Of a DNA stretch of 64,000 nt, positions 1-64,000 are shown piece after piece. Under the pieces are notes generated by a model, which was not told the origin of the DNA, searched no databases, and saw only the letters and a program-made list of their open reading frames with translations. The position numbers were made by a program, and so were the translations under genes. Source of the DNA: Flavihumibacter fluvii (GTDB lineage Bacteria > Bacteroidota > Bacteroidia > Chitinophagales > Chitinophagaceae); assembly GCF_018595675.2 (NCBI RefSeq), contig NZ_CP092333.1, forward strand, positions 396,001-460,000, written 5' to 3'. Positions within the stretch are counted from its first letter, which is position 1; each line of letters begins with the position of its first letter.

Positions 1-1615
1 TATTTGTTTCAAAGAAAATGTTTTTCAGGACCACAGTTGCATTTGCGGTGATGGGCTGCAACGGTATATTGATATGGTAAGTTGAATCAGGCGATTTCTG
101 GCTGAGCGGGAAACTTTCCGAAAAAATCAGGTACCCTTTACGGTTCACATTGAAGGCATAATCACGGCCAACCGGCAGGGTGATCAGGTAATTTCCGGTT
201 TCATCAGTTTGTAATTTACTGATTATTTGGCGAGTACTGATATCCGTTAGTTCTACTGCTGAAGGGAGCCCCTGCCCGGTTTTGGCATCAGTGACCTTAC
301 CTTTTACCCATAGTGTTTTAATGGGTCTTACGTCGGGCCGCATAGTAAATGTATAGAGATCCAGTCCGCCCCTGCTATCCGCCCTGTCACTGGCATAAAA
401 AGCAGTGCTGCCATCGGCAGAAATCACCAGGCTGCCTTCGTTTTCTATTGTGTTGATGGGGAAACCAAGGTTTCGAGGCAGGCTGAAACTGCCTTTTGGG
501 CCTTTGCGGGCCAGGAACAAATCATCGCCACCATATCCTACCAATCCATTTGACGTAAAGTACAGGCTCTGGTTATCCGCATGAATAAAAGGGCAACTTT
601 CGTCACCACCCGTATTGATTTCAGGACCCAGGTTTTCAGGATCACTCCATCGGCCATTTGGCATGAGGTGGCTCACATAAATATCACTTCCGCCATAGCC
701 CTCTGGCCTGCGACTGGCAAAATAGAGATCGCGCTTATCGGGCGACAGGCTGGGAGCTGATTCCCAGGCTTCAGTATTTATTTTGTTTCCAAGGTTTTCT
801 GGTTCACTCCAGCCTTCTGGCGTTAAGTAAGAAATATACAGGTCACAGCTGCCCATTCCTTCAGGGAAATTGCAGCCTGTGAAGATCAGCCATTCACCAT
901 CTTGTGAAACAGACTGAGCGCCTTCATTGAGGTTGGAATTGATCATTCCTGTAAGTCCACGCGCTTTTATCCAACCTTCGCCTTCCCTTTGGGTGCCATA
1001 AAAATCTTCATTGTAGTTGTTCACCCGGCGGGTAAAAATCAATTGCTGATTATCGATGGTGAGCGCAGGGTAATATTCGGAAACGGCACTGTTCACGCTA
1101 TCGCCCAGGTTGACCGGGGCAAATTTATAACTGCTGATATCCGGATTTTTAGCCTGTTCAAGAGCAAAGAGGTAACACCGGCGGCGATAGGCGGCTGCCC
1201 GCTGGCTGGATTCATTCAGGTCGTTGATCGTCATAAAGCGATTCACTGCATGCAGGGCTTCATCAAAACGGCCCTTACCTGCCAGGTTAATGGAATAGGG
1301 CAGGTTATAATCTTTGAAATAAAGGGAATCTATTGCCTCTGCTTTCTGGTAATGAAAAATGGAATTATCGTAATCTTTCAGTTCTCCGTACATGCCGGCT
1401 ATGGATAACCAGGCATCTGCATATCCAGGATCGATGGCTACTGCTTTTTTCAATATCGCAATACCCTCGATAAAATGGTCATTTTCAGCCTGCCGGATGG
1501 CTTCCTGGTAAAGCTTTACCGCTTTCGGGTTCACTTTATCTGCATTATAGACCTGTGCAAAACCGGGGCATGCCAGGATCGAAAACAGGAGCAGGGCGAA
1601 GAGGCGTTTTTGCAT
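1..1615 (-). CDS. OmpA-family envelope protein with TPR-like and PD40 regions, 3' end outside window
   Basis: No stop codon occurs before the window edge, so the C-terminus is missing; 538 codons are visible from an ATG at 1613-1615. The signal peptide starts MQKRLFALLLF and ends near GFAQ. TPR-like helices follow at about residues 30-95, then a WD40/PD40 propeller at about 150-420 with repeated blocks such as SPDKRDLYFASRRPEGYGGSD. A carboxypeptidase-regulatory-like beta domain spans about 430-500. The last visible residues (VLKNIFFETN) match the start of an OmpA peptidoglycan-binding domain. Such proteins usually tether the outer membrane to peptidoglycan in Bacteroidota; here the peptidoglycan-binding part lies outside and is inferred. 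The exact role is unknown. Confidence 0.85.
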   Translation of the reverse strand, partial: MQKRLFALLLFSILACPGFAQVYNADKVNPKAVKLYQEAIRQAENDHFIEGIAILKKAVAIDPGYADAWLSIAGMYGELKDYDNSIFHYQKAEAIDSLYFKDYNLPYSINLAGKGRFDEALHAVNRFMTINDLNESSQRAAAYRRRCYLFALEQAKNPDISSYKFAPVNLGDSVNSAVSEYYPALTIDNQQLIFTRRVNNYNEDFYGTQREGEGWIKARGLTGMINSNLNEGAQSVSQDGEWLIFTGCNFPEGMGSCDLYISYLTPEGWSEPENLGNKINTEAWESAPSLSPDKRDLYFASRRPEGYGGSDIYVSHLMPNGRWSDPENLGPEINTGGDESCPFIHADNQSLYFTSNGLVGYGGDDLFLARKGPKGSFSLPRNLGFPINTIENEGSLVISADGSTAFYASDRADSRGGLDLYTFTMRPDVRPIKTLWVKGKVTDAKTGQGLPSAVELTDISTRQIISKLQTDETGNYLITLPVGRDYAFNVNRKGYLIFSESFPLSQKSPDSTYHINIPLQPITANATVVLKNIFFETN

Positions 1616-1659
1616 AGTTCGTTTTGATAATAGTAGTAGAACGAAATTTAGGCCAATTT

Positions 1660-1717
1660 AGTGAGCAGGGAGCAGGAAGCAGTGAGCAGTGGACTTTTGT
1701 CCTGCTTCCTGCTCACT
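1660..1717. repeat. Heptameric AGCAG repeat forming a long hairpin at the 3' end of queE
   Basis: Units of the form NNAGCAG (TGAGCAG, GGAGCAG, GAAGCAG) are arranged head to tail. The 17-base arm at 1660-1676 pairs with 1701-1717 with a single G-T wobble, and the 24-base loop carries further units. On the minus strand the queE stop codon TAG runs straight into TGAGCAGGAAGCAGG. The same unit family recurs at 12567-12607 and 15260-15340. It may act as a terminator or transcript-end structure. Confidence 0.7.
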
Positions 1718-2315
1718 ACGGAACGTCTATATATTTATGGCTCTGGATGCTTAACTCCCACTGAGGATGGGCTTTAATATAGTCGATGATGGGTGGCAAC
1801 ATGATATCCTTTTTATCCCATTCAGGTTGCAGGTACAATTTACAGCCAGGCTTAACCTGCTGTGCAAACTGATCGGCCCAGGCAAAATCAGATTTGTTAA
1901 AAATCACCACTTTTAATTCATCGGCTGCAGCAATTGCCTCCGGAAGGGGGGATTTGAATTTTTTTGGTGAGAGGCATACCCAATCCCACTGACCAGACAT
2001 TGGACTTGATCCTGAGGTTTCCAGGTTGGTTTCGAAACCCGCAGTATGCAAGGCAGAAGTAAGTTCATCCAGCTGGTGTAAAAGTGGTTCTCCACCGGTA
2101 ATTACGGCCAACCGGCCGGGATAAGCCTCAGCCCCGGCAACAATTTGTTCAATACCAACCAGTGGATGTTTGCTGGCATCCCAACTATCCTTAACGTCGC
2201 ACCAGACACAGCCCACGTCACACCCGCCCAGCCGGATAAAATATGCGGCCCTGCCCTGGTGATAGCCTTCCCCTTGCAAGGTGTAGAAGGATTCCATTAT
2301 GGGTAAACTGGTCAA
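1716..2315 (-). CDS. queE: 7-carboxy-7-deazaguanine synthase (radical SAM)
   Basis: QueE converts 6-carboxy-tetrahydropterin to 7-carboxy-7-deazaguanine in queuosine biosynthesis. The protein has 199 residues. The radical-SAM cysteines are CDVGCVWC (CxxxCxxC), followed by the SAM-binding ITGGEPLL. The N-terminal FYTLQGEG block binds substrate and is diagnostic of the family. The start at 2315 is a TTG; it was kept because LPIM before ESFYTLQGEG fits the family N-terminus as I know it. The alternative ATG at 2295-2297 would remove six residues. It lies 49 bases downstream of folD on the same strand and is probably co-transcribed. Its stop codon overlaps an AGCAG repeat hairpin. Confidence 0.93.
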   Translation of the reverse strand: MTSLPIMESFYTLQGEGYHQGRAAYFIRLGGCDVGCVWCDVKDSWDASKHPLVGIEQIVAGAEAYPGRLAVITGGEPLLHQLDELTSALHTAGFETNLETSGSSPMSGQWDWVCLSPKKFKSPLPEAIAAADELKVVIFNKSDFAWADQFAQQVKPGCKLYLQPEWDKKDIMLPPIIDYIKAHPQWELSIQSHKYIDVP

Positions 2316-2364
2316 AACTGATAATTTATATGATATGTACCATTATATATTATATATGGAACGG

Positions 2365-3240
2365 CTAATTTTTATCAACGCAGGCTTTGAAAGTATTTTT
2401 CATCAGGGCGGCTATGGTCATTGGACCTACCCCACCAGGAACCGGCGTAATAAAACTGCACTTAGGGGCAACTTCCGCGAATGCCACATCACCCTTAAGG
2501 GCGAATCCCGATTTTTTACTGGTGTCTGCTACCCTGGTAATTCCAACATCAATCACAATCGCGCCTTCTTTTACCATATCGGCTTTTAAGAATTCAGGAA
2601 TCCCGATGGCTGCGACAATGAGGTCGGCAGAAAGGCATATTTCCTTCAGGTTCCTGGTATGTGAATGGGTGAGGGTAACCGTGCAGTTCCCGGGCTGGCC
2701 AGATCGGCTAAGCAGGATGCTCATAGGCCGGCCGACAATATTGCTGCGGCCAATGACTACGGCATGAAGCCCCTTTGTATTGATCTTATAATGTTCCAGC
2801 ATCAGCATAATGCCATAGGGAGTGGCGGGGATAAAAGTTTCAAGTCCCTGTACCATCCTGCCCACATTTACCGGGTGGAAGCCATCTACATCTTTGGAGG
2901 GATGGATCGCATTGATGACATTTTCATCGGAAATATGTTTGGGGAGTGGCAACTGTACCAGTATGCCGTCGATGTCAGGGTCGTTATTCAGGTCTTCGAT
3001 CACGGCAAGCAATTTATTCTCACTGATGGTGTCTTCCAGCCTTACGAGGGTAGATTTGTACCCTATTTCTTCGCAGGATTTCACTTTTGCCCCCACATAG
3101 GTTTCACTGGCACCGTTATTTCCGACCAGCACTGCAGCTAAATGGGGTATTTTTTTTCCTTCTGTGACCAATTGGGCCACTTTAAGGCGCAATTCATCTT
3201 TAGTGGCTTTCGATACGAGTTGTCCGTCTAGAATTTGCAT
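2365..3240 (-). CDS. folD: Bifunctional methylenetetrahydrofolate dehydrogenase / cyclohydrolase
   Basis: FolD interconverts 5,10-methylene-THF and 10-formyl-THF in cytosolic one-carbon metabolism. The 291 residues are full length for the family. Visible signatures are the [13 protein letters not shown] segment with the catalytic lysine, the PLPKHI substrate loop, [12 protein letters not shown] of the Rossmann NAD(P) site, and the C-terminal [12 protein letters not shown] consensus Bacteroidota promoter (TTTG-N17-TACCTTTG) lies at 3245-3273. Its -7 box ends only four bases before the ATG, so the transcript should have almost no leader. It is divergent from the first susC gene and upstream of queE. 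Confidence 0.96.
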
Positions 3241-3244
3241 GGCG

Positions 3245-3273
3245 CAAAGGTAATGTGCACGTGGTAAGACAAA
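3245..3273 (-). promoter_or_regulatory. Consensus Bacteroidota promoter for folD
   Basis: On the minus strand TTTG at 3273-3270 is followed by a 17-base spacer and TACCTTTG at 3252-3245. Both boxes match the known primary-sigma consensus TTTG / TAnnTTTG exactly. The predicted transcription start falls on or next to the folD start codon. Confidence 0.75.
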
Positions 3274-3327
3274 AAAATGAGTTTTTTTAACAAGTCTTTG
3301 CAGCGTTTTGATATCGCGGGGTATCTA

Positions 3328-3343
3328 ACTAATGTTCATTAGT
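3328..3343. promoter_or_regulatory. Perfect inverted repeat between folD and susC, candidate operator
   Basis: ACTAATG and CATTAGT are perfect 7-base arms around a TT centre. The site lies 88 bases upstream of the folD start and 158 bases upstream of the first susC gene. Around it (3360-3480) the DNA is very AT-rich and no clear TAnnTTTG box for susC was found. The symmetry and length would suit a TetR-type dimer. No regulator gene lies nearby. Confidence 0.45.
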
Positions 3344-3501
3344 GTTGCCGGGTAGTATGGATTTGATATTAATTTTTTCTAAATTATGTAATAAATAATA
3401 TATAAAATTAAAAAATTACCATTATTTGTCCATTAAAAAAAGATTAACAATTCATTTGGTACCTAATTTCACACCTTCTATTTTTTAAAATACACACAAA
3501 C

Positions 3502-6500
3502 ATGAGAAAACTCCTATCACTAATGGTGATCGGGTCGCTTTGCTGCACAATGGCATTCGGCCAGACACGGTCTGTCACAGGAAAGATCGTTGATGACAAA
3601 GGGAATGCTGTTCCCTATGCATCAGTAAAAGTCAAAGGAAACACCCGTGGCGCATCTGCCGACGTAAATGGTGTGTTTACCATCAAAGTAAATACTGGCG
3701 ATGTTCTGGAGATTTCTGCTGTAGGGCAGAAAACCAGCACCATTACAATTGGTGACCAGAGCTTATTTACTGTCCCCATGCAAAGCACAGGTGAGCAGGG
3801 ACTCCAGGAAGTGGTGGTAACCAGTGCGTACAGTACTAAACGTACTTTACGCAGTACTTCTTATTCCGCCCAGACGGTTAGCGATGAAAAACTGAATACT
3901 ATCCGTCAGGCAGACGTGAACAACGCGTTGGCCGGTAAAGTAGCCGGTGTTCAGGTAAGAAGCCAGTCTGCTGCAAAACTGGGATCCAGCGGATATGCAT
4001 CCGTTCGCCTTCGTGGAGAATCTGGATTAACAGGTTCTTCTGACGTATTGTATGTTGTGGATGGTACGGTTATCCCAACAAGTTCTGCTGGTGATATCAA
4101 CCCGGACGATATTGAAGATTTATCAGTTTTACAGGGCCCGGCCGCTGCTGCACTTTTTGGTGCGCAGGGTTCAAATGGTGCCATCGTTATTAATACGAAA
4201 AAAGCCAAACGTAGCCAAAAAGGTGTTGGCGTTGAATTTAATACAGGCGTTACTTTCGATAACGTGTATATCCTGCCGGATTACCAGAACTCCTATGCAG
4301 GTGGTGGTATTTCTGACCTGATGCAATACAAATGGGAAGCCGGCCAGCCGGAAGAATGGAAAGCTTTGGATGGTAAATATTACCATGATTATTCTGATGA
4401 TGCCAGCTGGGGTCCAAGAATGGTGGGCCAGGAATATATTCCATGGTACGCCTGGTACCCAGGATCTGAATATTCCTACAAAACTGCCAAGCTAACACCA
4501 CAGCCTACCAATTCCCGTGATTTCTTTAACACTGGAGTTAGCTGGAACAATAACCTGAGCTTTGCCAAGTCTGGTGATAATTACACGGTAAGGCTTTCTT
4601 ATACCAACCTGTCAATAAAAGGGCTTATTCCGGAATCTGAAATGCAAAGGAATAACCTGTCTTTGTTTACAACCGTTGATGTTACCAACAAGTTACAGTT
4701 AGGGGCTAACGTTACTTACCTGAACCAGGTAACAACAGGTGAATTTGATGACGGCTACGCTAACCAATCAACAGGTTCATTCAACTCATGGTACCATCGT
4801 AACCTGGATATGGATAAGATGCGTGAATTGAAAGACCTCCGTTCACCAGAAGGTATTCTGGCCAGCTGGAACCACAAGAACCCAACGGTATATGACCCGG
4901 CTGCCCCATTGAACTTCTATGGTGGAAACTACTGGTACAACTTCTACTCTTATTTCGATAATGTCGTGAACAAGAATGTCCGTGACCGTTTATTTGGTGA
5001 TGTTTCCCTGACCTATAAAATCACCAACGATTTAAAAGTACGTGCTACTTACCGCAAGAACCAGTTGAATACAAACACGGAGAACAGGACCTATTCCATC
5101 CTGGATGCAAGTGCTACCCAGACTGGCCTGAGAGCAGGGTATTATACAGATCAAACCTATTCCAACCGGGAGAACTTTGAAGGTTTGATTTCTTACGCTA
5201 AAAAGATTAAAGATTTCAGTGTTACCGCTAACGCTGGATTTGATATCATGCGTTCAAAGTATAAAGACATCAAAGCCAACACCGTAGGTGGTCTGAATGC
5301 TCCTGATTTCTTTGCCCTCAGCAACTCTAAAGACCCGATCTCATACTCTAACTATCGCGAGGAGTCTAAATATCGTGCTGGTTTCATTCGTGGTGATGTG
5401 GGTTGGAAGAATATGATATTTGCCGAGTTTACGATCCGCAAAGATTACTTCTCAGCCCTTCGTCCTGATGATAACGGAATTCTTTCCAAATCATTTGGTG
5501 CAAGCTTTGTATTCAGCGACCTGACCAAGAATTCATTACCGTTCATTTCGTTTGGTAAAATCCGTGCTTCCTGGGGTGAAATTCCACAGAGCCTGAATCC
5601 TTACCAGGTTGGGTTCAACTATGGCATTTCAACTAACCAGTGGAATGGTAATTTCCTGATGTCAACACCTAACACCCTCATTGATCCAAATATCAAAGGC
5701 GCCGTTTCAACTCAGCGTGAAATCGGCCTGGATATGAAATTCATGAAGAATCGTTTTGGCTTCAGTGTTACTTACTGGGATGGAACCATCAAGGATTTCC
5801 CTTATACCTTACCAATCCCTGCTACACAAGGTTTCACTTCATACCTGACCAACATCGGGGAGATCAAGAAAAGTGGTGTGGAAGTATTGGTGAATATCAA
5901 CGCTGTCCGTACCAAAGATTTCAATTGGGATATTACTGGTACCTGGGCTAAGCTGATCGAGAACCAGGTTGTTGAAATAGCACCCGGATTGGATCGTATC
6001 ACCTATGCTACTGGAGACTTTGGAACCAGTTCTTATGTTGCCTATTTGGTTCACCAGACAGGGGCACGTTGGGGACAAATGTTTGGTGGTGGTTTCAAGC
6101 GCATCGATGGCAATAAAGTGGTTGGTGCTGATGGACTGTTTGTTCGCGAAGCTGATGTATACCTGGGATCAGTTCTTCCTGATTTCACTGGTGGTGTTCA
6201 GAACAGCCTCAGTTATAAGAACTTTATCCTGAACTTCAACATCGACTACCAACAAGGTGGAAAGTTCTTCTCCCTGTCTGATTTCTGGGGTTCATTCTCT
6301 GGTCTGACTGCCAAAACCGGAACTGTTAATGATAAAGGGAACCCTGTTCGTGATGCAGTAGCAGACGGTGGTGGTGTACGTGTTGATGGAGTTGATGCAG
6401 ATGGTAAACCTGTTACATCTTATGTTGATGCACAAACTTATTACCACCAGTTCCAATCTAAAGGAATTTCTGAAAACAGTATTTATGACCTCACCTTCGT

Positions 6501-6723
6501 GAAATTGAGGGAAGTTAGCCTTGGCTACCGTTTTGACCTGGTTAAAATGGGTATCAGCAAAGTGATTACTGGTGCAACTTTCTCAGTTGTTTCCCGTAAC
6601 CCATGGCTGATTTATGCCAAAACAAATGATTTCGATCCATCTGAGATCAGTAATACATATGGTGAGAATTCACAGTTACCTGGAACAAGGTCACTTGGAT
6701 TTAACTTGAAACTGAACTTCTAA
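3502..6723 (+). CDS. SusC/RagA-type TonB-linked outer membrane transporter
   Basis: A 1073-residue protein with a signal peptide (MRKLLSLMVIGSLCCTMAFG). A carboxypeptidase-regulatory-like domain follows at about residues 24-100, then a TonB plug at about 118-235 with VLQGPAAAALFGAQGSNGAI, then a long beta-barrel ending LKLNF. There is no STN domain, so signalling to an anti-sigma factor is not expected. It forms the outer-membrane channel of a SusCD pair with the next gene and imports an oligomer or peptide driven by TonB. No glycoside hydrolase or peptidase lies in this operon, so the substrate cannot be named. The next ATG of the operon is 29 bases after its stop. Confidence 0.95.
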   Translation: MRKLLSLMVIGSLCCTMAFGQTRSVTGKIVDDKGNAVPYASVKVKGNTRGASADVNGVFTIKVNTGDVLEISAVGQKTSTITIGDQSLFTVPMQSTGEQGLQEVVVTSAYSTKRTLRSTSYSAQTVSDEKLNTIRQADVNNALAGKVAGVQVRSQSAAKLGSSGYASVRLRGESGLTGSSDVLYVVDGTVIPTSSAGDINPDDIEDLSVLQGPAAAALFGAQGSNGAIVINTKKAKRSQKGVGVEFNTGVTFDNVYILPDYQNSYAGGGISDLMQYKWEAGQPEEWKALDGKYYHDYSDDASWGPRMVGQEYIPWYAWYPGSEYSYKTAKLTPQPTNSRDFFNTGVSWNNNLSFAKSGDNYTVRLSYTNLSIKGLIPESEMQRNNLSLFTTVDVTNKLQLGANVTYLNQVTTGEFDDGYANQSTGSFNSWYHRNLDMDKMRELKDLRSPEGILASWNHKNPTVYDPAAPLNFYGGNYWYNFYSYFDNVVNKNVRDRLFGDVSLTYKITNDLKVRATYRKNQLNTNTENRTYSILDASATQTGLRAGYYTDQTYSNRENFEGLISYAKKIKDFSVTANAGFDIMRSKYKDIKANTVGGLNAPDFFALSNSKDPISYSNYREESKYRAGFIRGDVGWKNMIFAEFTIRKDYFSALRPDDNGILSKSFGASFVFSDLTKNSLPFISFGKIRASWGEIPQSLNPYQVGFNYGISTNQWNGNFLMSTPNTLIDPNIKGAVSTQREIGLDMKFMKNRFGFSVTYWDGTIKDFPYTLPIPATQGFTSYLTNIGEIKKSGVEVLVNINAVRTKDFNWDITGTWAKLIENQVVEIAPGLDRITYATGDFGTSSYVAYLVHQTGARWGQMFGGGFKRIDGNKVVGADGLFVREADVYLGSVLPDFTGGVQNSLSYKNFILNFNIDYQQGGKFFSLSDFWGSFSGLTAKTGTVNDKGNPVRDAVADGGGVRVDGVDADGKPVTSYVDAQTYYHQFQSKGISENSIYDLTFVKLREVSLGYRFDLVKMGISKVITGATFSVVSRNPWLIYAKTNDFDPSEISNTYGENSQLPGTRSLGFNLKLNF

Positions 6724-6752
6724 TTGGATTGGCTTACTTCAAAAAAAGACAA

Positions 6753-8216
6753 ATGATCATGAAAAATATATTCAATAAAGCATTCTTAGCAGTAGCTACC
6801 GCGGCCGCTTTCAGCACCGCAGGTTGCGACAAAGTGAGTGATTTTGGGAGTACCAATACAAACCCGAACGGTACGCCTACGCCTATCACTAAAGGTTTGT
6901 TCACCCGCGCCATCGCCGAATTGGGCGGGAAGGAAGGTGGTCTCGCCATCTCTACCATGACAAGGCCCGGGTATTACGCGCAATATTTCTCTGAAACACA
7001 ATACCCGTCAGCTTCCCTGTATGATCTTCCGCAAGCGGAGTTCTCTGGTTTTTATTCTGCATTTTTATATGACCTGCAGAATATCATCAACCTGAACACG
7101 GATGAAGCGACCAAAGCAACCGTGATTGCTTCCGGTTCAAATGCCAACCAGATCGCGACATGCCGCATCCTGAAAGCCTATGCTATGTGGACCATTACGG
7201 ATCGTTGGGGTGATATTCCCTATTCTGAAGCTTTGAAGGGTGTTCCCCAAGCTCCTAAATATGATACCCAGGAATCTATCTACGCTGATCTATTGAAGGA
7301 ACTCACGGAAGCCGTTGACCAGTTCGATGGTGGTCAGCCAATGGGTGGAGATATCGTGTATGGTGGTAATATAGCCAAATGGAAAAAGTTTGCTAATTCT
7401 GTACGTGTTCAGATCGCACTTCGGATGAGCAAAGTGTATCCAGATCCAAGTGGTATGGCTGCCACTGAGCTTAAAGCTGCGCTTGCACATTCAGCCGGAA
7501 CCATCAGCACCAATGACGATAATTTTGTAATTGCCTATACTGCGGCTTACCAAAACCCATGGTATTCTACTTATGTGGTGGCCGGAAGGGTGGATGATGC
7601 CATTTCCAGTACCATGACCGAAAAGCTATCCTCATTCAGTGATCCCCGGATTGCTAATTACGGTACCGCTCCGGAAGGTTTCCCTTATGGCCTGGACCGC
7701 CCTAATGCAATTGCAGTTCCGGAAGGTTATGGCCTTATCCTAAAGGGTAAGGGTATGGCAGCCAATGACGGTCTTCCTGTAATGAATGCTGCAACAATTT
7801 TATTTGCCAGGGCCGAAGCAGCAGAAAGAGGTTGGACTTCTGAAAATGCTGCTGCCCTTTACGAGCAGGCTGTTACAACTAGCTTGAGCCAGTGGAATCA
7901 TGGTGATGCCGCTGCTGCATACCTGGCACAAAGCACTGTTGGTTATGGAACAACCGACCACCTCGAAAAAATTGCTACCCAGAAATGGATCGCCATGTAT
8001 CCTGACGGACTGCAGGCCTGGTGCGAGTGGAGAAGGACAGGATTCCCTGAACTGACACCCTCTGCTTACCCTGTAAACGAATCAGGTGAAATTCCCCGTC
8101 GTTATGTATATGGCAGTGGTGAATATGGAAATAACAACGCCAACGTGAAGGAAGCTGCTGCACGCCTGACCGGTGGTGATACACAGGATGCCCGTATGTG
8201 GTGGGACAAAGAATAA
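6753..8216 (+). CDS. SusD/RagB-family nutrient-binding lipoprotein
   Basis: This is the surface lid partner of the preceding SusC, about 487 residues from the ATG at 6753; the ATG at 6759 (MKNIFNKAF) is equally possible. An in-frame TTG at 6729 would add residues before the signal peptide and was rejected. The lipobox is STAGC. The NTNPNGTP segment and the YAMWTITDRWGDIPYSEAL block are typical of the SusD-like_2 subgroup, and WKKFANSVRVQIALRM matches the family helix. The C-terminus DARMWWDKE is characteristic. It binds substrate at the cell surface; the ligand is unknown. Confidence 0.93.
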   Translation: MIMKNIFNKAFLAVATAAAFSTAGCDKVSDFGSTNTNPNGTPTPITKGLFTRAIAELGGKEGGLAISTMTRPGYYAQYFSETQYPSASLYDLPQAEFSGFYSAFLYDLQNIINLNTDEATKATVIASGSNANQIATCRILKAYAMWTITDRWGDIPYSEALKGVPQAPKYDTQESIYADLLKELTEAVDQFDGGQPMGGDIVYGGNIAKWKKFANSVRVQIALRMSKVYPDPSGMAATELKAALAHSAGTISTNDDNFVIAYTAAYQNPWYSTYVVAGRVDDAISSTMTEKLSSFSDPRIANYGTAPEGFPYGLDRPNAIAVPEGYGLILKGKGMAANDGLPVMNAATILFARAEAAERGWTSENAAALYEQAVTTSLSQWNHGDAAAAYLAQSTVGYGTTDHLEKIATQKWIAMYPDGLQAWCEWRRTGFPELTPSAYPVNESGEIPRRYVYGSGEYGNNNANVKEAAARLTGGDTQDARMWWDKE

Positions 8217-8259
8217 GGCTAGCCTTAAGATCAATAATTATCATTAAATCATTCAAGAA

Positions 8260-9231
8260 ATGAAACTAACAATAAACAGATTGTATACACTCGGGCTACT
8301 GGCCATCGGCCTAAGCTTTGCAGCCTGCTCAAAGCCAGATTCTCCAGCGGCTGCAGGTACAGCTGGTGGAACTTATATTAAGCTGCTTGAATCCGGTGAA
8401 AAAGTATTGGCTTTTGATGCTGTAGGTACGCCACAATCAGCTGGCCTCCTGGATGTGCGCAAGGATGCGAATTCAGAAACAATGCTCAATACGCCTATGA
8501 ATGTTGTCGTAAGTCTCGACCAGGCTTACCTGGATGCATATAACACAGAAAACGAGACAGAATATGAAATCCTGCCAGCAGAATTTTATACTACATCTCC
8601 CGCAATTTCAGGCGATAAGTATAACCTTTCATTTGCAGCCGGCGAGTTTGCAAAGCCCATTACTTTCACCCTGACTGATGCTACATTGCTGGATTTCTCC
8701 AAGCAATATGCATTACCTTTTACCATTACCAGTGTTGATGCTGGTGGAAATATTTCCTCGAGCAAAACATTGTTGGTTAAAGTACTTGTGAAGAATATAT
8801 GGGATGGTGCATATGAAGTAACTGGTTCCATGAATGATGTTGGAAACCCTGGACTTGGTGGCTTATTCCCCATGGAATACCACCTTATCACTTCTGGCGC
8901 AAATACTGTGGATGGTTATGATCCTGTTTATTGGGTGGATTACTTCATTCCAATTACGAGTGGTGCAGATGTAACCGGTTACGGTGCATTCTCCCCGGTA
9001 TTTGAATTTGATCCTGAAACAAATAAAGTTGTCAGTGTGATCAATATTTATGGTCAGCCGGCAGGTAATACCCGTTCTGCGGAACTGGATCCAAGCGGAG
9101 AGAATTATTATGATCCTGAAACCCAAACGATCAAGGTGAAATTCTTTATGAAACAACCTAGCGTTATCACTACTCCACCGCATATCCGGGTGAGTTTTGA
9201 CTGGACTATGAAGCGTACTGGTGACAGGTAA
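8260..9231 (+). CDS. DUF1735-type surface lipoprotein of the SusCD locus
   Basis: The protein has 323 residues and a lipoprotein signal (MKLTINRLYTLGLLAIG, lipobox FAAC). The N-terminal half (about residues 40-170) has the Ig-like fold pattern of DUF1735/BT_3987 proteins, including the LDQAYLDAYN segment and IT-FTL strands. The C-terminal half is beta-rich and resembles the ligand-binding half of surface glycan-binding accessory proteins. It is the last gene of the operon, 43 bases after susD, and is followed by a strong terminator. It probably helps to capture substrate at the cell surface. The assignment to DUF1735 is from memory of family patterns. Confidence 0.75.
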   Translation: MKLTINRLYTLGLLAIGLSFAACSKPDSPAAAGTAGGTYIKLLESGEKVLAFDAVGTPQSAGLLDVRKDANSETMLNTPMNVVVSLDQAYLDAYNTENETEYEILPAEFYTTSPAISGDKYNLSFAAGEFAKPITFTLTDATLLDFSKQYALPFTITSVDAGGNISSSKTLLVKVLVKNIWDGAYEVTGSMNDVGNPGLGGLFPMEYHLITSGANTVDGYDPVYWVDYFIPITSGADVTGYGAFSPVFEFDPETNKVVSVINIYGQPAGNTRSAELDPSGENYYDPETQTIKVKFFMKQPSVITTPPHIRVSFDWTMKRTGDR

Positions 9232-9252
9232 TTTAAATGCTTGAATAGTGTT

Positions 9253-9283
9253 AAGTGGCTGCCTATTGGCAGCCACTTTTTTT
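9253..9283 (+). terminator. Rho-independent terminator of first SusCD operon
   Basis: An 11-base perfect stem (AAGTGGCTGCC at 9253-9263, GGCAGCCACTT at 9268-9278) with loop TATT is followed by a run of seven T at 9277-9283. It lies 21 bases after the DUF1735 gene stop. Confidence 0.93.
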
Positions 9284-9365
9284 ATGTACTAAAGACAGTT
9301 GAATAACGGTATTTTTCGGGTGTTTGAACGCTTGACCAGGGAGCTTACATTGTGGAATTTGCAGC

Positions 9366-10196
9366 ATGCATAAAATTGTTTTATTGCTGCTTTTTATTCT
9401 TCGGTTAACTGGCTTGCACGGACAGCATCCCATGGATGCTATACCCCCTTCATCGGCGATTTGGAGCCAGCTATTCAGGTCTCCTGCTGCTACCCTGGTG
9501 AATCCGGCAGCTTTATCTCTTCCTGCTCCGCCAGCCCTGGTAATTACTTCAAAACGGCCTTATTCTATTGATGCACTTTCAGAAGTACAATTTCATTCGT
9601 CCTTTAATATAGCTGAGCATAGCGGCATGTTTATTGGCTGCCGAAGGTTTGGGAACAATTATTTTTCTGAGCTGGCAATTTCCCTGGGGTATGGCATACA
9701 GTTGAATCAAAGTATGCAACTGGGCATTACAGTGCAGCAATCCACTAATAAGGTCAATGGATTTGACAAATCGACTGCCATCATTCCTGGGGCATCATTG
9801 CAATGGACATCAATAAACTTTACCGGCGGCCTGTTTCTTCAATACGGATTTTTGCCTGCTCCGTCTTTACCTGCCCGATATTGGATATTGGGGGCCGGGA
9901 TCGGAAAGGATTGGTCTACCGGACTGTACACCGATTTAACTGTATCATATGGCGCTGGAACAGGTGTTCGTGTCATGGCTTCCTTTCAATATGAATTTGT
10001 AAAGTCCTGGCGGATAGCCATCAGCCTGCAAACGAATCCATCCAGGTATTCATTTGAAACAGGTTATCAGTATAAGCAGATAAACTTCGGTATTTGCAGC
10101 GACTGGCATCCGCAATTGGGCTGGAGTCCGGGTGTCTTATTAGGTTTCACCGGTACACCAAAAAATAACCGCAATGACCAGGTTGTTGTATACTAG
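9366..10196 (+). CDS. Predicted outer-membrane beta-barrel protein, unknown function
   Basis: A 276-residue protein with a signal peptide (MHKIVLLLLFILRLTGLHGQ). The remainder is rich in alternating aromatic and small residues in short strands separated by glycine turns, as in an outer-membrane barrel. It contains LVNPAALS near residue 45, a pattern seen in PorQ/PorV-like barrels of Bacteroidota, but I do not recognise the family with certainty. It overlaps the next gene by 23 bases, so the two are translationally coupled and probably work together. No promoter consensus was identified upstream. Confidence 0.75.
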   Translation: MHKIVLLLLFILRLTGLHGQHPMDAIPPSSAIWSQLFRSPAATLVNPAALSLPAPPALVITSKRPYSIDALSEVQFHSSFNIAEHSGMFIGCRRFGNNYFSELAISLGYGIQLNQSMQLGITVQQSTNKVNGFDKSTAIIPGASLQWTSINFTGGLFLQYGFLPAPSLPARYWILGAGIGKDWSTGLYTDLTVSYGAGTGVRVMASFQYEFVKSWRIAISLQTNPSRYSFETGYQYKQINFGICSDWHPQLGWSPGVLLGFTGTPKNNRNDQVVVY

Positions 10197-12201
10197 TTAT
10201 TTTTTGGTGCTGTTTACTTATGCTGCAGCACAGGATCCTGATGATCTGCGAAGTGCGGCACAATTGGAAACCCTGGCGGTTAATACTGATCAGGAAACCG
10301 AAAATGACCAGTTGGTGCAATTTTTACAGTACCTGCTTCGCCGTCCACTGCCTATTAACCGGGTAGGAGCGGATCATTTACTGGACCTTCACCTGTTAAC
10401 CCCACAGCAGCTTAATTCGTTTGTCCAATACCGCGAGTTATTCGGTCCCTTTCGCAGCAAGTATGAATTACAGGCTATTCCATTTTGGGACCTGGAGACT
10501 ATCCGAAAAATACTGCCCTACCTGAGTTTCACTGAAACAGGCGAAGTAAATAAACTGACCAGCAAGGTCATTAGTAAAGGCCAGCACCAGGTCATCCTGC
10601 GCAGCAGCAATACCTTAGAAAAGGCTATGGGGTTTGAATCAGACAGTAATGGCGTCAGGAAATATGCTGGCAGCCCGGTGCGATTATTTTACCGCTATAC
10701 GTTCCAATACAAGCAACAATTATGGTGGGGTTTTACGGGTGACAAAGATGCCGGTGAGCAGGTGGGTGATTTTACCAGTTTTCATCTTTTTATCCGGCGA
10801 AAAGGCTTGCTGAAAACACTTGCCTTGGGTGATTTTGTGCTTAACATTGGACAGGGACTGGTACATTGGCAGGGACTTGCATTCGGTAAAACCAGTGAAG
10901 TAATGGGTGTCTACCACCAGGGTAACCTTTTACAGCCTTATCGGTCTGGTGGTGAATGGAATTTTCACCGGGGTATTGCTGCCCAATTACAAAAGGAACA
11001 TTGGGAGTTGACGGTTTTCGGATCAGCCAGGAAACTAACTGCAAATACTATTCGAAATGGAACATTGCAGGAAGGCTTCAGCAGTATTTCTGAAAACGGA
11101 TACCACCGGACTAAAGGAGAGCTGGCAGATCGCAACAGTCTACTCCAAAAATCATACGGTGCCGTGCTCCAGTATTTAACGGGGCGGTTCCGGGCAGGGG
11201 TAAGTGCTGTGGCGTATAATTTTTCCCTGCCTTCACTGCCTGAAGATAAACCATATAACAGGTATGCCATAAGGGGACGGAATTGGTATAATTCGGGTAT
11301 TCATTATACGTATACATACCGTAATATTTTCCTGTTTGGGGAAGGGGCAGTATGCAAAAACGGTTTTGGCATTTTGCAAGGTATGGTGATGAGCATTCAC
11401 CATAAAGTTGATTTATCGATAGTTTACCGGAACATCCAGCCTGGTTACCAGTCTTTATATGGAAAAAGTTTTACAGAAAACAGTTCAGTGACAAATGAAA
11501 CAGGCTGGTATACCGCACTCAGGCTGGTACCATGGCCCGGCTGGCAGGTTCAGGCTTATGCGGATTACTTTCGTTTCCCCTGGTTGAGATTCAAAGCTGA
11601 TTCACCCGGAAGCGGACAGGAATATTTCCTTCAGGTGGGATGGATAAAACGGAAAAAATGGGATATCTACCTACGGTACAGGTCAACCGGGAAACAAGAA
11701 AATATTTCCGGAAATTACCTGAATGAGCCCGTCCCCAAATTACAGGCGAACCTTCGTTGGCATGCAGAAAGGATCGTCAATCAAAGGCTGGAACTGTCCA
11801 GTCGTTTAGACCAGGTCTGGTATTCCCGTGCCGGGGAACAACAGTCAGGCACTTCAGTTTTTGTTGATGGAAGATATCAGTTGCCAAAGCCCACGCTGGT
11901 GGTTTCAGCCAGGATACAATATTTTAAAACAGGCGGATATGATTCAAGAATTTATTCCTATGAACGCGATCTCCTGTATTCCTTTTCAATTCCGGCTTTT
12001 TATGATAAGGGCTTCAGGTATTATTGCCAGGTACAGGGCAAGCCAGCCAGGATTGGGCGGCGATTACATGTAAAACTGCAATGGTGGCTGCGCTGGTCCC
12101 AAACGAAGTTTGGTGAAAGCCATACCATTGGTTCAGGCGGTGATGAAATACGTGGCAATAAAAAATCAGAATGGAAATTCCAGATCATGATGACCTGGTA
12201 A
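10174..12201 (+). CDS. Secreted helix-hairpin-helix protein with C-terminal beta-barrel-like region
   Basis: The protein has 675 residues. The signal peptide MTRLLYTSYFLVLFTYAAAQ supports the start at 10174 inside the preceding gene. Residues about 45-110 form a ComEA-like double helix-hairpin-helix: PINRVGADHLLDLHLLT followed by FVQYRELFGPFRSKYEL, with the GPF turn. The rest, about 130-675, is strand-rich and ends in a hydrophobic tail, as expected for a barrel in the outer membrane. HhH domains bind DNA non-specifically in ComEA; whether this one does so is not known. The neighbour on the 5' side is another barrel. There is no competence gene in the window. Confidence 0.8.
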   Translation: MTRLLYTSYFLVLFTYAAAQDPDDLRSAAQLETLAVNTDQETENDQLVQFLQYLLRRPLPINRVGADHLLDLHLLTPQQLNSFVQYRELFGPFRSKYELQAIPFWDLETIRKILPYLSFTETGEVNKLTSKVISKGQHQVILRSSNTLEKAMGFESDSNGVRKYAGSPVRLFYRYTFQYKQQLWWGFTGDKDAGEQVGDFTSFHLFIRRKGLLKTLALGDFVLNIGQGLVHWQGLAFGKTSEVMGVYHQGNLLQPYRSGGEWNFHRGIAAQLQKEHWELTVFGSARKLTANTIRNGTLQEGFSSISENGYHRTKGELADRNSLLQKSYGAVLQYLTGRFRAGVSAVAYNFSLPSLPEDKPYNRYAIRGRNWYNSGIHYTYTYRNIFLFGEGAVCKNGFGILQGMVMSIHHKVDLSIVYRNIQPGYQSLYGKSFTENSSVTNETGWYTALRLVPWPGWQVQAYADYFRFPWLRFKADSPGSGQEYFLQVGWIKRKKWDIYLRYRSTGKQENISGNYLNEPVPKLQANLRWHAERIVNQRLELSSRLDQVWYSRAGEQQSGTSVFVDGRYQLPKPTLVVSARIQYFKTGGYDSRIYSYERDLLYSFSIPAFYDKGFRYYCQVQGKPARIGRRLHVKLQWWLRWSQTKFGESHTIGSGGDEIRGNKKSEWKFQIMMTW

Positions 12202-12249
12202 TGGCGGAATACTCCTTTCTTGTTAGCTTTGTCCATTCAAACAACCGCC

Positions 12250-12561
12250 ATGGAGAATACCAACCCCAGTAATCAATTGAATATTGAGATATCAGAAGAG
12301 ATCGCAGAAGGTGAATACGCCAACCTGGCCATCATTACCCATTCTCACGCTGAATTTGTAATTGATTTCGTAAATGTGATGCCAGGAACTCCCAAGAGCA
12401 GGGTTAAATCAAGGATAATATTGACACCACAACATGCCAAGCGGTTTATGAAGGCGCTGATAGAGAATATTGACCGTTTTGAAGAAGTGAATGGCGATAT
12501 CAAGGACCTGGAAGAAGTGCAGATCCCGATGAATTTTGGTGGTCCGGCTGCCCAGGCTTAA
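12250..12561 (+). CDS. DUF3467-family protein
   Basis: The protein has 103 residues from the ATG at 12250 (MENTNPSNQLNIEIS); an in-frame TTG at 12220 was rejected because it adds an unrelated N-terminus. It matches the DUF3467 pattern: EGEYANLAIITHSHAEFVIDF, then PGTPKSRVKSRIILTPQHAK and a helical region with ALIENI. The family is small, cytosolic and widespread in Bacteroidota with no known function. It stands alone between the helix-hairpin-helix gene and radC, which is convergent. Confidence 0.85.
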   Translation: MENTNPSNQLNIEISEEIAEGEYANLAIITHSHAEFVIDFVNVMPGTPKSRVKSRIILTPQHAKRFMKALIENIDRFEEVNGDIKDLEEVQIPMNFGGPAAQA

Positions 12562-12566
12562 TCGGC

Positions 12567-12607
12567 TCTGCTACTTCCTGTTCACTGCTTCCTGCTTACT
12601 GCTCACT
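12567..12607. repeat. Heptameric AGCAG repeat at the radC stop codon
   Basis: Read on the minus strand, radC ends TAG and continues as TGAGCAG-TAAGCAG-GAAGCAG-TGAACAG-GAAGTAG, five consecutive 7-base units. It lies between the convergent DUF3467 gene and radC. It is the same unit family as at 1660-1717. Confidence 0.75.
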
Positions 12608-13298
12608 ATAATAAGCCTTCATCGGCAAAACTGAAATACCCTTCATTGCTCACGATGATATGGTCCATCACCCTGATGTCCAGTAATTTGGCGGCTTCCC
12701 TGATTTTATAGGTCAGGTCTTCATCGGCCTTGCTTGGGCGCAGGTTACCCGACGGGTGGTTATGGCTGAGGATCAGCCCAACAGCTTCCTGCTCGATGGC
12801 TTTTTTCATGATAAGTCTTGGATCGGCAACCGTGCCTGTAATTCCACCTGAACTAATGATCTCAAAATGCCTGATTTTATTCGCCCGGTTCAGGAACAAT
12901 ACCACAAATACCTCATGGTGATGGTCCTGGAACAGCTGTTGCAGGTAAAGCGCCACATCTCGGCTGCCCGTAACCACCGGGAATTCGAGTGCTTTGGTGG
13001 CCAGCCTTCGCCGGCCCAGTTCGAGCGCTGCAGTAATGATGACAGCCTTTGCTTCCCCAATGCCTTTGACGGACATCAGGTCAAAAACCGATAATTTCCC
13101 CAGCTCCTGCAGGTTGTTTTGTCCCAGGCGCATCAGTTCCCTGGCCAGATCCAGCGCAGACTTATCGCGACTGCCATTATTCAAAAGAATAGCGATCAGT
13201 TCAGCATCACTGAGTGCCATAGGGTTTTTACTAAGTAGTTTTTCCCTGGGTCTATCGTCTTTTGCCCATGTTTTAATTGAGTAATTCCGCTCTTGCAT
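12606..13298 (-). CDS. radC: RadC-family JAB/MPN metalloprotein
   Basis: The protein has 230 residues, the usual length. The N-terminal UPF0758 part (YSIKTWAKDDRPREKLL) is followed by a helix-hairpin-helix stretch around VKGIGEAKAV and a C-terminal JAMM domain with the zinc motif SHNHPSGNLRPSKADEDL. The name comes from an old link to DNA repair, but the biochemical role of the family is unsettled. It is a single gene on the minus strand with an AGCAG repeat overlapping its stop. The intergenic region to the + strand small ORF at 13389 is 90 bases. Confidence 0.93.
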   Translation of the reverse strand: MQERNYSIKTWAKDDRPREKLLSKNPMALSDAELIAILLNNGSRDKSALDLARELMRLGQNNLQELGKLSVFDLMSVKGIGEAKAVIITAALELGRRRLATKALEFPVVTGSRDVALYLQQLFQDHHHEVFVVLFLNRANKIRHFEIISSGGITGTVADPRLIMKKAIEQEAVGLILSHNHPSGNLRPSKADEDLTYKIREAAKLLDIRVMDHIIVSNEGYFSFADEGLL

Positions 13299-13388
13299 GA
13301 GGTAAGATTAAATAATATTTTTAGGCTTTAAAAGAGGGTTTTAACCCAATATCCAATAGCATCCTGTAGAAAAACTAAAATTCAATCT

Positions 13389-13592
13389 ATGAACGCCCGT
13401 ACATTCAACACCCTTGGAGGCTTCCAGTCCATGCTTTTTTGCATTGGCATTTATATTGTTGCCCTTTTCTTTTCAATTTTTATCTGTTCCGCCATTTTTA
13501 AGGCAGTAAGTGGAAACAAATCCAGAGAAACCAGTACAGTACAGGTTTCGAAGACTGCCGGCAATGGCCAGGTATTTGTAGCCGCCCGTTAG
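13389..13592 (+). CDS. Small single-pass membrane protein, unknown
   Basis: A 67-residue ORF starting ATGAACGCC after an A-rich leader. It has one strong hydrophobic segment (about residues 15-40, LFCIGIYIVALFFSIFICSA) and a short polar tail ending VFVAAR. A strong terminator begins 19 bases after the stop, which supports it being an expressed gene. No family is recognised, and it could be a spurious ORF. It is divergent from radC. Confidence 0.5.
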   Translation: MNARTFNTLGGFQSMLFCIGIYIVALFFSIFICSAIFKAVSGNKSRETSTVQVSKTAGNGQVFVAAR

Positions 13593-13610
13593 ATAAGTTT
13601 ATCGATAATT

Positions 13611-13640
13611 AAAAAGGTTGTGTAAACGCACAACCTTTTT
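13611..13640. terminator. Strong symmetrical terminator
   Basis: The stem AAAAAGGTTGTG (13611-13622) pairs perfectly over 12 bases with CACAACCTTTTT (13629-13640) around loop TAAACG. The A-run before and T-run after mean it can terminate in both directions. It separates the small membrane protein gene from prs. Confidence 0.9.
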
Positions 13641-13672
13641 GTGTTGGTGCCATTTTCTTTTATACCATTGGT

Positions 13673-13680
13673 TATCTTCG
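13673..13680 (+). promoter_or_regulatory. Probable -7 element of prs
   Basis: TATCTTCG matches TAnnTTTG at all but one position and lies 18 bases upstream of the prs ATG. No clear -33 TTG was found at the usual distance, so the call is tentative. Confidence 0.4.
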
Positions 13681-13698
13681 CTTCACCAACCATTTACT

Positions 13699-14658
13699 AT
13701 GCAATCCACCGCAAAAATTTTTTCAGGTACAGGTTCCCAATACCTGGCTGAACAGATCGCCAACAGCTATGGCATTCCACTAGGCAGGATCAACATTCAG
13801 AAGTTCAGCGATGGCGAAATCCAGCCCGTTTTCCAGGAGAGCATCAGGGGTGATGTCGTTTTTCTGGTCCAGAGCACTTTTTCACCTTCCGATAACCTGA
13901 TGGAGTTACTGCTGATGATAGATGCAGCCCGCAGGGCCTCTGCCTACAAAGTGATAGCGGTGATCCCGTACTATGGCTATGCCCGCCAGGACCGAAAAGA
14001 CAAACCCCGGGTAGCCATTGGTTCTAAGCTGATAGCCAACATGTTAACTGCAGCTGGAGCCGACCGGGTGATTACCATGGACCTCCATGCCCCCCAGATC
14101 CAGGGTTATTTTGATATCCCCGTGGATCATCTGGATAGTTCAGTTATTTTTATCCCTTATATAGAGCAATTAAAACTGGAAAACCTTACCTTTGCGGCCC
14201 CCGACGTGGGAAGTGCGAACAGGATCAGGGAAATTGCCAGTTATTTCAATGCTGAAATGGTGATTTGTGACAAGCACAGAAAACGGGCTAATGAAATAGC
14301 CAGCATGGTGGTGATCGGAGATGTAACAGACAGGAATGTGGTGTTGATTGATGATATCTGCGATACCGGTGGAACACTGGCAAAAAGTGCCGGGCTGCTG
14401 GTGGAAAAGGGCGCCAGAAGTGTAAGGGCCATGTGCACACATCCGGTGTTGAGCGGGAAGGCATATGAGAATATCAGTAACAGTGTGCTGGAAGAATTAG
14501 TGGTCTGTGATACAATCCCTTTAAAACAGCAGGTCGATAAGATCAAAGTGTTGTCAGTGGCGGACCTTTTTGGAGTGGCTTTGCGGAATGCATTTGAACA
14601 TCGGAGTATAACCAGCCTGTTCATTCATTCACAAAGGAAGGAGCAGGAAAAGCAATAA
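13699..14658 (+). CDS. prs: Ribose-phosphate pyrophosphokinase
   Basis: Prs makes phosphoribosyl pyrophosphate from ribose-5-phosphate and ATP for nucleotide, histidine and tryptophan synthesis. The protein is 319 residues from ATG 13699 (MQSTAKIFSGTGSQYLAEQI); upstream in-frame codons lie in the promoter and terminator region and were rejected. Visible motifs are KFSDGEIQP, the flexible ATP loop YYGYARQDRKDKPR, the metal-binding DLHAPQIQGYFD and the PRPP loop VVLIDDICDTGGTL. The C-terminus is slightly extended and basic. It is followed by rplY after 22 bases, an arrangement consistent with an operon. Confidence 0.96.
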   Translation: MQSTAKIFSGTGSQYLAEQIANSYGIPLGRINIQKFSDGEIQPVFQESIRGDVVFLVQSTFSPSDNLMELLLMIDAARRASAYKVIAVIPYYGYARQDRKDKPRVAIGSKLIANMLTAAGADRVITMDLHAPQIQGYFDIPVDHLDSSVIFIPYIEQLKLENLTFAAPDVGSANRIREIASYFNAEMVICDKHRKRANEIASMVVIGDVTDRNVVLIDDICDTGGTLAKSAGLLVEKGARSVRAMCTHPVLSGKAYENISNSVLEELVVCDTIPLKQQVDKIKVLSVADLFGVALRNAFEHRSITSLFIHSQRKEQEKQ

Positions 14659-14680
14659 TTTTTTTTAAATACAACAAACA

Positions 14681-15262
14681 ATGAAGACAATTACAATCGA
14701 AGGACAACTCAGGACCGAAACCGGGAAAAAAGCCACCCGCCAACTTCGCTCTGAGGAAAAAGTGCCAGGTGTAATTTATGGAGGTGCAACCGAAATTAAT
14801 TTCGTTGCCCCAGCCAAGGCTTTTAAGACCCTGGTGTACACCCCTGAATTCCAGTTGGCAGAAGTGAAAATTGATGGAAAAGCTTATCGCTGCATCCTGA
14901 AAGACCTGCAATTCGACAAAGTTTCAGACGTATTAACGCATGTTGATCTGCTTGAACTGGTTGAAGATAAAAAAGTGATCGCTACTTTACCCCTGCATCT
15001 GGTAGGTGCGCCTAAAGGAGTTAAAGAGGGTGGTAAACTCGTTACCAAGATCAAATCACTGAAGGTTAAAACCCTCCCTAAATACCTGAAAAGCAGTATT
15101 GAACTGGATGTCACCAACCTCGGCCTGAACGAAAATGTTCGCGTAGAAGACGTAAAGGCTGAAAATATGGAAATACTTAACTCTCCGCGTATTCCAATCG
15201 CTTCTATTGTTATGACCCGCCAATTGAAGCAGGAAGAAGCTGCCGCTGAGAAGAAGAAGTAA
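14681..15262 (+). CDS. rplY: 50S ribosomal protein L25 (CTC/TL5 form)
   Basis: The protein has 193 residues. It is the longer two-domain form: an N-terminal 5S-rRNA-binding beta-barrel (TIEGQLRTETGKKATRQLR, VPGVIYGG) at about residues 1-95 and a C-terminal TL5-type domain (LPLHLVGAPKGVKEGGKL) at about 95-185. The tail is lysine- and glutamate-rich. It follows prs by 22 bases and is upstream of pth; L25/CTC next to pth is common in bacteria. The stop TAA overlaps an AGCAG-type repeat, and a terminator lies about 30 bases downstream. Confidence 0.95.
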   Translation: MKTITIEGQLRTETGKKATRQLRSEEKVPGVIYGGATEINFVAPAKAFKTLVYTPEFQLAEVKIDGKAYRCILKDLQFDKVSDVLTHVDLLELVEDKKVIATLPLHLVGAPKGVKEGGKLVTKIKSLKVKTLPKYLKSSIELDVTNLGLNENVRVEDVKAENMEILNSPRIPIASIVMTRQLKQEEAAAEKKK

Positions 15263-15340
15263 GCAGGAAGTAATAACCAGTAATTTTTTATAAAATGCAC
15301 CTCTGCGGGGTGCATTTTTTTTGCCCTGCTTACTGCTCAC
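15260..15340. repeat. AGCAG-type repeat units flanking the rplY terminator
   Basis: At 15260-15270 the rplY stop codon TAA is itself the start of TAAGCAGGAAG. At 15325-15340 the opposite orientation appears (CCTGCTTACTGCTCAC). The two copies face each other around the terminator at 15292-15322. The unit family is the same as at 1660-1717 and 12567-12607. Confidence 0.6.
15292..15322 (+). terminator. Rho-independent terminator after rplY
   Basis: AAAATGCACC (15292-15301) pairs with GGTGCATTTT (15309-15318) around a 7-base loop, and a run of eight T (15315-15322) begins within the second arm. Confidence 0.9.
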
Positions 15341-15383
15341 CAATTCGCCTTATCTTTCCCCTGGAAATGCATAACCCTTTGGA

Positions 15384-15962
15384 ATGAGTAAATTTCTGAT
15401 CGTTGGACTGGGAAATATTGGCGCGGAATACGCCAATACCCGCCATAATATTGGTTTTGACATCATAGATGAACTGGTCAAAAAGATGGATGGCCATTTC
15501 AGGACCGACAGGCTGGCAGATGTCGCGGAAATCAGGATCAAGGGTAAACAGCTGGTTTGTATAAAACCCAGCACCTATATGAACCTGAGCGGCCGCGCTG
15601 TTAAATACTGGAGCGATAAAGAAAAAGTGCCGCCTGAAAATATCCTCGTATTGGTAGACGAACTGGCCCTGCCCCTGGACCGCCTGCGGATAAGGGGATC
15701 TGGCAGTGATGGCGGCCACAACGGGCTTCGCAGCATCCAGGAACACCTTGGTACAACCGAATACCCCAGGTTGCGGTTTGGTATCGGTAACAACTACCCG
15801 AAAGGTCGGCAGGCGGACTTTGTCCTCAGTAAATGGACTGCTGAAGAATGGCCACTGGTGCTGTTTAAAGTGAAGAAAAGTGTCGAACTTATTGAGCAAT
15901 TTGTACACGGGGGACTGGCATCAGCCATGAACTTGTATAACAATATGGTCTACAAGTTATGA
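15384..15962 (+). CDS. pth: Peptidyl-tRNA hydrolase
   Basis: Pth releases tRNA from peptidyl-tRNAs that drop off the ribosome. The protein has 192 residues, the usual length. Visible motifs are GLGNIGAEYANTRHNIGFD with the catalytic histidine, KPSTYMNLSG, VDELALPLDRLRIR in place of the usual DDLDLP-type segment, and GHNGLRSI. A possible -7 box TATCTTTC lies at 15351-15358, so it may have its own promoter downstream of the rplY terminator. Confidence 0.96.
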   Translation: MSKFLIVGLGNIGAEYANTRHNIGFDIIDELVKKMDGHFRTDRLADVAEIRIKGKQLVCIKPSTYMNLSGRAVKYWSDKEKVPPENILVLVDELALPLDRLRIRGSGSDGGHNGLRSIQEHLGTTEYPRLRFGIGNNYPKGRQADFVLSKWTAEEWPLVLFKVKKSVELIEQFVHGGLASAMNLYNNMVYKL

Positions 15963-16097
15963 ATATTGCTGATGAATGGTTATTTTCGCAAACCGCTGCT
16001 AAGTTTAGCATTCTATTCAATAACACCTATGTAATTCCAGGACCGTCAAGGTCCACTTATAATCTATGATTTTTCAATCATTAAACCCTTATTGAAT

Positions 16098-16709
16098 ATG
16101 AAGATATTCTGTATAGGCCGTAATTATGTGGCACACGCCAAGGAGTTGGGCAATGATGTGCCTGATGAACCGGTTGTCTTCATGAAGCCTAAAAGTGCGC
16201 TACTTCAATCGCATACTCCATTTTATTACCCGGAGTTTACCAACGAATTGCATTATGAATGTGAGCTCGTCCTCCGGATCAGTAAAAATGGAAAATATAT
16301 CCAGGACCGCTATGCCAGTAAGTATTATGATGCTATAACCACCGGTATTGATTTTACAGCCCGGGATATCCAGAATGAACTGAAAGAAAAAGGCCTTCCC
16401 TGGGAAAAAGCAAAAGCCTGGGATAATTCAGCCGTTATTGGCAAATGGGTTCCACTTGATGACATCAAGAATAAAAAGGAAATTACGTTTAGCCTGTTAA
16501 AAAACAAGGAAGTAGTGCAGGAAGGCAACTCCAACCTTATGATCTTCAATTTTGATAAAATAGTCGCACATATTTCCAATTATTTCTCAGTAAATATCGG
16601 CGACCTCATTTTCACCGGGACACCTGCCGGCGTTGGAGAATGTGTGGTAGGAGATGAACTGGAAGGTTATATGAACGACCAGCTCATGTTCGCAGTAGAA
16701 ATAAAATAA
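16098..16709 (+). CDS. Fumarylacetoacetate hydrolase-family protein
   Basis: The protein has 203 residues from ATG 16098 (MKIFCIGRNYVAHAKELG); the in-frame TTG at 16092 was rejected. The FAH fold signatures are present: RNYVAHA, the metal-binding ECELVLRI (the two glutamates), GIDFTARDIQ and FTGTPAGVGE near the C-terminus. Members cleave or decarboxylate beta-keto acids (fumarylpyruvate hydrolase or oxaloacetate decarboxylase activity). The substrate cannot be told from sequence alone. It lies 61 bases upstream of the E1 fusion gene, which has its own -7 box. Confidence 0.9.
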   Translation: MKIFCIGRNYVAHAKELGNDVPDEPVVFMKPKSALLQSHTPFYYPEFTNELHYECELVLRISKNGKYIQDRYASKYYDAITTGIDFTARDIQNELKEKGLPWEKAKAWDNSAVIGKWVPLDDIKNKKEITFSLLKNKEVVQEGNSNLMIFNFDKIVAHISNYFSVNIGDLIFTGTPAGVGECVVGDELEGYMNDQLMFAVEIK

Positions 16710-16741
16710 AAGCTGCCAATATCCACTGACACGTGTTCGTT

Positions 16742-16749
16742 TATATTTG
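16742..16749 (+). promoter_or_regulatory. Consensus -7 element of the first E1 fusion gene
   Basis: TATATTTG is an exact match to TAnnTTTG, 21 bases upstream of the ATG at 16771. It also shows that the in-frame TTG at 16747 is not the start. No -33 TTG is clear. Confidence 0.5.
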
Positions 16750-16770
16750 TGTGAGATACTACCACCCAAT

Positions 16771-18837
16771 ATGATCGGACCAGAAATTTTACAGAAAGCA
16801 TATTACCATATGTGCCTTGTGCAACATATGGCTGACATTTACGAACAGCATCGCACTGTTTGTAAGTATGTGCATTCAACGTCCCGCGGGCATGAAGCCA
16901 TCCAGCTTGCCCTCGCTTACCAGCTGGAGCCGGCAGATTTCGTGAGTCCGTATTACCGCGACGAAAGCCTTTTACTTGGCCTGGGCTTCACCCCCTACCA
17001 ACTCATGTTACAATTATTGGCCAAAGCAGATGATCCATTTTCCGGCGGCAGGGAATACTATAGCCACCCTAATGCAAAGGGCGCTGGCAAGCCAACGATC
17101 ATCCACCAGAGTAGCGCAACAGGTATGCAGGTTATTCCAACGACAGGCATAGCCCAGGGGGTAAAATTCCTTGAGCAATACCTGCCCGGCCAGCTAAAGA
17201 AAACGCGCTCCGGCGATTGGCCGGTGGTGGTTTGCTCCCTTGGTGATGCCAGCCTTACTGAAGGTGAAGTGAGTGAAGCCCTCCAATTTGCTGTTCTTAA
17301 GAAATTGCCTATCCTTTACCTGGTTCAGGATAACGGTTGGGGAATCAGTGCCCGCGCTGAAGAATCACGCATCATGGATGCCTGGGAATATGCGGCTGGT
17401 TTCCCCGGATTGGAAAGAATAAAGATCAATGGCAGCGATTTTGATGAATGTCATTTTAAGTTGGAACAAATCGTACGAACCATCCGCAGGGAACGCCGGC
17501 CATTTATCGTCCAGGCCAACGTACCCTTATTGGGCCACCATACCAGCGGGGTCAGGAGAGAGTTTTACCGCACGGCTGCAGACCTGGAAAAAGATGCAGC
17601 ACTGGATCCGCGCCTTATCCTCAGGAAAAGGCTTAAAACTATTGGTGTCAATGAAATTGAGTTGCTGGAAATAGAAAAAAGGGCGGAACAGGAGATCAGT
17701 ACCAGTTTTCAGCAAGCGATAGAAGCATCTGAGCCAGATCCGGCAACTGTAGCTGATTTTGTTTTTGTTCCAACCCCGGTCATTGAAGAAAAGGGACTTC
17801 GGGAACCCGGAGTCCGCGATAAAATCATGATGGTGGACGCAGCCTTGTTTGCGATCAGGGAAATTATGGAAGAATACCCCGAAGCGATATTTTACGGGCA
17901 GGATGTAGGCCGGCGCCTGGGTGGTGTTTTTCGCGAAGCTGCAACACTGGCTGAAAAATTCGGTGATCACAGAGTATTCAATACCGCTATACAGGAAGCC
18001 TATATCATTGGTTCAACTGTCGGGTTGAGTGCAGTTGGATTAAAGCCTATCGTCGAAGTGCAGTTTGGTGATTATATCTATCCCGGACTAAATCAACTGG
18101 TGTCAGAAATCGCTAAATCAGCTTACCTGAGCTGCGGGAAATTTCCTGTCCAGACCCTGATCAGGGTGCCTGTTGGTGCATATGGTGGTGGTGGCCCTTA
18201 CCATAGCGGCAGTATAGAATCAACCCTTTTATCTATCAAAGGGATTAAAGTGGTGTATCCGTCTAATGCTGCAGATATGAAGGGGTTGATGAAAGCTGCT
18301 TTCCTGGATCCTAATCCGGTGGTAATGCTTGAGCACAAAGGACTTTACTGGAGTAAACTCCCCGGTACTGAAACAGCAAGAATGGAAGAGCCTTCCTTCG
18401 ATTATATCATACCACTGGGCAAAGCGAGTATCGCACTGCCCGCATTTTCCTTGCGTGTAGAAGAAGGCAACAGCTGTTGCGTTATCACCTACGGCATGGG
18501 GGTGTATTGGGCAAAAGCAGCAGCTACAGCATTGCCTGGCCAGGTAGAAGTAATTGACCTTCGGTGTTTATATCCATTAGATGAGCAACTGGTATTTGAA
18601 ACAGTAAAAAGGCACGGTAAGTGTTTGGTGCTTACTGAAGAACAACAGAATAATTCCTTTGCCGAGGCACTGGCAGGAAGAATTGGCTACCACTGTTTTA
18701 AATGGTTGGATGCACCTGTAGAGGTAATGGGTGCCCTGAACCTCCCTGCAGTACCGATGAATATGGGACTGGAGGCTGCCATGTTACCCAATGCCGATAA
18801 ATTACGCATCCGCCTCGAAGCCTTATTGGACGCATAA
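16771..18837 (+). CDS. Thiamine-diphosphate E1 dehydrogenase, alpha and beta subunits fused
   Basis: The protein has 688 residues from ATG 16771. Residues about 1-330 are an E1 alpha subunit with HSTSRGHEAIQLALAY and the ThDP motif GDASLTEGEV to QDNGWGIS. Residues about 355-688 are an E1 beta subunit (FYGQDVGRRLGGVFREA, VEVQFGDYIYPG, PYHSGSIES). The set resembles branched-chain 2-oxoacid dehydrogenase E1, which oxidatively decarboxylates 2-oxoacids and passes the acyl group to an E2. No E2 or E3 gene is adjacent, so these would be supplied from elsewhere. A second, longer fusion lies at 56060. The two are distinct paralogues. Confidence 0.9.
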   Translation: MIGPEILQKAYYHMCLVQHMADIYEQHRTVCKYVHSTSRGHEAIQLALAYQLEPADFVSPYYRDESLLLGLGFTPYQLMLQLLAKADDPFSGGREYYSHPNAKGAGKPTIIHQSSATGMQVIPTTGIAQGVKFLEQYLPGQLKKTRSGDWPVVVCSLGDASLTEGEVSEALQFAVLKKLPILYLVQDNGWGISARAEESRIMDAWEYAAGFPGLERIKINGSDFDECHFKLEQIVRTIRRERRPFIVQANVPLLGHHTSGVRREFYRTAADLEKDAALDPRLILRKRLKTIGVNEIELLEIEKRAEQEISTSFQQAIEASEPDPATVADFVFVPTPVIEEKGLREPGVRDKIMMVDAALFAIREIMEEYPEAIFYGQDVGRRLGGVFREAATLAEKFGDHRVFNTAIQEAYIIGSTVGLSAVGLKPIVEVQFGDYIYPGLNQLVSEIAKSAYLSCGKFPVQTLIRVPVGAYGGGGPYHSGSIESTLLSIKGIKVVYPSNAADMKGLMKAAFLDPNPVVMLEHKGLYWSKLPGTETARMEEPSFDYIIPLGKASIALPAFSLRVEEGNSCCVITYGMGVYWAKAAATALPGQVEVIDLRCLYPLDEQLVFETVKRHGKCLVLTEEQQNNSFAEALAGRIGYHCFKWLDAPVEVMGALNLPAVPMNMGLEAAMLPNADKLRIRLEALLDA

Positions 18838-18858
18838 TTAATGCCATTATTCCTTTCT

Positions 18859-18885
18859 TCCTGTCAATTTTCCACTGCTGTATTT
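18859..18885 (+). promoter_or_regulatory. Element shared upstream of both transposase-like genes (copy 1)
   Basis: Ungapped alignment by eye with 25230-25256 gives 23 identities in 27 positions. The core TTTTCCACTG-N-TGTATTT is identical apart from the N. It lies 66 bases upstream of the ATG at 18952. No TAnnTTTG box sits at the expected distance. It may be a regulator-binding site or a remnant of an ancestral transposon end. Confidence 0.55.
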
Positions 18886-18951
18886 CCTTTTGTATAGCTT
18901 GATTATTTGTTGCAGATTCATAGTAATAAAAATGAATTACATCAAATTTGC

Positions 18952-19506
18952 ATGGCCAATAGAATTTTAAAAGGCGCGCATATTTCTGAACGAAAGTTCA
19001 GGGAATTGGTCAAGCTGTTCAGTGAGGATCTCACAGCAACTCAAATATCAAGTATCACCAGTCTTAGCCGCATTACCATCAATCAATACCTGAAAAAAAT
19101 AAGGGAAGCCATTGCATTACATTGTGAATTACAAGCTCAAAATACATGGCCGCAAAAAGGTAAATGGCCAATGAGTTCCAGGTATGGTATTATTCGATCA
19201 AACCAGCGGTTATCTGCAATTCCTTTATCAACAGAGCAGCAATATAATAGCTGTCCTGATTTTATTGCGATCGCAGATTTCAAAAGCTGGAAATTGTTTC
19301 GCCTTCCTGAAAACCTGGACGCAAACGGAAGACCAGTAATGGATCAGATGTCCGCTTTTTGGGGATTGACTAAAAACCGGTTGCATAAATTCAGGGGCTT
19401 GCATGCAGCATCCATTTACCTGCATGTCAAAGAATGTGAGTTCCGGTATAATTACAGGCACCATAATTTAAATGAACTCCTGCTCGAGATACTTTTGAAA
19501 AACTGA
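18952..19506 (+). CDS. IS1595-type transposase-derived DNA-binding protein, catalytically degenerate (copy 1)
   Basis: The protein has 184 residues from ATG 18952; the in-frame TTG at 18907 was rejected because the paralogue at 25346 aligns from this ATG. Residues 8-58 form a helix-turn-helix block (SERKFRELVKLF, LTATQISSITSLSRITIN) like the N-terminus of IS1595/ISXO2 transposases. Residues 134-170 match their C-terminus (SAFWGLTKNRLHKFRGL, YLHVKECEFRYN). Between them the catalytic core is shortened: no DExYFG-type first aspartate is seen, and the third catalytic residue, normally E before SFW, is S134. No inverted repeats bracket it. It is probably a domesticated protein, perhaps a regulator of the adjacent SusCD operon (inference). 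Confidence 0.75.
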   Translation: MANRILKGAHISERKFRELVKLFSEDLTATQISSITSLSRITINQYLKKIREAIALHCELQAQNTWPQKGKWPMSSRYGIIRSNQRLSAIPLSTEQQYNSCPDFIAIADFKSWKLFRLPENLDANGRPVMDQMSAFWGLTKNRLHKFRGLHAASIYLHVKECEFRYNYRHHNLNELLLEILLKN

Positions 19507-19872
19507 TCGGGTATTTGCCATTCATGCAAAGTATTCGCCATTTGTCAATGTTGCTATAGTCCCATCATGATAAGAGATTTTTTCGGGATGTCATGAAAGC
19601 CTTAATGGTATTGCGTTTCATTGGTTTGTTATTAAAACAATAAGAATTTTCGAGTGGTTAATTTTTTTTTAACGAAAAAATCCTGCCAAGTTTTCATCTG
19701 TTTTCCTCTCATACCAGATTTACTCCATTGGTGCAATTTTCTTTGTCATTTTTTTTCTGACAATTGATCAGGCTGTTATCCGAAGTTTTCATGAACGATA
19801 ATGCCGGCAAATAATTGAAGGCAGTTCAACTTTACTATTCGGATAATTTTATTCTGAAAAAACTATCTGTCT
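19507..19872. other. Intergenic region upstream of second susC with weak copies of the shared element
   Basis: There is no gene in these 366 bases. At 19681-19703 TCCTGCCAAGTTTTCATCTG resembles the left part of the element at 18859. At 19724-19740 TCCATTGGTGCAATTTT resembles its core (TCCACTGGTGTATTTT in the 25230 copy). Both are weaker than the 18859/25230 pair. There is no terminator after the transposase-like gene, so read-through into susC is possible. Confidence 0.45.
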
Positions 19873-22800
19873 ATGAAGAAAATTATAAGCCTTTGGTTGT
19901 TCATGCTATTCGCTATTGCAGAGATGAAAGGCCAGGGGCGGACGCTTACCGGAAGAGTTACAGATGCTAAAACAGGGGTGCCTATAATTGGCGTAACTGT
20001 TTCTGTAAAAGGTGGCAAGGCTGCCACCCAAACCAATAATGAAGGTATATATCGCCTTGCTGATGTGCCTGAGGGGAGTAGCCTCATTTTTTCGTTTATC
20101 AGTTACCGGTCATTTGAAAGGAAAGTTTTATCTGGTACCACACTCGATGTTGCATTGGAGGAAGAAGCCAGCCAGATGAATGAAGTAATTGTTACAGCCA
20201 ATGCCATTAAGCGCGAAGCCAGGAGTCTTGGTTACGCTACCTCTACCATTAAAAATGATGAACTCACCAGGGGTAAAGACCGAAGCGTATTAAACTCCCT
20301 GCAGGGTAAAGTGGCTGGTGTTCAGATCACAGGAAGCTCAGGCGGTGTGGGTAGTTCTACCAGGATCGTATTTCGCGGTGGCACTTCACTCATCGGAAAT
20401 AACCAGGCTTTGATGGTAGTGGATGGTATACCGATTGATAATTCCCAGATTGATACAAAGGATAACCTGAACAACCAGGTTGATGCCGGTAACCGGGGTA
20501 ATGACCTGAACCCGGATGATATTGAAGCTGTTACTGTGCTGAAAGGTCCGGCTGCCGCAGCCTTGTATGGCAGCAGGGCTTCTAACGGTGCCCTTATCAT
20601 TACCACCAAATCGGGCAAACTTAAAGGGGGTAAGAAAACTGAAATCATCGTGAGCAGTGCATACAACCAGGAATCGATTTTACGCCTGCCGGAATTTCAG
20701 AATGAGTATGGCCAGGGTGGCAAGAAAGAACCTGACTCCAGGGAGAATTTCAGTTGGGGTCCCAAATTTGATGGAAAGGTAAAACCATGGGGACAACAGA
20801 TTGGCGATTCCATCCGGGTTAAACCATATGTCGGATTGAAAGACAACGTGAAGGAATTTTTCGATTACGGTCACACGTTTAATAATGGCGTTTCCTTTTC
20901 ACAGAATAATGATAATTCAGCCTATTTTGTATCATTCAATAACCTCGACCAGCAGGGTGTAATGCCTGGTACAGCGTATAACCGTACTTCAGTACGCCTC
21001 AATGGAAGTACAGAATTTGCCCATAATTTTTATAGCAGTGCCAGCGTGAATTATGTCAGGGCTACCGGCGACCTTTCTACACAGGGCCAGGGAGCTTCAC
21101 CTTATGAACAGATCTTGCAAACCCCCCGTGATATCTCGCTGTTGGAACTTAAGGATTACCGGAATAAGTTTAACGACCTCTATGGGTACTATGGTGCATA
21201 TACAGTGAACCCCTGGTATTTCCTGGGCGAAGATGCCTATAAATCAGCCGTTGACCGTTTACTGGCTAACGTGCAGGTTGGGTATAAACCGGTAAAATGG
21301 ATGGACATCAATTACCGGATCGGTACAGATTTTTCTGCCGATAAACGCCGCCAGAATGTTTCTAAAAGGGTGATAACCGATCCGTTAAACCAGAATTACG
21401 GTAACCGCTATGATGGCAAATATGAAGAAACCAGTATCGATATTCGTGAGTTTACTTCCGACCTGATGATCAGTGGAAAAAGGAAACTGGGCGAAAACCT
21501 GAGTTTGTCGGTATTGTTAGGGCACAACGTAAGGAGCCGCGATTTTTCGAGCCAGATCAGTACTGCGAACGGACTGGTGGTGCCCGGTGTTTATAACCTT
21601 GCTAACTCCAAGAACAGGCCAACCACCAGTAACCAGATCATTAACCGCAGGCTTTGGGGCATATATACTGATATAAATTTCGCCTACAAAAATTACCTTT
21701 TCTTTGGTATCACTGCCCGGAATGACTGGTCTTCCACTTTGCCGGATGGCAACAATAGTTTCTTTTATCCCAGTGTAAATGCCTCTCTGGTATTCAGTGA
21801 ATTATTCAAACTACCTGAATTCATTACCTATGGCAAATTGCGTGGAAGCATTGCACAGGTGGGTAATGATGCCCCGCCATATGCCCTTCAATCGGTATTT
21901 GAATCAGGTACTGTAACTGATGGTTATGCGAATTCTAAGCTCAATTTTCCTTTGAATGGTGTGCCGGGATTTACGCAGGGCGATGTTATTGGTAACCCTA
22001 ACCTGAGACCGGAAATCACAACATCTTTCGAAGGAGGGATAGACCTTGGACTATTTAATGACCGGGTCGGCATAGAAGCAACAATATATTCAAATGAAAG
22101 CCGCGACCAGATTCTTACAGTACCCATTGCAGCAAGTTCAGGATTTACCAGCCAGACCCTGAATGCGGGTTCTATCACCAATAAAGGCATCGAACTCCTT
22201 TTAAGGGCACAACCTGTGCGTACCCGGAATTTTACCTGGGAAATAACAGGAACCTATACACGAAACAGGAGCCGTGTGAATGAATTATTCCCTGGTGTTG
22301 AACAGATTGAACTGGGTGGTTTTGTAGGTGCCACTTTAGTTGCAAAAGTAGGTCAACCATATGGCACCTTCTTTGGCGCCGGGTTCCTCAAAGATCCTGA
22401 GGGAAGGGTAGTAGTGGATGAAGCTACCGGTTATCCCATTACAGACCCGGTCGCGAAAACACATGGTAGTATTCAACCTGATTATATGGCCAGTTTGTTG
22501 AATTCATTCAGCTTCAAAGGATTTACATTCACCTTTTTACTCGATGGCAGGAAAGGTGGGGTATTATATTCCCGCACAAGATCTCTGCAAACCTTTGTGG
22601 GTACGGATCCACGTACATTATATAACAACCGTGATGCTTTTGTTGTACCAAATAGTGTGATCCAGACAGCAGATGGAAAATTCCAGGCAAATACAGTACC
22701 TGTTTTGGATGCGCAGGATTACTGGACAAACTATGTGGCTAATAATGCCATTGACCAACTGATCGATGCCAGTTTCCTTAAACTGCGCGAAGTAAGCATC

Positions 22801-23016
22801 AACTACCGTATTCCAAAAAGTTGGATTCAAAACTGGCCTGTAACGGCTATCCAGGTTGGCTTGAGCGGAAGAAACCTCTTCCTCTGGACACCAGCTGAAA
22901 ATACCTATTCAGATCCGGAAGCCAGTTCATTCGGAACAAGTAACATCCAGGGTTTTGAATATGGTACAATCCCATCGATCCGCAGTTATGGCGCTAACCT
23001 GAAACTGATTTTCTAA
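19873..23016 (+). CDS. SusC/RagA-type TonB-linked outer membrane transporter (second locus)
   Basis: A 1047-residue protein with signal peptide MKKIISLWLFMLFAIAEMKG. A carboxypeptidase-regulatory-like domain follows at about residues 23-98 (LTGRVTDAKTGVPIIGV). A TonB plug is at about 110-240 with VLKGPAAAALYGSRASNGAL, and the rest is barrel, ending LKLIF. There is no STN domain. It forms a SusCD importer with the next gene, whose ATG is 16 bases after its stop. The locus is bracketed by two transposase-derived genes. No enzyme gene accompanies it, so the substrate is unknown. Confidence 0.95.
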   Translation: MKKIISLWLFMLFAIAEMKGQGRTLTGRVTDAKTGVPIIGVTVSVKGGKAATQTNNEGIYRLADVPEGSSLIFSFISYRSFERKVLSGTTLDVALEEEASQMNEVIVTANAIKREARSLGYATSTIKNDELTRGKDRSVLNSLQGKVAGVQITGSSGGVGSSTRIVFRGGTSLIGNNQALMVVDGIPIDNSQIDTKDNLNNQVDAGNRGNDLNPDDIEAVTVLKGPAAAALYGSRASNGALIITTKSGKLKGGKKTEIIVSSAYNQESILRLPEFQNEYGQGGKKEPDSRENFSWGPKFDGKVKPWGQQIGDSIRVKPYVGLKDNVKEFFDYGHTFNNGVSFSQNNDNSAYFVSFNNLDQQGVMPGTAYNRTSVRLNGSTEFAHNFYSSASVNYVRATGDLSTQGQGASPYEQILQTPRDISLLELKDYRNKFNDLYGYYGAYTVNPWYFLGEDAYKSAVDRLLANVQVGYKPVKWMDINYRIGTDFSADKRRQNVSKRVITDPLNQNYGNRYDGKYEETSIDIREFTSDLMISGKRKLGENLSLSVLLGHNVRSRDFSSQISTANGLVVPGVYNLANSKNRPTTSNQIINRRLWGIYTDINFAYKNYLFFGITARNDWSSTLPDGNNSFFYPSVNASLVFSELFKLPEFITYGKLRGSIAQVGNDAPPYALQSVFESGTVTDGYANSKLNFPLNGVPGFTQGDVIGNPNLRPEITTSFEGGIDLGLFNDRVGIEATIYSNESRDQILTVPIAASSGFTSQTLNAGSITNKGIELLLRAQPVRTRNFTWEITGTYTRNRSRVNELFPGVEQIELGGFVGATLVAKVGQPYGTFFGAGFLKDPEGRVVVDEATGYPITDPVAKTHGSIQPDYMASLLNSFSFKGFTFTFLLDGRKGGVLYSRTRSLQTFVGTDPRTLYNNRDAFVVPNSVIQTADGKFQANTVPVLDAQDYWTNYVANNAIDQLIDASFLKLREVSINYRIPKSWIQNWPVTAIQVGLSGRNLFLWTPAENTYSDPEASSFGTSNIQGFEYGTIPSIRSYGANLKLIF

Positions 23017-23032
23017 TTGAAAAAAAGAAACA

Positions 23033-24544
23033 ATGCTACGCAAGAATAAATTCTTCCATTCCTTTACCCTGGCTTTTGCACTGCTTACCTTTAGCAGTTG
23101 CAGCAAGGATTTTTTAGACATCAATACAGACCCGAATAACCCAACAAGGGCAACCGTTGACCTCGTATTACCAACTGCACTTGGCGTAAGCGCCTATAAC
23201 CTGGGCAACGGTTACCAGATATTAGGTGGCTTATGGGGGCAATTCTGGACCCAGGGACCCACTGCCAGCCAGTATAAACAAATTGACCAGTATTCCATTA
23301 ACAGCACCAGTTACGGCCGCCAATGGGAAAGTGTATATTCCGGTCCGCTCAGCGATTTTAAATACCTGGTTGATGAAGGTACCCGCACCGGCCAGAATAA
23401 TTATGCCGCCATAGGTAAAATCATGCAGGCATATATTTTCCAGGTAATGACCGACCTGCATGGCGATATACCTTTTTCAGAGGCGCTATCTGCCAATGAA
23501 GGAAATTCAAAACCCAAATTTGATACGCAGGAACAGGTATATGATGGACTTATTGTATTGCTAGACCAGGGGATTGCATTGATTGACGAACAGTCTTCCC
23601 AGCATCCGACATCAGATGATTTTTTCTTTAATGGTGATATGCACCTTTGGAAAAAATTTGCCAATACGCTGAAGCTGAAAATCTTCCTCCGGCAAGCCTA
23701 TACTCGTCCTGCAGTTGCAGAAGCAGGTGTCAAAGCCTTATATGCAGCATCTGCAGAATTCATCGATTACCAGGAAGACGCACTGGTGCCCTTTAATACA
23801 GAGCAGTTTAACCAGAATCCATTGTTTGCCACCTACCAGACATTAACCAGCGATAACCTGATCGCCAGTAATACAGTGTTGAACTACCTGGAGGCAACCA
23901 ATGACCCTCGTACCGATGTATTTTTTTCCAGGGCAACCGCCGCACCAAATGCCGGAAGCCATGCGGGTATCGACCAGGGTAACGGACCAAATTTATTGGG
24001 CAACCAAAATGCCAATAGTTATTCAAGGCCCGGTCCGGCAGTAGGTGGCCCAATAACTGCAGATGAACCAGATGGTGGTGCAGCCGCACCTGTGATATTT
24101 ATGAGTTCAGCCGAGAGTTATTTTTTGCAGGCTGAGGCTGTTGCCCGGGGATGGGGCGATGGCGATGCCAGGCAATTATATGAAGATGGCATCCTGCTCT
24201 CATTTTTACATTGGGACATTTCTGAAACAGCCTATGGTAATTATGTTTCGCAAGCTGCAGTTAAATTTCCGGAGGGTGGATCAGCAGAGCAAAAAATACA
24301 ACAGATCATCACCCAGAAATGGGTCAGTTTCTGTGGTACTGAGAACCTCGAAGCATGGAATGAATGGCGTCGTACAGGATACCCGGATATTTTCGAAATC
24401 TCTGCTACAACCAGTATAGGAAATATTTTCCCGGTGCGTATTTTATATGCAGATTCTGAAGTGAGCCGCAATCCCAATACTCCGGCACAGAAAACCGTGA
24501 AAGATAAAATATGGTGGGATGTAAATACAAGCGGACAAAATTAA
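23033..24544 (+). CDS. SusD/RagB-family nutrient-binding lipoprotein (second locus)
   Basis: The protein has 503 residues and a lipoprotein signal MLRKNKFFHSFTLAFALLTF with lipobox FSSC. It begins with the family block DFLDINTDPNNPT, then IMQAYIFQVMTDLHGDIPFSEAL and LWKKFANTLKLKIFLR, all of the SusD-like_2 subgroup. The C-terminus KDKIWWDVN is the usual end. It binds substrate on the cell surface as a lid over the SusC of this operon. It is similar in layout to the SusD at 6753 but clearly diverged. Confidence 0.94.
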   Translation: MLRKNKFFHSFTLAFALLTFSSCSKDFLDINTDPNNPTRATVDLVLPTALGVSAYNLGNGYQILGGLWGQFWTQGPTASQYKQIDQYSINSTSYGRQWESVYSGPLSDFKYLVDEGTRTGQNNYAAIGKIMQAYIFQVMTDLHGDIPFSEALSANEGNSKPKFDTQEQVYDGLIVLLDQGIALIDEQSSQHPTSDDFFFNGDMHLWKKFANTLKLKIFLRQAYTRPAVAEAGVKALYAASAEFIDYQEDALVPFNTEQFNQNPLFATYQTLTSDNLIASNTVLNYLEATNDPRTDVFFSRATAAPNAGSHAGIDQGNGPNLLGNQNANSYSRPGPAVGGPITADEPDGGAAAPVIFMSSAESYFLQAEAVARGWGDGDARQLYEDGILLSFLHWDISETAYGNYVSQAAVKFPEGGSAEQKIQQIITQKWVSFCGTENLEAWNEWRRTGYPDIFEISATTSIGNIFPVRILYADSEVSRNPNTPAQKTVKDKIWWDVNTSGQN

Positions 24545-24566
24545 TCTATTTAAAAAAAGGAACATC

Positions 24567-25208
24567 ATGCGAAAGCAAATTATAATTATATGGCTGACCA
24601 GTATCATGGTAACCCTGTCCATCGCATCCTGTAAAAAGGAAACTACAGCTGCTGTTTCGAAAGAAGTTGCTGTAAGTTATCCTGAAATCACTTTGAAAGG
24701 GGATGAAATTGTGATATTACCTGTTGGTGGAACCTTTACGGAAGCAGGTGCTATTTTAAAGGATGATATCACCGGGGCCGAATCTGACCTGCAGCCGGTT
24801 TCAAATAATGTAAATACTGCTGTACCCGGGCTTTATGTAGTGTTATATACAGCTGCAAATGCCAATGGATTTGAAACAACTGTGGGCCGTAAAGTTGCTG
24901 TAACAAGTGTTACGGGTACCTCCAATATTGCCGGTGAATTTATAAGGCCAGCAACCGGAGTCGCTATGACTATCGACCAGTTATCTGAAGGCGTGTACAA
25001 GATCACCAATCCGGGTGGAGCCGGGGTGGGGGCAGCTACTATCGTATATATGGTGGAAACGGAAAAGGATGTGTATAGCTGCCCGGAACAACCTAATGAT
25101 GCAGGATTTATGGCCTTAGAGGATATTGAATTTTCTGAGAACGGAGCTGTTTGGCGGGTATTAAATGCAGGGTATGGTTCGCAGCTACGGTCTTTTGTCC
25201 GGCAATAA
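24567..25208 (+). CDS. Lipoprotein with DUF5011-like Ig domain, SusCD-associated
   Basis: The protein has 213 residues and a lipobox (IASC) after MRKQIIIIWLTSIMVTLS. Residues about 35-115 match a bacterial Ig-like DUF5011 pattern: PEITLKGDEIVILPVGGTF, TEAGAILKDDITGAES, PGLYVVLYTAANANGFETT. The C-terminal part (about 118-213) is beta-rich and resembles the small ligand-binding domains that follow DUF5011 in surface lipoproteins. It lies 22 bases after susD and is the last member of the operon before the second transposase-like gene, 137 bases away. It is probably a surface-binding accessory. Confidence 0.7.
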   Translation: MRKQIIIIWLTSIMVTLSIASCKKETTAAVSKEVAVSYPEITLKGDEIVILPVGGTFTEAGAILKDDITGAESDLQPVSNNVNTAVPGLYVVLYTAANANGFETTVGRKVAVTSVTGTSNIAGEFIRPATGVAMTIDQLSEGVYKITNPGGAGVGAATIVYMVETEKDVYSCPEQPNDAGFMALEDIEFSENGAVWRVLNAGYGSQLRSFVRQ

Positions 25209-25229
25209 ACAATCACTACTGTTAGTTCA

Positions 25230-25256
25230 TCCTGTTTTTTTTCCACTGGTGTATTT
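25230..25256 (+). promoter_or_regulatory. Element shared upstream of both transposase-like genes (copy 2)
   Basis: This copy has TCCTGT, a T-run, then TTCCACTGGTGTATTT; 23 of 27 positions equal the copy at 18859. It starts 21 bases after the lipoprotein gene stop and ends 89 bases before the ATG at 25346. Further down, CGAAG-AA-CTTCG at 25296-25307 is a small inverted repeat. Confidence 0.55.
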
Positions 25257-25345
25257 TATGTTTTTGGAACCCGATAATCTGTGCATATTTAACTCCGAAG
25301 AACTTCGTAATTAGTAACCATCCTGTTGTAACCAAACTTATCCAG

Positions 25346-25996
25346 ATGAAAAATAAAATGCTTAAAGGGGCACATCTGTCAGAACGCAAATGCAGGGAAA
25401 TTGTGAACCTGTTTTGTGAAGACCTGACTGCTACACAAATTGCTGCGATCACCGGCGTCAGCCGGGTTACCATTAATGCATATGTGAAAATGATCCGGAC
25501 GAGGCTGGCTTTGTTTTGTGAGGAGGCTTTCCCTGTTGAACATAAGCCTGATAATTCAATTACTTTAACTCTTAGCGGCGATGAATTGCCAAAGACGCCC
25601 TACTATGGTTTTATGCGGCATGACGGCCAGGTCTTTTCAACCGGACTCACTTCAATGAGCAAGGAACTGGTCTTGAACTGGCAGCGGCAGGTGAGTGGAA
25701 TGCAACCTGCAACCATGGAAGCAATACACGCAGTTGCTGATTTTACAAATTGGCGGTTGTATCGTCGCGATATCTTTAATAATTACCCAATTAAGACTGC
25801 TTCCGATGATATATCCGGCTTCTGGGGCCTGACCCGGAACCGATTGATGAAATTCCGTGGATTAAACAGGAATACCCTCTACCTGCATATCAAGGAATGC
25901 GAGTTCAGGTTTAATCACCGTAATGAGGACCTGCAGTTGAAACTACTTCAAATGATCAGTAAGCATCCCCTGCACGAAACACAATACAGGGCATAA
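25346..25996 (+). CDS. IS1595-type transposase-derived DNA-binding protein, catalytically degenerate (copy 2)
   Basis: The protein has 216 residues. The first 58 residues share 38 identities with the copy at 18952, including LKGAH, EDLTATQI and the SRxTIN recognition helix. Residues 157-191 share 24 of 35 positions (FWGLTxNRLxKFRGL, KECEFRxN). The middle is more complete than in copy 1 (YYGFMRHDGQVFSTG corresponds to the FGLLKRGGKVY part of IS1595 transposases). The first DDE aspartate is still not visible, and the catalytic glutamate is replaced by S157. D132 in AVADF may be the remaining acidic residue. It ends at a strong terminator. It is probably a domesticated protein with a DNA-binding role. 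Confidence 0.75.
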   Translation: MKNKMLKGAHLSERKCREIVNLFCEDLTATQIAAITGVSRVTINAYVKMIRTRLALFCEEAFPVEHKPDNSITLTLSGDELPKTPYYGFMRHDGQVFSTGLTSMSKELVLNWQRQVSGMQPATMEAIHAVADFTNWRLYRRDIFNNYPIKTASDDISGFWGLTRNRLMKFRGLNRNTLYLHIKECEFRFNHRNEDLQLKLLQMISKHPLHETQYRA

Positions 25997-26021
25997 ATTT
26001 TTATTTTCTCATGTGTGTAAC

Positions 26022-26051
26022 GCGGGTAGTTTCTACTACCTGCTTTTTTTT
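26022..26051 (+). terminator. Rho-independent terminator after the second transposase-like gene
   Basis: GCGGGTAGT (26022-26030) pairs with ACTACCTGC (26035-26043), one G-T wobble, loop TTCT, followed by eight T. It closes the locus that starts at 18952. Confidence 0.9.
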
Positions 26052-26131
26052 GTTCTATGCGTAGAATCATATTCTTATGCTTCCATGATAATTAGTTTAG
26101 GGATATTTTATAACCCCACAAATCTAGCATC

Positions 26132-26698
26132 ATGAAATCGCATTTGTTTGTTCCTGCTTTTTTCCTGTTTTCAATAGTATCAGTATCCTGTAATAATTCA
26201 GCTGTTCAAAATGAAGCCACCAGTACAGCCCAACCTGAAAAATCCCTTTCCGGACAGTCAGCCGTTCAGGATGATGATTCACAGAAAGATGTGGTTAAAG
26301 TGGCAATTGGAAGCGCTGATCATACAACCCTGGTGAAAGCTATTCAGGCGGCAAGCCTTGTGGATGTATTATCCAATGCCGGACCGTTTACTGTATTTGC
26401 ACCAACAAATGCTGCATTTGACAAACTTCCTGCGGGTACGGTTGACAACCTGTTGAAGCCCGAGAATAAGGAAAGCCTGGCGAATATCCTCCAATACCAT
26501 GTTTATGTTGGGGGGTTAAAAACCGATATGATGACGGATGGACAGGTTTTAGGCCAGGCTAACGGAGATAAAATTACCATCTCAGTAAAAGATGGAAAAG
26601 TAATGTTGAACGGGAAAGCTACTATCGTGGCATCAGTGCCTGCCAGCAATGGTATCATTCATGTGATTGATGAAGTATTGCTGCCGCCAACGAAGTAA
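26132..26698 (+). CDS. Fasciclin (FAS1) domain lipoprotein
   Basis: The protein has 188 residues. The lipoprotein signal MKSHLFVPAFFLFSIVSVSC has lipobox SVSC, followed by a low-complexity linker to about residue 48. A single FAS1 domain spans about 50-187 with the H1 motif GPFTVFAPTNAAFDKLP and the H2 region NGIIHVIDEVLLPP. FAS1 domains mediate adhesion in many systems. It stands alone and is convergent with the haemoglobin gene at 26725, with only 26 bases between and no obvious terminator. Confidence 0.92.
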   Translation: MKSHLFVPAFFLFSIVSVSCNNSAVQNEATSTAQPEKSLSGQSAVQDDDSQKDVVKVAIGSADHTTLVKAIQAASLVDVLSNAGPFTVFAPTNAAFDKLPAGTVDNLLKPENKESLANILQYHVYVGGLKTDMMTDGQVLGQANGDKITISVKDGKVMLNGKATIVASVPASNGIIHVIDEVLLPPTK

Positions 26699-26724
26699 TC
26701 GTGTAAAATATTCCAGCCTTAACC

Positions 26725-27117
26725 TTATTGAAACGGACCGGGATAAAGAAGTTTCAGTTCCATCGCAACTGCGATGGAACTGGCCCTTTGTAATAGTAAT
26801 TCTGTATTGGGTCCTTCGAAATATGTATAGGCAGTGGATTTGAACAGGCTGAGCCAATGTTCGAAATCAGATTTCTTCAGCGGAAATAAACTATGCAGGT
26901 GTTTATGCACTGCCATTGGGTTGCCATTATACCCGCCTGAATAAAACAGGATATTTTCCCAAAAATCAAACATGACCGGAAGGTGGTGTTGCCAGTTTAC
27001 ATGCACTACTTCCGTAAAGAAATGGCCGATCACCGGATCTTTCTGCACTGAAGCATAGAACGCGTTGATCAGTAATTCAATGTCTGCACGATTTGCAATG
27101 TCATGTTTATTTTCCAT
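26725..27117 (-). CDS. Group III truncated haemoglobin
   Basis: The protein has 130 residues. The truncated-globin pattern is clear: FYASVQKDPVIGHFF, NWQHHLPVMFDFWENIL, GGYNGNPMAVHKHLH and RASSIAVAMELKLLYP. The proximal haem histidine is probably within HKHLH at residues 71-75. The NP-AVH-LH spacing fits group III. The ATG lies two bases after the nosY stop, so it is almost certainly the last gene of the nos operon. A role in binding or detoxifying nitric oxide, the substrate of the step before N2O, is inference. The related Campylobacter Ctb is linked to nitrosative stress. Confidence 0.88.
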   Translation of the reverse strand: MENKHDIANRADIELLINAFYASVQKDPVIGHFFTEVVHVNWQHHLPVMFDFWENILFYSGGYNGNPMAVHKHLHSLFPLKKSDFEHWLSLFKSTAYTYFEGPNTELLLQRASSIAVAMELKLLYPGPFQ

Positions 27118-27119
27118 AA

Positions 27120-27887
27120 CTAAAGGTCTTTATTATTGAACTTTCGAATGGCGAACAAAGCGGGAATGGCCATCCAGAATACCATGACAACAGCTGCAGA
27201 GATAATTCCCTGGCTGCTGCCAAAGAAATCACGGAAAAGTGCGCCTGTAAAGCCCATCATGGCGGATATATCGAGTTGCAGTAATAACAGGATCCGGCCA
27301 AGGTCAATCGGATTGAGCATGCTCATCGCCAGCATGGGCTTTTCCATGGGGTAATCTGCAAACTGGAATAACATCATTAGTACAAGCCCATCGTAAATGA
27401 AAGAAAAATAAAACCAGAGCAACAATGCCAATCCTATGCCTTTGGCTTTATCACGGGTGATAACTGATCCTACAAGGGCCAGGGAAGCAAATACAATACT
27501 GAGCGCCGAAGCTGTTAAAACCAGGGTCAACCCACTGGCATCGGGACTATATAGTAATACTGGAATGCCTATGCCAATACCAGTTGCCAGGAGCAGGGAG
27601 GCCACCAGTCCAAGATAAATACCGGTCAGCAGCTTTGTTCTCCTGATTGGTTGAGCTACCAATAATTCTATGAATTCGCTGCTGTTGTATAGATAGATGG
27701 TACAAAAGATGATACTCACCAATGGCACAATCATGAGACTGATATTCAGCAGCCCCAACATGGCTTTGGCACTATTGTCTTCCAGCAGGAAAAGGCTCAT
27801 GGAAACTACCATTAACAGTCCGGTATAACCAATGATAATCTTGTTTTTGAGGATATCCAGCAATATGTATTTAATGATCTTTTTCAT
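27120..27887 (-). CDS. nosY: ABC transporter permease of the nos system
   Basis: The protein has 255 residues with about six hydrophobic segments (for example IIIGYTGLLMVVSMSLFLL and IGLALLLWFYFSFIYDGLVL). It belongs to the ABC-2 type family of NosY. With NosF it forms a membrane ATPase that, with NosD, serves maturation of the CuZ site of nitrous-oxide reductase. It starts eight bases after the nosF stop. The function rests on context and on the family, since permeases of this class are not distinctive. Confidence 0.88.
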   Translation of the reverse strand: MKKIIKYILLDILKNKIIIGYTGLLMVVSMSLFLLEDNSAKAMLGLLNISLMIVPLVSIIFCTIYLYNSSEFIELLVAQPIRRTKLLTGIYLGLVASLLLATGIGIGIPVLLYSPDASGLTLVLTASALSIVFASLALVGSVITRDKAKGIGLALLLWFYFSFIYDGLVLMMLFQFADYPMEKPMLAMSMLNPIDLGRILLLLQLDISAMMGFTGALFRDFFGSSQGIISAAVVMVFWMAIPALFAIRKFNNKDL

Positions 27888-27894
27888 CGTCAGA

Positions 27895-28602
27895 TTAGTT
27901 ATTTTTCATGATCCTTGCAATAACCTTGTTCAGTTTTTCCTCGCCGGTTTCTTTTTGGAGAGTAGCGATAGCAGTATGAAATTTAAGTTTGCCATCCTGC
28001 ATATACACCACTTCAGTAACCAGGTCATCGAGGTCGCTGAGCACATGTGAGGTAATAAGGGTGAGCTTTCCCTTTGTTTTTTCAGCTTTTATTTTTTCCT
28101 TTAGGATCTCACTGGAAACAGGATCCAGGCCTGCTGTGGGTTCATCCAGGATCAGGATGTCCGGATTGAATAGGAAGGCAAGGCAGGCACTCACTTTTTG
28201 CCGGGTTCCACCAGATAATGTGCGCATTCTTTTACCATACAATGCTTTTAATCCAAATGCTTCCGGTAATTCTTCATCCATGGTTTGGAAGGTCCCCGTG
28301 CGGATATCTTTTATCATTTCAATCACCTGCTGGATCGTCATGTTTTCCGGGAAGCGGCTCATCTGGGGCATGTACCCGATATGCTGCCGGTATTGCCAGT
28401 CGCGGTTGATGTTTTTATTATTGATGGTAATAAATCCGCTGTCTGGTATGACCATACCGAGCAGGCATTTTATAAAGGTTGTTTTCCCTGATCCGTTTGG
28501 CCCGATCAGCGCAATAGTCTGACCCTTATTGCAACTCATGGAAACATTATCCAAAACCTGCAGCCTGGTGAATCTTTTATTGACATTTGTTGCAATGATC
28601 AT
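27895..28602 (-). CDS. nosF: ABC transporter ATP-binding protein of the nos system
   Basis: The protein has 235 residues with all ABC signatures: Walker A GPNGSGKTT, Q-loop IGYMPQ, signature LSGGTRQKVSACLAF, Walker B DILILDEPTAGLDP and the H-loop TSHVLSDLDD. It couples ATP hydrolysis to NosDFY during NosZ maturation. Its ATG overlaps the nosD stop by four bases (ATGA), so the two are translationally coupled. Confidence 0.93.
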   Translation of the reverse strand: MIIATNVNKRFTRLQVLDNVSMSCNKGQTIALIGPNGSGKTTFIKCLLGMVIPDSGFITINNKNINRDWQYRQHIGYMPQMSRFPENMTIQQVIEMIKDIRTGTFQTMDEELPEAFGLKALYGKRMRTLSGGTRQKVSACLAFLFNPDILILDEPTAGLDPVSSEILKEKIKAEKTKGKLTLITSHVLSDLDDLVTEVVYMQDGKLKFHTAIATLQKETGEEKLNKVIARIMKNN

Positions 28603-29831
28603 AGTGGTAAAGGTTTCATCCTTGGGAATTCATCTTTCAGTTTCTCCGGGGTCATACCTGGTAATATCTTTTCTGCCCTTTCAAGCAGGCTTACTATAGG
28701 GCTTCTGAATAACATCATGGCCGTGGCATTTCTTTCAATGATCATGGTGTAGATGCTTAAAGGGCGGTAAGGAACATCACCTGTCCCGTTCCTGTTTAGG
28801 TCATAACCTTCATATTTATCCCAGTAGTTATTGTAAAAGTAATTTAGTACCAGGGAACCATTTGTGGCCAGGTCGAAACTATTGCCCAGGAAATTATTGT
28901 TGTCAATATGATTGTTGTCGCAGGAGGCCTGCAGGATAATGGCATAGCCATTCTGGAGGAAACGGTTATGGTTGATCTGGATCCGGTTACTGCCTTCCAG
29001 GTGGACTGCCGCAGTATTCCGGTAAAACAGGTTTCCCTGTGCACGACTATCTGTAATATCTTTCATCAGAATGCCGTAAGATGCACTGCCCCAGTTTTCA
29101 CGGAATTCATTACCCACCATAACAACGTGATGGCTGTACATCACTGCTACACCTGCGCCATTATTGTTAAATATATTATTCACATAGGTATCACTATGTG
29201 AAAACATGAAATGAAGTCCATAGCGGATATTTTTTGAACTATTGTTGCTTTTGATCACTGATCTTGTAACAAATTCAAAATAGATACCATCGCGATGACC
29301 AGTGATATTGTTGTTGGCAATGACCAGGTGGTCACTTTTCCAGGCATGGATCCCATTGCCCGTGCCAAGTTCGCTTTCCCCTTCACTGCTGATCTGGTTG
29401 CCGGATATGAAACTGCTATCCGCATGCTGGCAATAAATGCCAAAAAAATTATTGATTAAGCGGTTATTCCTGATAGCGATATGTGAAACATTTTTCAATC
29501 GTATGGCTGCCAGGTCATTCATACTTGAATAGCCTGAATGCTGTAAGGTAAATCCCTCAATGATCACATGACTGGAAGTAATGGTAATGATCTCATATTT
29601 ATGCTCCCCTTCCAGGACAGGATGATCAATTCCCAACAAAATAACAGGCTTATTGATCAGGATCCCTTTATCTGCATAAGTTCCTGGCAATACCCTGATT
29701 AGGTCACCAGGAGTCGCTTTCTGTATGGCAGCGTTAATACTTTCGCCAGGATGAACAGTGATTTCCTCTGCCTTAGAAAAGTATGGTGTAAGGCTGATCA
29801 CTAACCCTATGAGAAAAGCTGTTGCTTTCAT
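28599..29831 (-). CDS. nosD: Periplasmic copper-site maturation protein NosD
   Basis: The protein has 410 residues from ATG 29829-29831; upstream in-frame residues to 29852 were rejected because this ATG forms a four-base overlap with the preceding stop codon. Signal peptide MKATAFLIGLVISL, cleaved near SKAEE. The body is a right-handed parallel beta-helix of CASH/PbH1 repeats (about residues 30-360), with many asparagine ladders such as NNFLGNSF and NNRLINNFFG. NosD is needed to assemble the CuZ cluster of NosZ in the periplasm, working with NosFY. It is full length. Confidence 0.93.
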   Translation of the reverse strand: MKATAFLIGLVISLTPYFSKAEEITVHPGESINAAIQKATPGDLIRVLPGTYADKGILINKPVILLGIDHPVLEGEHKYEIITITSSHVIIEGFTLQHSGYSSMNDLAAIRLKNVSHIAIRNNRLINNFFGIYCQHADSSFISGNQISSEGESELGTGNGIHAWKSDHLVIANNNITGHRDGIYFEFVTRSVIKSNNSSKNIRYGLHFMFSHSDTYVNNIFNNNGAGVAVMYSHHVVMVGNEFRENWGSASYGILMKDITDSRAQGNLFYRNTAAVHLEGSNRIQINHNRFLQNGYAIILQASCDNNHIDNNNFLGNSFDLATNGSLVLNYFYNNYWDKYEGYDLNRNGTGDVPYRPLSIYTMIIERNATAMMLFRSPIVSLLERAEKILPGMTPEKLKDEFPRMKPLPL

Positions 29832-30847
29832 GGCTGGATAATGGTTTGCCAATCAACCACAATTGCCTTGGGTTCAATATTCATAAATGCTTCGCGATCA
29901 GTAGCATGGAGGAATGCTGCGATTTGTCCACCCATTGGTCCATGGATCGATTCGCTTTTGACGAAAAAGGCCCTGTTGGCGAGGATCAATTGTGGGTCGC
30001 CAGAATAATCCGACAGGTAAACGCTGGCTTTTTCAATAGCCTTGTCTGGGTTGCTTTTTCGGTAAGTCACCAGGCATTGAAGGTCATCGAAATAAAAGAT
30101 CTTTCCTTTTGGGGTGACCATTTCCGCCCCGAATTTTTTATCCAGGATGGTCATTTTGCAGTGTTCACAAGCTGCTTTGCCATAAGGAATTTCCGCCGGG
30201 CCTGAGGTACAACCGGACAGGCTGAAGCATGTCACTATTATAAGAAGCAGGGCAGGGGATTTCACCGGTTGCTTAATAAATGATCTTAATTCCAGCCAGC
30301 CACACATGATCAGTAGCACGGCGACCACAATAAATATCCACCCGCCGATGTCGGGCATGGAATAGGCGCCAAAATTGAGTAATTGTTTGTAGCCAATCAA
30401 TGGCGGCTGGTATGCCATGCCGGGAACCTGGATGGGCGCGGTTGGACTTAAATTATGCCCGTAGTTGTATTCCCACCGATAAAAATCCATCATCGCCACG
30501 ATACCGAACAGGGAGAAAAAAATAAACCATGCGTAAAAGAACCACTTGCGGTTAATGATCAGGGTTAGTATACCAAAAACCGCCAACAGACCAATGATAT
30601 AGGGGAGTACCTGGAATTCCACGAAATCCTTTTCATGGATCTGGCTCATCCCGATATAGTGATTGAGTCCATTGATTATTTCTACATTTCCACCCAGTTT
30701 GTTCGCGAAAATCTGCATGAACAAACCTTCCGGATATTGCGGCGCTGTAAGGTCAATTCTCCAGATAGGTAGAAAAATAACTGTGGCCAGTGCGACTGCT
30801 GAGATGCCGCATACGATCCTGGTTATATTGAGCAGTCTGTTACGCAT
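29828..30847 (-). CDS. Membrane protein fused to NosL copper chaperone
   Basis: The protein has 339 residues. The N-terminal part has four predicted membrane segments (about residues 5-27, 81-98, 104-123, 167-187). A fifth hydrophobic stretch (about 197-211) ends in the lipobox-like LSGC, after which a NosL domain follows to the end: YGKAACEHCKMTI with the copper-binding CEHC-M motif, FYFDDLQCLV, and MGGQIAAF. NosL carries Cu(I) for NosZ. The fusion keeps what looks like the signal peptide of an ancestral NosL lipoprotein as its last membrane segment. It lies between nosZ (18 bases upstream) and nosD (overlap 4). Confidence 0.85.
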   Translation of the reverse strand: MRNRLLNITRIVCGISAVALATVIFLPIWRIDLTAPQYPEGLFMQIFANKLGGNVEIINGLNHYIGMSQIHEKDFVEFQVLPYIIGLLAVFGILTLIINRKWFFYAWFIFFSLFGIVAMMDFYRWEYNYGHNLSPTAPIQVPGMAYQPPLIGYKQLLNFGAYSMPDIGGWIFIVVAVLLIMCGWLELRSFIKQPVKSPALLLIIVTCFSLSGCTSGPAEIPYGKAACEHCKMTILDKKFGAEMVTPKGKIFYFDDLQCLVTYRKSNPDKAIEKASVYLSDYSGDPQLILANRAFFVKSESIHGPMGGQIAAFLHATDREAFMNIEPKAIVVDWQTIIQP

Positions 30848-30865
30848 GGTTTTTATTTAATGGGA

Positions 30866-32857
30866 CTATTTTTTTTCTACTTCAGCCGGGTCGGTACTGT
30901 TTTTACCCAGGCTGAAACTAATTGGTACTTTGCTACCTTTTGGACTTACCCTTACATATCCCTGCATTTCCTGGTGCAGGGCACTACAGAAATCGGTGCA
31001 ATAGATGGGGTAGATCCCGGTTTTTTCAGGTACCCATTTAAGGGTCTGGGTCTCACCAGGCATGATCAGTAACTCTGCGGTTGGCGCACCTTTTACTGCA
31101 AAACCATGCGGCACATCCCAATCCTGTTCCAGGTTAGTGACATGAAAGTACACTTCATCACCCACTGCAACACCTTCTATATTATCCGGGGAGAAATGTG
31201 AGCGGATAGAAGTCATATACACATGTACTTTATTTCCTTCACGAACCACCTTGCTTTCCTTTTCACCTTTGGTGACATAGGCGTTTTTATTTTCTTCGAT
31301 CTTGTAAATCTTCCGGGAATTTTTCATGATAAGATCGGCTGAAACTGCCTGTGCATAGTGCGGTTCACCTATGGTTGGGAAATCATTGATCAACTGCATT
31401 TTATCGCCGCTGATATCATAGATCTGGGCACTTTGTGCCAGTTCCGGACCAGTTGGCAGGTAGCGGTCTTTGGTGATTTTATTATATCCGATTACATATT
31501 TCGGATTTGGCTTTTTTGTGTCGCCACCGGGAATGCAAAGGTGACCGATGGAATAGAAAGTTGGAGCACGATCGAGTACTTTCAGGTCTTTGATATTCCA
31601 TTTCACTATTTCTGAAGACACAAAGAAAGAGGTATAGGCATTGCCTTTACCATCAAATTCAGTATGCAATGGTCCTAGTCCGGGCTTCTTCACTTCACCA
31701 TATAAAGCTGCTTCATATTTGATAACAGGTATGCCTTCATATTCGCCCTCGAAAGCTTTGTCGGCAATTGCTTTTTGCAGTTTTGAGAAGGCGAAGACAG
31801 GAATCAGCGCTGCCAGCTTTCCACTGCCTACAATATATTCTCCGGATGGATCAACATCACAACCATGCGGCGATTTCGGGCAAGGGATCATGTAGCAGAT
31901 ATCTTTCAACGCAACAGCATCAAGTATGGTCACTTCTTCCAGTATCTCAGATTTAGCAGTATGGGTGTTCTCATCATAGGTGTTGTGTGCGTAACGAACT
32001 TTTTGCTTTACTCCTTTACCTGCTTTCAGGTATTCTTCAGCTTTTTTCCAGTTAACCGCCATGATAAAATCCTTATCCCGCTGGGAAGCATTTACTTCCA
32101 GGAGGCTGTTGGCTTGTTCACTATTGTAGCAACTGAAAAAGAACCAGCCGCTGCTTGGGCCTTTACCAGAGTGGCTAAGGTCAAAATTCACGCCAGGCAG
32201 CAAAAGTTGGAAGGCGATATTCATTGCCCCTTCTTTGCTTACACTGATAAAACTGATGGTGCCTTTGAAATTCTGTTTATAAGTGTTGATGGGAACATCG
32301 CCGTTCACATAATCAACGGGTACGCTGAACCGTGTTCCTGCTACCACATATTCTGAATTTTCGGTTGTGAAAGGAGAGGAGTGGTTACCAGCACTGTTGG
32401 GCAGTTCTATGATCTCTGCAGTGCGGAAGGAAGTGAGGTCAATCCGGGCCACCCTGGGCGTATTGTTGGCATTGCCAAAAATCCAGCGACCGTCGATCTC
32501 GCCATTGGTCTGGGAAAGCTCAGTATGGTGCAGGTCATCCCAGGGGATAAAACCATGTGAAGTATTCAACATGGGTTTTGTTTCTTCACTGTAGCCATAT
32601 CCTTTTTCCGGATCTACTGAGAATACTGGAATAACCCTGAATAACCTGCCGGAAGGCAAACCGTAGACACTCATCTGACCACTGAATCCGCCTGAAAGGA
32701 AATTGTAGAATTCATCGTATTTGCCGGGTGGAACATAGGCCTTTATTGCTGCGTCACCGCTAACGGCTGAACTGGTATTCTTGGGCTTGCAGGCATACAT
32801 ACTGAAAGTCAGTATTGCTGCCAGCAATAAGATCGTTTGTTTAGAAAAATGAGACAT
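30866..32857 (-). CDS. nosZ: Nitrous-oxide reductase, clade II, lipoprotein type
   Basis: NosZ reduces N2O to N2. The protein has 663 residues. No twin-arginine motif is present; the N-terminus MSHFSKQTILLLAAILTF continues to YACKPKN, so it is Sec-exported and probably lipid-anchored. The beta-propeller (about residues 50-500) has the CuZ histidines in segments such as DDLHHTEL and SKGHLCIPGG-type loops (here GHLCIPGGDTKKPNPKY). The C-terminal cupredoxin (about 540-645) has the CuA motif IYCTDFCSALHQEMQGY with C620, C624 and H628. It follows cytochrome c after 24 bases. It is a complete enzyme. Confidence 0.97.
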   Translation of the reverse strand: MSHFSKQTILLLAAILTFSMYACKPKNTSSAVSGDAAIKAYVPPGKYDEFYNFLSGGFSGQMSVYGLPSGRLFRVIPVFSVDPEKGYGYSEETKPMLNTSHGFIPWDDLHHTELSQTNGEIDGRWIFGNANNTPRVARIDLTSFRTAEIIELPNSAGNHSSPFTTENSEYVVAGTRFSVPVDYVNGDVPINTYKQNFKGTISFISVSKEGAMNIAFQLLLPGVNFDLSHSGKGPSSGWFFFSCYNSEQANSLLEVNASQRDKDFIMAVNWKKAEEYLKAGKGVKQKVRYAHNTYDENTHTAKSEILEEVTILDAVALKDICYMIPCPKSPHGCDVDPSGEYIVGSGKLAALIPVFAFSKLQKAIADKAFEGEYEGIPVIKYEAALYGEVKKPGLGPLHTEFDGKGNAYTSFFVSSEIVKWNIKDLKVLDRAPTFYSIGHLCIPGGDTKKPNPKYVIGYNKITKDRYLPTGPELAQSAQIYDISGDKMQLINDFPTIGEPHYAQAVSADLIMKNSRKIYKIEENKNAYVTKGEKESKVVREGNKVHVYMTSIRSHFSPDNIEGVAVGDEVYFHVTNLEQDWDVPHGFAVKGAPTAELLIMPGETQTLKWVPEKTGIYPIYCTDFCSALHQEMQGYVRVSPKGSKVPISFSLGKNSTDPAEVEKK

Positions 32858-32881
32858 ATATTGGTTGTTTTGGGTTATAGG

Positions 32882-33352
32882 TTATTTTACACCATCATTT
32901 TTACGCATGAATTCATAAACATGCCTGGCATCATCATCGGTGAGGTTTTGGTTGGGCATTCTCACCAAACAAATCTCCAGCTGCGCTTGCGCCTTCGGGT
33001 CTTTATTCAGCATCTCCTCTACATTGGTTACAAAATTCATGATCCACTCAGGCTTATGCCGTTGCGTAACATCTTTCCAACCCGGGCCAACTAATTTTTC
33101 ATCGGTCAGTTTGTGGCAGGATGAACATTTTACATCATACACCGCTTCACCTGTTTGAGCCATGGCGGCATCCAGCTTGTCTTCAATCTTAATATTGTCG
33201 AATTTGCCGATACCCTTTTCGCTTACAGGAGCTGCCTCGGTACCTGGATTGGCTTCAGTGGCAGCCGGGCTTTCGTTTTTGCTTTCTTTATTTTCTCCGC
33301 CACAAGCATAAAAGATAGCAGCCAGGCCGACCAGTAAAAAGTACTTTTTCAT
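32882..33352 (-). CDS. Lipoprotein c-type cytochrome of the nos operon
   Basis: About 156 residues from the ATG at 33350-33352 (MKKYFLLVGLAAIF); an ATG three codons upstream (33361) is equally possible. The lipobox-like YACGG follows. A low-complexity linker (about residues 20-45) leads to a single haem domain with CSSCH at 76-80 and a distal methionine in VRMPNQNL. It is the first gene of the operon and likely the electron donor to NosZ. It is preceded by a promoter-like element and a perfect 24-base palindromic site. Confidence 0.9.
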   Translation of the reverse strand: MKKYFLLVGLAAIFYACGGENKESKNESPAATEANPGTEAAPVSEKGIGKFDNIKIEDKLDAAMAQTGEAVYDVKCSSCHKLTDEKLVGPGWKDVTQRHKPEWIMNFVTNVEEMLNKDPKAQAQLEICLVRMPNQNLTDDDARHVYEFMRKNDGVK

Positions 33353-33381
33353 ATTTACCATTTTGATGAATGTTAGTAGTA

Positions 33382-33409
33382 CAAGATTAAACTGACTGCA
33401 ATACAGCAA
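33382..33409 (-). promoter_or_regulatory. Probable promoter of the nos operon
   Basis: On the minus strand TTG (33409-33407) is followed by a 17-base spacer and TAATCTTG (33389-33382), one mismatch from TAnnTTTG. The predicted transcription start is near 33377. The adjacent palindrome at 33407-33430 then centres near -41, the usual place for a class II activator. Confidence 0.55.
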
Positions 33410-33430
33410 TTATGATTTGGGTCATAATTG
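33407..33430. promoter_or_regulatory. Perfect palindromic Crp/Fnr-type box upstream of the nos operon
   Basis: Two exact 9-base arms (CAATTATGA and TCATAATTG) flank TTTGGG. The core is TGA-N6-TCA, as in Crp/Fnr-family sites. It overlaps the proposed -33 box of the cytochrome c-nosZ promoter. Confidence 0.65.
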
Positions 33431-33449
33431 GGCGGAAGTCTGGCTTTAC

Positions 33450-33461
33450 TGACTATAATCA
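33450..33461. promoter_or_regulatory. Second TGA-N6-TCA box
   Basis: TGACTATAATCA has the family core. The 9 bases CTGACTATA at 33449-33457 also occur inverted at 33521-33529 (TATAGTCAG). It lies between the nos operon and the divergent Crp/Fnr gene. Confidence 0.4.
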
Positions 33462-33470
33462 TAAGGAGGC

Positions 33471-33484
33471 CTGATTTTAATCAA
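33471..33484. promoter_or_regulatory. FNR-like box in the nos / crp-fnr intergenic region
   Basis: CTGAT-TTTA-ATCAA differs from the classical TTGAT-N4-ATCAA at only the first base. Its centre lies 22 bases from the second box and 59 from the first. Confidence 0.55.
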
Positions 33485-33551
33485 TATGGAGTACTATTGA
33501 TATTCATGTTTTTAATGTGCTATAGTCAGGTTTCTAAGGGTGGGGATTGGG

Positions 33552-33559
33552 TATATTTG
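33552..33559 (+). promoter_or_regulatory. Consensus -7 element of the Crp/Fnr gene
   Basis: TATATTTG is an exact TAnnTTTG match, 18 bases before the ATG at 33578. A convincing -33 TTG was not found, which would suit an activator-dependent or weak promoter. Confidence 0.5.
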
Positions 33560-33577
33560 AGTATAATTTTTTAACGT

Positions 33578-34183
33578 ATGACTACCGAACCAATCGTTCC
33601 CGAAGAAATCCTATTGGCTTGGGGTGCTACCTACAAAAAAGTGAAAAAGGGGGATATCATCTTCCTGGAAGGGACAATGGCCTGTTTTTATTACCAGTTA
33701 GTGGAAGGCCGCGTCAGGTGGGTGAATATCAATGAAGAAGGCCGGGAGTTTATTCAGGTGATGATTGAAGCCGGGGAATGTTTTGGTGAATTGCCCCTGT
33801 TTGACGACAAACCCTTTGCTGCTACGGCCATAGCGGATGAAGATTGCCTTATATTACGGTTACATAAGACCAGCTTCTCCCAGATGATCAAATCCGGTTT
33901 TGAAATTCATTTCCGGTTTAGCCAGCTACTGGTTTCCCGCCTACGCTTCAAATTCCTCACATTACGGGAATTGGCGTATAATAGTCCCGAGCAAAGGATT
34001 TCATCTATGCTTAATTATTACAAAAAAAGCCGTGGGCTTAGTAATTCCCTTTGCAAGTTGCACCTTACCCGTCAGCAACTTGCCGATATGACCGGCTTGC
34101 GGGTAGAAACTGTGATCCGCACCATCCGGAACCTGCATGACAGGGGTACGGTGAAGATCCAGAGGGGGAAAGTATTTTATTAA
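33578..34183 (+). CDS. Crp/Fnr-family transcription regulator
   Basis: The protein has 201 residues. Residues about 15-120 form a cyclic-nucleotide-binding-like fold (KKGDIIFLEGTMACFYYQL, GECFGELPLFDDKPF). The C-terminal winged helix has LHLTRQQLADMTGLRVETVIRTIRNLHDRG, the typical HTH_Crp. There is no N-terminal cysteine cluster for a 4Fe-4S centre, so it is not a classical oxygen-sensing FNR; sensing of NO by haem, as in DNR, is possible but not shown. It is divergent from the nos operon with three matching boxes between, so it is the natural candidate regulator of nosZ. Confidence 0.92.
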   Translation: MTTEPIVPEEILLAWGATYKKVKKGDIIFLEGTMACFYYQLVEGRVRWVNINEEGREFIQVMIEAGECFGELPLFDDKPFAATAIADEDCLILRLHKTSFSQMIKSGFEIHFRFSQLLVSRLRFKFLTLRELAYNSPEQRISSMLNYYKKSRGLSNSLCKLHLTRQQLADMTGLRVETVIRTIRNLHDRGTVKIQRGKVFY

Positions 34184-34244
34184 AACTGATTGCAATCATC
34201 TTTGCACTGTTACCAATAGTATTTTTTTGCAGTAAAGTTCCCTC

Positions 34245-35450
34245 ATGAATGCCATAGCAAAAAAATGGTGCCGGATTGCTTTTTTCAACCTTTTGCTGGT
34301 CGCGGTTGCAGGTGTATTGTTAAGGATCAAAACTATTTTTCCGGTACCCTGGCTGAATTATAAGTATCTCCTGCATGGCCATTCCCATTTTGCCTTCGCC
34401 GGCTGGGTTAGTTTATTCCTGATGGCAGCATTAGTGGGTGATTTGCCAGTGCCATCCGCCCAAAAATACCACCGGCTGTTTCTTTACTTTGCTATTTCAG
34501 CTTATGGCATGTTACTTAGTTTCCCCTTCCAGGGCTATGCCTTGTTATCCATCAGTTTTTCGACCATCAGCGTGTTTTTATCCTGGTGGTTTGCTTTTTT
34601 ATTTTGGCAGGATTGTTCAGTATGGGGAAAAAAGAGCCTGGGTAAAATGATCGTGCGCTGGGCCCTGGCATTTTTGGTTCTATCTTCTATGGGCACTTTT
34701 TACCTGGCCTGGTTAATGGTCACCCGGGTAAATAATCCGGACCTCTATTTCGGTGCCGTGTATTTTTACCTGCATTTTCAATATAACGGCTGGTTTTTCT
34801 TCACCATCCTGGCATTGTTTCTCCGGCAATTACCTGTGACGGTGCAGGAAAAAATGCGGTCATCCCTTCAGGTCTTGTCTGTTGCTACTATTCCGGCCTG
34901 GTTTCTGTCAGCACTCTGGATGCGGCTTCCCACCTGGATGTATGTAACGGCCTGCATTGCTGCAATTGTACAATTCTTCGCGTACCTGCGTGTAGTCGGT
35001 TTGTTTGTAAAGGTGAAAGGGATTAATAAAAGCGCCCCGGCTGTCCGTACTTTATGGATCCTGTCACTCATTGCACTTTCCATCAAATTTTTGCTGCAGA
35101 CTGGTTCAATTTTTCCTTCGCTTAGTCAATATGCATTTGCCTACAGGCCGGTTGTAATTGGATACCTTCACCTTGTGTTGCTGGGTTTTGTTTCATTGTT
35201 TAATATGGGCTGGATGATGGAACACGAAATGTTTACTTTACCCGGTGGCCGGTTGCCGGCATCGGTTGGCCTGTTCCTTACCGGTTTTATCTTAACCGAA
35301 CTCAACCTCATGGCACAAGGTATAACCGCTATGTTTTTTGTGCATATTCCTTATACCAATGAGTTTTTATTGTTTGCAGCGATCTGCCTTTTAGTTTCGC
35401 TGGTATGGATGAACCTCAATGTCTGGAAGAAGCACTGCCAGCCCGCCTGA
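34245..35450 (+). CDS. Polytopic membrane protein with conserved-looking histidines, oxidase-like
   Basis: The protein has 401 residues and about eleven or twelve hydrophobic segments. Histidine-bearing segments are LLHGHSHFAFAGW (about residue 43-55), YFYLHFQYNGWFFF (about 174-187) and YLHLVLLGFVSLFNMGW. Their layout recalls the haem-binding helices of haem-copper oxidase subunit I or NnrS-type proteins, but the family is not recognised with confidence. It lies 61 bases after the Crp/Fnr gene on the same strand, near the nos operon, which suggests a role in nitrogen-oxide or oxygen metabolism (inference). Its last 35 bases overlap the 3' end of dinB. Confidence 0.75.
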   Translation: MNAIAKKWCRIAFFNLLLVAVAGVLLRIKTIFPVPWLNYKYLLHGHSHFAFAGWVSLFLMAALVGDLPVPSAQKYHRLFLYFAISAYGMLLSFPFQGYALLSISFSTISVFLSWWFAFLFWQDCSVWGKKSLGKMIVRWALAFLVLSSMGTFYLAWLMVTRVNNPDLYFGAVYFYLHFQYNGWFFFTILALFLRQLPVTVQEKMRSSLQVLSVATIPAWFLSALWMRLPTWMYVTACIAAIVQFFAYLRVVGLFVKVKGINKSAPAVRTLWILSLIALSIKFLLQTGSIFPSLSQYAFAYRPVVIGYLHLVLLGFVSLFNMGWMMEHEMFTLPGGRLPASVGLFLTGFILTELNLMAQGITAMFFVHIPYTNEFLLFAAICLLVSLVWMNLNVWKKHCQPA

Positions 35451-36579
35451 TCATGGATTCACCAAACCGGTTCTTCACCTGGTCTATGGCCTGGTATAAC
35501 CTGATCATTTCCTGGGTATCATCGAACAGGCTGATCTGGTAATTACCCGGTATGAGGTGTGTAAACCGGATCCCTAATAAGCGAACCAGCATTCGCCGGT
35601 CATAGAGTTGTTCAAATAATTTGCGGGCGGTCGCCAGCAAAACATGATCAGCGCCGCAATATGCGATACTGCATTGTTTTGTCACCGTATCAAAATTGGC
35701 ATACCGCAATTTAACTGTTACACATCCGGTAAGTTTATTTTGCTTCCGTAATTCAAAGGCAATGCTTTCCGTCATCCTGACCAGCTGTGATTGTAAAAAA
35801 TGGATATCAATGGTATCGGACTGGAAGGTCTGTTCCGTGGAAATGGATTTTTGTTCGCGGTAAGGAATGACCGGCGTTTCATCGATTCCGTTGGCTTTCC
35901 TGGATAAATCAATGCCCGTTTTTCCTAATAAATTATGCAGCAGTTTTACGGGTATCTCGCTGAGCGTTCGAACAGTTTCCACGCCCATCCTTTCCAGTAA
36001 AATGGTTGTTTCTTTTCCTATACCCGGCATCTTGCCAATTGTCAACGGCGCCAGGAACAGCTTTTCTCCGCCAAATGGTATTTCCAGTTGCCCATTTGGT
36101 TTAACCTCATTGGTAGCGACCTTACTGATTAGTTTGTTACTTGCCAATGCCCAGGAGATAGGCAGCCCGCTTTCTTTTGTGATGGTCTGTTTCAGTTCTT
36201 TGGTGAATAAGCTACAACCAAAATATTTATCCATCCCGCTGAGGTCAATATAAAATTCATCGATAGATGATTTTTCAAAGATGGGTACTTTGTCAGCAAT
36301 GATATCGGTTACAAGTTTAGAATAACGGCTGTAATTTTCCATATCGCCACTGATGATAAGGGCATGCGGACAAAGTCGCCGGGCGAGTTTCATCGGCATG
36401 GCACTGTGGATGCCGAAGCTGCGTGCTTCATAACTGCAGGCTGCTACCACACCGCGATCGCCGGACCCACCCACGATCAGGGGCTTGCCCTTTAAGACCG
36501 GGTTCTTCAGGCATTCTACCGATACAAAAAATGCATCGAGGTCAAAATGGGCAATATGTCGGTCGGCATTAATCAGCAT
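35416..36579 (-). CDS. dinB: Y-family DNA polymerase IV
   Basis: DinB copies past damaged template bases. The 387-residue protein has the catalytic IAHFDLDAFFVSVE at residues 9-22, the SIDEFYIDLSG motif with the second carboxylates, the thumb helix-hairpin-helix (GKMPGIGKETTILLERMGVE) and a little-finger domain. There is no obvious C-terminal clamp-binding peptide. The ATG lies 11 bases inside the 3' end of the upstream dnaE-type gene, so the two are translationally coupled. Its tail is convergent with and overlaps the membrane protein gene. Confidence 0.95.
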   Translation of the reverse strand: MLINADRHIAHFDLDAFFVSVECLKNPVLKGKPLIVGGSGDRGVVAACSYEARSFGIHSAMPMKLARRLCPHALIISGDMENYSRYSKLVTDIIADKVPIFEKSSIDEFYIDLSGMDKYFGCSLFTKELKQTITKESGLPISWALASNKLISKVATNEVKPNGQLEIPFGGEKLFLAPLTIGKMPGIGKETTILLERMGVETVRTLSEIPVKLLHNLLGKTGIDLSRKANGIDETPVIPYREQKSISTEQTFQSDTIDIHFLQSQLVRMTESIAFELRKQNKLTGCVTVKLRYANFDTVTKQCSIAYCGADHVLLATARKLFEQLYDRRMLVRLLGIRFTHLIPGNYQISLFDDTQEMIRLYQAIDQVKNRFGESMIRRAGSASSRH

Positions 36580-39565
36580 GCCCGGGGATGGTTGTTCTTT
36601 TTTTCAATCCGATCTTTTGCTGTTGGTGCACTTCCAGGTTATATACCCCAAAATCTGCCACGACTTTCCCGGTCATCCGGTAAAAACCATTGCCCTGTAA
36701 TGGATAACGGGCAAGGCTGTCCGGAAAATGTATGGTATCGATCCAGTTTAATGCAGCATCTATAAAAGTGCCGAAACACATCGTATCACCCTTGATTGTC
36801 CGAACAGGTTTGTAGGTGATCAGGTAACCCAGCATAGTAATGTTTTGGTTCAGGTATTGTGGCATATCCCGGGCGGCGATATATTTTGCCGGTTCATCAT
36901 CCACCATGGGGAATGGATTATGCAGGGGAAAATCCATCAGTTCTACCTGGTCATAGAGGTCTTCAAGCGGATAAGCCGGCAATTCAGGTAATTCAAATTC
37001 CAATGGCCCCTCGTGAAACAAAACCGGGTCAGCCGGGATTTTCTGGGGTTGGTGTGCCTGCAGGAAATTGGCTTCCCATAACAATTGTTTTTTGGGTTTT
37101 CCAGTGAAGCCCAATGCGTTGATCCTGATCAGAAGGTTAAGTGTTTCCTTGCCTGGTCCGGTCCTTTCGATCAGGTCCTGCAAATGCAAAAAAGGCCCGT
37201 TCTTCTTTCTTTCATCTATAATGTTTTCAGCAGTTGTTTTCTCCAGTGATTTCAAGTGGATAAAACCGGTATATACATCATTGCCTTTTATGTTGGTGAG
37301 CCAGTCGCTGTTGTTGATGCAGGGCGGATGGATTACTGCACCTGACTTATGCAGTTCATAGAAATACAATTCGCGGCTATAAAAACCACCAAAATTATTG
37401 ATCACCGCCACCATGAACTCTTTGGGATAATAGGTCTTCAGGTAAAGGCTCTGGTAGCTTTCAACGGCAAAGGATGCGGAATGCGCTTTCGAAAAACTAT
37501 AACCACCAAAACTTTCGATCTGCCGCCATACTTCCCTGCTCACTGTTTCTTCATAGCCCCGTTCAGTGCAATTGATAAAGAATTTTTCCCGGATGCGGTC
37601 CATCTCTTTAGTGCCGCGGTATTTCCCACTCATCGCCCTCCGCAGAATATCGGCTTCACCCATATCGAGTCCGGCGAAATGATGCGCTACCTTGATCACG
37701 TCTTCCTGGTATACCATTACGCCATAGGTTTCCTGCAACAGTTCTTTCATCACAGGATGGATGTATTCAAAGGAATCAGGTTTGTGGTAGCGCTCAATAT
37801 AAGCTTTCATCATTCCGCTGCTGGCCACACCCGGACGAATGATTGAACTGGCTGCAACAAGGGTTAGGTAGTCGTCGCATTCCAGTTTTTTCAGTAGTTG
37901 GCGCATAGCCGGACTCTCAATATAAAAGCATCCGATGGTATCTACCCGCCTGATCTGGTCTTTTACTTTTTTATCTTTTTTGAACGCATCAATATCATGG
38001 ATGTTCACGCTGACCTGTTGGTTCTCACGGATCAGCCTAAGCGCTTCTTTAATGTGGCCTAATCCCCTTTGGCTCAGGATGTCTAATTTATACAGGCCAA
38101 TATTTTCCGCCACAAACATATCGATCTGTGCTGTTGGAAATCCCTTGGGTGGCATATACACGGCCGTATATTGATAAATTGCATGTTCACTGATCAGCAT
38201 ACCACCGGGGTGGATGCTAAGGTGGTTGGGGAAATTCACCAGGAGTTTTCCGTACTGCAAAATCAGGCGCTGGATCTGGTCTTCGGCTTTATTGGGTTCG
38301 AATTTATTGTTGCGGGAGTAATACCCTTTCACGGCCAGTTGGTCGATCTCCCCTTTGGGTAAGCCGAATACCTTGCCAAGTTCGCGGATGAGTGCATTGT
38401 ATTGAAAAGTGGTGACCATACCCAGTAGGGCAACCTGTTTTTTGCCGTATCGTTTGAACACATAATCGATCACATCATCGCGGTCGAGCCAGGAAAAATC
38501 GATATCAAAATCGGGCGGGGATGTACGGTATGGATTTAGGAACCTTTCGAAATAAAGGTCAAGTTCAATCGGATCAACATCAGTAATCTGGAGGCAATAC
38601 GCTACGATTGAATTGGCGCCACTCCCCCTGCCGACATAATAATAACCCCGGCTTTGCGCATAACGGATGATATCCCAGGTCATGAGGAAATAGGCATTGA
38701 ACCCTAATTGGTCAATAATGGCCAGTTCTTTGTTCACACGGTCCATTGCTGTTTTATTGCGTTTGCCATAACGTTGGAGGCAACCGTCTTTCGCGAGTTT
38801 GGCGAGAAAGATTTTATCATCATCGGGTGTTGCTGTCAGGTTTTTTTTATTCTTGTCGGTTTGTAACTCAATTTCAATTTGGATGGCTTCGATCAGCTGG
38901 TAGGTATTGGTGATGATGAACGGATAATGTGTGAATGCTTCCAGTATCTTACCCGGCGGCTGGAATATTTCATGTGGTGAGCCCTGCTGGTCTCCGGTTA
39001 ATTTGGATAGTAAGGTATTGTGGTGGATGGCACGCAATAAACGGTGTGCATTATAATGTTGTTTATCCTGGAAACTCACCGGGTGCAGGACCACCAGTTT
39101 GTGACGGTATGTATTCACCGGAAAGCTAAATAATTTAGTAATATGGGCCGCCTGAACGCCGATGAATTCATTTTGCAACAAATCGGCCGGTGCCTTTTGT
39201 AGCAGCGGATAGATCACAAACCCATCCTGGGGATGCCGGAAAAATCCATTTTCAGGTGCCCTTTCCGGGAAGGGAATATCCTGCTGAAGGTGGACCGATA
39301 AAAATTCATTGATCCATTCGAAACCCTGCAGGTTTGCAGCCAATAAAATATAACAGGTTTTGTCGCTATTCCTGATCTCTGCGCCCAGTATGGGTTTTAC
39401 GCCATATGTGGTACAGTGCTGGTAAAAATCCCAGGCATCACTGGTGTTGTTGATATTGGTAAGGGCCATCGCACCAATACCCATATCTACGGCGGCTTTT
39501 ACCAGTTCTTCTGTATTGAAAGTGCCGTAGCGGAGGCTGAAATAAGTTTTGCAATTGAGGTACAT
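36569..39565 (-). CDS. dnaE: DnaE-type DNA polymerase III alpha subunit, probable translesion form
   Basis: The protein has 998 residues, shorter than the replicative DnaE of most Bacteroidota. It begins with a PHP domain (YFSLRYGTFNTEELVKAA), followed by the polymerase palm with SPPDFDIDFSWLDRDD, the fingers region HPGGMLISEH, a helix-hairpin-helix (residues about 790-830) and an OB-fold (TMLGYLITYKPVRTIKG). Coupled to dinB by an 11-base overlap, it resembles the DnaE2-type partner of SOS mutagenesis cassettes. No imuA-like gene is adjacent. A palindrome lies 39 bases upstream. Assignment as the second, error-prone DnaE is inference. Confidence 0.88.
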   Translation of the reverse strand: MYLNCKTYFSLRYGTFNTEELVKAAVDMGIGAMALTNINNTSDAWDFYQHCTTYGVKPILGAEIRNSDKTCYILLAANLQGFEWINEFLSVHLQQDIPFPERAPENGFFRHPQDGFVIYPLLQKAPADLLQNEFIGVQAAHITKLFSFPVNTYRHKLVVLHPVSFQDKQHYNAHRLLRAIHHNTLLSKLTGDQQGSPHEIFQPPGKILEAFTHYPFIITNTYQLIEAIQIEIELQTDKNKKNLTATPDDDKIFLAKLAKDGCLQRYGKRNKTAMDRVNKELAIIDQLGFNAYFLMTWDIIRYAQSRGYYYVGRGSGANSIVAYCLQITDVDPIELDLYFERFLNPYRTSPPDFDIDFSWLDRDDVIDYVFKRYGKKQVALLGMVTTFQYNALIRELGKVFGLPKGEIDQLAVKGYYSRNNKFEPNKAEDQIQRLILQYGKLLVNFPNHLSIHPGGMLISEHAIYQYTAVYMPPKGFPTAQIDMFVAENIGLYKLDILSQRGLGHIKEALRLIRENQQVSVNIHDIDAFKKDKKVKDQIRRVDTIGCFYIESPAMRQLLKKLECDDYLTLVAASSIIRPGVASSGMMKAYIERYHKPDSFEYIHPVMKELLQETYGVMVYQEDVIKVAHHFAGLDMGEADILRRAMSGKYRGTKEMDRIREKFFINCTERGYEETVSREVWRQIESFGGYSFSKAHSASFAVESYQSLYLKTYYPKEFMVAVINNFGGFYSRELYFYELHKSGAVIHPPCINNSDWLTNIKGNDVYTGFIHLKSLEKTTAENIIDERKKNGPFLHLQDLIERTGPGKETLNLLIRINALGFTGKPKKQLLWEANFLQAHQPQKIPADPVLFHEGPLEFELPELPAYPLEDLYDQVELMDFPLHNPFPMVDDEPAKYIAARDMPQYLNQNITMLGYLITYKPVRTIKGDTMCFGTFIDAALNWIDTIHFPDSLARYPLQGNGFYRMTGKVVADFGVYNLEVHQQQKIGLKKRTTIPGHAD

Positions 39566-39603
39566 GGTAGCCTGGGGGTTGGACCGTAAAGGTAGCGATA
39601 AAA

Positions 39604-39618
39604 ACTAAATAAATTAGT
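39604..39618. promoter_or_regulatory. Palindrome upstream of the dnaE-dinB pair, candidate operator
   Basis: ACTAA-N5-TTAGT. On the minus strand a possible -7 box TACCTTTA is at 39594-39587, so the palindrome would cover the -20 to -33 region. A LexA-type repressor would be a plausible ligand. Confidence 0.4.
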
Positions 39619-39637
39619 ATTTTTGATACCCGGTGGC

Positions 39638-41272
39638 TTAAAGATGAAGGGTGCGCTCAACGGCTTTGTCGAGGCTGGACAATACATTGGCCTTGCCTAT
39701 GGCAAAAAGCAGGCGGGATTTTTTTAATTCGCTCATCACCTGTTCGCTGATCACTTCAGCGAGGATCAGTTTGGTGCCGGTTTTATGTAATGAGGCATGG
39801 ACATCCCGCAAAATATTGATACCCGTGGCATCAATGATCGGCACATTCCGCATCCTGATGATCAGGGCTTTGGGTTTTTTTTCAATGGCGCGAATGGCAT
39901 CCTTGAATTTATAGGCTGCACCAAAAAACATTGGACCATTGATCTCAAATAGTTCAACACCGGGCGGGAGCTTTGGAATATTGTTGTCTGGCTGGTCGGT
40001 CTCTTCATTTTCACTGGTCAGCGCTTCCACTGAACTGATCTTAGTCATATTGCGCATGAATAAAAAAGCTGCCAGAACCATTCCGATTTCTATGGCTACT
40101 GTAAGGTCGACCAGAACAGTTAATAAGAAAGTGCTGATCAGAACTGCTGCATCACTTCTTGATCCTTTAGCGATGGCCAGAAAATTCTTCCATTCGCTCA
40201 TGTCATATGCTACAACTACCAATATGCCTGCCAGGGTAGCCATAGGGATCAGTCCGGCCCATTTGCCTGCCACCAATACGATGCATAACAAGGTCAATGC
40301 ATGTATTATGCCTGCCACCGGGGTCCTTGCGCCATTTTTTACATTGGTGGCAGTCCGGGCAATTGCACCGGTTGCCGGAATGCCGCCCATCGCCGCTGAG
40401 AAAACATTTGCCGTACCCTGCGCGATCAGTTCCGTATTACTCCTATGATTTCCGCCGATCATCCCATCTGCTACAACGGCTGATAACAGCGATTCTATGG
40501 CGGCAAGCATCGCAATGGTGAAAGCGGGCCTGACCATTTGTTGTATGGTGGCCCATTCGAAGTCGGGAAAATGCGGTAGCGTGAAATTCGCCGAGATGGT
40601 ACCATACCGGCCGGAAATGGTTTCTACCGGGATGGGAAAAAACCGGGTAAGGACTGTTGTTAGGATGATGGCGATCAGTGAACCGGGAATTTTATACGTG
40701 ATCCTGGGCCAGAACAGGATGATGAGCACAGTTGTGGCAGATATCAGTATAGCATAGGGATTGATACTGGGTATTGCCCTCGAAAATGCGATCCATTTGT
40801 CAATGAAATCGGCCGGGACAACCCCCATGGTTAATCCGAAAAAATCTTTGATCACCGATGTCAGGATGATGAGCGCAATACCGGTGGTAAAGCCGGTGAT
40901 CAGCGGGTGAGGGATGAATTTGATCAGTGTACCCATTTTAGTGAGCCCCATGATGATCAGTAAAATGCCTGCCATTATCGTCGCAATCACCAATCCGTTT
41001 TCGCCATATTGTACCACGATACCATATACAACTACGATGAATGCACCTGTCGGGCCGCCGATCTGCACCTTACTTCCGCCTAATACTGAAATGATGAAAC
41101 CCGCTACGACGGCGGTGATCAGGCCTTTTTCAGGCGATACTCCTGATGCAATTGCAAATGCAATAGCCAGGGGTAATGCCACAATACCTACAATAATTCC
41201 GGCTGTGAGGTCTTTATATAATTGTGCTTTGTCATACTGCTTAAGTGTATCAATCAATTTTGGTCTGAACAT
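39638..41272 (-). CDS. SulP-family inorganic anion transporter with STAS domain
   Basis: The protein has 544 residues. The SulP core spans about residues 20-400 with GIVALPLAIAFAIASGV, the PTGAFIVVVYGIV segment and TGAIARTATNVKNGARTPVAG. The C-terminal STAS domain spans about 430-544 (VELFEINGPMFFGA, IDATGINILRDVHASLH). Members carry sulphate, bicarbonate or other anions with H+ or Na+. The substrate is not readable. It is the last gene of a tight minus-strand run, 23 bases after the methyltransferase. Confidence 0.93.
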   Translation of the reverse strand: MFRPKLIDTLKQYDKAQLYKDLTAGIIVGIVALPLAIAFAIASGVSPEKGLITAVVAGFIISVLGGSKVQIGGPTGAFIVVVYGIVVQYGENGLVIATIMAGILLIIMGLTKMGTLIKFIPHPLITGFTTGIALIILTSVIKDFFGLTMGVVPADFIDKWIAFSRAIPSINPYAILISATTVLIILFWPRITYKIPGSLIAIILTTVLTRFFPIPVETISGRYGTISANFTLPHFPDFEWATIQQMVRPAFTIAMLAAIESLLSAVVADGMIGGNHRSNTELIAQGTANVFSAAMGGIPATGAIARTATNVKNGARTPVAGIIHALTLLCIVLVAGKWAGLIPMATLAGILVVVAYDMSEWKNFLAIAKGSRSDAAVLISTFLLTVLVDLTVAIEIGMVLAAFLFMRNMTKISSVEALTSENEETDQPDNNIPKLPPGVELFEINGPMFFGAAYKFKDAIRAIEKKPKALIIRMRNVPIIDATGINILRDVHASLHKTGTKLILAEVISEQVMSELKKSRLLFAIGKANVLSSLDKAVERTLHL

Positions 41273-41295
41273 ATAAGGCAGTTTTTTATGCGCTA

Positions 41296-41904
41296 TTAAA
41301 CTTTAATCCAGCATTTCAGGTAATCATTTATATCGGTTTGTACGATCTGGAATTCATCTGGTACTTCGGTTTCCAAACTGTGGTAGGTCACAAGCCGGGT
41401 TCCCTTTTTCGCTTCACGCAACTGTTTGTACACATAATAACTATACTGGTCGAACAACTCTTTTGAAAAGGGAATGTCCTGGTCTATCTTTTCTGTTTCG
41501 GCCAGGTTCTCATAGAAGGAATTATAAAAATAAAAATGCTGGTACTGTTTAAAGTAAATCGCAGTGATATTGGCAGTAAGAAAGGTAATGTTTTTTAACC
41601 CAAGTGTTTTTAATGCTGAATTGGCTTCATCGGTCAGGTATGCCCGTTGTTCAACGCCGGTGAAATGAATATCAGGTTGGTAGTAAGCAGCAGCGAGGCA
41701 AAATTTACCGCAACCGCTGCCGATATCCAATACTTTGGTACCTGGACCGGTTCTCAGGAATGCCGCAGCTTTTTGTGCGACAAGTAATGGCGTCCAATGC
41801 CGTCGCGTCATTTGCCTGATGGGTTCGGGGTAAAGGGTATTGAATTGTGCATCACTGCCAAACCATTCGCTGATGGCACATTCCGGGGAGGAGGGTTGAT
41901 CCAT
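41296..41904 (-). CDS. Class I SAM-dependent methyltransferase
   Basis: The protein has 202 residues. Motif I is KVLDIGSGCGKFCLAA, motif II is near HFTGVEQRA and the motif III region is around ITFLTANIT. The C-terminal region with YNSFYENLAE is unusual. The substrate is unknown. It lies nine bases after zwf on the same strand, and is followed by a SulP transporter, so it belongs to a co-transcribed run. The class is certain, the target is not. Confidence 0.85.
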   Translation of the reverse strand: MDQPSSPECAISEWFGSDAQFNTLYPEPIRQMTRRHWTPLLVAQKAAAFLRTGPGTKVLDIGSGCGKFCLAAAYYQPDIHFTGVEQRAYLTDEANSALKTLGLKNITFLTANITAIYFKQYQHFYFYNSFYENLAETEKIDQDIPFSKELFDQYSYYVYKQLREAKKGTRLVTYHSLETEVPDEFQIVQTDINDYLKCWIKV

Positions 41905-41913
41905 GTTGCAAAA

Positions 41914-43386
41914 TTACGTTTTTTGCTGCTCAGGGAGCCCGGTCCAGGTTTTTGCAAAGGGTTTTAATAAATCTACAGCTGCCGTTGGACCTTCTGTTCC
42001 GGCTATATATTGGTGCAATTCTTTAGCCGGTTGTTTCTGCCAGGCTTCGAGGATCGGCATCACCACCTGCCAGGCAGATTCCACCTGGTCGGCCCGCATG
42101 AACAGGGTGGGGTCTCCCTTCAGAACATCGAGGATAAGGGCTTCATATGCTTCCGGAATGGCTTCGGTATAGGACTCCTTGTAGGTGAAATCCATTTCCA
42201 CGGGCTTCAGTTTCATTTGTAATCCCGGGACCTTACTTTCAAATAACAGGCTGATTTCCAGTTCTGGCTGGATGCTGATGATCAGCCGGTTCGGTTCAAT
42301 ATCATCTTTGAAAATCTTTAAAGGGGCATGTTTGAACTGAATTATGATCGTCGTGGATTGCCGGGTGAGTGATTTGCCGGTCCTCAGGAAAAAAGGCACT
42401 CCTTTCCAACGCTTATTGTCGATGAATAATTTTGCAGCTACATAGGTTTCAGTGGTTGATGAAGAGGCAACATGGTCTTCTTTTTTATAGCCTTTGTATT
42501 GCCCGCGGACGACTTGTTTGAATACCTGTGCACCGCTGACGGGCCTGATATTTTTTATCACTGCATTTTTTGCGGTGCGGATCGCTTCAGCTTCATATTC
42601 CTTTGGGCATTCCATAGCGGTTACACATAATAGCTGCAGGATATGGTTTTGTACCATGTCCCTTAATGCGCCACTGGAATCATAATATCCACCCCGGGCA
42701 CCAACACTCACTTTTTCTGTTACACTGATCTCTACATGATCTACAAACCGGTTATTCCATAAGGGTTCAAATACATAGTTGGCAAATCGGAATGCCATTA
42801 TATTCTGTACGGTTTCCTTGCCCAGGTAATGATCAATCCGGTAGATCTGTTTTTCTGCGAACCTCTTTTGGAGGAAGCGGTTCAGTAGTCGCGCTGTCGT
42901 AAGGTCGGTACCAAATGGTTTTTCAATAACAATTCGGTCGAGGTTATCCTGGTTGCAAATATTTTGCCGGTAAAGGGCTTCCGAAATGGTTTCAATAAAA
43001 CGGGGCGATACGGCATAGTAAAAAATACGGCGGCCCCGTTTTTTATTGGAAATATCGAATTTTCCAAGTGCTGATTTCAGTGTGACAAATGTTTCTGCTT
43101 TAAGGAAATCACCCGATTGGTATTCTATATGATCAGCGAAAGCGAGCCACTCATTCTCGGTTGTTTTTCCATTTCTTGAAAATTCGTCTACACCTGAACG
43201 CAGGTCTGCCTTATAACCGGCTTCTTCTACACTGATATAATCCACGCAATAAATGCGGAAGGTTTCTGGCAGGAATTTCCCCTGGTAGAGATTATACAGG
43301 GCAGGGATAAGTTTGCGTCGGGTGAGGTCTCCTTTAGCACCAAAGATGACAATGCCGGCTGGAAATGTCTGCGATTGTTTCGCCAT
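41914..43386 (-). CDS. zwf: Glucose-6-phosphate 1-dehydrogenase
   Basis: Zwf starts the oxidative pentose phosphate pathway by oxidising glucose-6-phosphate with NADP+. The 490 residues are normal. Visible are the nucleotide-binding GAKGDLTRRKLIPALYNL, the active-site RIDHYLGKETVQNIMAFRF with the catalytic histidine and lysine, and LSRSTTIII-type substrate loops. No gnd or pgl gene adjoins it. It begins 36 bases after the MpaB-like gene stop. Confidence 0.96.
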   Translation of the reverse strand: MAKQSQTFPAGIVIFGAKGDLTRRKLIPALYNLYQGKFLPETFRIYCVDYISVEEAGYKADLRSGVDEFSRNGKTTENEWLAFADHIEYQSGDFLKAETFVTLKSALGKFDISNKKRGRRIFYYAVSPRFIETISEALYRQNICNQDNLDRIVIEKPFGTDLTTARLLNRFLQKRFAEKQIYRIDHYLGKETVQNIMAFRFANYVFEPLWNNRFVDHVEISVTEKVSVGARGGYYDSSGALRDMVQNHILQLLCVTAMECPKEYEAEAIRTAKNAVIKNIRPVSGAQVFKQVVRGQYKGYKKEDHVASSSTTETYVAAKLFIDNKRWKGVPFFLRTGKSLTRQSTTIIIQFKHAPLKIFKDDIEPNRLIISIQPELEISLLFESKVPGLQMKLKPVEMDFTYKESYTEAIPEAYEALILDVLKGDPTLFMRADQVESAWQVVMPILEAWQKQPAKELHQYIAGTEGPTAAVDLLKPFAKTWTGLPEQQKT

Positions 43387-43422
43387 GGATAAGCCATTTA
43401 TTTCACTAAAAGTACTGTTTTA

Positions 43423-44205
43423 TTATGGCCGTTGCTTGCCTCCGGTATCTAATTGCCTGATCTGATCATGGTAGGCTTTGGGTAGAAGGAATGATTTTAA
43501 AAGCCAGTCTGCATGTATACTCCGCAGTAATTTATAGATAGGCAGCAGGGCTGTCAGTGCTGAACCATTTTGGAAGCCTAATAATTTAGCAGTAGTTCCG
43601 GGAACAATCAGTTTTTGTGATTCGATCAGGATGCGGTACCTGAAATTTCCCAGGTGCTTTTTGTATTGCCGGAATAAATCGATGCTTAGTTCGGATTTCT
43701 CCAGGTCGTTTTCCAGGTGGTGGTGGTAGCTGGTTAGCCATTCTTTATAATCTTTCGGTAATCCCGGTATATTCATTCGTTCCCCCAGTTTATGGAAGTT
43801 TTCAAAAACGGCTTGTTTTTCATTGCCTGATAAAGGCCTTTCCAGGATTTCAAATGATGCGATGGAATAATGGATCAACATATACAAGACATCCCGAAAG
43901 GCCCATTCGGGAATTTTAGCGCCCCGGGCATGCTCAACATGGCTATGGATAACATTGATGGAATCGATGGTGGCAAATGCTTCTTCTTCAGTTGCAAATA
44001 TGATCTTCCGGGCATATGACACCGTAGAAAATAACCGGCCAATCGGGTCTTTTGGAATTTTTCCCGTAAAGTATAGCCAGTCTACCGCTTTATTCAAGGC
44101 GAATTCCGCAGCTGACCCGGCAAAAATCAGCAGGATGGTATCGCCGTTACCCCAGATTTTGCGGATAATATGGCCTTCAGGGGCAAAGTATTGCTTGTTT
44201 TTCAC
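43423..44205 (-). CDS. Oxygenase MpaB-family (DUF2236) protein
   Basis: The protein has 260 residues. It matches the DUF2236 pattern: GDTILLIFAGSAAEFALNKA, then RLFSTVSYARKIIFATEEEA and HSHVEHARGAKIPEWAFRD with histidines that bind haem in rubber oxygenase-type members. Family members are bacterial and fungal oxygenases of uncertain substrate. It lies four bases after the serine hydrolase gene. The family call is from memory of the conserved blocks. Confidence 0.8.
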   Translation of the reverse strand: MKNKQYFAPEGHIIRKIWGNGDTILLIFAGSAAEFALNKAVDWLYFTGKIPKDPIGRLFSTVSYARKIIFATEEEAFATIDSINVIHSHVEHARGAKIPEWAFRDVLYMLIHYSIASFEILERPLSGNEKQAVFENFHKLGERMNIPGLPKDYKEWLTSYHHHLENDLEKSELSIDLFRQYKKHLGNFRYRILIESQKLIVPGTTAKLLGFQNGSALTALLPIYKLLRSIHADWLLKSFLLPKAYHDQIRQLDTGGKQRP

Positions 44206-44209
44206 TTCA

Positions 44210-45403
44210 TCATGGATTCAGTGTAAGATCCAGTAATTCATCTTGAAATTCTTCGAACACCTTTTTTAAATTGCTGTCACCGGCTGTTCCGTAATTCAAC
44301 AGGAAGGCATGGATTACCCCTTTATTCTGGAAATAAAATAGGTTAGCGGTATATCCCAGGTCGCGGCCGGAATGCCCAACGCCAGCATCTTCACCACGAT
44401 CTATGAATTTTTTCATGATACCATATCCGTATTGGTTGGGAAAATCAGGTTTGCCATAGGTTTCCATTATAGTCAATGATTTCTGGGAAATGATGGTCTT
44501 TTTGATGAACAGCCGATCCATAAATGAGTACAAATCAAAAACATCGGAATACAATCCGCCATAGCCGTTACCACTACCTGTAACCAGGTTTGAAACATTT
44601 ACGATGGTGTTGTTATTGTATAAATCGAAATAACCTTGTGCAGTGTTGGCTGGTAACTGGTCATATGGCTGGTAAAAGGTTTGGGTTAATGCCAGTGGCC
44701 GGAGCAGGTATTCTTTTAAGAGGTCTTCATGTTTTTTCCCCGTTGCAGCCTCCAATACAAGGCTTACTAAAATCGTATTTGTATTAGAGTAAATGGCCGT
44801 GTCACCGGGAGCAAAGTCGGGATCTTTGTCATAGATAAATTCAAGTAGTTCTTCCTGATCCCATTTCTTTACAGGGTTGTTTAATACCTCCAGGTAAAAT
44901 TTATCTTCATCTATGACGTCAGGAATACCCGTTTCGTGTTTCATGCATTGGCCTAGTGAAATCAAATTTCCATTCGGCAGCTTGTCAGTAATATGGGAAG
45001 GCAGCCATTTGGTAAGTGGATCATAGAGGGAGTTGTAGCCCAGGCCGGTATTGACGGAATCTTCAATCATCTTAAATAAAAGGGTGCCCATAAATAATTT
45101 TGTGATACTGGCAATTTTGGCAACCTGCCCAACCCTGAATGGAATTTTCTTTTCAATATCTGCATAACCGGTGGAACCAACCCAGGTGCCGTTTTTGTCA
45201 TTCACGAGCAAAGAAATACCCGGTAGTCCCTTCGCCCTGTATTTTTCCAGGAGGTCGCGGAATGCTGCATTTTTTGGGTGGCTGTTGCTGGAGTCTGCCC
45301 AGGGTACATCCCTTGACTGATCGAGTGTATGTTCTATCTGGGCTTTCTGGCAACCTATTAATAGCAGGCATGCTGAAATGCCCAGGGTGAATATCTTTTT
45401 CAT
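44210..45403 (-). CDS. Serine hydrolase, beta-lactamase / D-Ala-D-Ala carboxypeptidase class, lipoprotein
   Basis: About 397 residues from ATG 45401-45403 (MKKIFTLGISACLLLIGC), preferred over an in-frame start at 45445, which lies before the signal peptide. The lipobox is LIGC. Active-site motifs of class C-like serine hydrolases are visible: SITK (S-x-x-K) after VAKIA, YSN in AIYSNTNTILVS, and HSGRDLGY near the C-terminus. These enzymes act on beta-lactams, peptidoglycan or small esters; which is not known. It is seven bases after the preceding outer-membrane protein gene. Confidence 0.9.
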   Translation of the reverse strand: MKKIFTLGISACLLLIGCQKAQIEHTLDQSRDVPWADSSNSHPKNAAFRDLLEKYRAKGLPGISLLVNDKNGTWVGSTGYADIEKKIPFRVGQVAKIASITKLFMGTLLFKMIEDSVNTGLGYNSLYDPLTKWLPSHITDKLPNGNLISLGQCMKHETGIPDVIDEDKFYLEVLNNPVKKWDQEELLEFIYDKDPDFAPGDTAIYSNTNTILVSLVLEAATGKKHEDLLKEYLLRPLALTQTFYQPYDQLPANTAQGYFDLYNNNTIVNVSNLVTGSGNGYGGLYSDVFDLYSFMDRLFIKKTIISQKSLTIMETYGKPDFPNQYGYGIMKKFIDRGEDAGVGHSGRDLGYTANLFYFQNKGVIHAFLLNYGTAGDSNLKKVFEEFQDELLDLTLNP

Positions 45404-45410
45404 GAATTGT

Positions 45411-46010
45411 TTATTTTTTTCCGGGCAGGTAATAAGCGCAACCAATGGCCAGTTGGTTATAGGGTAATATAGGCACGTAACTGTTTACGAATGGCGCCTG
45501 TAACCGCTGCTGGTATTCTAAGAAAATCCTGCCCTGCTGCGTATTGTTCCAATTGAAATCATAATTAGCACCGAGGGTAAAAGGAACCATGACTTGTGGC
45601 CGGCCGATTCCTTTGGCATTCACATACTCGCCCGAACTGTTTTGCTTCAACACTGCGGTAGTGGCAATTGAATGAAAATAACCCACACCAAGACTTACAT
45701 CTGCACTAAAATGTTTCACTATCCGGTACCTGTAGCCGCCTGTCGCATAAATCGGGATACCGTTTTGTACAAATTGGTGGTAGAAATATCCTGCTTTCAG
45801 TTCCCAAAACCAGTCGTGCTTGTTTTTTTCTTTCACATGACCCCACCCGAATTCGAATCCGGCATGCACTGGCTCATTGAAAAAGCCGGCGAATTTGCCG
45901 AAAGGGAAAGCACTGGCATTGTCGGTGAATGCAAAAGAGATGTATTGTTTTTTTTGGGCTGAAACTGAAAGTGAAAGCAGCAATACCAATCCGGTAATAA
46001 ATTTTTTCAT
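45411..46010 (-). CDS. Small outer-membrane beta-barrel protein, unknown
   Basis: The protein has 199 residues, with signal peptide MKKFITGLVLLLSLSVSAQ. The rest is strand-rich with turns at glycine and aromatic girdles (for example GWGHVKEKNKHDWFWELKAG and IFLEYQQRLQAPFV), ending in a short basic tail. It looks like an eight-stranded barrel. No family is recognised. It is the first gene of a long minus-strand run, and the serine hydrolase follows after seven bases, so the two probably work together at the cell envelope. Confidence 0.75.
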   Translation of the reverse strand: MKKFITGLVLLLSLSVSAQKKQYISFAFTDNASAFPFGKFAGFFNEPVHAGFEFGWGHVKEKNKHDWFWELKAGYFYHQFVQNGIPIYATGGYRYRIVKHFSADVSLGVGYFHSIATTAVLKQNSSGEYVNAKGIGRPQVMVPFTLGANYDFNWNNTQQGRIFLEYQQRLQAPFVNSYVPILPYNQLAIGCAYYLPGKK

Positions 46011-46236
46011 AGTACCTATTAATGGTAATTAAAACAGGGTGCTTAAGGGTGTAAAATTAAACAAAATTAAATGAGGCCGGAATGTTTTAAATCAACGCCC
46101 CAGCTGTCCATTGGCTGCTGAAGATAACAAGTGGTTGTTGCGTAACCGGATTATCAATAAGGGTTGACTTAATGTGAAATGATTTCTGTCCTAAGCTCTG
46201 TGACTTGTGCTTTCAACCAGGTGATTGATAAAAGTA

Positions 46237-47814
46237 TCAGCAACTTTTATACAATTTATTGGGATGTTCTTCCAGCAAGGCTTCAATTTTTTTTGCAGCA
46301 TTCGTAATGGAAAGGCCACCAAGGTTGGTGCATCTTAAGGTATGATGAATTTGATCACCAACTGCTTTCATTGTTTCTATGACTTCATCGAGTGGTATAA
46401 GATGCTCATAATTGGATAAAGCCATGTTGGCACAGGAAACAGCATTTGTGGCTGCCATAACATTCCGTCCTAAACAGGGGGCTTCCACGCGATTGCCGAT
46501 TGGATCACAAATTATCCCCAATGAATTTTGTAGCGCTAAAGAGGCCGCAGCTATAGATTGCTTCAGCGTTCCTCCGTTCATTTCTGTGATTGCTGCGGCA
46601 GCCATTCCACCGCCTGATCCGGTTTCCGCCATGCAGCCGCCCACTTCTGCCGCAAAAGTGGCATGTGCCGCGATGAAAACGCCTATTAATCCTGCTGATA
46701 ACATGGCCTTGACTATTTCATCTTCATCCAATTGCAGCGAATGACCTGTTCCGAATATTGCGCCTGGCAAGGCTCCGCAGGACCCTGCAGTTGGTGCAGC
46801 TACAATTACACCCATCGAACTTTTTACTTCCATCATGGCGGAAACATACATAATGATCCTGTTATTGGTTTCCCCACCAATTAATTGATTGGAATCGAGT
46901 TTTTCTTTAAAGAGTACTGATTGGCTTCCTAAGATCCGATCTTCATAATGCGTCCCTTTTAAACCCAGTTGAATGGCTTTATCCATTATATGAATAATGT
47001 CGCGCATTTTTTCAAATACTTCCGCCTCCGAAATATTTCCCCTGTTAGCTTCATAGTCTAAGGCTAGTTGCCAAAGGGATTTATTTTTATTCTTGTTATA
47101 CTCAAGCATTTCATGGCAGGTAATAAACGGAACCTGTAAATTTTTTCTTGCCATTACAGGCAGTATAGGTTTCAGGAATTTTATAACGGTAACTTCCGCC
47201 ATGCTGAGCAATTCATCGCAAATAGAAGGATCGGGAAAACTTTGTGATTTGATTTCTATAAAACTTATTTCGCCTTTATGAAATTGAATATCATCAAATG
47301 AAATAGATGCTTTTAGGTACTGGATGATCTTTTCCGATTCTTTACAGTAAATCAGTGTTTCAAAATAATCGCCGGCAATCGAAACAGCATTGCCATCAAT
47401 TTCAATTACTTCAATCATGCCCCCGCCAGTGGAAATGGCAGTCAGGTTTCTTGTTTCTATATTATTGCTGAGCGTAAACTTATAGGTATTCGGATGATCT
47501 GCGCCTATATCACAAATATTGATGGTTACATTAATTCCTGCAGCCGCCAGGTGTTTGTCTGATTGTGGTAATCGTTCATCATAGGCTTCCCAGCCCATGA
47601 ATCCACCGAATAAACCCATGTCAGAACCCTGGCTCTTGTGTGTAGTTGCCAATGAACCATCAGGGTCAAATTCAATCATGACATCTTTGATGTTTTCATC
47701 CATCAGGTCCCTGCACAATCGGGCAATGCGTAAAGAGGCGGCACAATGGGAACTGGAAGGCCCACGCATTACAGGTCCGATTACATCATTGAATATACTT
47801 GGATAAGTATCCAT
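46237..47814 (-). CDS. L-serine ammonia-lyase, iron-sulphur type, single chain
   Basis: The enzyme converts L-serine to pyruvate and ammonia. The 525 residues fuse the beta-type domain (about 1-150, VIGPVMRGPSSSHCAASLRIAR) with the catalytic alpha-type domain (about 230-525). The latter contains the 4Fe-4S cysteines in PTAGSCGALPG, DPIGNRVEAPCLGRNV and the later SCANM segment. The fusion is the usual single-chain form. It is next to the GH95 gene (35 bases apart, same strand). A 226-base space lies on its downstream side, before the outer-membrane protein gene, and holds nothing recognisable. Confidence 0.93.
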   Translation of the reverse strand: MDTYPSIFNDVIGPVMRGPSSSHCAASLRIARLCRDLMDENIKDVMIEFDPDGSLATTHKSQGSDMGLFGGFMGWEAYDERLPQSDKHLAAAGINVTINICDIGADHPNTYKFTLSNNIETRNLTAISTGGGMIEVIEIDGNAVSIAGDYFETLIYCKESEKIIQYLKASISFDDIQFHKGEISFIEIKSQSFPDPSICDELLSMAEVTVIKFLKPILPVMARKNLQVPFITCHEMLEYNKNKNKSLWQLALDYEANRGNISEAEVFEKMRDIIHIMDKAIQLGLKGTHYEDRILGSQSVLFKEKLDSNQLIGGETNNRIIMYVSAMMEVKSSMGVIVAAPTAGSCGALPGAIFGTGHSLQLDEDEIVKAMLSAGLIGVFIAAHATFAAEVGGCMAETGSGGGMAAAAITEMNGGTLKQSIAAASLALQNSLGIICDPIGNRVEAPCLGRNVMAATNAVSCANMALSNYEHLIPLDEVIETMKAVGDQIHHTLRCTNLGGLSITNAAKKIEALLEEHPNKLYKSC

Positions 47815-47849
47815 TTAGCATGATTTAAGATCTACTGAAAATATAGTAT

Positions 47850-50321
47850 TTATTTTTCTATTAAATAAACACCACCCTTTATTGTTTTGAATTCAACAGT
47901 ATTGTCTGCCAGTTTTTTAAAAGGGATACTATGCCCGCCGCTTTTTATTTTCTTAATAGCGCCATATTCGATCCTGCAGGTTTCTCCTGCTTTGGATAAT
48001 ATTTTAAGTTGGGTGACTTTTTTATTTTCCCAGCTAAAACTTAATTCAAATGCACCTCTTGCGCATACGCCGCTGAATTCGCCCGAGCTCCATTCATCCG
48101 GAAGGGCAGGTAATAATTTTATGTATCCTTCCTGTGATTGCAGCAACATTTCCGTGATTGCGGCAGTCACACCAAAGGTTCCATCCACCTGCATTGCCCG
48201 TCCGCACAGTGCAAAAAGTGAGAAGCAGCTCTGCTCTTTAATATATCCTTTATAAATTTTATTAGCCCTGTTGCCATCATGCAGCCGGGCCCAAAGCGCC
48301 ATCTTCCAGGCCCTTGACCAGCCTGTGGATGCATCGCCCCTTTCTTCCAGTACTTTTTTATACGCGGCTATCAAAGCAGGCGTTCTTTTCTCATACAATA
48401 CCTTCCCGGGATATAAGCCATACATATGGGAAAAATGGCGGTGGTTTTTTTCCAGTGATTTCCAGTCATCGGCCCATTCCTGCAGTGAACCATCCCTGCC
48501 AATTTGTGGCGGCACTAATTTTTCCCGGGCTGTCTTTACCTGCCGGGTGAATTCATTATTCTCGCCAAGGATGGTTGATGCTTCCATGAAATAACCAAAC
48601 AGGTCGTAGAGGATTTGCATGTCAATGGAAGAGCCCGCACAGATGGTTGTGCCTTCCCTGAACCCCGCAGTTACCTCGTCAAAGTAGGGTTTGTTTCCCC
48701 CGCCATCCGGAAAGTTTTCCGGGGAAGTGGATGGGTTGGTTACCAGCCATTTTCCGTTGGGGTGGGGCACTAAAAAATCCATAAAGAATTGTACTGAACC
48801 TTTTATCAAAGGATAAGTCTCCTGCAGGAAAGTTTTATCCCTGGTGTATTGATAATGCTCCCATAAATGTGTGCACAACCAGGCGCCACCAACGGTGAAT
48901 GTCCCCCATGTTGGGCCATCCATGGGCGCCGCGACCCGCCAGAGGTCTGTATTCTGGTGGAAGACCCATCCGCTGGCACCATAATGTTCCCTGGCAACTT
49001 GTGTTCCCTGGTCTGTTAATTCCTTTATCATGCGGACCAGCGGTTCCGCGCATTCTGAAAGATTGCCTGATTCCACCGGCCAATAGTTCATTTCAGTATT
49101 GATATTGGTGGTATACTTTGAATCCCAGGCTGGATTCATGTCGTCGTTCCATATGCCCTGCAGGTTAGCAGGTTCAGTGCCTGGCCGTGATGAACTGATC
49201 ATCAGGTACCTTCCGAAATTATAACTGAGGGCGGACAGGGACGGGTCCGGACTTGCCTGTATTTTTAGAATGCGTTCCGGAATCGGGAGAAAGGAGTTTT
49301 GGGTGATGGGTAATTTTATCGATACCCTGTCATAGTATTTTTTATAGTCGTTTACAGCTGCTTCAAGAATGCTTTGCCAGGTTTTGTTTTCCAGGCCATT
49401 GAAGTAGTTATCAACCCGTTGGTGCTGGTTCGCACTTACATCTTTGTAAGTAACAAAATTTGTAGCAGCCGCAAAATATAAGGTAACCGCGTTGGCATTT
49501 TCAATGATTAAATCAACGCCATCTGTTTTCATCGTGCCACCTTCAGGAACAGCTTTTATGCGGGCTTCATATCTTAATTTCCCTTCAATTCCCATATAGT
49601 CGGCTGATTTACCTGTCAGCACTAAACCATCTTTACCGTAGGGGTCCATGTTGAAATAATCAGTTGCATAATTGGAGTGCGACTGGTTTCTTACGCCGCG
49701 CAGGTTTGCGGTTAAAGAGATACTGCCCGGTTTATCTGCAGTGATCCGGACTACAATGACCTGGTCGGGTGCAGATGCAAATACCTGCCGATGATAGGTA
49801 ATATCGTTTGATTGGTAAGAGACACCTGTTATCCCGGTCTCCAGATCGAGCCAGCGCTTGTAGTTACTGACAGATTCCTGGTTACTGAAAAACAGGTGCA
49901 GGTTAGCCATTGACTGGTATTTTTGTTGCTCAACGGGATATCCCATCAGCCTTCGCCCGAATAAATTATGTGCTGCTAAATATTTTTCTTCAAAAACAAG
50001 TTGCTGGATTTCCGGTAATACCGCTGCGCCACCTTTCACAACTGTTGAATATGGTCCGCCGGTCCAATAGGTTTCTTCATTGAGCTGGATGCGTTCTTCC
50101 CCATTTTTCCCAAAGACCATTGCGCCCAATCGGCCATTGCCAACAGGGAGTGCATCTTCCCATTTTTTTGCTGGTTCATCGTACCATAATAAAGTAGCCG
50201 GATTAAATGCATTTTCCCTGATGCTGTTGGGATAATTAGCGGGTTGTGCCGTTAATAGTATCGTTGGAAACAGGAGTGTTAACTGAAGTAAGAACGAAAA
50301 ACATTTTAATGGTGACTTCAT
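47850..50321 (-). CDS. Glycoside hydrolase family 95 enzyme (alpha-L-fucosidase type)
   Basis: The protein has 823 residues, with signal peptide MKSPLKCFSFLLQLTLLF. The N-terminal beta domain has LLWYDEPAKKWEDALPVGNG and ERIQLNEETYWTGGPYS. The central (alpha/alpha)6 barrel contains TTNINTEMNYWPVESGN, with residues of the family's catalytic water network, and GASGWVFHQNTDLWR. The C-terminal beta domain ends at residue 823. GH95 enzymes remove alpha-1,2-fucose or related sugars by inversion. It probably acts in the periplasm or at the surface, and it is not next to a SusCD pair. It is encoded just upstream of the serine ammonia-lyase on the same strand. Confidence 0.93.
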   Translation of the reverse strand: MKSPLKCFSFLLQLTLLFPTILLTAQPANYPNSIRENAFNPATLLWYDEPAKKWEDALPVGNGRLGAMVFGKNGEERIQLNEETYWTGGPYSTVVKGGAAVLPEIQQLVFEEKYLAAHNLFGRRLMGYPVEQQKYQSMANLHLFFSNQESVSNYKRWLDLETGITGVSYQSNDITYHRQVFASAPDQVIVVRITADKPGSISLTANLRGVRNQSHSNYATDYFNMDPYGKDGLVLTGKSADYMGIEGKLRYEARIKAVPEGGTMKTDGVDLIIENANAVTLYFAAATNFVTYKDVSANQHQRVDNYFNGLENKTWQSILEAAVNDYKKYYDRVSIKLPITQNSFLPIPERILKIQASPDPSLSALSYNFGRYLMISSSRPGTEPANLQGIWNDDMNPAWDSKYTTNINTEMNYWPVESGNLSECAEPLVRMIKELTDQGTQVAREHYGASGWVFHQNTDLWRVAAPMDGPTWGTFTVGGAWLCTHLWEHYQYTRDKTFLQETYPLIKGSVQFFMDFLVPHPNGKWLVTNPSTSPENFPDGGGNKPYFDEVTAGFREGTTICAGSSIDMQILYDLFGYFMEASTILGENNEFTRQVKTAREKLVPPQIGRDGSLQEWADDWKSLEKNHRHFSHMYGLYPGKVLYEKRTPALIAAYKKVLEERGDASTGWSRAWKMALWARLHDGNRANKIYKGYIKEQSCFSLFALCGRAMQVDGTFGVTAAITEMLLQSQEGYIKLLPALPDEWSSGEFSGVCARGAFELSFSWENKKVTQLKILSKAGETCRIEYGAIKKIKSGGHSIPFKKLADNTVEFKTIKGGVYLIEK

Positions 50322-51199
50322 GTAAATTATTTTCCAGGTGGGTTGGTATGAACCAATTGAAATTTACTTTTTTAAACTCGCATGAAATAATTAATCTGGA
50401 CTATTCTGACCGTAAACACTTTATCGGATTGGCATTGGCCGCTTTAACAACTGTATAGCTCACGGTTGCCCAGGCCCGGGGGCATAAATGCGTCAGGTAT
50501 TTTCGATGGGGTGTTGCCATTTGGATTTTTTTTAGGTTATGTATTGGATTAAAGTCGGCTTGCGGGCATTTGAAAAATGCGGAGAAAGAAAACATTGGAT
50601 TACGCAGAACTTGTCGTTCGCGTATGTGTACAGTAGTCGTTCACGCAATTTTCTCTAGGTTTTGTGTAGCTATTTAGGCACTTTCTATATGGTTTTCCGT
50701 AGGTCTGGAGGCTCTTTGCGGCGCTTTGTTGTCTCTTTTCAGGCAAATTCACAGTATTATCTCGGCTCTTTCCCGGCTCTTTCACTAAGGTGAGGCAGTT
50801 CGAAATATTTGTTTTCATAAAAAAATTATTGTTATAACTATACTTATCCGAAAATTGGCTGCCAAATTTTTTTCACAATCTGTCGAAAGATGGTAATAAT
50901 CTGCACGCTGCATGTAATAATCTGCATTTCCCTATCAGTAAAAAAACAATGCAGTTTAAAATATGCTGCTACACCAATAAGGAAAACGCTCCCGTATTTT
51001 CCTTATTCGCTCCCGTTTTTTCTAATGAGTGAATTTCATTCCCGGCACGCCGTACTCTTTTGAATGAAGGTAAATTGCTGATGCAGCCAGTAATAATTAT
51101 TCAGCAGTTGATGGGTAGGCAATAGGTGCCTTGACGGAGGATACAATGAAACCAATGGATTTGAAACATTTATACTGGTATGTATCGGTGATATAAACG
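50322..51199. other. Gene-poor region with short direct repeats
   Basis: No convincing gene is present in these 878 bases, which are AT-rich on the right. The short ORFs have no signal or family features. A 13-base direct repeat, GTAATAATCTGCA, occurs at 50893-50905 and 50914-50926, 21 bases apart. The words CGGCTCTTTC occur twice near 50760. No promoter for the flanking GH95 gene was identified. Confidence 0.5.
50893..50926. repeat. 13-base direct repeat, 21-base period
   Basis: GTAATAATCTGCA is repeated exactly with a 21-base period, two turns of B-DNA. A related GTAATAATTATTCAGC occurs near 51090. No gene starts within 300 bases, so its role is unclear. Confidence 0.5.
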
Positions 51200-51231
51200 A
51201 AAAAACCCACTTACTTCTTCGTAAATGGGTT
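51200..51231 (-). terminator. Rho-independent terminator downstream of tRNA-Met
   Basis: On the minus strand AACCCATTTAC pairs with GTAAGTGGGTT (one G-T pair) around GAAGAA, followed by a run of six T. It lies 17 bases past the tRNA 3' end. Confidence 0.88.
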
Positions 51232-51248
51232 GCTGAAAATTGCTTTTG

Positions 51249-51322
51249 TAGCGAGATCGGGAGTTGAACCCGAGACCTTTGGGTTATGAATCCAACGCTC
51301 TAACCACCTGAGCTACCTCGCC
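51249..51322 (-). tRNA. tRNA-Met (anticodon CAT)
   Basis: The 74-base cloverleaf reads GGCGAGG for the 5' acceptor arm and TCTCGCT for the 3' arm, with a G-T pair at each end. The D arm is GCTC/GAGC. The anticodon loop is TTCATAA (CAT anticodon), and the T arm is TCGGG-TTCAACT-CCCGA. The discriminator base is A and CCA is not encoded. The 5' end is G with a G-U first pair, which argues for an elongator rather than initiator tRNA. A tRNA-Ile2 with modified C34 cannot be excluded. It lies 61 bases after the aminotransferase gene, same strand. Confidence 0.93.
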
Positions 51323-51383
51323 AGCGGGACGCAAAAATAAAGCATCGGGATTAATTAAAGAAATGAAAAGGCATTTTTCTCTG

Positions 51384-52589
51384 CTATTGGCTCGTTTTCT
51401 GGCGTTTATTATAGGCTTCCAGGGCTTTTTCCAGGCAATCCATGGCGGCATGTATGGCGGGTACATTTAATACGTAAGCCAACCGGACCTCATTTTTTCC
51501 CAGTCCGGGTGTGCCATAAAACCCTGTTGCCGGGGCCAGCATAACGGTCTGGCCGTTATAGGAAAAACTCTCCAGGAGCCATTGGCAGAAATTATCCGCA
51601 TCGTCGATGGGCAGGCGGGCAATGGCATAAAATGCGCCACCAGGGTTAGGGCAAAATACACCCGGGATCGCATTGAGCCGGCTTACCAGCGCATCGCGCC
51701 GTTTTAAATACTCAGCCTTTGGTCCATCGAAATAACTGTCGGGCAGATCTATGGCAGCTTCTGCAGCGATCTGCGCAAAACCCGGCGGACTCAACCTGGC
51801 CTGCGCAAATTTCATGGCAGCATCCAGCAAACTTTGGTTCCGGGTTACAAAAGCCCCGATTCTTGCACCACAGGCACTGTATCTTTTAGATATGGTATCC
51901 ATTAAAACGATATGGTCATCAACACCTTCTAGTTTCATAGCGCTGAAGTGTTCGCCTGAATAACAGAATTCACGATAGGCTTCATCTGCAAAGAGGAATA
52001 ACCGGTGCTTTACGATGAGCGCTTTCAACACTTCCAATTCCTGCCGGCTGTATAAATAACCTGTGGGGTTATTCGGGTTGCAGATTAAAATGGCTTTGGT
52101 CTTCGGTGTGATGGCTTTTTCAAATTCTTCCATAGGTGGAAGCGCAAAACCATTTTCGATATACGAGGTGATGGGTTTCACAACTACTCCGGCAGCAACA
52201 GCAAAGCCATTATAATTGGCATAAAATGGTTCAGGGATTATCACTTCATCGCCAGGATCGAGGCAGGCCATGAAACCAAAGAGGATAGCCTCTGATCCAC
52301 CAGTAGTTACAATGATCTGGTTATGGTTAATAGTGATGCCGACTTTTTTATAGTAGTCTACCAATTTCCGGCGGTAAGATTCATTACCTGCGCTGTGGCT
52401 ATATTCCAAAACTTTGAAATCGGCATTTTTTACCGCATCCAGCATGGCTTTGGGCGTTTCAATATCGGGCTGGCCAATATTGAGATGGTACACTTTCACG
52501 CCTTTTTTCTTGGCGGCTTCAGCAAACGGAACCAGTTTGCGGATGGGTGAAGGCGGCATATCCCTGCCGCGTTGACTGATTTGTAACAT
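51384..52589 (-). CDS. PLP-dependent class I aminotransferase
   Basis: About 401 residues from the ATG at 52587-52589. It is of the aspartate/tyrosine aminotransferase superfamily (fold type I): YHLNIGQPDIETP, TTGGSEAILFGF, ICNPNNPTGYLYS with the PLP-binding aspartate region downstream (DEAYREFCY), and the Schiff-base lysine in TISKRYSACGARIGAF. The C-terminal arginine region is VRLAYVLN. The amino donor cannot be told. A GTG at 52590-52592 directly precedes the ATG. It is divergent from the Dcu transporter gene. Confidence 0.93.
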   Translation of the reverse strand: MLQISQRGRDMPPSPIRKLVPFAEAAKKKGVKVYHLNIGQPDIETPKAMLDAVKNADFKVLEYSHSAGNESYRRKLVDYYKKVGITINHNQIIVTTGGSEAILFGFMACLDPGDEVIIPEPFYANYNGFAVAAGVVVKPITSYIENGFALPPMEEFEKAITPKTKAILICNPNNPTGYLYSRQELEVLKALIVKHRLFLFADEAYREFCYSGEHFSAMKLEGVDDHIVLMDTISKRYSACGARIGAFVTRNQSLLDAAMKFAQARLSPPGFAQIAAEAAIDLPDSYFDGPKAEYLKRRDALVSRLNAIPGVFCPNPGGAFYAIARLPIDDADNFCQWLLESFSYNGQTVMLAPATGFYGTPGLGKNEVRLAYVLNVPAIHAAMDCLEKALEAYNKRQKTSQ

Positions 52590-52655
52590 CACACAAAGAT
52601 AGTTGCTGTATATGATCCGATGTTTCTATCTTTTTGTATTAGTTTAGGATCTTAT

Positions 52656-53996
52656 ATGCTTTGGATTCAATTTATACTGTTGATCGTCATGATTTTAATC
52701 GGTTCCCGTATGAAGGGTATCGGGCTGGGCGTGATGGGTATGCTGGGAATGCTGGTTTTTGTATTTGTATTCGGTATGCGCCCGGCTGAACCTCCGCTGG
52801 ATGTGATGCTGATCATCCTGGCCATCGTGGCCACTGCTGCTACGATGCAGGCGGCCGGGGGATTGGATTACCTGGTAGGAGTAGCCGAAAATATCATTCG
52901 CAGTAATCCGGAACGGATCGTTTTCATTGCGCCCTTTACCACATTTTTTTTATGCCTTTTTGCAGGCACATCCCATGTAGTATATTCCTTATTGCCCATT
53001 ATTGCTGAAGTATCGGCCAAAAAAAGGATCCGGCCTGAACGGCCCTTAAGTATTTCCGTAGTGGCAGCCCACCTGGCATTAACGGGTAGTCCAATGAGTG
53101 CGGCTACTGCTGCCCTGGCTGCTATACTTGTTTATAATGGGGCATCCATACATATCATGATGATTTGTATCCCCGCCTGTTTGCTGGGTGTTCTGGCGGG
53201 TTGCTTTGCTGCACTTAGGATGGGCCGGGAGTTACCTGATGATCCGGTTTTCCTGCAAAAAATGCAGGAGCCCAATTTTAGTAACTGGATCAATTCGGGC
53301 ATCCGGCAAAGTCAAAGGGAAGTGAAGCCTGGTGCTAAAACGGCAGTCCTGATTTTCGGCATCGCTATTCTATTGGTAGTCATTTCTGGCGCTTTTCCCG
53401 GCTGGTTGCCCAACCTGGGCGCGGGAAAGGAAAATTTTGCCATGCGGGCCGATGGTTCCCTTAAAATGGTGGGCATTATCGTGATGGTAACCCTGGCAGC
53501 TTCAGCGGCTATCATGCTCCTCACTAAAACGAGTTCGGAAACAGTTATGAAAGCCACGCTTTTCACCGCAATGGCGGCTGCTGTTGTTTCAGTGTTTGGG
53601 GTGGTATGGATGAGTGCCACGTTTATGGCCCATAATGATGCCACAATTAAAGCATCTCTTGGGTCAGTGGTGAACCAGTTTCCGTGGACATTTGCCATTG
53701 CCGTTTTTTTGATGGGAATACTGATGTTTAGCCAGGCGGCAACAACCCGGGCGATGATGCCCCTTGGTATTGCATTGGGTTTACCGCCTGTGGTGTTGAT
53801 AGGTGTTTTTCCGGCTGTGAACAGTGATTTTGTATTACCTGGTTATCCCACATTACTGGCAGCGATCAATGTAGACCGAACCGGTTCTACATCGATCGGT
53901 AGATATGTGTTCAACCATAGTTTTATCAGGCCTGGAATGGTGGCGATTGTAGTGGCCATACTTTCGGCCTTCCTGCTGGGAGAATTGTTTTTATAA
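52656..53996 (+). CDS. DcuA/DcuB-type anaerobic C4-dicarboxylate transporter
   Basis: About 446 residues from ATG 52656 (MLWIQFILLIVMILIGSR); an upstream ATG at 52620 would add residues overlapping a possible -7 box (TATCTTTT at 52627-52634) and was rejected. About twelve membrane segments are seen. The family blocks are AGGLDYLVGVAENIIRSNP, TSHVVYSLLPIIAEVSAKK, and PLSISVVAAHLALTGSPMSAA. It exchanges fumarate, malate, succinate or aspartate across the inner membrane. Its end overlaps the PPK2 gene end by six bases on the other strand. The choice between DcuA and DcuB is not possible. Confidence 0.93.
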   Translation: MLWIQFILLIVMILIGSRMKGIGLGVMGMLGMLVFVFVFGMRPAEPPLDVMLIILAIVATAATMQAAGGLDYLVGVAENIIRSNPERIVFIAPFTTFFLCLFAGTSHVVYSLLPIIAEVSAKKRIRPERPLSISVVAAHLALTGSPMSAATAALAAILVYNGASIHIMMICIPACLLGVLAGCFAALRMGRELPDDPVFLQKMQEPNFSNWINSGIRQSQREVKPGAKTAVLIFGIAILLVVISGAFPGWLPNLGAGKENFAMRADGSLKMVGIIVMVTLAASAAIMLLTKTSSETVMKATLFTAMAAAVVSVFGVVWMSATFMAHNDATIKASLGSVVNQFPWTFAIAVFLMGILMFSQAATTRAMMPLGIALGLPPVVLIGVFPAVNSDFVLPGYPTLLAAINVDRTGSTSIGRYVFNHSFIRPGMVAIVVAILSAFLLGELFL

Positions 53997-54899
53997 CTCC
54001 TTTTCTGCCATTAGTTTTTCGCGCAACAACAGGAGTTCCTTTCTCTGTTGGTCACTCACCTGGGGGTAGGTAGGATCGATCTTATCAAATTCGCGGAATA
54101 TTACAGCCGCCATACAAACCCTGGTGAACCACTTGTCATCTGCGGGCAAGACATACCATGGTGCATATTCCTTTGATGTAGCACCCAGCATCTCTTCATA
54201 GGCTGCCATGTAATCAGTCCACCGGTCCCGTTCTCCAACATCTGCCGCCGCGAATTTCCAGTTTTTGGTTGGGTCATCTATCCTTTCCAGGAAACGTTTC
54301 TTTTGTTCTTTCTTAGATACATGAAGGAAAATTTTCAGTACGACTGTTCCGTTTTGCACAAGATTTTTTTCGAACCGGTTGATCTGTTTGAATCTTTTCA
54401 ACCAGAAATCTTCGGTAATGCTTTCTACATTTTCAATACCAGGCAGATTTTCATTAAGTATATATTCCGGGTGAACGCGGGTTACCAGGACGTTTTCGTA
54501 ATGGGAGCGGTTGAAAATGCCGATCTCGCCCCGTGCTGGCAAAACTTTGTAATGCCGCCATAAATAATCATGGTCCAATTCATCTTTGGATGGGGTTTTG
54601 AAACTGTACACCTGAACGCCCTGGGGATTGAGCCCGGACATAACATGCTTGATTGCACTGTCTTTTCCTGCTGCATCCATTGCCTGTAGTATAATGAGCA
54701 AACTGTTACGGTTATGCGCATACAGTTTGTCCTGCATTTTAGAAAGATTTTCAATGCCCAGCTGCAATAATTTCTCACCTTCCTCTTTTGTCATCATTTT
54801 ATGGTCATAATCTGTAAGGAAGTCCCGCTTGAGGGAAACCTTTTTACCCGGCTGAACATAAAGGGTGTCGAGATAATCATTAAATGATTTGAGGTTCAT
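53991..54899 (-). CDS. PPK2-family polyphosphate:nucleotide phosphotransferase
   Basis: About 302 residues from the ATG at 54897-54899 (MNLKSFNDYLDTLYVQPGKK), preferred over an in-frame start at 54929, which lies beside a terminator hairpin. The PPK2 fold is clear: Walker A LQAMDAAGKDSAIKHVMSG, the lid-module arginines in IFNRSHYENVLVTRVHPE, and the Walker B-like FLHVSKKEQKKRFLERID. These enzymes transfer phosphate from polyphosphate to ADP or AMP; the class (I, II or III) cannot be assigned by eye. It is a single-domain form. Confidence 0.93.
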   Translation of the reverse strand: MNLKSFNDYLDTLYVQPGKKVSLKRDFLTDYDHKMMTKEEGEKLLQLGIENLSKMQDKLYAHNRNSLLIILQAMDAAGKDSAIKHVMSGLNPQGVQVYSFKTPSKDELDHDYLWRHYKVLPARGEIGIFNRSHYENVLVTRVHPEYILNENLPGIENVESITEDFWLKRFKQINRFEKNLVQNGTVVLKIFLHVSKKEQKKRFLERIDDPTKNWKFAAADVGERDRWTDYMAAYEEMLGATSKEYAPWYVLPADDKWFTRVCMAAVIFREFDKIDPTYPQVSDQQRKELLLLREKLMAEKEL

Positions 54900-54927
54900 G
54901 GTATATGCTTGTTTTCCTAATATAGGC

Positions 54928-54959
54928 AAAAAAAACCTGGCACTTTACAGTGCCAGGTT
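54928..54959 (-). terminator. Rho-independent terminator of the DUF1573 pair
   Basis: AACCTGGCACT pairs perfectly with AGTGCCAGGTT over 11 bases around loop TTAC; on the minus strand it is followed by eight T. It lies 24 bases after the DUF1573 gene stop at 54983. Confidence 0.93.
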
Positions 54960-54982
54960 CAATTTATGTAAATCAGCTAAGG

Positions 54983-55411
54983 TTAGCGGTTATTCTTGCT
55001 TTTTACGGGTTCAACTTTTGCGAATTGCTCAGCAGTTAAAACTTCCCCACTGATTTTCAGTTCCAGGGGTTGGTCTGCGCCGGCAATTTTCACAAATACG
55101 GTTTTTTCAAATGGGCCTGGGGCTGCTGCATTGAAGCCCGCAGTAACTTTATTGGATTTCCCTTTCGCTGTTGGTTGTTGAGGCCATGTTGGTGTTGTAC
55201 AACCGCAACTGGCTGTAGCGCTTTCAATAACCAGGGGCTGTTCGGAAACATTGGTAAATTCAAATACATGCGTTACCGGAACGCCTTGTTTGATCTTACC
55301 GAAGTTGTATTTCAGTTCAGTAAATTTTGCCATTTCCTCTGCTTTTTTTGTTTGAGCAAAAATGGCGGCACTGATTACAACTGCGAAAAGGGTAAGCGCA
55401 ATTTTTTTCAT
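54983..55411 (-). CDS. DUF1573 domain secreted protein
   Basis: The protein has 142 residues, with signal peptide MKKIALTLFAVVISAAIFAQ. A single Ig-like DUF1573 domain spans about residues 28-130 (FTELKYNFGKIKQGVPVTH, ESATASCGCTTPTWP, FEKTVFVKIAGADQPLELKI). The SCGCTTP motif is the family mark. These small secreted proteins are common in Bacteroidota and have no known function. It is the second of a tandem pair, 20 bases after the first. Tandem duplication is likely. Confidence 0.9.
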   Translation of the reverse strand: MKKIALTLFAVVISAAIFAQTKKAEEMAKFTELKYNFGKIKQGVPVTHVFEFTNVSEQPLVIESATASCGCTTPTWPQQPTAKGKSNKVTAGFNAAAPGPFEKTVFVKIAGADQPLELKISGEVLTAEQFAKVEPVKSKNNR

Positions 55412-55431
55412 GATGTTATATTTAGCGGTTC

Positions 55432-55869
55432 TTAATTGACTTGTTTTAATAATGCTACAGAAGTATTAGCTGGTGCTGATGGTATTGCCTTAGCTACCTG
55501 GCCTTTTATGTAGATGGTCTTTGTCTGGGATCCGTTGTATGTGATCGTAACAGATTTTTCGAAAATCCCTTCACCGGCAGCATTATAGCCTACAGTAATG
55601 GTTGATTTTTGTCCGGGTTGTACCGGATCGGGTGACCATTTAGGGGTTGTACAACCACAGCTGGCCGACACGTTCTCGATTTTCAGGAGGTCCTTCCCGG
55701 TATTGGTGAGCTGGAAGTCAAATGTTACCGGCCTTCCCTGGGGAATTGTACCGAAATCATGTAAAGCAGCGATGGCCAGCGGATCAGCCGGAACTGCGGT
55801 GGGTGCATTTTGCGCTGTAACTATTGTGGCACAAAATACCATAGCCAGGAAAATGGTGAATTTTTTCAT
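55432..55869 (-). CDS. DUF1573 domain secreted protein (paralogue)
   Basis: The protein has 145 residues, with signal peptide MKKFTIFLAMVFCATIVTAQ. The DUF1573 domain (about 30-125) has HDFGTIPQGRPVTFDFQLTN, NVSASCGCTTPKWSPDP and FEKSVTITYNGSQTKTIYIK. It is clearly homologous to the next gene (both SCGCTTP). The C-terminus is a short tail. It is divergent from the second E1 fusion gene; on its own strand TAAATTCG at 55901-55894 is a near-consensus -7 box. Confidence 0.9.
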   Translation of the reverse strand: MKKFTIFLAMVFCATIVTAQNAPTAVPADPLAIAALHDFGTIPQGRPVTFDFQLTNTGKDLLKIENVSASCGCTTPKWSPDPVQPGQKSTITVGYNAAGEGIFEKSVTITYNGSQTKTIYIKGQVAKAIPSAPANTSVALLKQVN

Positions 55870-56023
55870 GATTCGTCCTTCTATAACGTACAGCGAATTT
55901 AGCTATTGTGGCGGATATTCATAATTTCTACGCTAACACATTTGTTATTAAGGAGTTAATCCAGGTTTTTACTTCCACATGGTACTGCCCGGCAGGTAGT
56001 GCCTTGCGGGAGAGGGCTAACGA

Positions 56024-56055
56024 TTGTTCGCTTCAATGATTTTCCTTTAGATTTG
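56024..56055 (+). promoter_or_regulatory. Promoter of the second E1 fusion gene, abutting the start codon
   Basis: TTG (56024-56026), a 21-base spacer, then TAGATTTG (56048-56055), exact to the consensus. The ATG at 56060 is only four bases after the box, so the transcription start would fall in or just past it; ATGs at 56072 or 56087 are possible real starts. Confidence 0.6.
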
Positions 56056-56059
56056 TCGC

Positions 56060-58453
56060 ATGGAAAATCTCATGGAAAATGACCAGATGGCGGCCGAAAA
56101 ACTGAGTTTCGATCGCTTCCGCGAAGAAGTGCTTCGCGATTTCCAACTGGCCTGTGAAAGCAGGGAGGCCAGTTTGATGGGCCGCAAGGAAGTGCTGACC
56201 GGAAAAGCCAAGTTTGGCATTTTTGGGGATGGTAAGGAGATTGCCCAGATAGCGGCAGCGAAATTTTTCCGCCCGGGAGATTACCGTGCAGGTTATTACC
56301 GTGACCAGACCTTTGTTTTTGCCAGCAAACTGGCAACTCTTGAGCAGTTTTTCGCCCAATTATATGCGAACCCGGATGTAAATGAAGATCCCTTCAGTGG
56401 CGGTCGCCAGATGAATTCCCACTTTGCTACCGCAAATGTGGATGCTAACGGGCAATGGCTCCCGCTAACCCAGCAGAAAAATATCACCAGCGACATGGCA
56501 CCAACAGCCTCACAAATGCCACGGGCTCTTGGGTTAGCCTATACCAGCAAAGTTTTCAGGAAAGTTGACCGGTTGAAAGCATTCCCTGAATTATCTAATA
56601 ATGGCAACGAGGTTTGTTTTTGCACCATTGGCGATTCAGCTACCTCGGAAGGGCATTTTTGGGAAACAATAAATGCTGCCGGTGTAATGCAGGTTCCGCT
56701 TGCGATTTTTATATGGGATGACGGTTATGGCATTTCTGTGCCTAAAAAATACCAGACCACCAAAGGATCCATTTCTGAAGCCCTGAAGGGTTTTCAGCAA
56801 AAAGAGGGAACCAACGGTATTGATATTTACCGGTTGAAGGGTTGGGATTATGCGGGTATGGTGGAGTTGATGGAACCTGCCATCCAGAAGATCAGGGATA
56901 CACATATCCCTGCTGTTTTCCATATTGATGAAATGACCCAGCCACAAGGTCATTCAACTTCAGGTAGCCATGAACGGTATAAAACGCCTGAAAGACTGGA
57001 ATGGGAAAGAGAATATGATTGTATCAGGAAATTCAAGGAATGGATCCTTGAAAATGAGCTGAGTAGTGAAGAGGAATTGTCGGATATAGAATTGAAAGCA
57101 AAGGAGTATGTCCGGGATTGTAAAAACCGTGCCTGGAATACATACCAGCAGCCAATTAAGAACCAGGTCGCCAGATTGGTTGAATTAAGTGAAAGTGTCA
57201 TGGCCCAGTTGCCGGTGCAGGCTGATGCCATTAGGGTACCAGTCAGAAAACTCCAGGCTGAAAAAGAACCCACGCGAAGGGATGTAATACATGCCCTTCA
57301 CCAGGTGATCAGCCTTGCGGGAAATCACGACAGCACATTCTGGCTGCAGGACTATTATAAAGAATTAAAGACACTGAACGCGGCCCTGTACAACACCCAC
57401 CTTTATAATGAAGGCCCGAAAAGTGCATTGCATGTTCCTGTAATTTCCGCTCAATATTCGGAAGAAGCGCCGCTCCTGAATGGATATGAGATTTTGAACC
57501 GTTTTTTCGATCAGCTGTTTACAGCGAACCCCAAAGTTCTTGCCTTTGGCGAAGACGTAGGGTATATTGGGGATGTAAACCAGGGCTTTGCCGGGTTGCA
57601 GGCCAAACACGGGGAATTCAGGATTTCGGATACAGGTATCCGTGAATTGACCATTATGGGGCAGGGTTTGGGTGCTGCTTTCAGGGGCCTACGGCCTATT
57701 GCTGAAATACAATACCTCGATTATTTATTATATGGTTTGCAACCACTGAGTGATGATGTGGCAACCACACATTACCGCACATCTGGTAAACAAAGCTGTC
57801 CGCTGATTGTCAGGACACGTGGCCACCGTCTGGAAGGTATCTGGCACAGTGGTTCGCCAATGGGAATGATCATTAATGCACTGCGAGGTATGTATGTTTG
57901 CGTGCCACGAAATATGGTACAGGCTGTTGGAATGTACAACACCCTGTTACAGGCCAATGATCCGGCCATTATGGTGGAATGCCTGAATGGCTACCGGCTG
58001 AAGGAAAAATTACCAGATGACCTGCTCGGATTTACCGTTCCCCTGGGGATACCCGAAATAGTGCGGAAAGGGACTGACATAACCATTGTTTCTTACGGTT
58101 CCACCTTAAGGATTGTACAGGAAGCCGCGGAATGGCTGTCAAAGCACCAGGTAGATTGTGAAGTGATGGATGTGCAAACCTTGTTGCCATTTGATACCAG
58201 CCATGCGATCCTGGACTCATTGAAGAAGACCAACAGGATATTATTTGTAGATGAAGATGTGCCTGGTGGTGCAACTGCTTATATGTACAATAAAGTGATG
58301 GAAGAACAGGGTGGGTATCGCTGGCTGGATGTAGCGCCCCGCACGTTGACTGCAAAACCACACAGGGCAGCTTATGCCAGCGATGGTGATTATTTCAGCA
58401 AACCCAACCTTGAAGATATTATTGATATCATACAGCAAATGATGGCTGAATAA
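56060..58453 (+). CDS. Thiamine-diphosphate E1 dehydrogenase, alpha and beta fused (long form)
   Basis: Up to 797 residues. The alpha half (about residues 60-400) has LTGKAKFGIFGDGKEIAQIA, SDMAPTASQMPRALGLAY and the ThDP motif GDSATSEGHF, ending WDDGYGIS. The asparagine expected at the last position of the motif is D. The beta half (about 460-797) has FGEDVGYIGDVNQGF, YLDYLLYGLQPLSDD and RTRGHRLEGIWHSGSPMG. It is related to but clearly different from the fusion at 16771 and probably acts on another 2-oxoacid. No E2 or E3 gene is nearby. The start may be 56072 or 56087 given the promoter position. Confidence 0.88.
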   Translation: MENLMENDQMAAEKLSFDRFREEVLRDFQLACESREASLMGRKEVLTGKAKFGIFGDGKEIAQIAAAKFFRPGDYRAGYYRDQTFVFASKLATLEQFFAQLYANPDVNEDPFSGGRQMNSHFATANVDANGQWLPLTQQKNITSDMAPTASQMPRALGLAYTSKVFRKVDRLKAFPELSNNGNEVCFCTIGDSATSEGHFWETINAAGVMQVPLAIFIWDDGYGISVPKKYQTTKGSISEALKGFQQKEGTNGIDIYRLKGWDYAGMVELMEPAIQKIRDTHIPAVFHIDEMTQPQGHSTSGSHERYKTPERLEWEREYDCIRKFKEWILENELSSEEELSDIELKAKEYVRDCKNRAWNTYQQPIKNQVARLVELSESVMAQLPVQADAIRVPVRKLQAEKEPTRRDVIHALHQVISLAGNHDSTFWLQDYYKELKTLNAALYNTHLYNEGPKSALHVPVISAQYSEEAPLLNGYEILNRFFDQLFTANPKVLAFGEDVGYIGDVNQGFAGLQAKHGEFRISDTGIRELTIMGQGLGAAFRGLRPIAEIQYLDYLLYGLQPLSDDVATTHYRTSGKQSCPLIVRTRGHRLEGIWHSGSPMGMIINALRGMYVCVPRNMVQAVGMYNTLLQANDPAIMVECLNGYRLKEKLPDDLLGFTVPLGIPEIVRKGTDITIVSYGSTLRIVQEAAEWLSKHQVDCEVMDVQTLLPFDTSHAILDSLKKTNRILFVDEDVPGGATAYMYNKVMEEQGGYRWLDVAPRTLTAKPHRAAYASDGDYFSKPNLEDIIDIIQQMMAE

Positions 58454-58455
58454 TC

Positions 58456-59073
58456 ATGAACTGGATTCCCTTCATTGAAATCTCAGGTACCTTTGCTTTC
58501 GCCGTTTCAGGAGCATTTGCAGCCATGCGAAAGGAACTGGATCCGTTCGGGGTATTGATTATGGCCTTTGTACCTGCCATTGGTGGCGGTACACTTCGGG
58601 ACATCCTGATTAATGACCTTCCGGTTGCCTGGTTAAGAAATACAACTACTATCTGGGTAATCCTGGTGGCTGCAATTGTGGCCATGTTTTTTGCCGGGGC
58701 TTTAAAAAAAATGTATAAACTGCTTTTTTTGTTTGATGCGGTTGGACTGGGCTTATTTACCATTATCGGGATTGAAAAGGGGATACAACACCATTACACG
58801 CCGGGCGTATCAATTGCGCTGGGTATAATTACCGGGTGTTTTGGGGGTGTGTTGCGGGATGTATTGCTGAATGACGTGCCCTTATTATTCCAAAAAGAAA
58901 TTTATGCGATGGCCTGCCTTGCAGGCGGCATTTTTTATTTTTTATTGAAGGATATCCCGGTTATTTCAGGCTGGATAGATATCGCCTGCATACTTATTAT
59001 TGTTACTGTACGGTTACTGGCGGTTTACCGGGGCTGGAGCCTTCCGCTTATTTATAAAAAGCGGGAACAATAA
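58456..59073 (+). CDS. TRIC-type (YicG/UPF0126) membrane protein
   Basis: The protein has 205 residues and about seven hydrophobic segments. The duplicated TRIC pattern is visible: FAFAVSGAFAAMRKELDPFG with PAIGGGTLRDILI, and FDAVGLGLFTIIGIEKGIQ with ITGCFGGVLRDVLLND. Bacterial TRIC-like proteins are potassium-permeable channels in the few cases studied. It starts two bases after the E1 fusion gene and is probably co-transcribed. Confidence 0.92.
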   Translation: MNWIPFIEISGTFAFAVSGAFAAMRKELDPFGVLIMAFVPAIGGGTLRDILINDLPVAWLRNTTTIWVILVAAIVAMFFAGALKKMYKLLFLFDAVGLGLFTIIGIEKGIQHHYTPGVSIALGIITGCFGGVLRDVLLNDVPLLFQKEIYAMACLAGGIFYFLLKDIPVISGWIDIACILIIVTVRLLAVYRGWSLPLIYKKREQ

Positions 59074-59098
59074 GTGCTGGCCTTCACCAATTGTTCCC
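59063..59098. terminator. Hairpin between convergent genes, probable terminator
   Basis: GGGAACAAT (59063-59071) and ATTGTTCCC (59090-59098) are perfect 9-base arms around an 18-base loop, followed by TTAAATTATC. It overlaps the TRIC stop codon. The large loop and weak T-run make it less certain than the others. Confidence 0.45.
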
Positions 59099-59106
59099 TT
59101 AAATTA

Positions 59107-59976
59107 TCATTTTGTATTATTGGCATCTACATGATCAACTAATTTCCAAAGGTCTGCACGAACCATTTTTCGGGTTTGATCCACCTGGCCGCTTAACCTG
59201 ATATAATCAATATTATTTGGCATGCTGTTAAAAGCAGCTTCATATTTCGGGTCAATGATAGACCGGAGATCATCAAAGAAATTTGCGGTGATAAAATCAT
59301 TTTCACTGTCCATTTCATAGGGTAACAATTTCTCGTATAGCCCCCAATTTGTCAATGCGCGAAGTTTGATGCGTTCCTGGTGAATTGGGTAATAAACTTC
59401 TGTTTCCATTTTTAAATAATCTGCTGTCTTACCGGGGTAAGGTTTCATGTAATCAATTTCCACATATTTGGAAATAGGGGTATTGGGATTGATACCAGCC
59501 CGGTATTGGTAAACTTCTCGTTTTTCTAAGGTCCTGCAATCCAGAAGTTGCGCCATAAACTGCTGGTAATTCATAGGGCCGCTGACCGCTTTTGCATACA
59601 GGTCTTTGGGGGGGACCGGATTGTCCATCAGTTCGCTGAAATTGGAGGAAATGACCACGGATACATAGTTATACTTTGCCTCGTCGCCTGCTGGAATCAG
59701 CACTTCATAAAAATACCAGCCCATGATCGATTTTTGCCGGAACTGGTATTCCAGAATTTTGTGGGTGGTTGATTTAACCAGGTTGGTATAAGTTTCCCCT
59801 TTGCCTGGCTTGATTTTGAAATAATTGACGGCTGCATAAACAGGCTGGGTACTGCTTTGCGCATATTGTTGTTGGTGGACCGTCATAAAAATGAGCAAGG
59901 ACAGCAATCGGAAAATATGTTTTATGCCAATTCTTAACTGGCCATAAAACCGAAGATGTTCATTAGGCATATACAA
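59107..59976 (-). CDS. Secreted protein with dimeric alpha-beta barrel-like repeats, unknown
   Basis: The protein has 289 residues. The N-terminus MYMPNEHLRFYGQLRIGIKH has a membrane-spanning stretch near residues 20-35 (RLLSLLIFMTVHQQQYAQ), a signal peptide or anchor; a later internal start cannot be ruled out. Two regions, about 48-130 and 165-260, carry the pattern of short beta strands around PGKGETYTNLVKSTTHK and MKPYPGKTADYLKMETEVYY, like EthD/ABM-type dimeric barrels. No catalytic motif is identifiable. It stands alone between the TRIC gene and yebC. Confidence 0.65.
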   Translation of the reverse strand: MYMPNEHLRFYGQLRIGIKHIFRLLSLLIFMTVHQQQYAQSSTQPVYAAVNYFKIKPGKGETYTNLVKSTTHKILEYQFRQKSIMGWYFYEVLIPAGDEAKYNYVSVVISSNFSELMDNPVPPKDLYAKAVSGPMNYQQFMAQLLDCRTLEKREVYQYRAGINPNTPISKYVEIDYMKPYPGKTADYLKMETEVYYPIHQERIKLRALTNWGLYEKLLPYEMDSENDFITANFFDDLRSIIDPKYEAAFNSMPNNIDYIRLSGQVDQTRKMVRADLWKLVDHVDANNTK

Positions 59977-60098
59977 AGATTAAAGGTGAAGAATCTTTGG
60001 TCGCAACAAACTACTGGTAGGGTAGAGGGGTAGGGGCGGAAATGACAACACAAATCCTTAATGTCATTACAAGGTAAGTTTTTGTTGAATATGATGCA

Positions 60099-60130
60099 GA
60101 AAAAAGCCTGCTTCATCGAAACAGGCTTTT
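60099..60130 (-). terminator. Terminator downstream of yebC
   Basis: AAAAGCCTG (60102-60110) pairs with CAGGCTTTT (60122-60130); TTC and GAA extend the pairing in the loop. On the minus strand a T-run follows. It lies 21 bases after the yebC stop. Confidence 0.85.
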
Positions 60131-60151
60131 GGATATTTTTTGGGTTTATTA

Positions 60152-60874
60152 TTATGCCAGGTTATGAAACACTTTTTGAACGTCCTCATCCTGCTCAATT
60201 TTATCCACCAGTTTTAACACATCCTGCGCCTGCTCTTCGTTTAATTCCACGGTATTTTGTGGAATCCATTCCACTTCAGCACTGATGGGGGTCAATCCTT
60301 TATCTTCAAGGGCTTTTTGCATATTACCAAAATCGGTAAATCCGCACCGCACCACCAAAACATCTTCCCCATTTTCACCGGTTCCTTCCCCCAACTCTTC
60401 CAAACCATAATCGATCAGTTCCAGTTCCATGTCCTCTGCGTTTAACCCTTCGGGTTTTAATTTAAAAACACCCATCTTTTTAAACTGGAAACTTACGCTG
60501 CCACTATTACCTAATGTGCCGCCCCCTTTATTGAAAATTGATTTTACGTTGGCTACTGTTCTGACGTGGTTGTCTGTCGCTGTTTCTACCAGGATAGCCA
60601 CACCATGTGGCCCGTAACCTTCATAGAGGATCTCTTCATAGTTTTCCATGTCCTTACCCTGTGACCGCTTGATGGCGGCTTCCACGCGGTCCTTGGGCAT
60701 ATTTACTGCCTTCGCATTCTGAAAACAACGGCGGAGCGCTGCATTGGTACTTGGATCGGGCCCCCCGGCTTTAACAGCAATAATGATTTCCTTACCAATC
60801 CTGGTGAATTGTTTGGCCATCTTGTCCCAGCGGGCAAACATGGTGGCTTTTCTTACTTCAAAAATGCGGCCCAT
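60152..60874 (-). CDS. yebC: YebC/PmpR-family protein
   Basis: The protein has 240 residues from the ATG at 60872-60874 ([20 protein letters not shown]); the in-frame ATG at 60961 adds a hydrophobic segment that no family member has. Family blocks are visible: [54 protein letters not shown] and the central [19 protein letters not shown]. Members act as transcription regulators or translation factors that relieve ribosome stalling at polyproline; which one applies here is not visible. It is flanked by terminators on both sides. Confidence 0.93.
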
Positions 60875-60941
60875 ACTTGTTATAGATTTTGCGAAATGAT
60901 GAAATGCAGGGCGCAAAGGTAAAAAAATCGCCCCTAATAAA

Positions 60942-60978
60942 TAAAAGAAACCCGCTTTCATAGACAGAAAGCGGGTTT
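60942..60978 (-). terminator. Terminator of the amino acid permease gene
   Basis: AAACCCGCTTTC (60948-60959) pairs perfectly with GAAAGCGGGTTT (60967-60978). On the minus strand the stem is followed by a T-rich stretch (TTTCTTTTATTT), 21 bases after the permease stop at 61000. Confidence 0.88.
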
Positions 60979-60999
60979 TATCAAAAAAAAGTCCGGGGA

Positions 61000-62541
61000 T
61001 TAATTAAAGTCTTTAGCCTTCGGTAAAATTTCACCTGGTGTATGGCCGGGTTCATTCAATTTACTGTTTTTTCGGCTGTAGGTGAAATAAACGACCAGTC
61101 CCAATGCCATCCAAACCATGGCAACTTTAAGGGTGGTTGGGTCGATGGCAGCGATCATGCCTAAACAAATCACAGCGCCAAGGATAGGAACCAGGGGAAC
61201 CAGTGGTGTTTTAAAGGAGCGGGGGATTTCCGGATTTTTTACCCGCATGATCCATACTCCAATGCTCACCAATACAAAGGCAAATAGTGTTCCGAAGCTG
61301 GTAAGGTCGCCGGCTACATGGCCAGGGACAAATGCCGCAAATAGACCGACGAATACAAATAATATCCAGTTGGCTTTGTACGGTGTTTTGAATTTTGGAT
61401 GTAACACGCCGAATGCTTTTGGTATTAATCCATCATTGCTCATGGTATAGAAAATCCGGCTTTGGCCCATCAGCATCACCAGGATAACGGAAGAGAATCC
61501 TGCCAGGATAGCTATTGTAACAGCTGTGGCCAGCCATCCATATCCCGTCATGTAAGTAGTTATAGCATAGGCAACAGAAGCTTCACGGCCTTTTTCGGGA
61601 TCCACAAAATCCTGCCAATGAGCAACTCCCGTTAATACATGGCCGAATAATATATATAAAATGGTACATACCACCAATGATCCGAGGATACCAATCGGCA
61701 TATCGCGTTTTGGGTTTTTGGCTTCCTGTGCAGCAGTTGAAACGGCGTCAAAACCAATAAAGGCAAAGAATACGATTGCCGCGCCTCCTAATACGCCACC
61801 CCAGCCATGCTTAAAGACGCCGGTATAATTCACAATTTCCTTGCCGGCAGAATCCAATACAGCCGGTGTGCCTTCAGGAATCAGGTAAGGGGTATGGTTG
61901 GCGGGATTGATAAATTGCCAGCCAAGTGCTATGAAAAGCAGCACGATGGCCACTTTAATAAAAACGATGATCGCATTCACCATTGCACTTTCCTGCGTTC
62001 CCTTGATGAGCAGCAGGGTCAGCAATAACAAAATGACCAAAGCAGGTGCATTAAGGATGCCCTGGAATTTAGTCCCGGCCGAATCAGTAAAACTTTCAAA
62101 AGGCGAGTGGCACCATTCATAGGGAATCCGTCCTCCCAACAGCTTATTCAGGTATTCACTCCAGGCAATCGAAACTGTTGCGGCACCCAGGGCATATTCC
62201 ATAATCAGGGCCCAGCCGATAATCCAGGCAATCATTTCACCCATCGTAACATATGAATAAGCATAAGCGCTACCCGCAATCGGGATCATAGACGCAAATT
62301 CGGCATAACATAGTCCGGCGAATGCACACCCCACAGCAGCAACAATAAAAGAAATGGTAACAGCCGGACCAGCAGCTTGCCCGGCGGCGGCGGCTGTCCG
62401 AACAAACAGGCCGGCACCAATAATGGCACCGATGCCAAGGGCCACCAGGTTTACGGCACCCAGGGTCCGTTTTAATCCCTTTTCAGAATCAGCAGCCGTA
62501 GCTAATAATACTGAAAGGGATTTTTTTCTGAATAAACTCAT
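61000..62541 (-). CDS. APC-family amino acid permease
   Basis: The protein has 513 residues and about twelve to thirteen membrane segments. The APC blocks are visible: [19 protein letters not shown] (the glycine-rich substrate loop in segment 1), [24 protein letters not shown] and [20 protein letters not shown]. It resembles the cationic-amino-acid subgroup. It ends at a strong terminator. The exact substrate is not readable. It is divergent from the DAACS transporter gene that follows, with 167 bases between the two start codons. Confidence 0.94.
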
Positions 62542-62708
62542 ACAGCTTTAATTGGTTTTATGATGCAGTTTAGAAGTGCGTAAAATAAATAATTATTCAA
62601 TTCACGGCCTGTAAACTTTGAAGTGAGGTGGATTTCGACCGATTATTTTGGTGGCGTCAGGATTTTTTTGAATTTTCGGCCTTCCTTACACAAAGTCAAC
62701 TTCCAAGA

Positions 62709-63944
62709 ATGGCAAAACAAAACAGGTTAACGGTATATATATTGATAGCGATGGTATTGGGTGTGCTGGTAGGTTATATCGTTCACCGGACAGCCAGTAC
62801 CGAATGGCTGACCAGTTTCGCCACGAATATTAAATTACTAACGACGATCTTCCTGCGGATGGTGCAGATGATCATCGCCCCTTTGGTGTTTTCGACCCTG
62901 GTGGTAGGTATCGCCAAGCTGGGTGACCTTAAAACCGTAGGACGGGTTGGTGGCAAGGCCATGCTTTGGTTCATTACAGCCTCCCTGATGAGCCTACTGA
63001 TCGGGATGGTGCTGGTCAACTTTTTCCAGCCGGGTACCGCTATTGACCTTAGTAATGCTGACAGCAGCGGCGCACAAGACCTGGTGGGCAAAACAAAAGT
63101 ATTTTCCCTCTCCAATTTTGTGGAGCACGTATTTCCAAAAAGTGTAATAGAAGCAATGGCCACCAATGAGATCCTGCAATTGGTCGTTTTCAGTATATTT
63201 TTCGGGATAGCAGCTACTTCCATAGGTGATTATGCAAAACCGGTCATAAAGGCACTTGATGGCGTAGCGCATATTATCCTGAAAATGGTGAATTATGTGA
63301 TGGCTTTTGCGCCTCTAGGTGTTTTTGGTGCCATATCCGCCGTGATCGCTGTAAAAGGGTTGGAAGTGTTTAAGTTTTATGGACTTTACCTGTTCTATTT
63401 CCTGATAGGTATTGTTTTATTATGGGCAATTTTGCTGCTGGTAGGATTTATTATACTTGGCAGGAGATTGCCCGTTTTGCTGAGGCGCATCGCCCAGCCT
63501 TTGCTGATCGCCTTTAGTACTACTTCCAGTGAAGCTGTTTTTCCAAAACTGACCGAAGAACTGGAACGTTTTGGCTGCCGCGATAAGATTGTTTCATTTA
63601 TATTGCCGTTAGGGTATAGTTTTAATTTGGATGGCAGCATGATGTACATGACCTTCGCCAGCCTGGCCATTGCGCAGGCCTATGGTATTCACCTCGACAC
63701 TGGTACACAGATAACCATGCTACTCGTACTGATGCTGACAAGCAAGGGAATAGCAGGTGTTCCCAGGGCATCATTGGTGGTCGTGACAGCAACCTGTGCC
63801 ATGTTTAAAATACCACCGGAAGGTATTGCCCTGATATTACCAATTGATCACTTTTGTGATATGTTCCGAAGTATGACCAATGTACTGGGCAATGCACTGG
63901 CAACAACTGTGGTTAGTAGGTGGGAAGGAGAACTGGAGTCTTAA
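62709..63944 (+). CDS. DAACS-family dicarboxylate/amino acid:cation symporter
   Basis: About 411 residues from ATG 62709 (MAKQNRLTVYILIAMVLG); an in-frame start at 62628 lies before a basic/hydrophobic start that the family does not have, and was rejected. Family motifs are AFSTTSSEAVFPKLTEELER (serine-rich hairpin), LGYSFNLDGSMMYMTFASLA and GIAGVPRASLVVV. Substrates of the family are glutamate, aspartate or C4-dicarboxylates. It is the second dicarboxylate-type transporter in the window (with the Dcu protein at 52656). Confidence 0.93.
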   Translation: MAKQNRLTVYILIAMVLGVLVGYIVHRTASTEWLTSFATNIKLLTTIFLRMVQMIIAPLVFSTLVVGIAKLGDLKTVGRVGGKAMLWFITASLMSLLIGMVLVNFFQPGTAIDLSNADSSGAQDLVGKTKVFSLSNFVEHVFPKSVIEAMATNEILQLVVFSIFFGIAATSIGDYAKPVIKALDGVAHIILKMVNYVMAFAPLGVFGAISAVIAVKGLEVFKFYGLYLFYFLIGIVLLWAILLLVGFIILGRRLPVLLRRIAQPLLIAFSTTSSEAVFPKLTEELERFGCRDKIVSFILPLGYSFNLDGSMMYMTFASLAIAQAYGIHLDTGTQITMLLVLMLTSKGIAGVPRASLVVVTATCAMFKIPPEGIALILPIDHFCDMFRSMTNVLGNALATTVVSRWEGELES

Positions 63945-63959
63945 ACTGCAAAATAAATT

Positions 63960-64000
63960 ATGAGACAAATAGGCAAAGGATTTCTGGTTGGAATGGTCGG
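63960..64000 (+). CDS. Start of next gene, truncated by window end
   Basis: Only 41 bases are visible, encoding MRQIGKGFLVGMV, a short basic and hydrophobic start like that of an exported or membrane protein. It begins 15 bases after the transporter stop, suggesting co-transcription. The gene cannot be identified. Confidence 0.5.
   Translation, partial: MRQIGKGFLVGMV

Follow-up and report, generated by a model that had tools for sequence, protein, structure and literature searches.

Why would a transporter operon be bracketed by two proteins that resemble transposases? In Flavihumibacter fluvii, within a window of 64,000 nucleotides (the whole stretch of DNA analyzed here), a susC-like TonB-dependent transporter gene (19873-23016), a susD-like lipoprotein gene (23033-24544; PF12771) and a gene for a lipoprotein with a bacterial surface Ig-like domain (24567-25208; PF16403) lie between two genes, which we call T1 (18952-19506; 184 aa) and T2 (25346-25996; 216 aa), all on the + strand. 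The original prediction held that T1 and T2 are paralogs with the layout of IS1595 transposases, and that both copies were kept because they serve the operon. The same-strand paralogous pair is borne out by the ORF coordinates and by BLASTP, which aligns T1 and T2 with 84 of 211 residues identical (40%, E 2e-50). For the function of these genes we favor another answer as the probable one: T would be a domesticated IS1595-type gene whose 3´ end carries a trans-acting sRNA that pairs with susC translation starts, in the manner of the FopS sRNAs of Bacteroides. Such an sRNA would bear on how dozens of SusCD transporters are tuned post-transcriptionally in Bacteroidota outside Bacteroides.

T1 and T2 resemble IS1595 transposases that have lost catalysis

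The IS1595-like layout proved genuine. NCBIfam model NF033547 matches T1 and T2 weakly, with 28.7 and 28.1 bits (below its cut-off of 75); the intact-looking relatives L053 and L032 reach 163 and 171 bits. Both proteins can be aligned end to end with IS1595-type transposases, and the N-terminal HTH and the C-terminal block are homologous. In this alignment, none of the three residues taken to be the catalytic acids of IS1595 is retained: the region of the first Asp (DESYFG) is deleted, the second Asp is lost in both proteins, and the third acid is Ser in both. Mobility and multiple copies, which characterize the IS1595 family, are not seen either, as T1 and T2 are the sole matches in the 5.0 Mb genome (E <= 0.001), both at the bracketing locus, and most T-bearing relatives have one match. 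A scan for inverted repeats around T1 and T2 gave no pairs of at least 12 nt (seed 9), though shorter or decayed ends could escape it. Pfam returned weak HTH matches alone for T1 and T2, all below cut-off, and a PDB sequence search with T2 returned no match. Foldseek with an AlphaFold model (pLDDT 85) found nothing at E <= 0.001; among the short matches that missed this threshold, the better ones were LuxR/GerE-type HTHs. Judged by the alignment, T1 and T2 are transposase-derived proteins that appear to have lost catalysis.

T is an apparently old gene, linked to SusCD in part of its range

A family search in the Chitinophagaceae gave a T match in 69 of 394 genomes, mostly one per genome and in a few cases weak or fragmentary. 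In a 78-row tree (a quick tree with SH-aLRT only and several long branches), all 71 T rows fall into a single clade, separate from the seven rows of intact IS1595 (support 100), and genera mostly cluster. Eighteen close pairs were used for dN/dS, two of which were saturated; among the 16 with finite dS, all of T genes other than T1, the ratio was 0.024-0.088 in 15 and 0.17 in one. By these measures T of the Chitinophagaceae is one old clade that seems to have been kept for long under strong purifying selection. The dead protein, the single clade, the mostly single copy and the low dN/dS together argue that T has been domesticated and is no insertion in decay.

Synteny was compared in 65 genomes of 16 genera (numbered within g1-g115), with the window standing for one of them and stretches of at most 20 kb centered on T for the other 64. 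The counts leave out weak or fragmentary matches, G034 and G269 among them, and keep G217, in which a contig end cuts T. T lies behind the FAH and/or the E1 gene of an rplY-pth-FAH-E1 run, labels checked by Pfam in the window, in 46 of the 65. The next gene downstream is susC, ~320-680 nt away, in 20 of the 65 genomes and six of the 16 genera (g1, 4/14; g7, 9/9; g91, 1/1; g100, 4/5; g115, 1/2; g40, 1/3). In the Chitinophaga-like genus g7, T sits directly upstream of susC in every genome at a locus without the housekeeping neighbors, and two named Chitinophaga contigs (L029 and L030) cluster with g7 and have the same T-susC order. By score, the T-adjacent susC resembles that of the window in g1, g91, g40 and seven of the nine g7 genomes; it is a distant one in g100, g115 and G204 and intermediate in G295. 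A SusCD hotspot behind E1 that is independent of T was also considered and rejected, as tblastn found no susC in the ~1.5 kb behind E1 in 16 T-less genomes that have the E1 gene, a search that a distant susC could escape.

Within Flavihumibacter, the T1-type copy and orthologs of the susD and lipoprotein genes co-occur in the same four genomes (the window's, G007, G008 and G010). Ten other genomes have T2 alone, and a T1-type copy is found in none of these ten, which lack the bracketed SusCD; in two of them (G002 and G006, the latter 55% complete) a contig end interrupts the T locus. No T match came from G011, which is 75% complete. T2 of the window clusters with the single T of genomes without the bracketed SusCD. 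The presence of SusCD needs at least three changes on a species tree of 13 Flavihumibacter genomes (G010 left out), and the T1 rows of the 78-row tree do not form one supported clade. Where the operon was lost, recombination between T1 and T2 is a conceivable route. By this distribution, T1 goes with the bracketed SusCD and T2 is the solo gene of other Flavihumibacter genomes.

What the original prediction said of the operon survives in part. Co-occurrence with SusCD does extend across six genera, completely so in g7, and T is kept by selection. However, homologs without a SusCD neighbor, which it named as evidence against the link, are largely what we found: no T has susC as its next gene in 45 of the 65 genomes. 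Given this, and since T2 is kept without the operon, T1 and T2 do not form a matched pair devoted to a single operon.

The gap between T1 and susC does hold a candidate operator on the + strand (19518-19573), comprising a repeat, CCATTCATG (19518), and a bipartite 36-bp element, CCATTTGTCA-N21-GATAA (19538-19573). The bipartite element is shared by the T-susC gaps at all four T1 loci of Flavihumibacter, in one g91 genome and in one g115 genome, the motif having been derived from the very gaps in which its occurrences were counted, and it is absent from those of g7 and G217. Such an operator would fit a division of labor: T1, or a different regulator, would control its own operon through DNA, and the T2 locus would act in trans.

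A conserved seed and terminator lie 3´ of T

Just 3´ of T2 on the + strand is a short run, TTTTCTCATGTGTG (26004-26017), that would serve as the seed of the proposed sRNA, followed by an intrinsic terminator, GCGGGTAGT-TTCT-ACTACCTGC with a T-run (26022-26051), that would end it. Of 69 T genes, counted after removal of one duplicate contig end and one fragment, 56 have a conserved short run 3´ of the stop codon, usually followed by a terminator hairpin. A strict scan, for which a stem had to pair perfectly over at least 6 bp and come with a T-run, recovered a terminator with 43 of the 56 seeds and failed with 13. The seed TTTCTCATGT is present behind 47 of the 69 T genes, in ten genera; in g7 the run is GATTTAGATTTTGGTTGATGA, invariant in all nine genomes with flanks that are little conserved. 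Behind T in the Chitinophaga contigs L029 and L030, a terminator is present and the g7 run is absent. All 13 T2 genes carry the seed, and the 13 seedless T genes include all four T1 genes. The order that marks FopS-like sRNAs, a seed and then an intrinsic terminator, is thus found behind T, with both parts present at T2.

An H-type pseudoknot precedes the seed in g86, g100, g43 and one g115 genome. Over 21 sequences from these four genera, 98.2% of cells in the pseudoknot and terminator are paired, and 12 pairs show changes on both sides, against 4.8 in shuffles and 0-3 when the structure was slid; the structure was drawn from the first of the 21 rows, which is itself counted. Seven of the 12 pairs fall in the terminator and five in the stems of the pseudoknot, where all counted cells (100%) are paired. 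Rfam gave three sub-threshold matches in window positions 15900-28700, the best being L20_leader over the terminator. At gathering scores in eight relatives it gave one SAM riboswitch and one tRNA, and no match at the scanned T-linked elements; Rfam 15 may not include FopS. A placement of a second seed locus behind a tRNA was rejected, as ARAGORN finds no tRNA there.

The seed is predicted to match susC translation starts

In the window, the first 28 nt of the proposed T2 RNA are predicted to pair with the start region (3490-3511, + strand), which contains ACATGAGAAAA, of another susC-like gene (3502-6723, + strand), with a duplex energy of -17.6 kcal/mol that 2 of 500 shuffles reach. The bracketed susC (19873) is not a predicted target, at -7.3 kcal/mol with 299 of 500 shuffles as low. 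The regulatory link that we propose instead of service to the bracketed operon would thus run through the RNA behind T2.

Across the nine g7 genomes, the g7 run has 39 sites at three or fewer mismatches, against four for the reversed pattern. Nine of the 39 are T-linked, nine belong to a second seed-plus-hairpin locus, one is a further seed-plus-hairpin, six lie in susC leaders and 14 are others. The six leaders come from five of the nine genomes, and in them the complement ends 3-5 nt before the ATG; the T-adjacent susC is not a target in g7. For the other seed, searched as TTTCTCATGTG, 13 genomes gave 138 sites, and the reversed pattern gave 31. Of these, 87 were read in context, and 15, in eight genomes, are antisense on a susC start codon; some of the other sites are additional loci with a seed and a terminator, including one that four Flavihumibacter genomes have in common. 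In five genomes, CAC precedes ATGAGAAA 63 times, against 65 for the three other MMC contexts together. With four genomes and 41 of 47 controls read, gene starts overall were not enriched at CAC (16/51 versus 13/41 AAC/ACC/CCC sites), and susC starts accounted for 9 of 51 CAC sites versus 2 of 41 control sites (Fisher p = 0.10), both control matches being AAC, which fits the seed core too. The susC genes that were incidentally present in fetched loci provide a test of little power: a site was found in 1 of 13 in the seed genera (shuffled sites, 1 of 41) and in 0 of 21 in g7.

These predictions show the complementarity to susC translation starts that is expected of a FopS-like sRNA, weakly when set against the controls. 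The g7 leader matches bear most weight, and the seed-target evidence outside g7 is suggestive. In the Chitinophaga-like genomes, the run and its predicted targets differ together.

A model for T and its RNA, and the alternatives

We suggest a single domestication of an IS1595-type transposase, in an ancestor that many Chitinophagaceae share. T probably binds nucleic acid, because the HTH and the transposase-like C-terminal half have been kept under strong purifying selection. The 3´ end of its mRNA would constitute a regulatory RNA made up of a short seed, in most cases an intrinsic terminator and, in four genera, a pseudoknot, and this RNA might be released from the T mRNA or transcribed from its own promoter. 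The seed would pair with the translation starts of susC mRNAs encoded elsewhere in the genome, probably blocking ribosomes or initiation as FopS does in Bacteroides, such that the transporters stay off. In Flavihumibacter, T may have duplicated around the SusCD-lipoprotein operon, with T2 keeping the RNA and the seedless T1 staying with the operon and diverging.

It is also conceivable, if somewhat unlikely, that T binds DNA at the T-susC gap and thereby regulates the SusCD operon next to it, in line with the original prediction, and that the 3´ element is merely its terminator. The occurrence of susC next to T in 20 of 65 genomes, spread over six genera, together with the absence of susC behind E1 in the T-less genomes (tblastn, 16 genomes, ~1.5 kb), agrees with such a role, but the other 45 genomes retain T with no adjoining susC. 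Similarly, the bipartite element occurs in T-susC gaps of three genera, yet it is missing in g7 and G217, and linkage is strongest in g7. The HTH region of T, and a T1-type copy that is found with SusCD only, are what a DNA-level regulator would have; a bare terminator, however, would leave the conserved seed, the pseudoknot and the matching sites at susC starts unexplained. We consider it very improbable that T is a decaying IS remnant with a SusCD neighborhood by chance. While IS1595 relatives are widespread and often multicopy, and T1 is shortened and fast-evolving, decay is hard to reconcile with dN/dS of 0.02-0.09, a mostly single copy, genera that cluster in the tree, synteny conserved in 46 of 65 genomes and no inverted repeats found around T1 or T2, and for T2 this explanation is already contradicted.

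The domesticated gene with a 3´-end sRNA, our preferred reading, has a bolder version that we regard as unlikely. Here the dead transposase and its own 3´ pseudoknot RNA would form a domesticated ribonucleoprotein in which T, bound to this RNA, brings the seed to susC mRNAs or DNA. This would be an RNA-guided regulator with its origin in a DDE insertion sequence, and in the Chitinophaga-like genomes the seed would have switched along with its targets.

Some of the components are already in print separately, namely susC-targeting sRNAs (PMC11697453) and a transposase-derived sRNA (PMC12594629). No earlier account among the matches listed joins the two to a dead DDE transposase protein that is conserved, to a pseudoknot and to a seed-target switch from one genus to another. 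Among those matches (open-access literature, titles and abstract openings), we found neither an IS1595-derived domesticated gene with SusCD nor a susC-targeting T-type sRNA in Chitinophagaceae. If the model is correct, a conserved locus in 11 genera encodes both a dead DDE transposase protein and an RNA whose seed matches susC starts, transposon domestication can yield a protein and an sRNA together, and Flavihumibacter and Chitinophaga each offer a testable seed-target pair.

Relation to known systems

IS1595 transposases (NF033547) differ from T, which is without the DDE acids, is not multicopy, has no inverted ends that we could find and scores below the family cut-off. The TldR RNA-guided transcription factors arose from nuclease-dead TnpB. 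They have a TnpB fold and act on DNA, whereas T is DDE-derived and its partnership with the RNA is hypothetical. The likeness lies in a dead transposon protein and an RNA regulating surface genes (PMC13418256). The IS200 tnpA sRNA of Salmonella is, like the proposed T RNA, a regulatory sRNA taken from a transposase transcript; unlike it, this sRNA is 5´-derived, comes from IS200 and has virulence targets, and its authors hold that the RNA, and not a regulatory protein, was what got domesticated (PMC12594629). The closest parallel may be the FopS/GibS family of Bacteroides thetaiotaomicron, multicopy sRNAs with a single-stranded seed before the terminator that pair with susC translation starts and are described as conserved within Bacteroidaceae; the same source also has another six-member sRNA family encoded beside transposases or invertases (PMC11697453). 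Neither a pseudoknot nor a transposase host gene is described for FopS in the sections on which we rely, but the T RNA shares with it a seed before a terminator, pairing with susC starts (predicted for the T RNA) and, with the 3´ UTR-derived member FopS-14, a 3´ origin (PMC11697453).

A bipartite element between T and susC

At some loci the DNA between T, the dead IS1595-derived transposase gene, and the next susC downstream carries a bipartite element, CCAYYYRTCA-N21-GATAA, which lies within 19518-19573 in the window and was also found at loci L112, L113, L115, L146, and L178. Three genera have the element in the gap between T and susC at a length of exactly 36 bp, and one genome (G128) has it twice. 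Outside the T-susC gaps of these genera, 3.3 Mb of collected sequence (overlaps counted) contained a single match, of 37 bp, in L029, a Chitinophaga contig with the T-susC order. All four gaps of genus g100 contain the half-motifs in swapped order. LytTR-regulator-like genes were noted by eye downstream of T, or of its SusCD genes, in genera g3 and g100 (L164, L172, L119).

Further seed and terminator loci

The seed, a short conserved run 3´ of the T stop codon, is proposed to pair, within an sRNA, with susC translation starts. A second seed-plus-terminator locus is kept in four Flavihumibacter genomes (L317, L274, L326, L263), with no tRNA found adjoining it; in the L317 genome, T1 (18952-19506) and T2 (25346-25996) are the sole T copies. 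In G016 (L119, L337), two seed-plus-hairpin elements spaced 300 nt apart lie 3´ of T. At several loci (L248, L258, L268, L276, L333, L343, L351, L358), the seed complement CACATGAGAAA is followed directly by a terminator-like hairpin, and these might encode decoy RNAs against the proposed sRNA.

IS1595-like proteins in other families

IS1595-like proteins also occur in other Bacteroidota families, f33 (L213, L214, L215, L218, L219) and f39 (L217, L220, L222, L223, L225, L227), mostly as one full-length copy per genome. Judged by eye, these proteins lack at least one catalytic acid, and CATGACTA or CATGACCAG motifs lie close to their genes; perhaps they represent further domestications.
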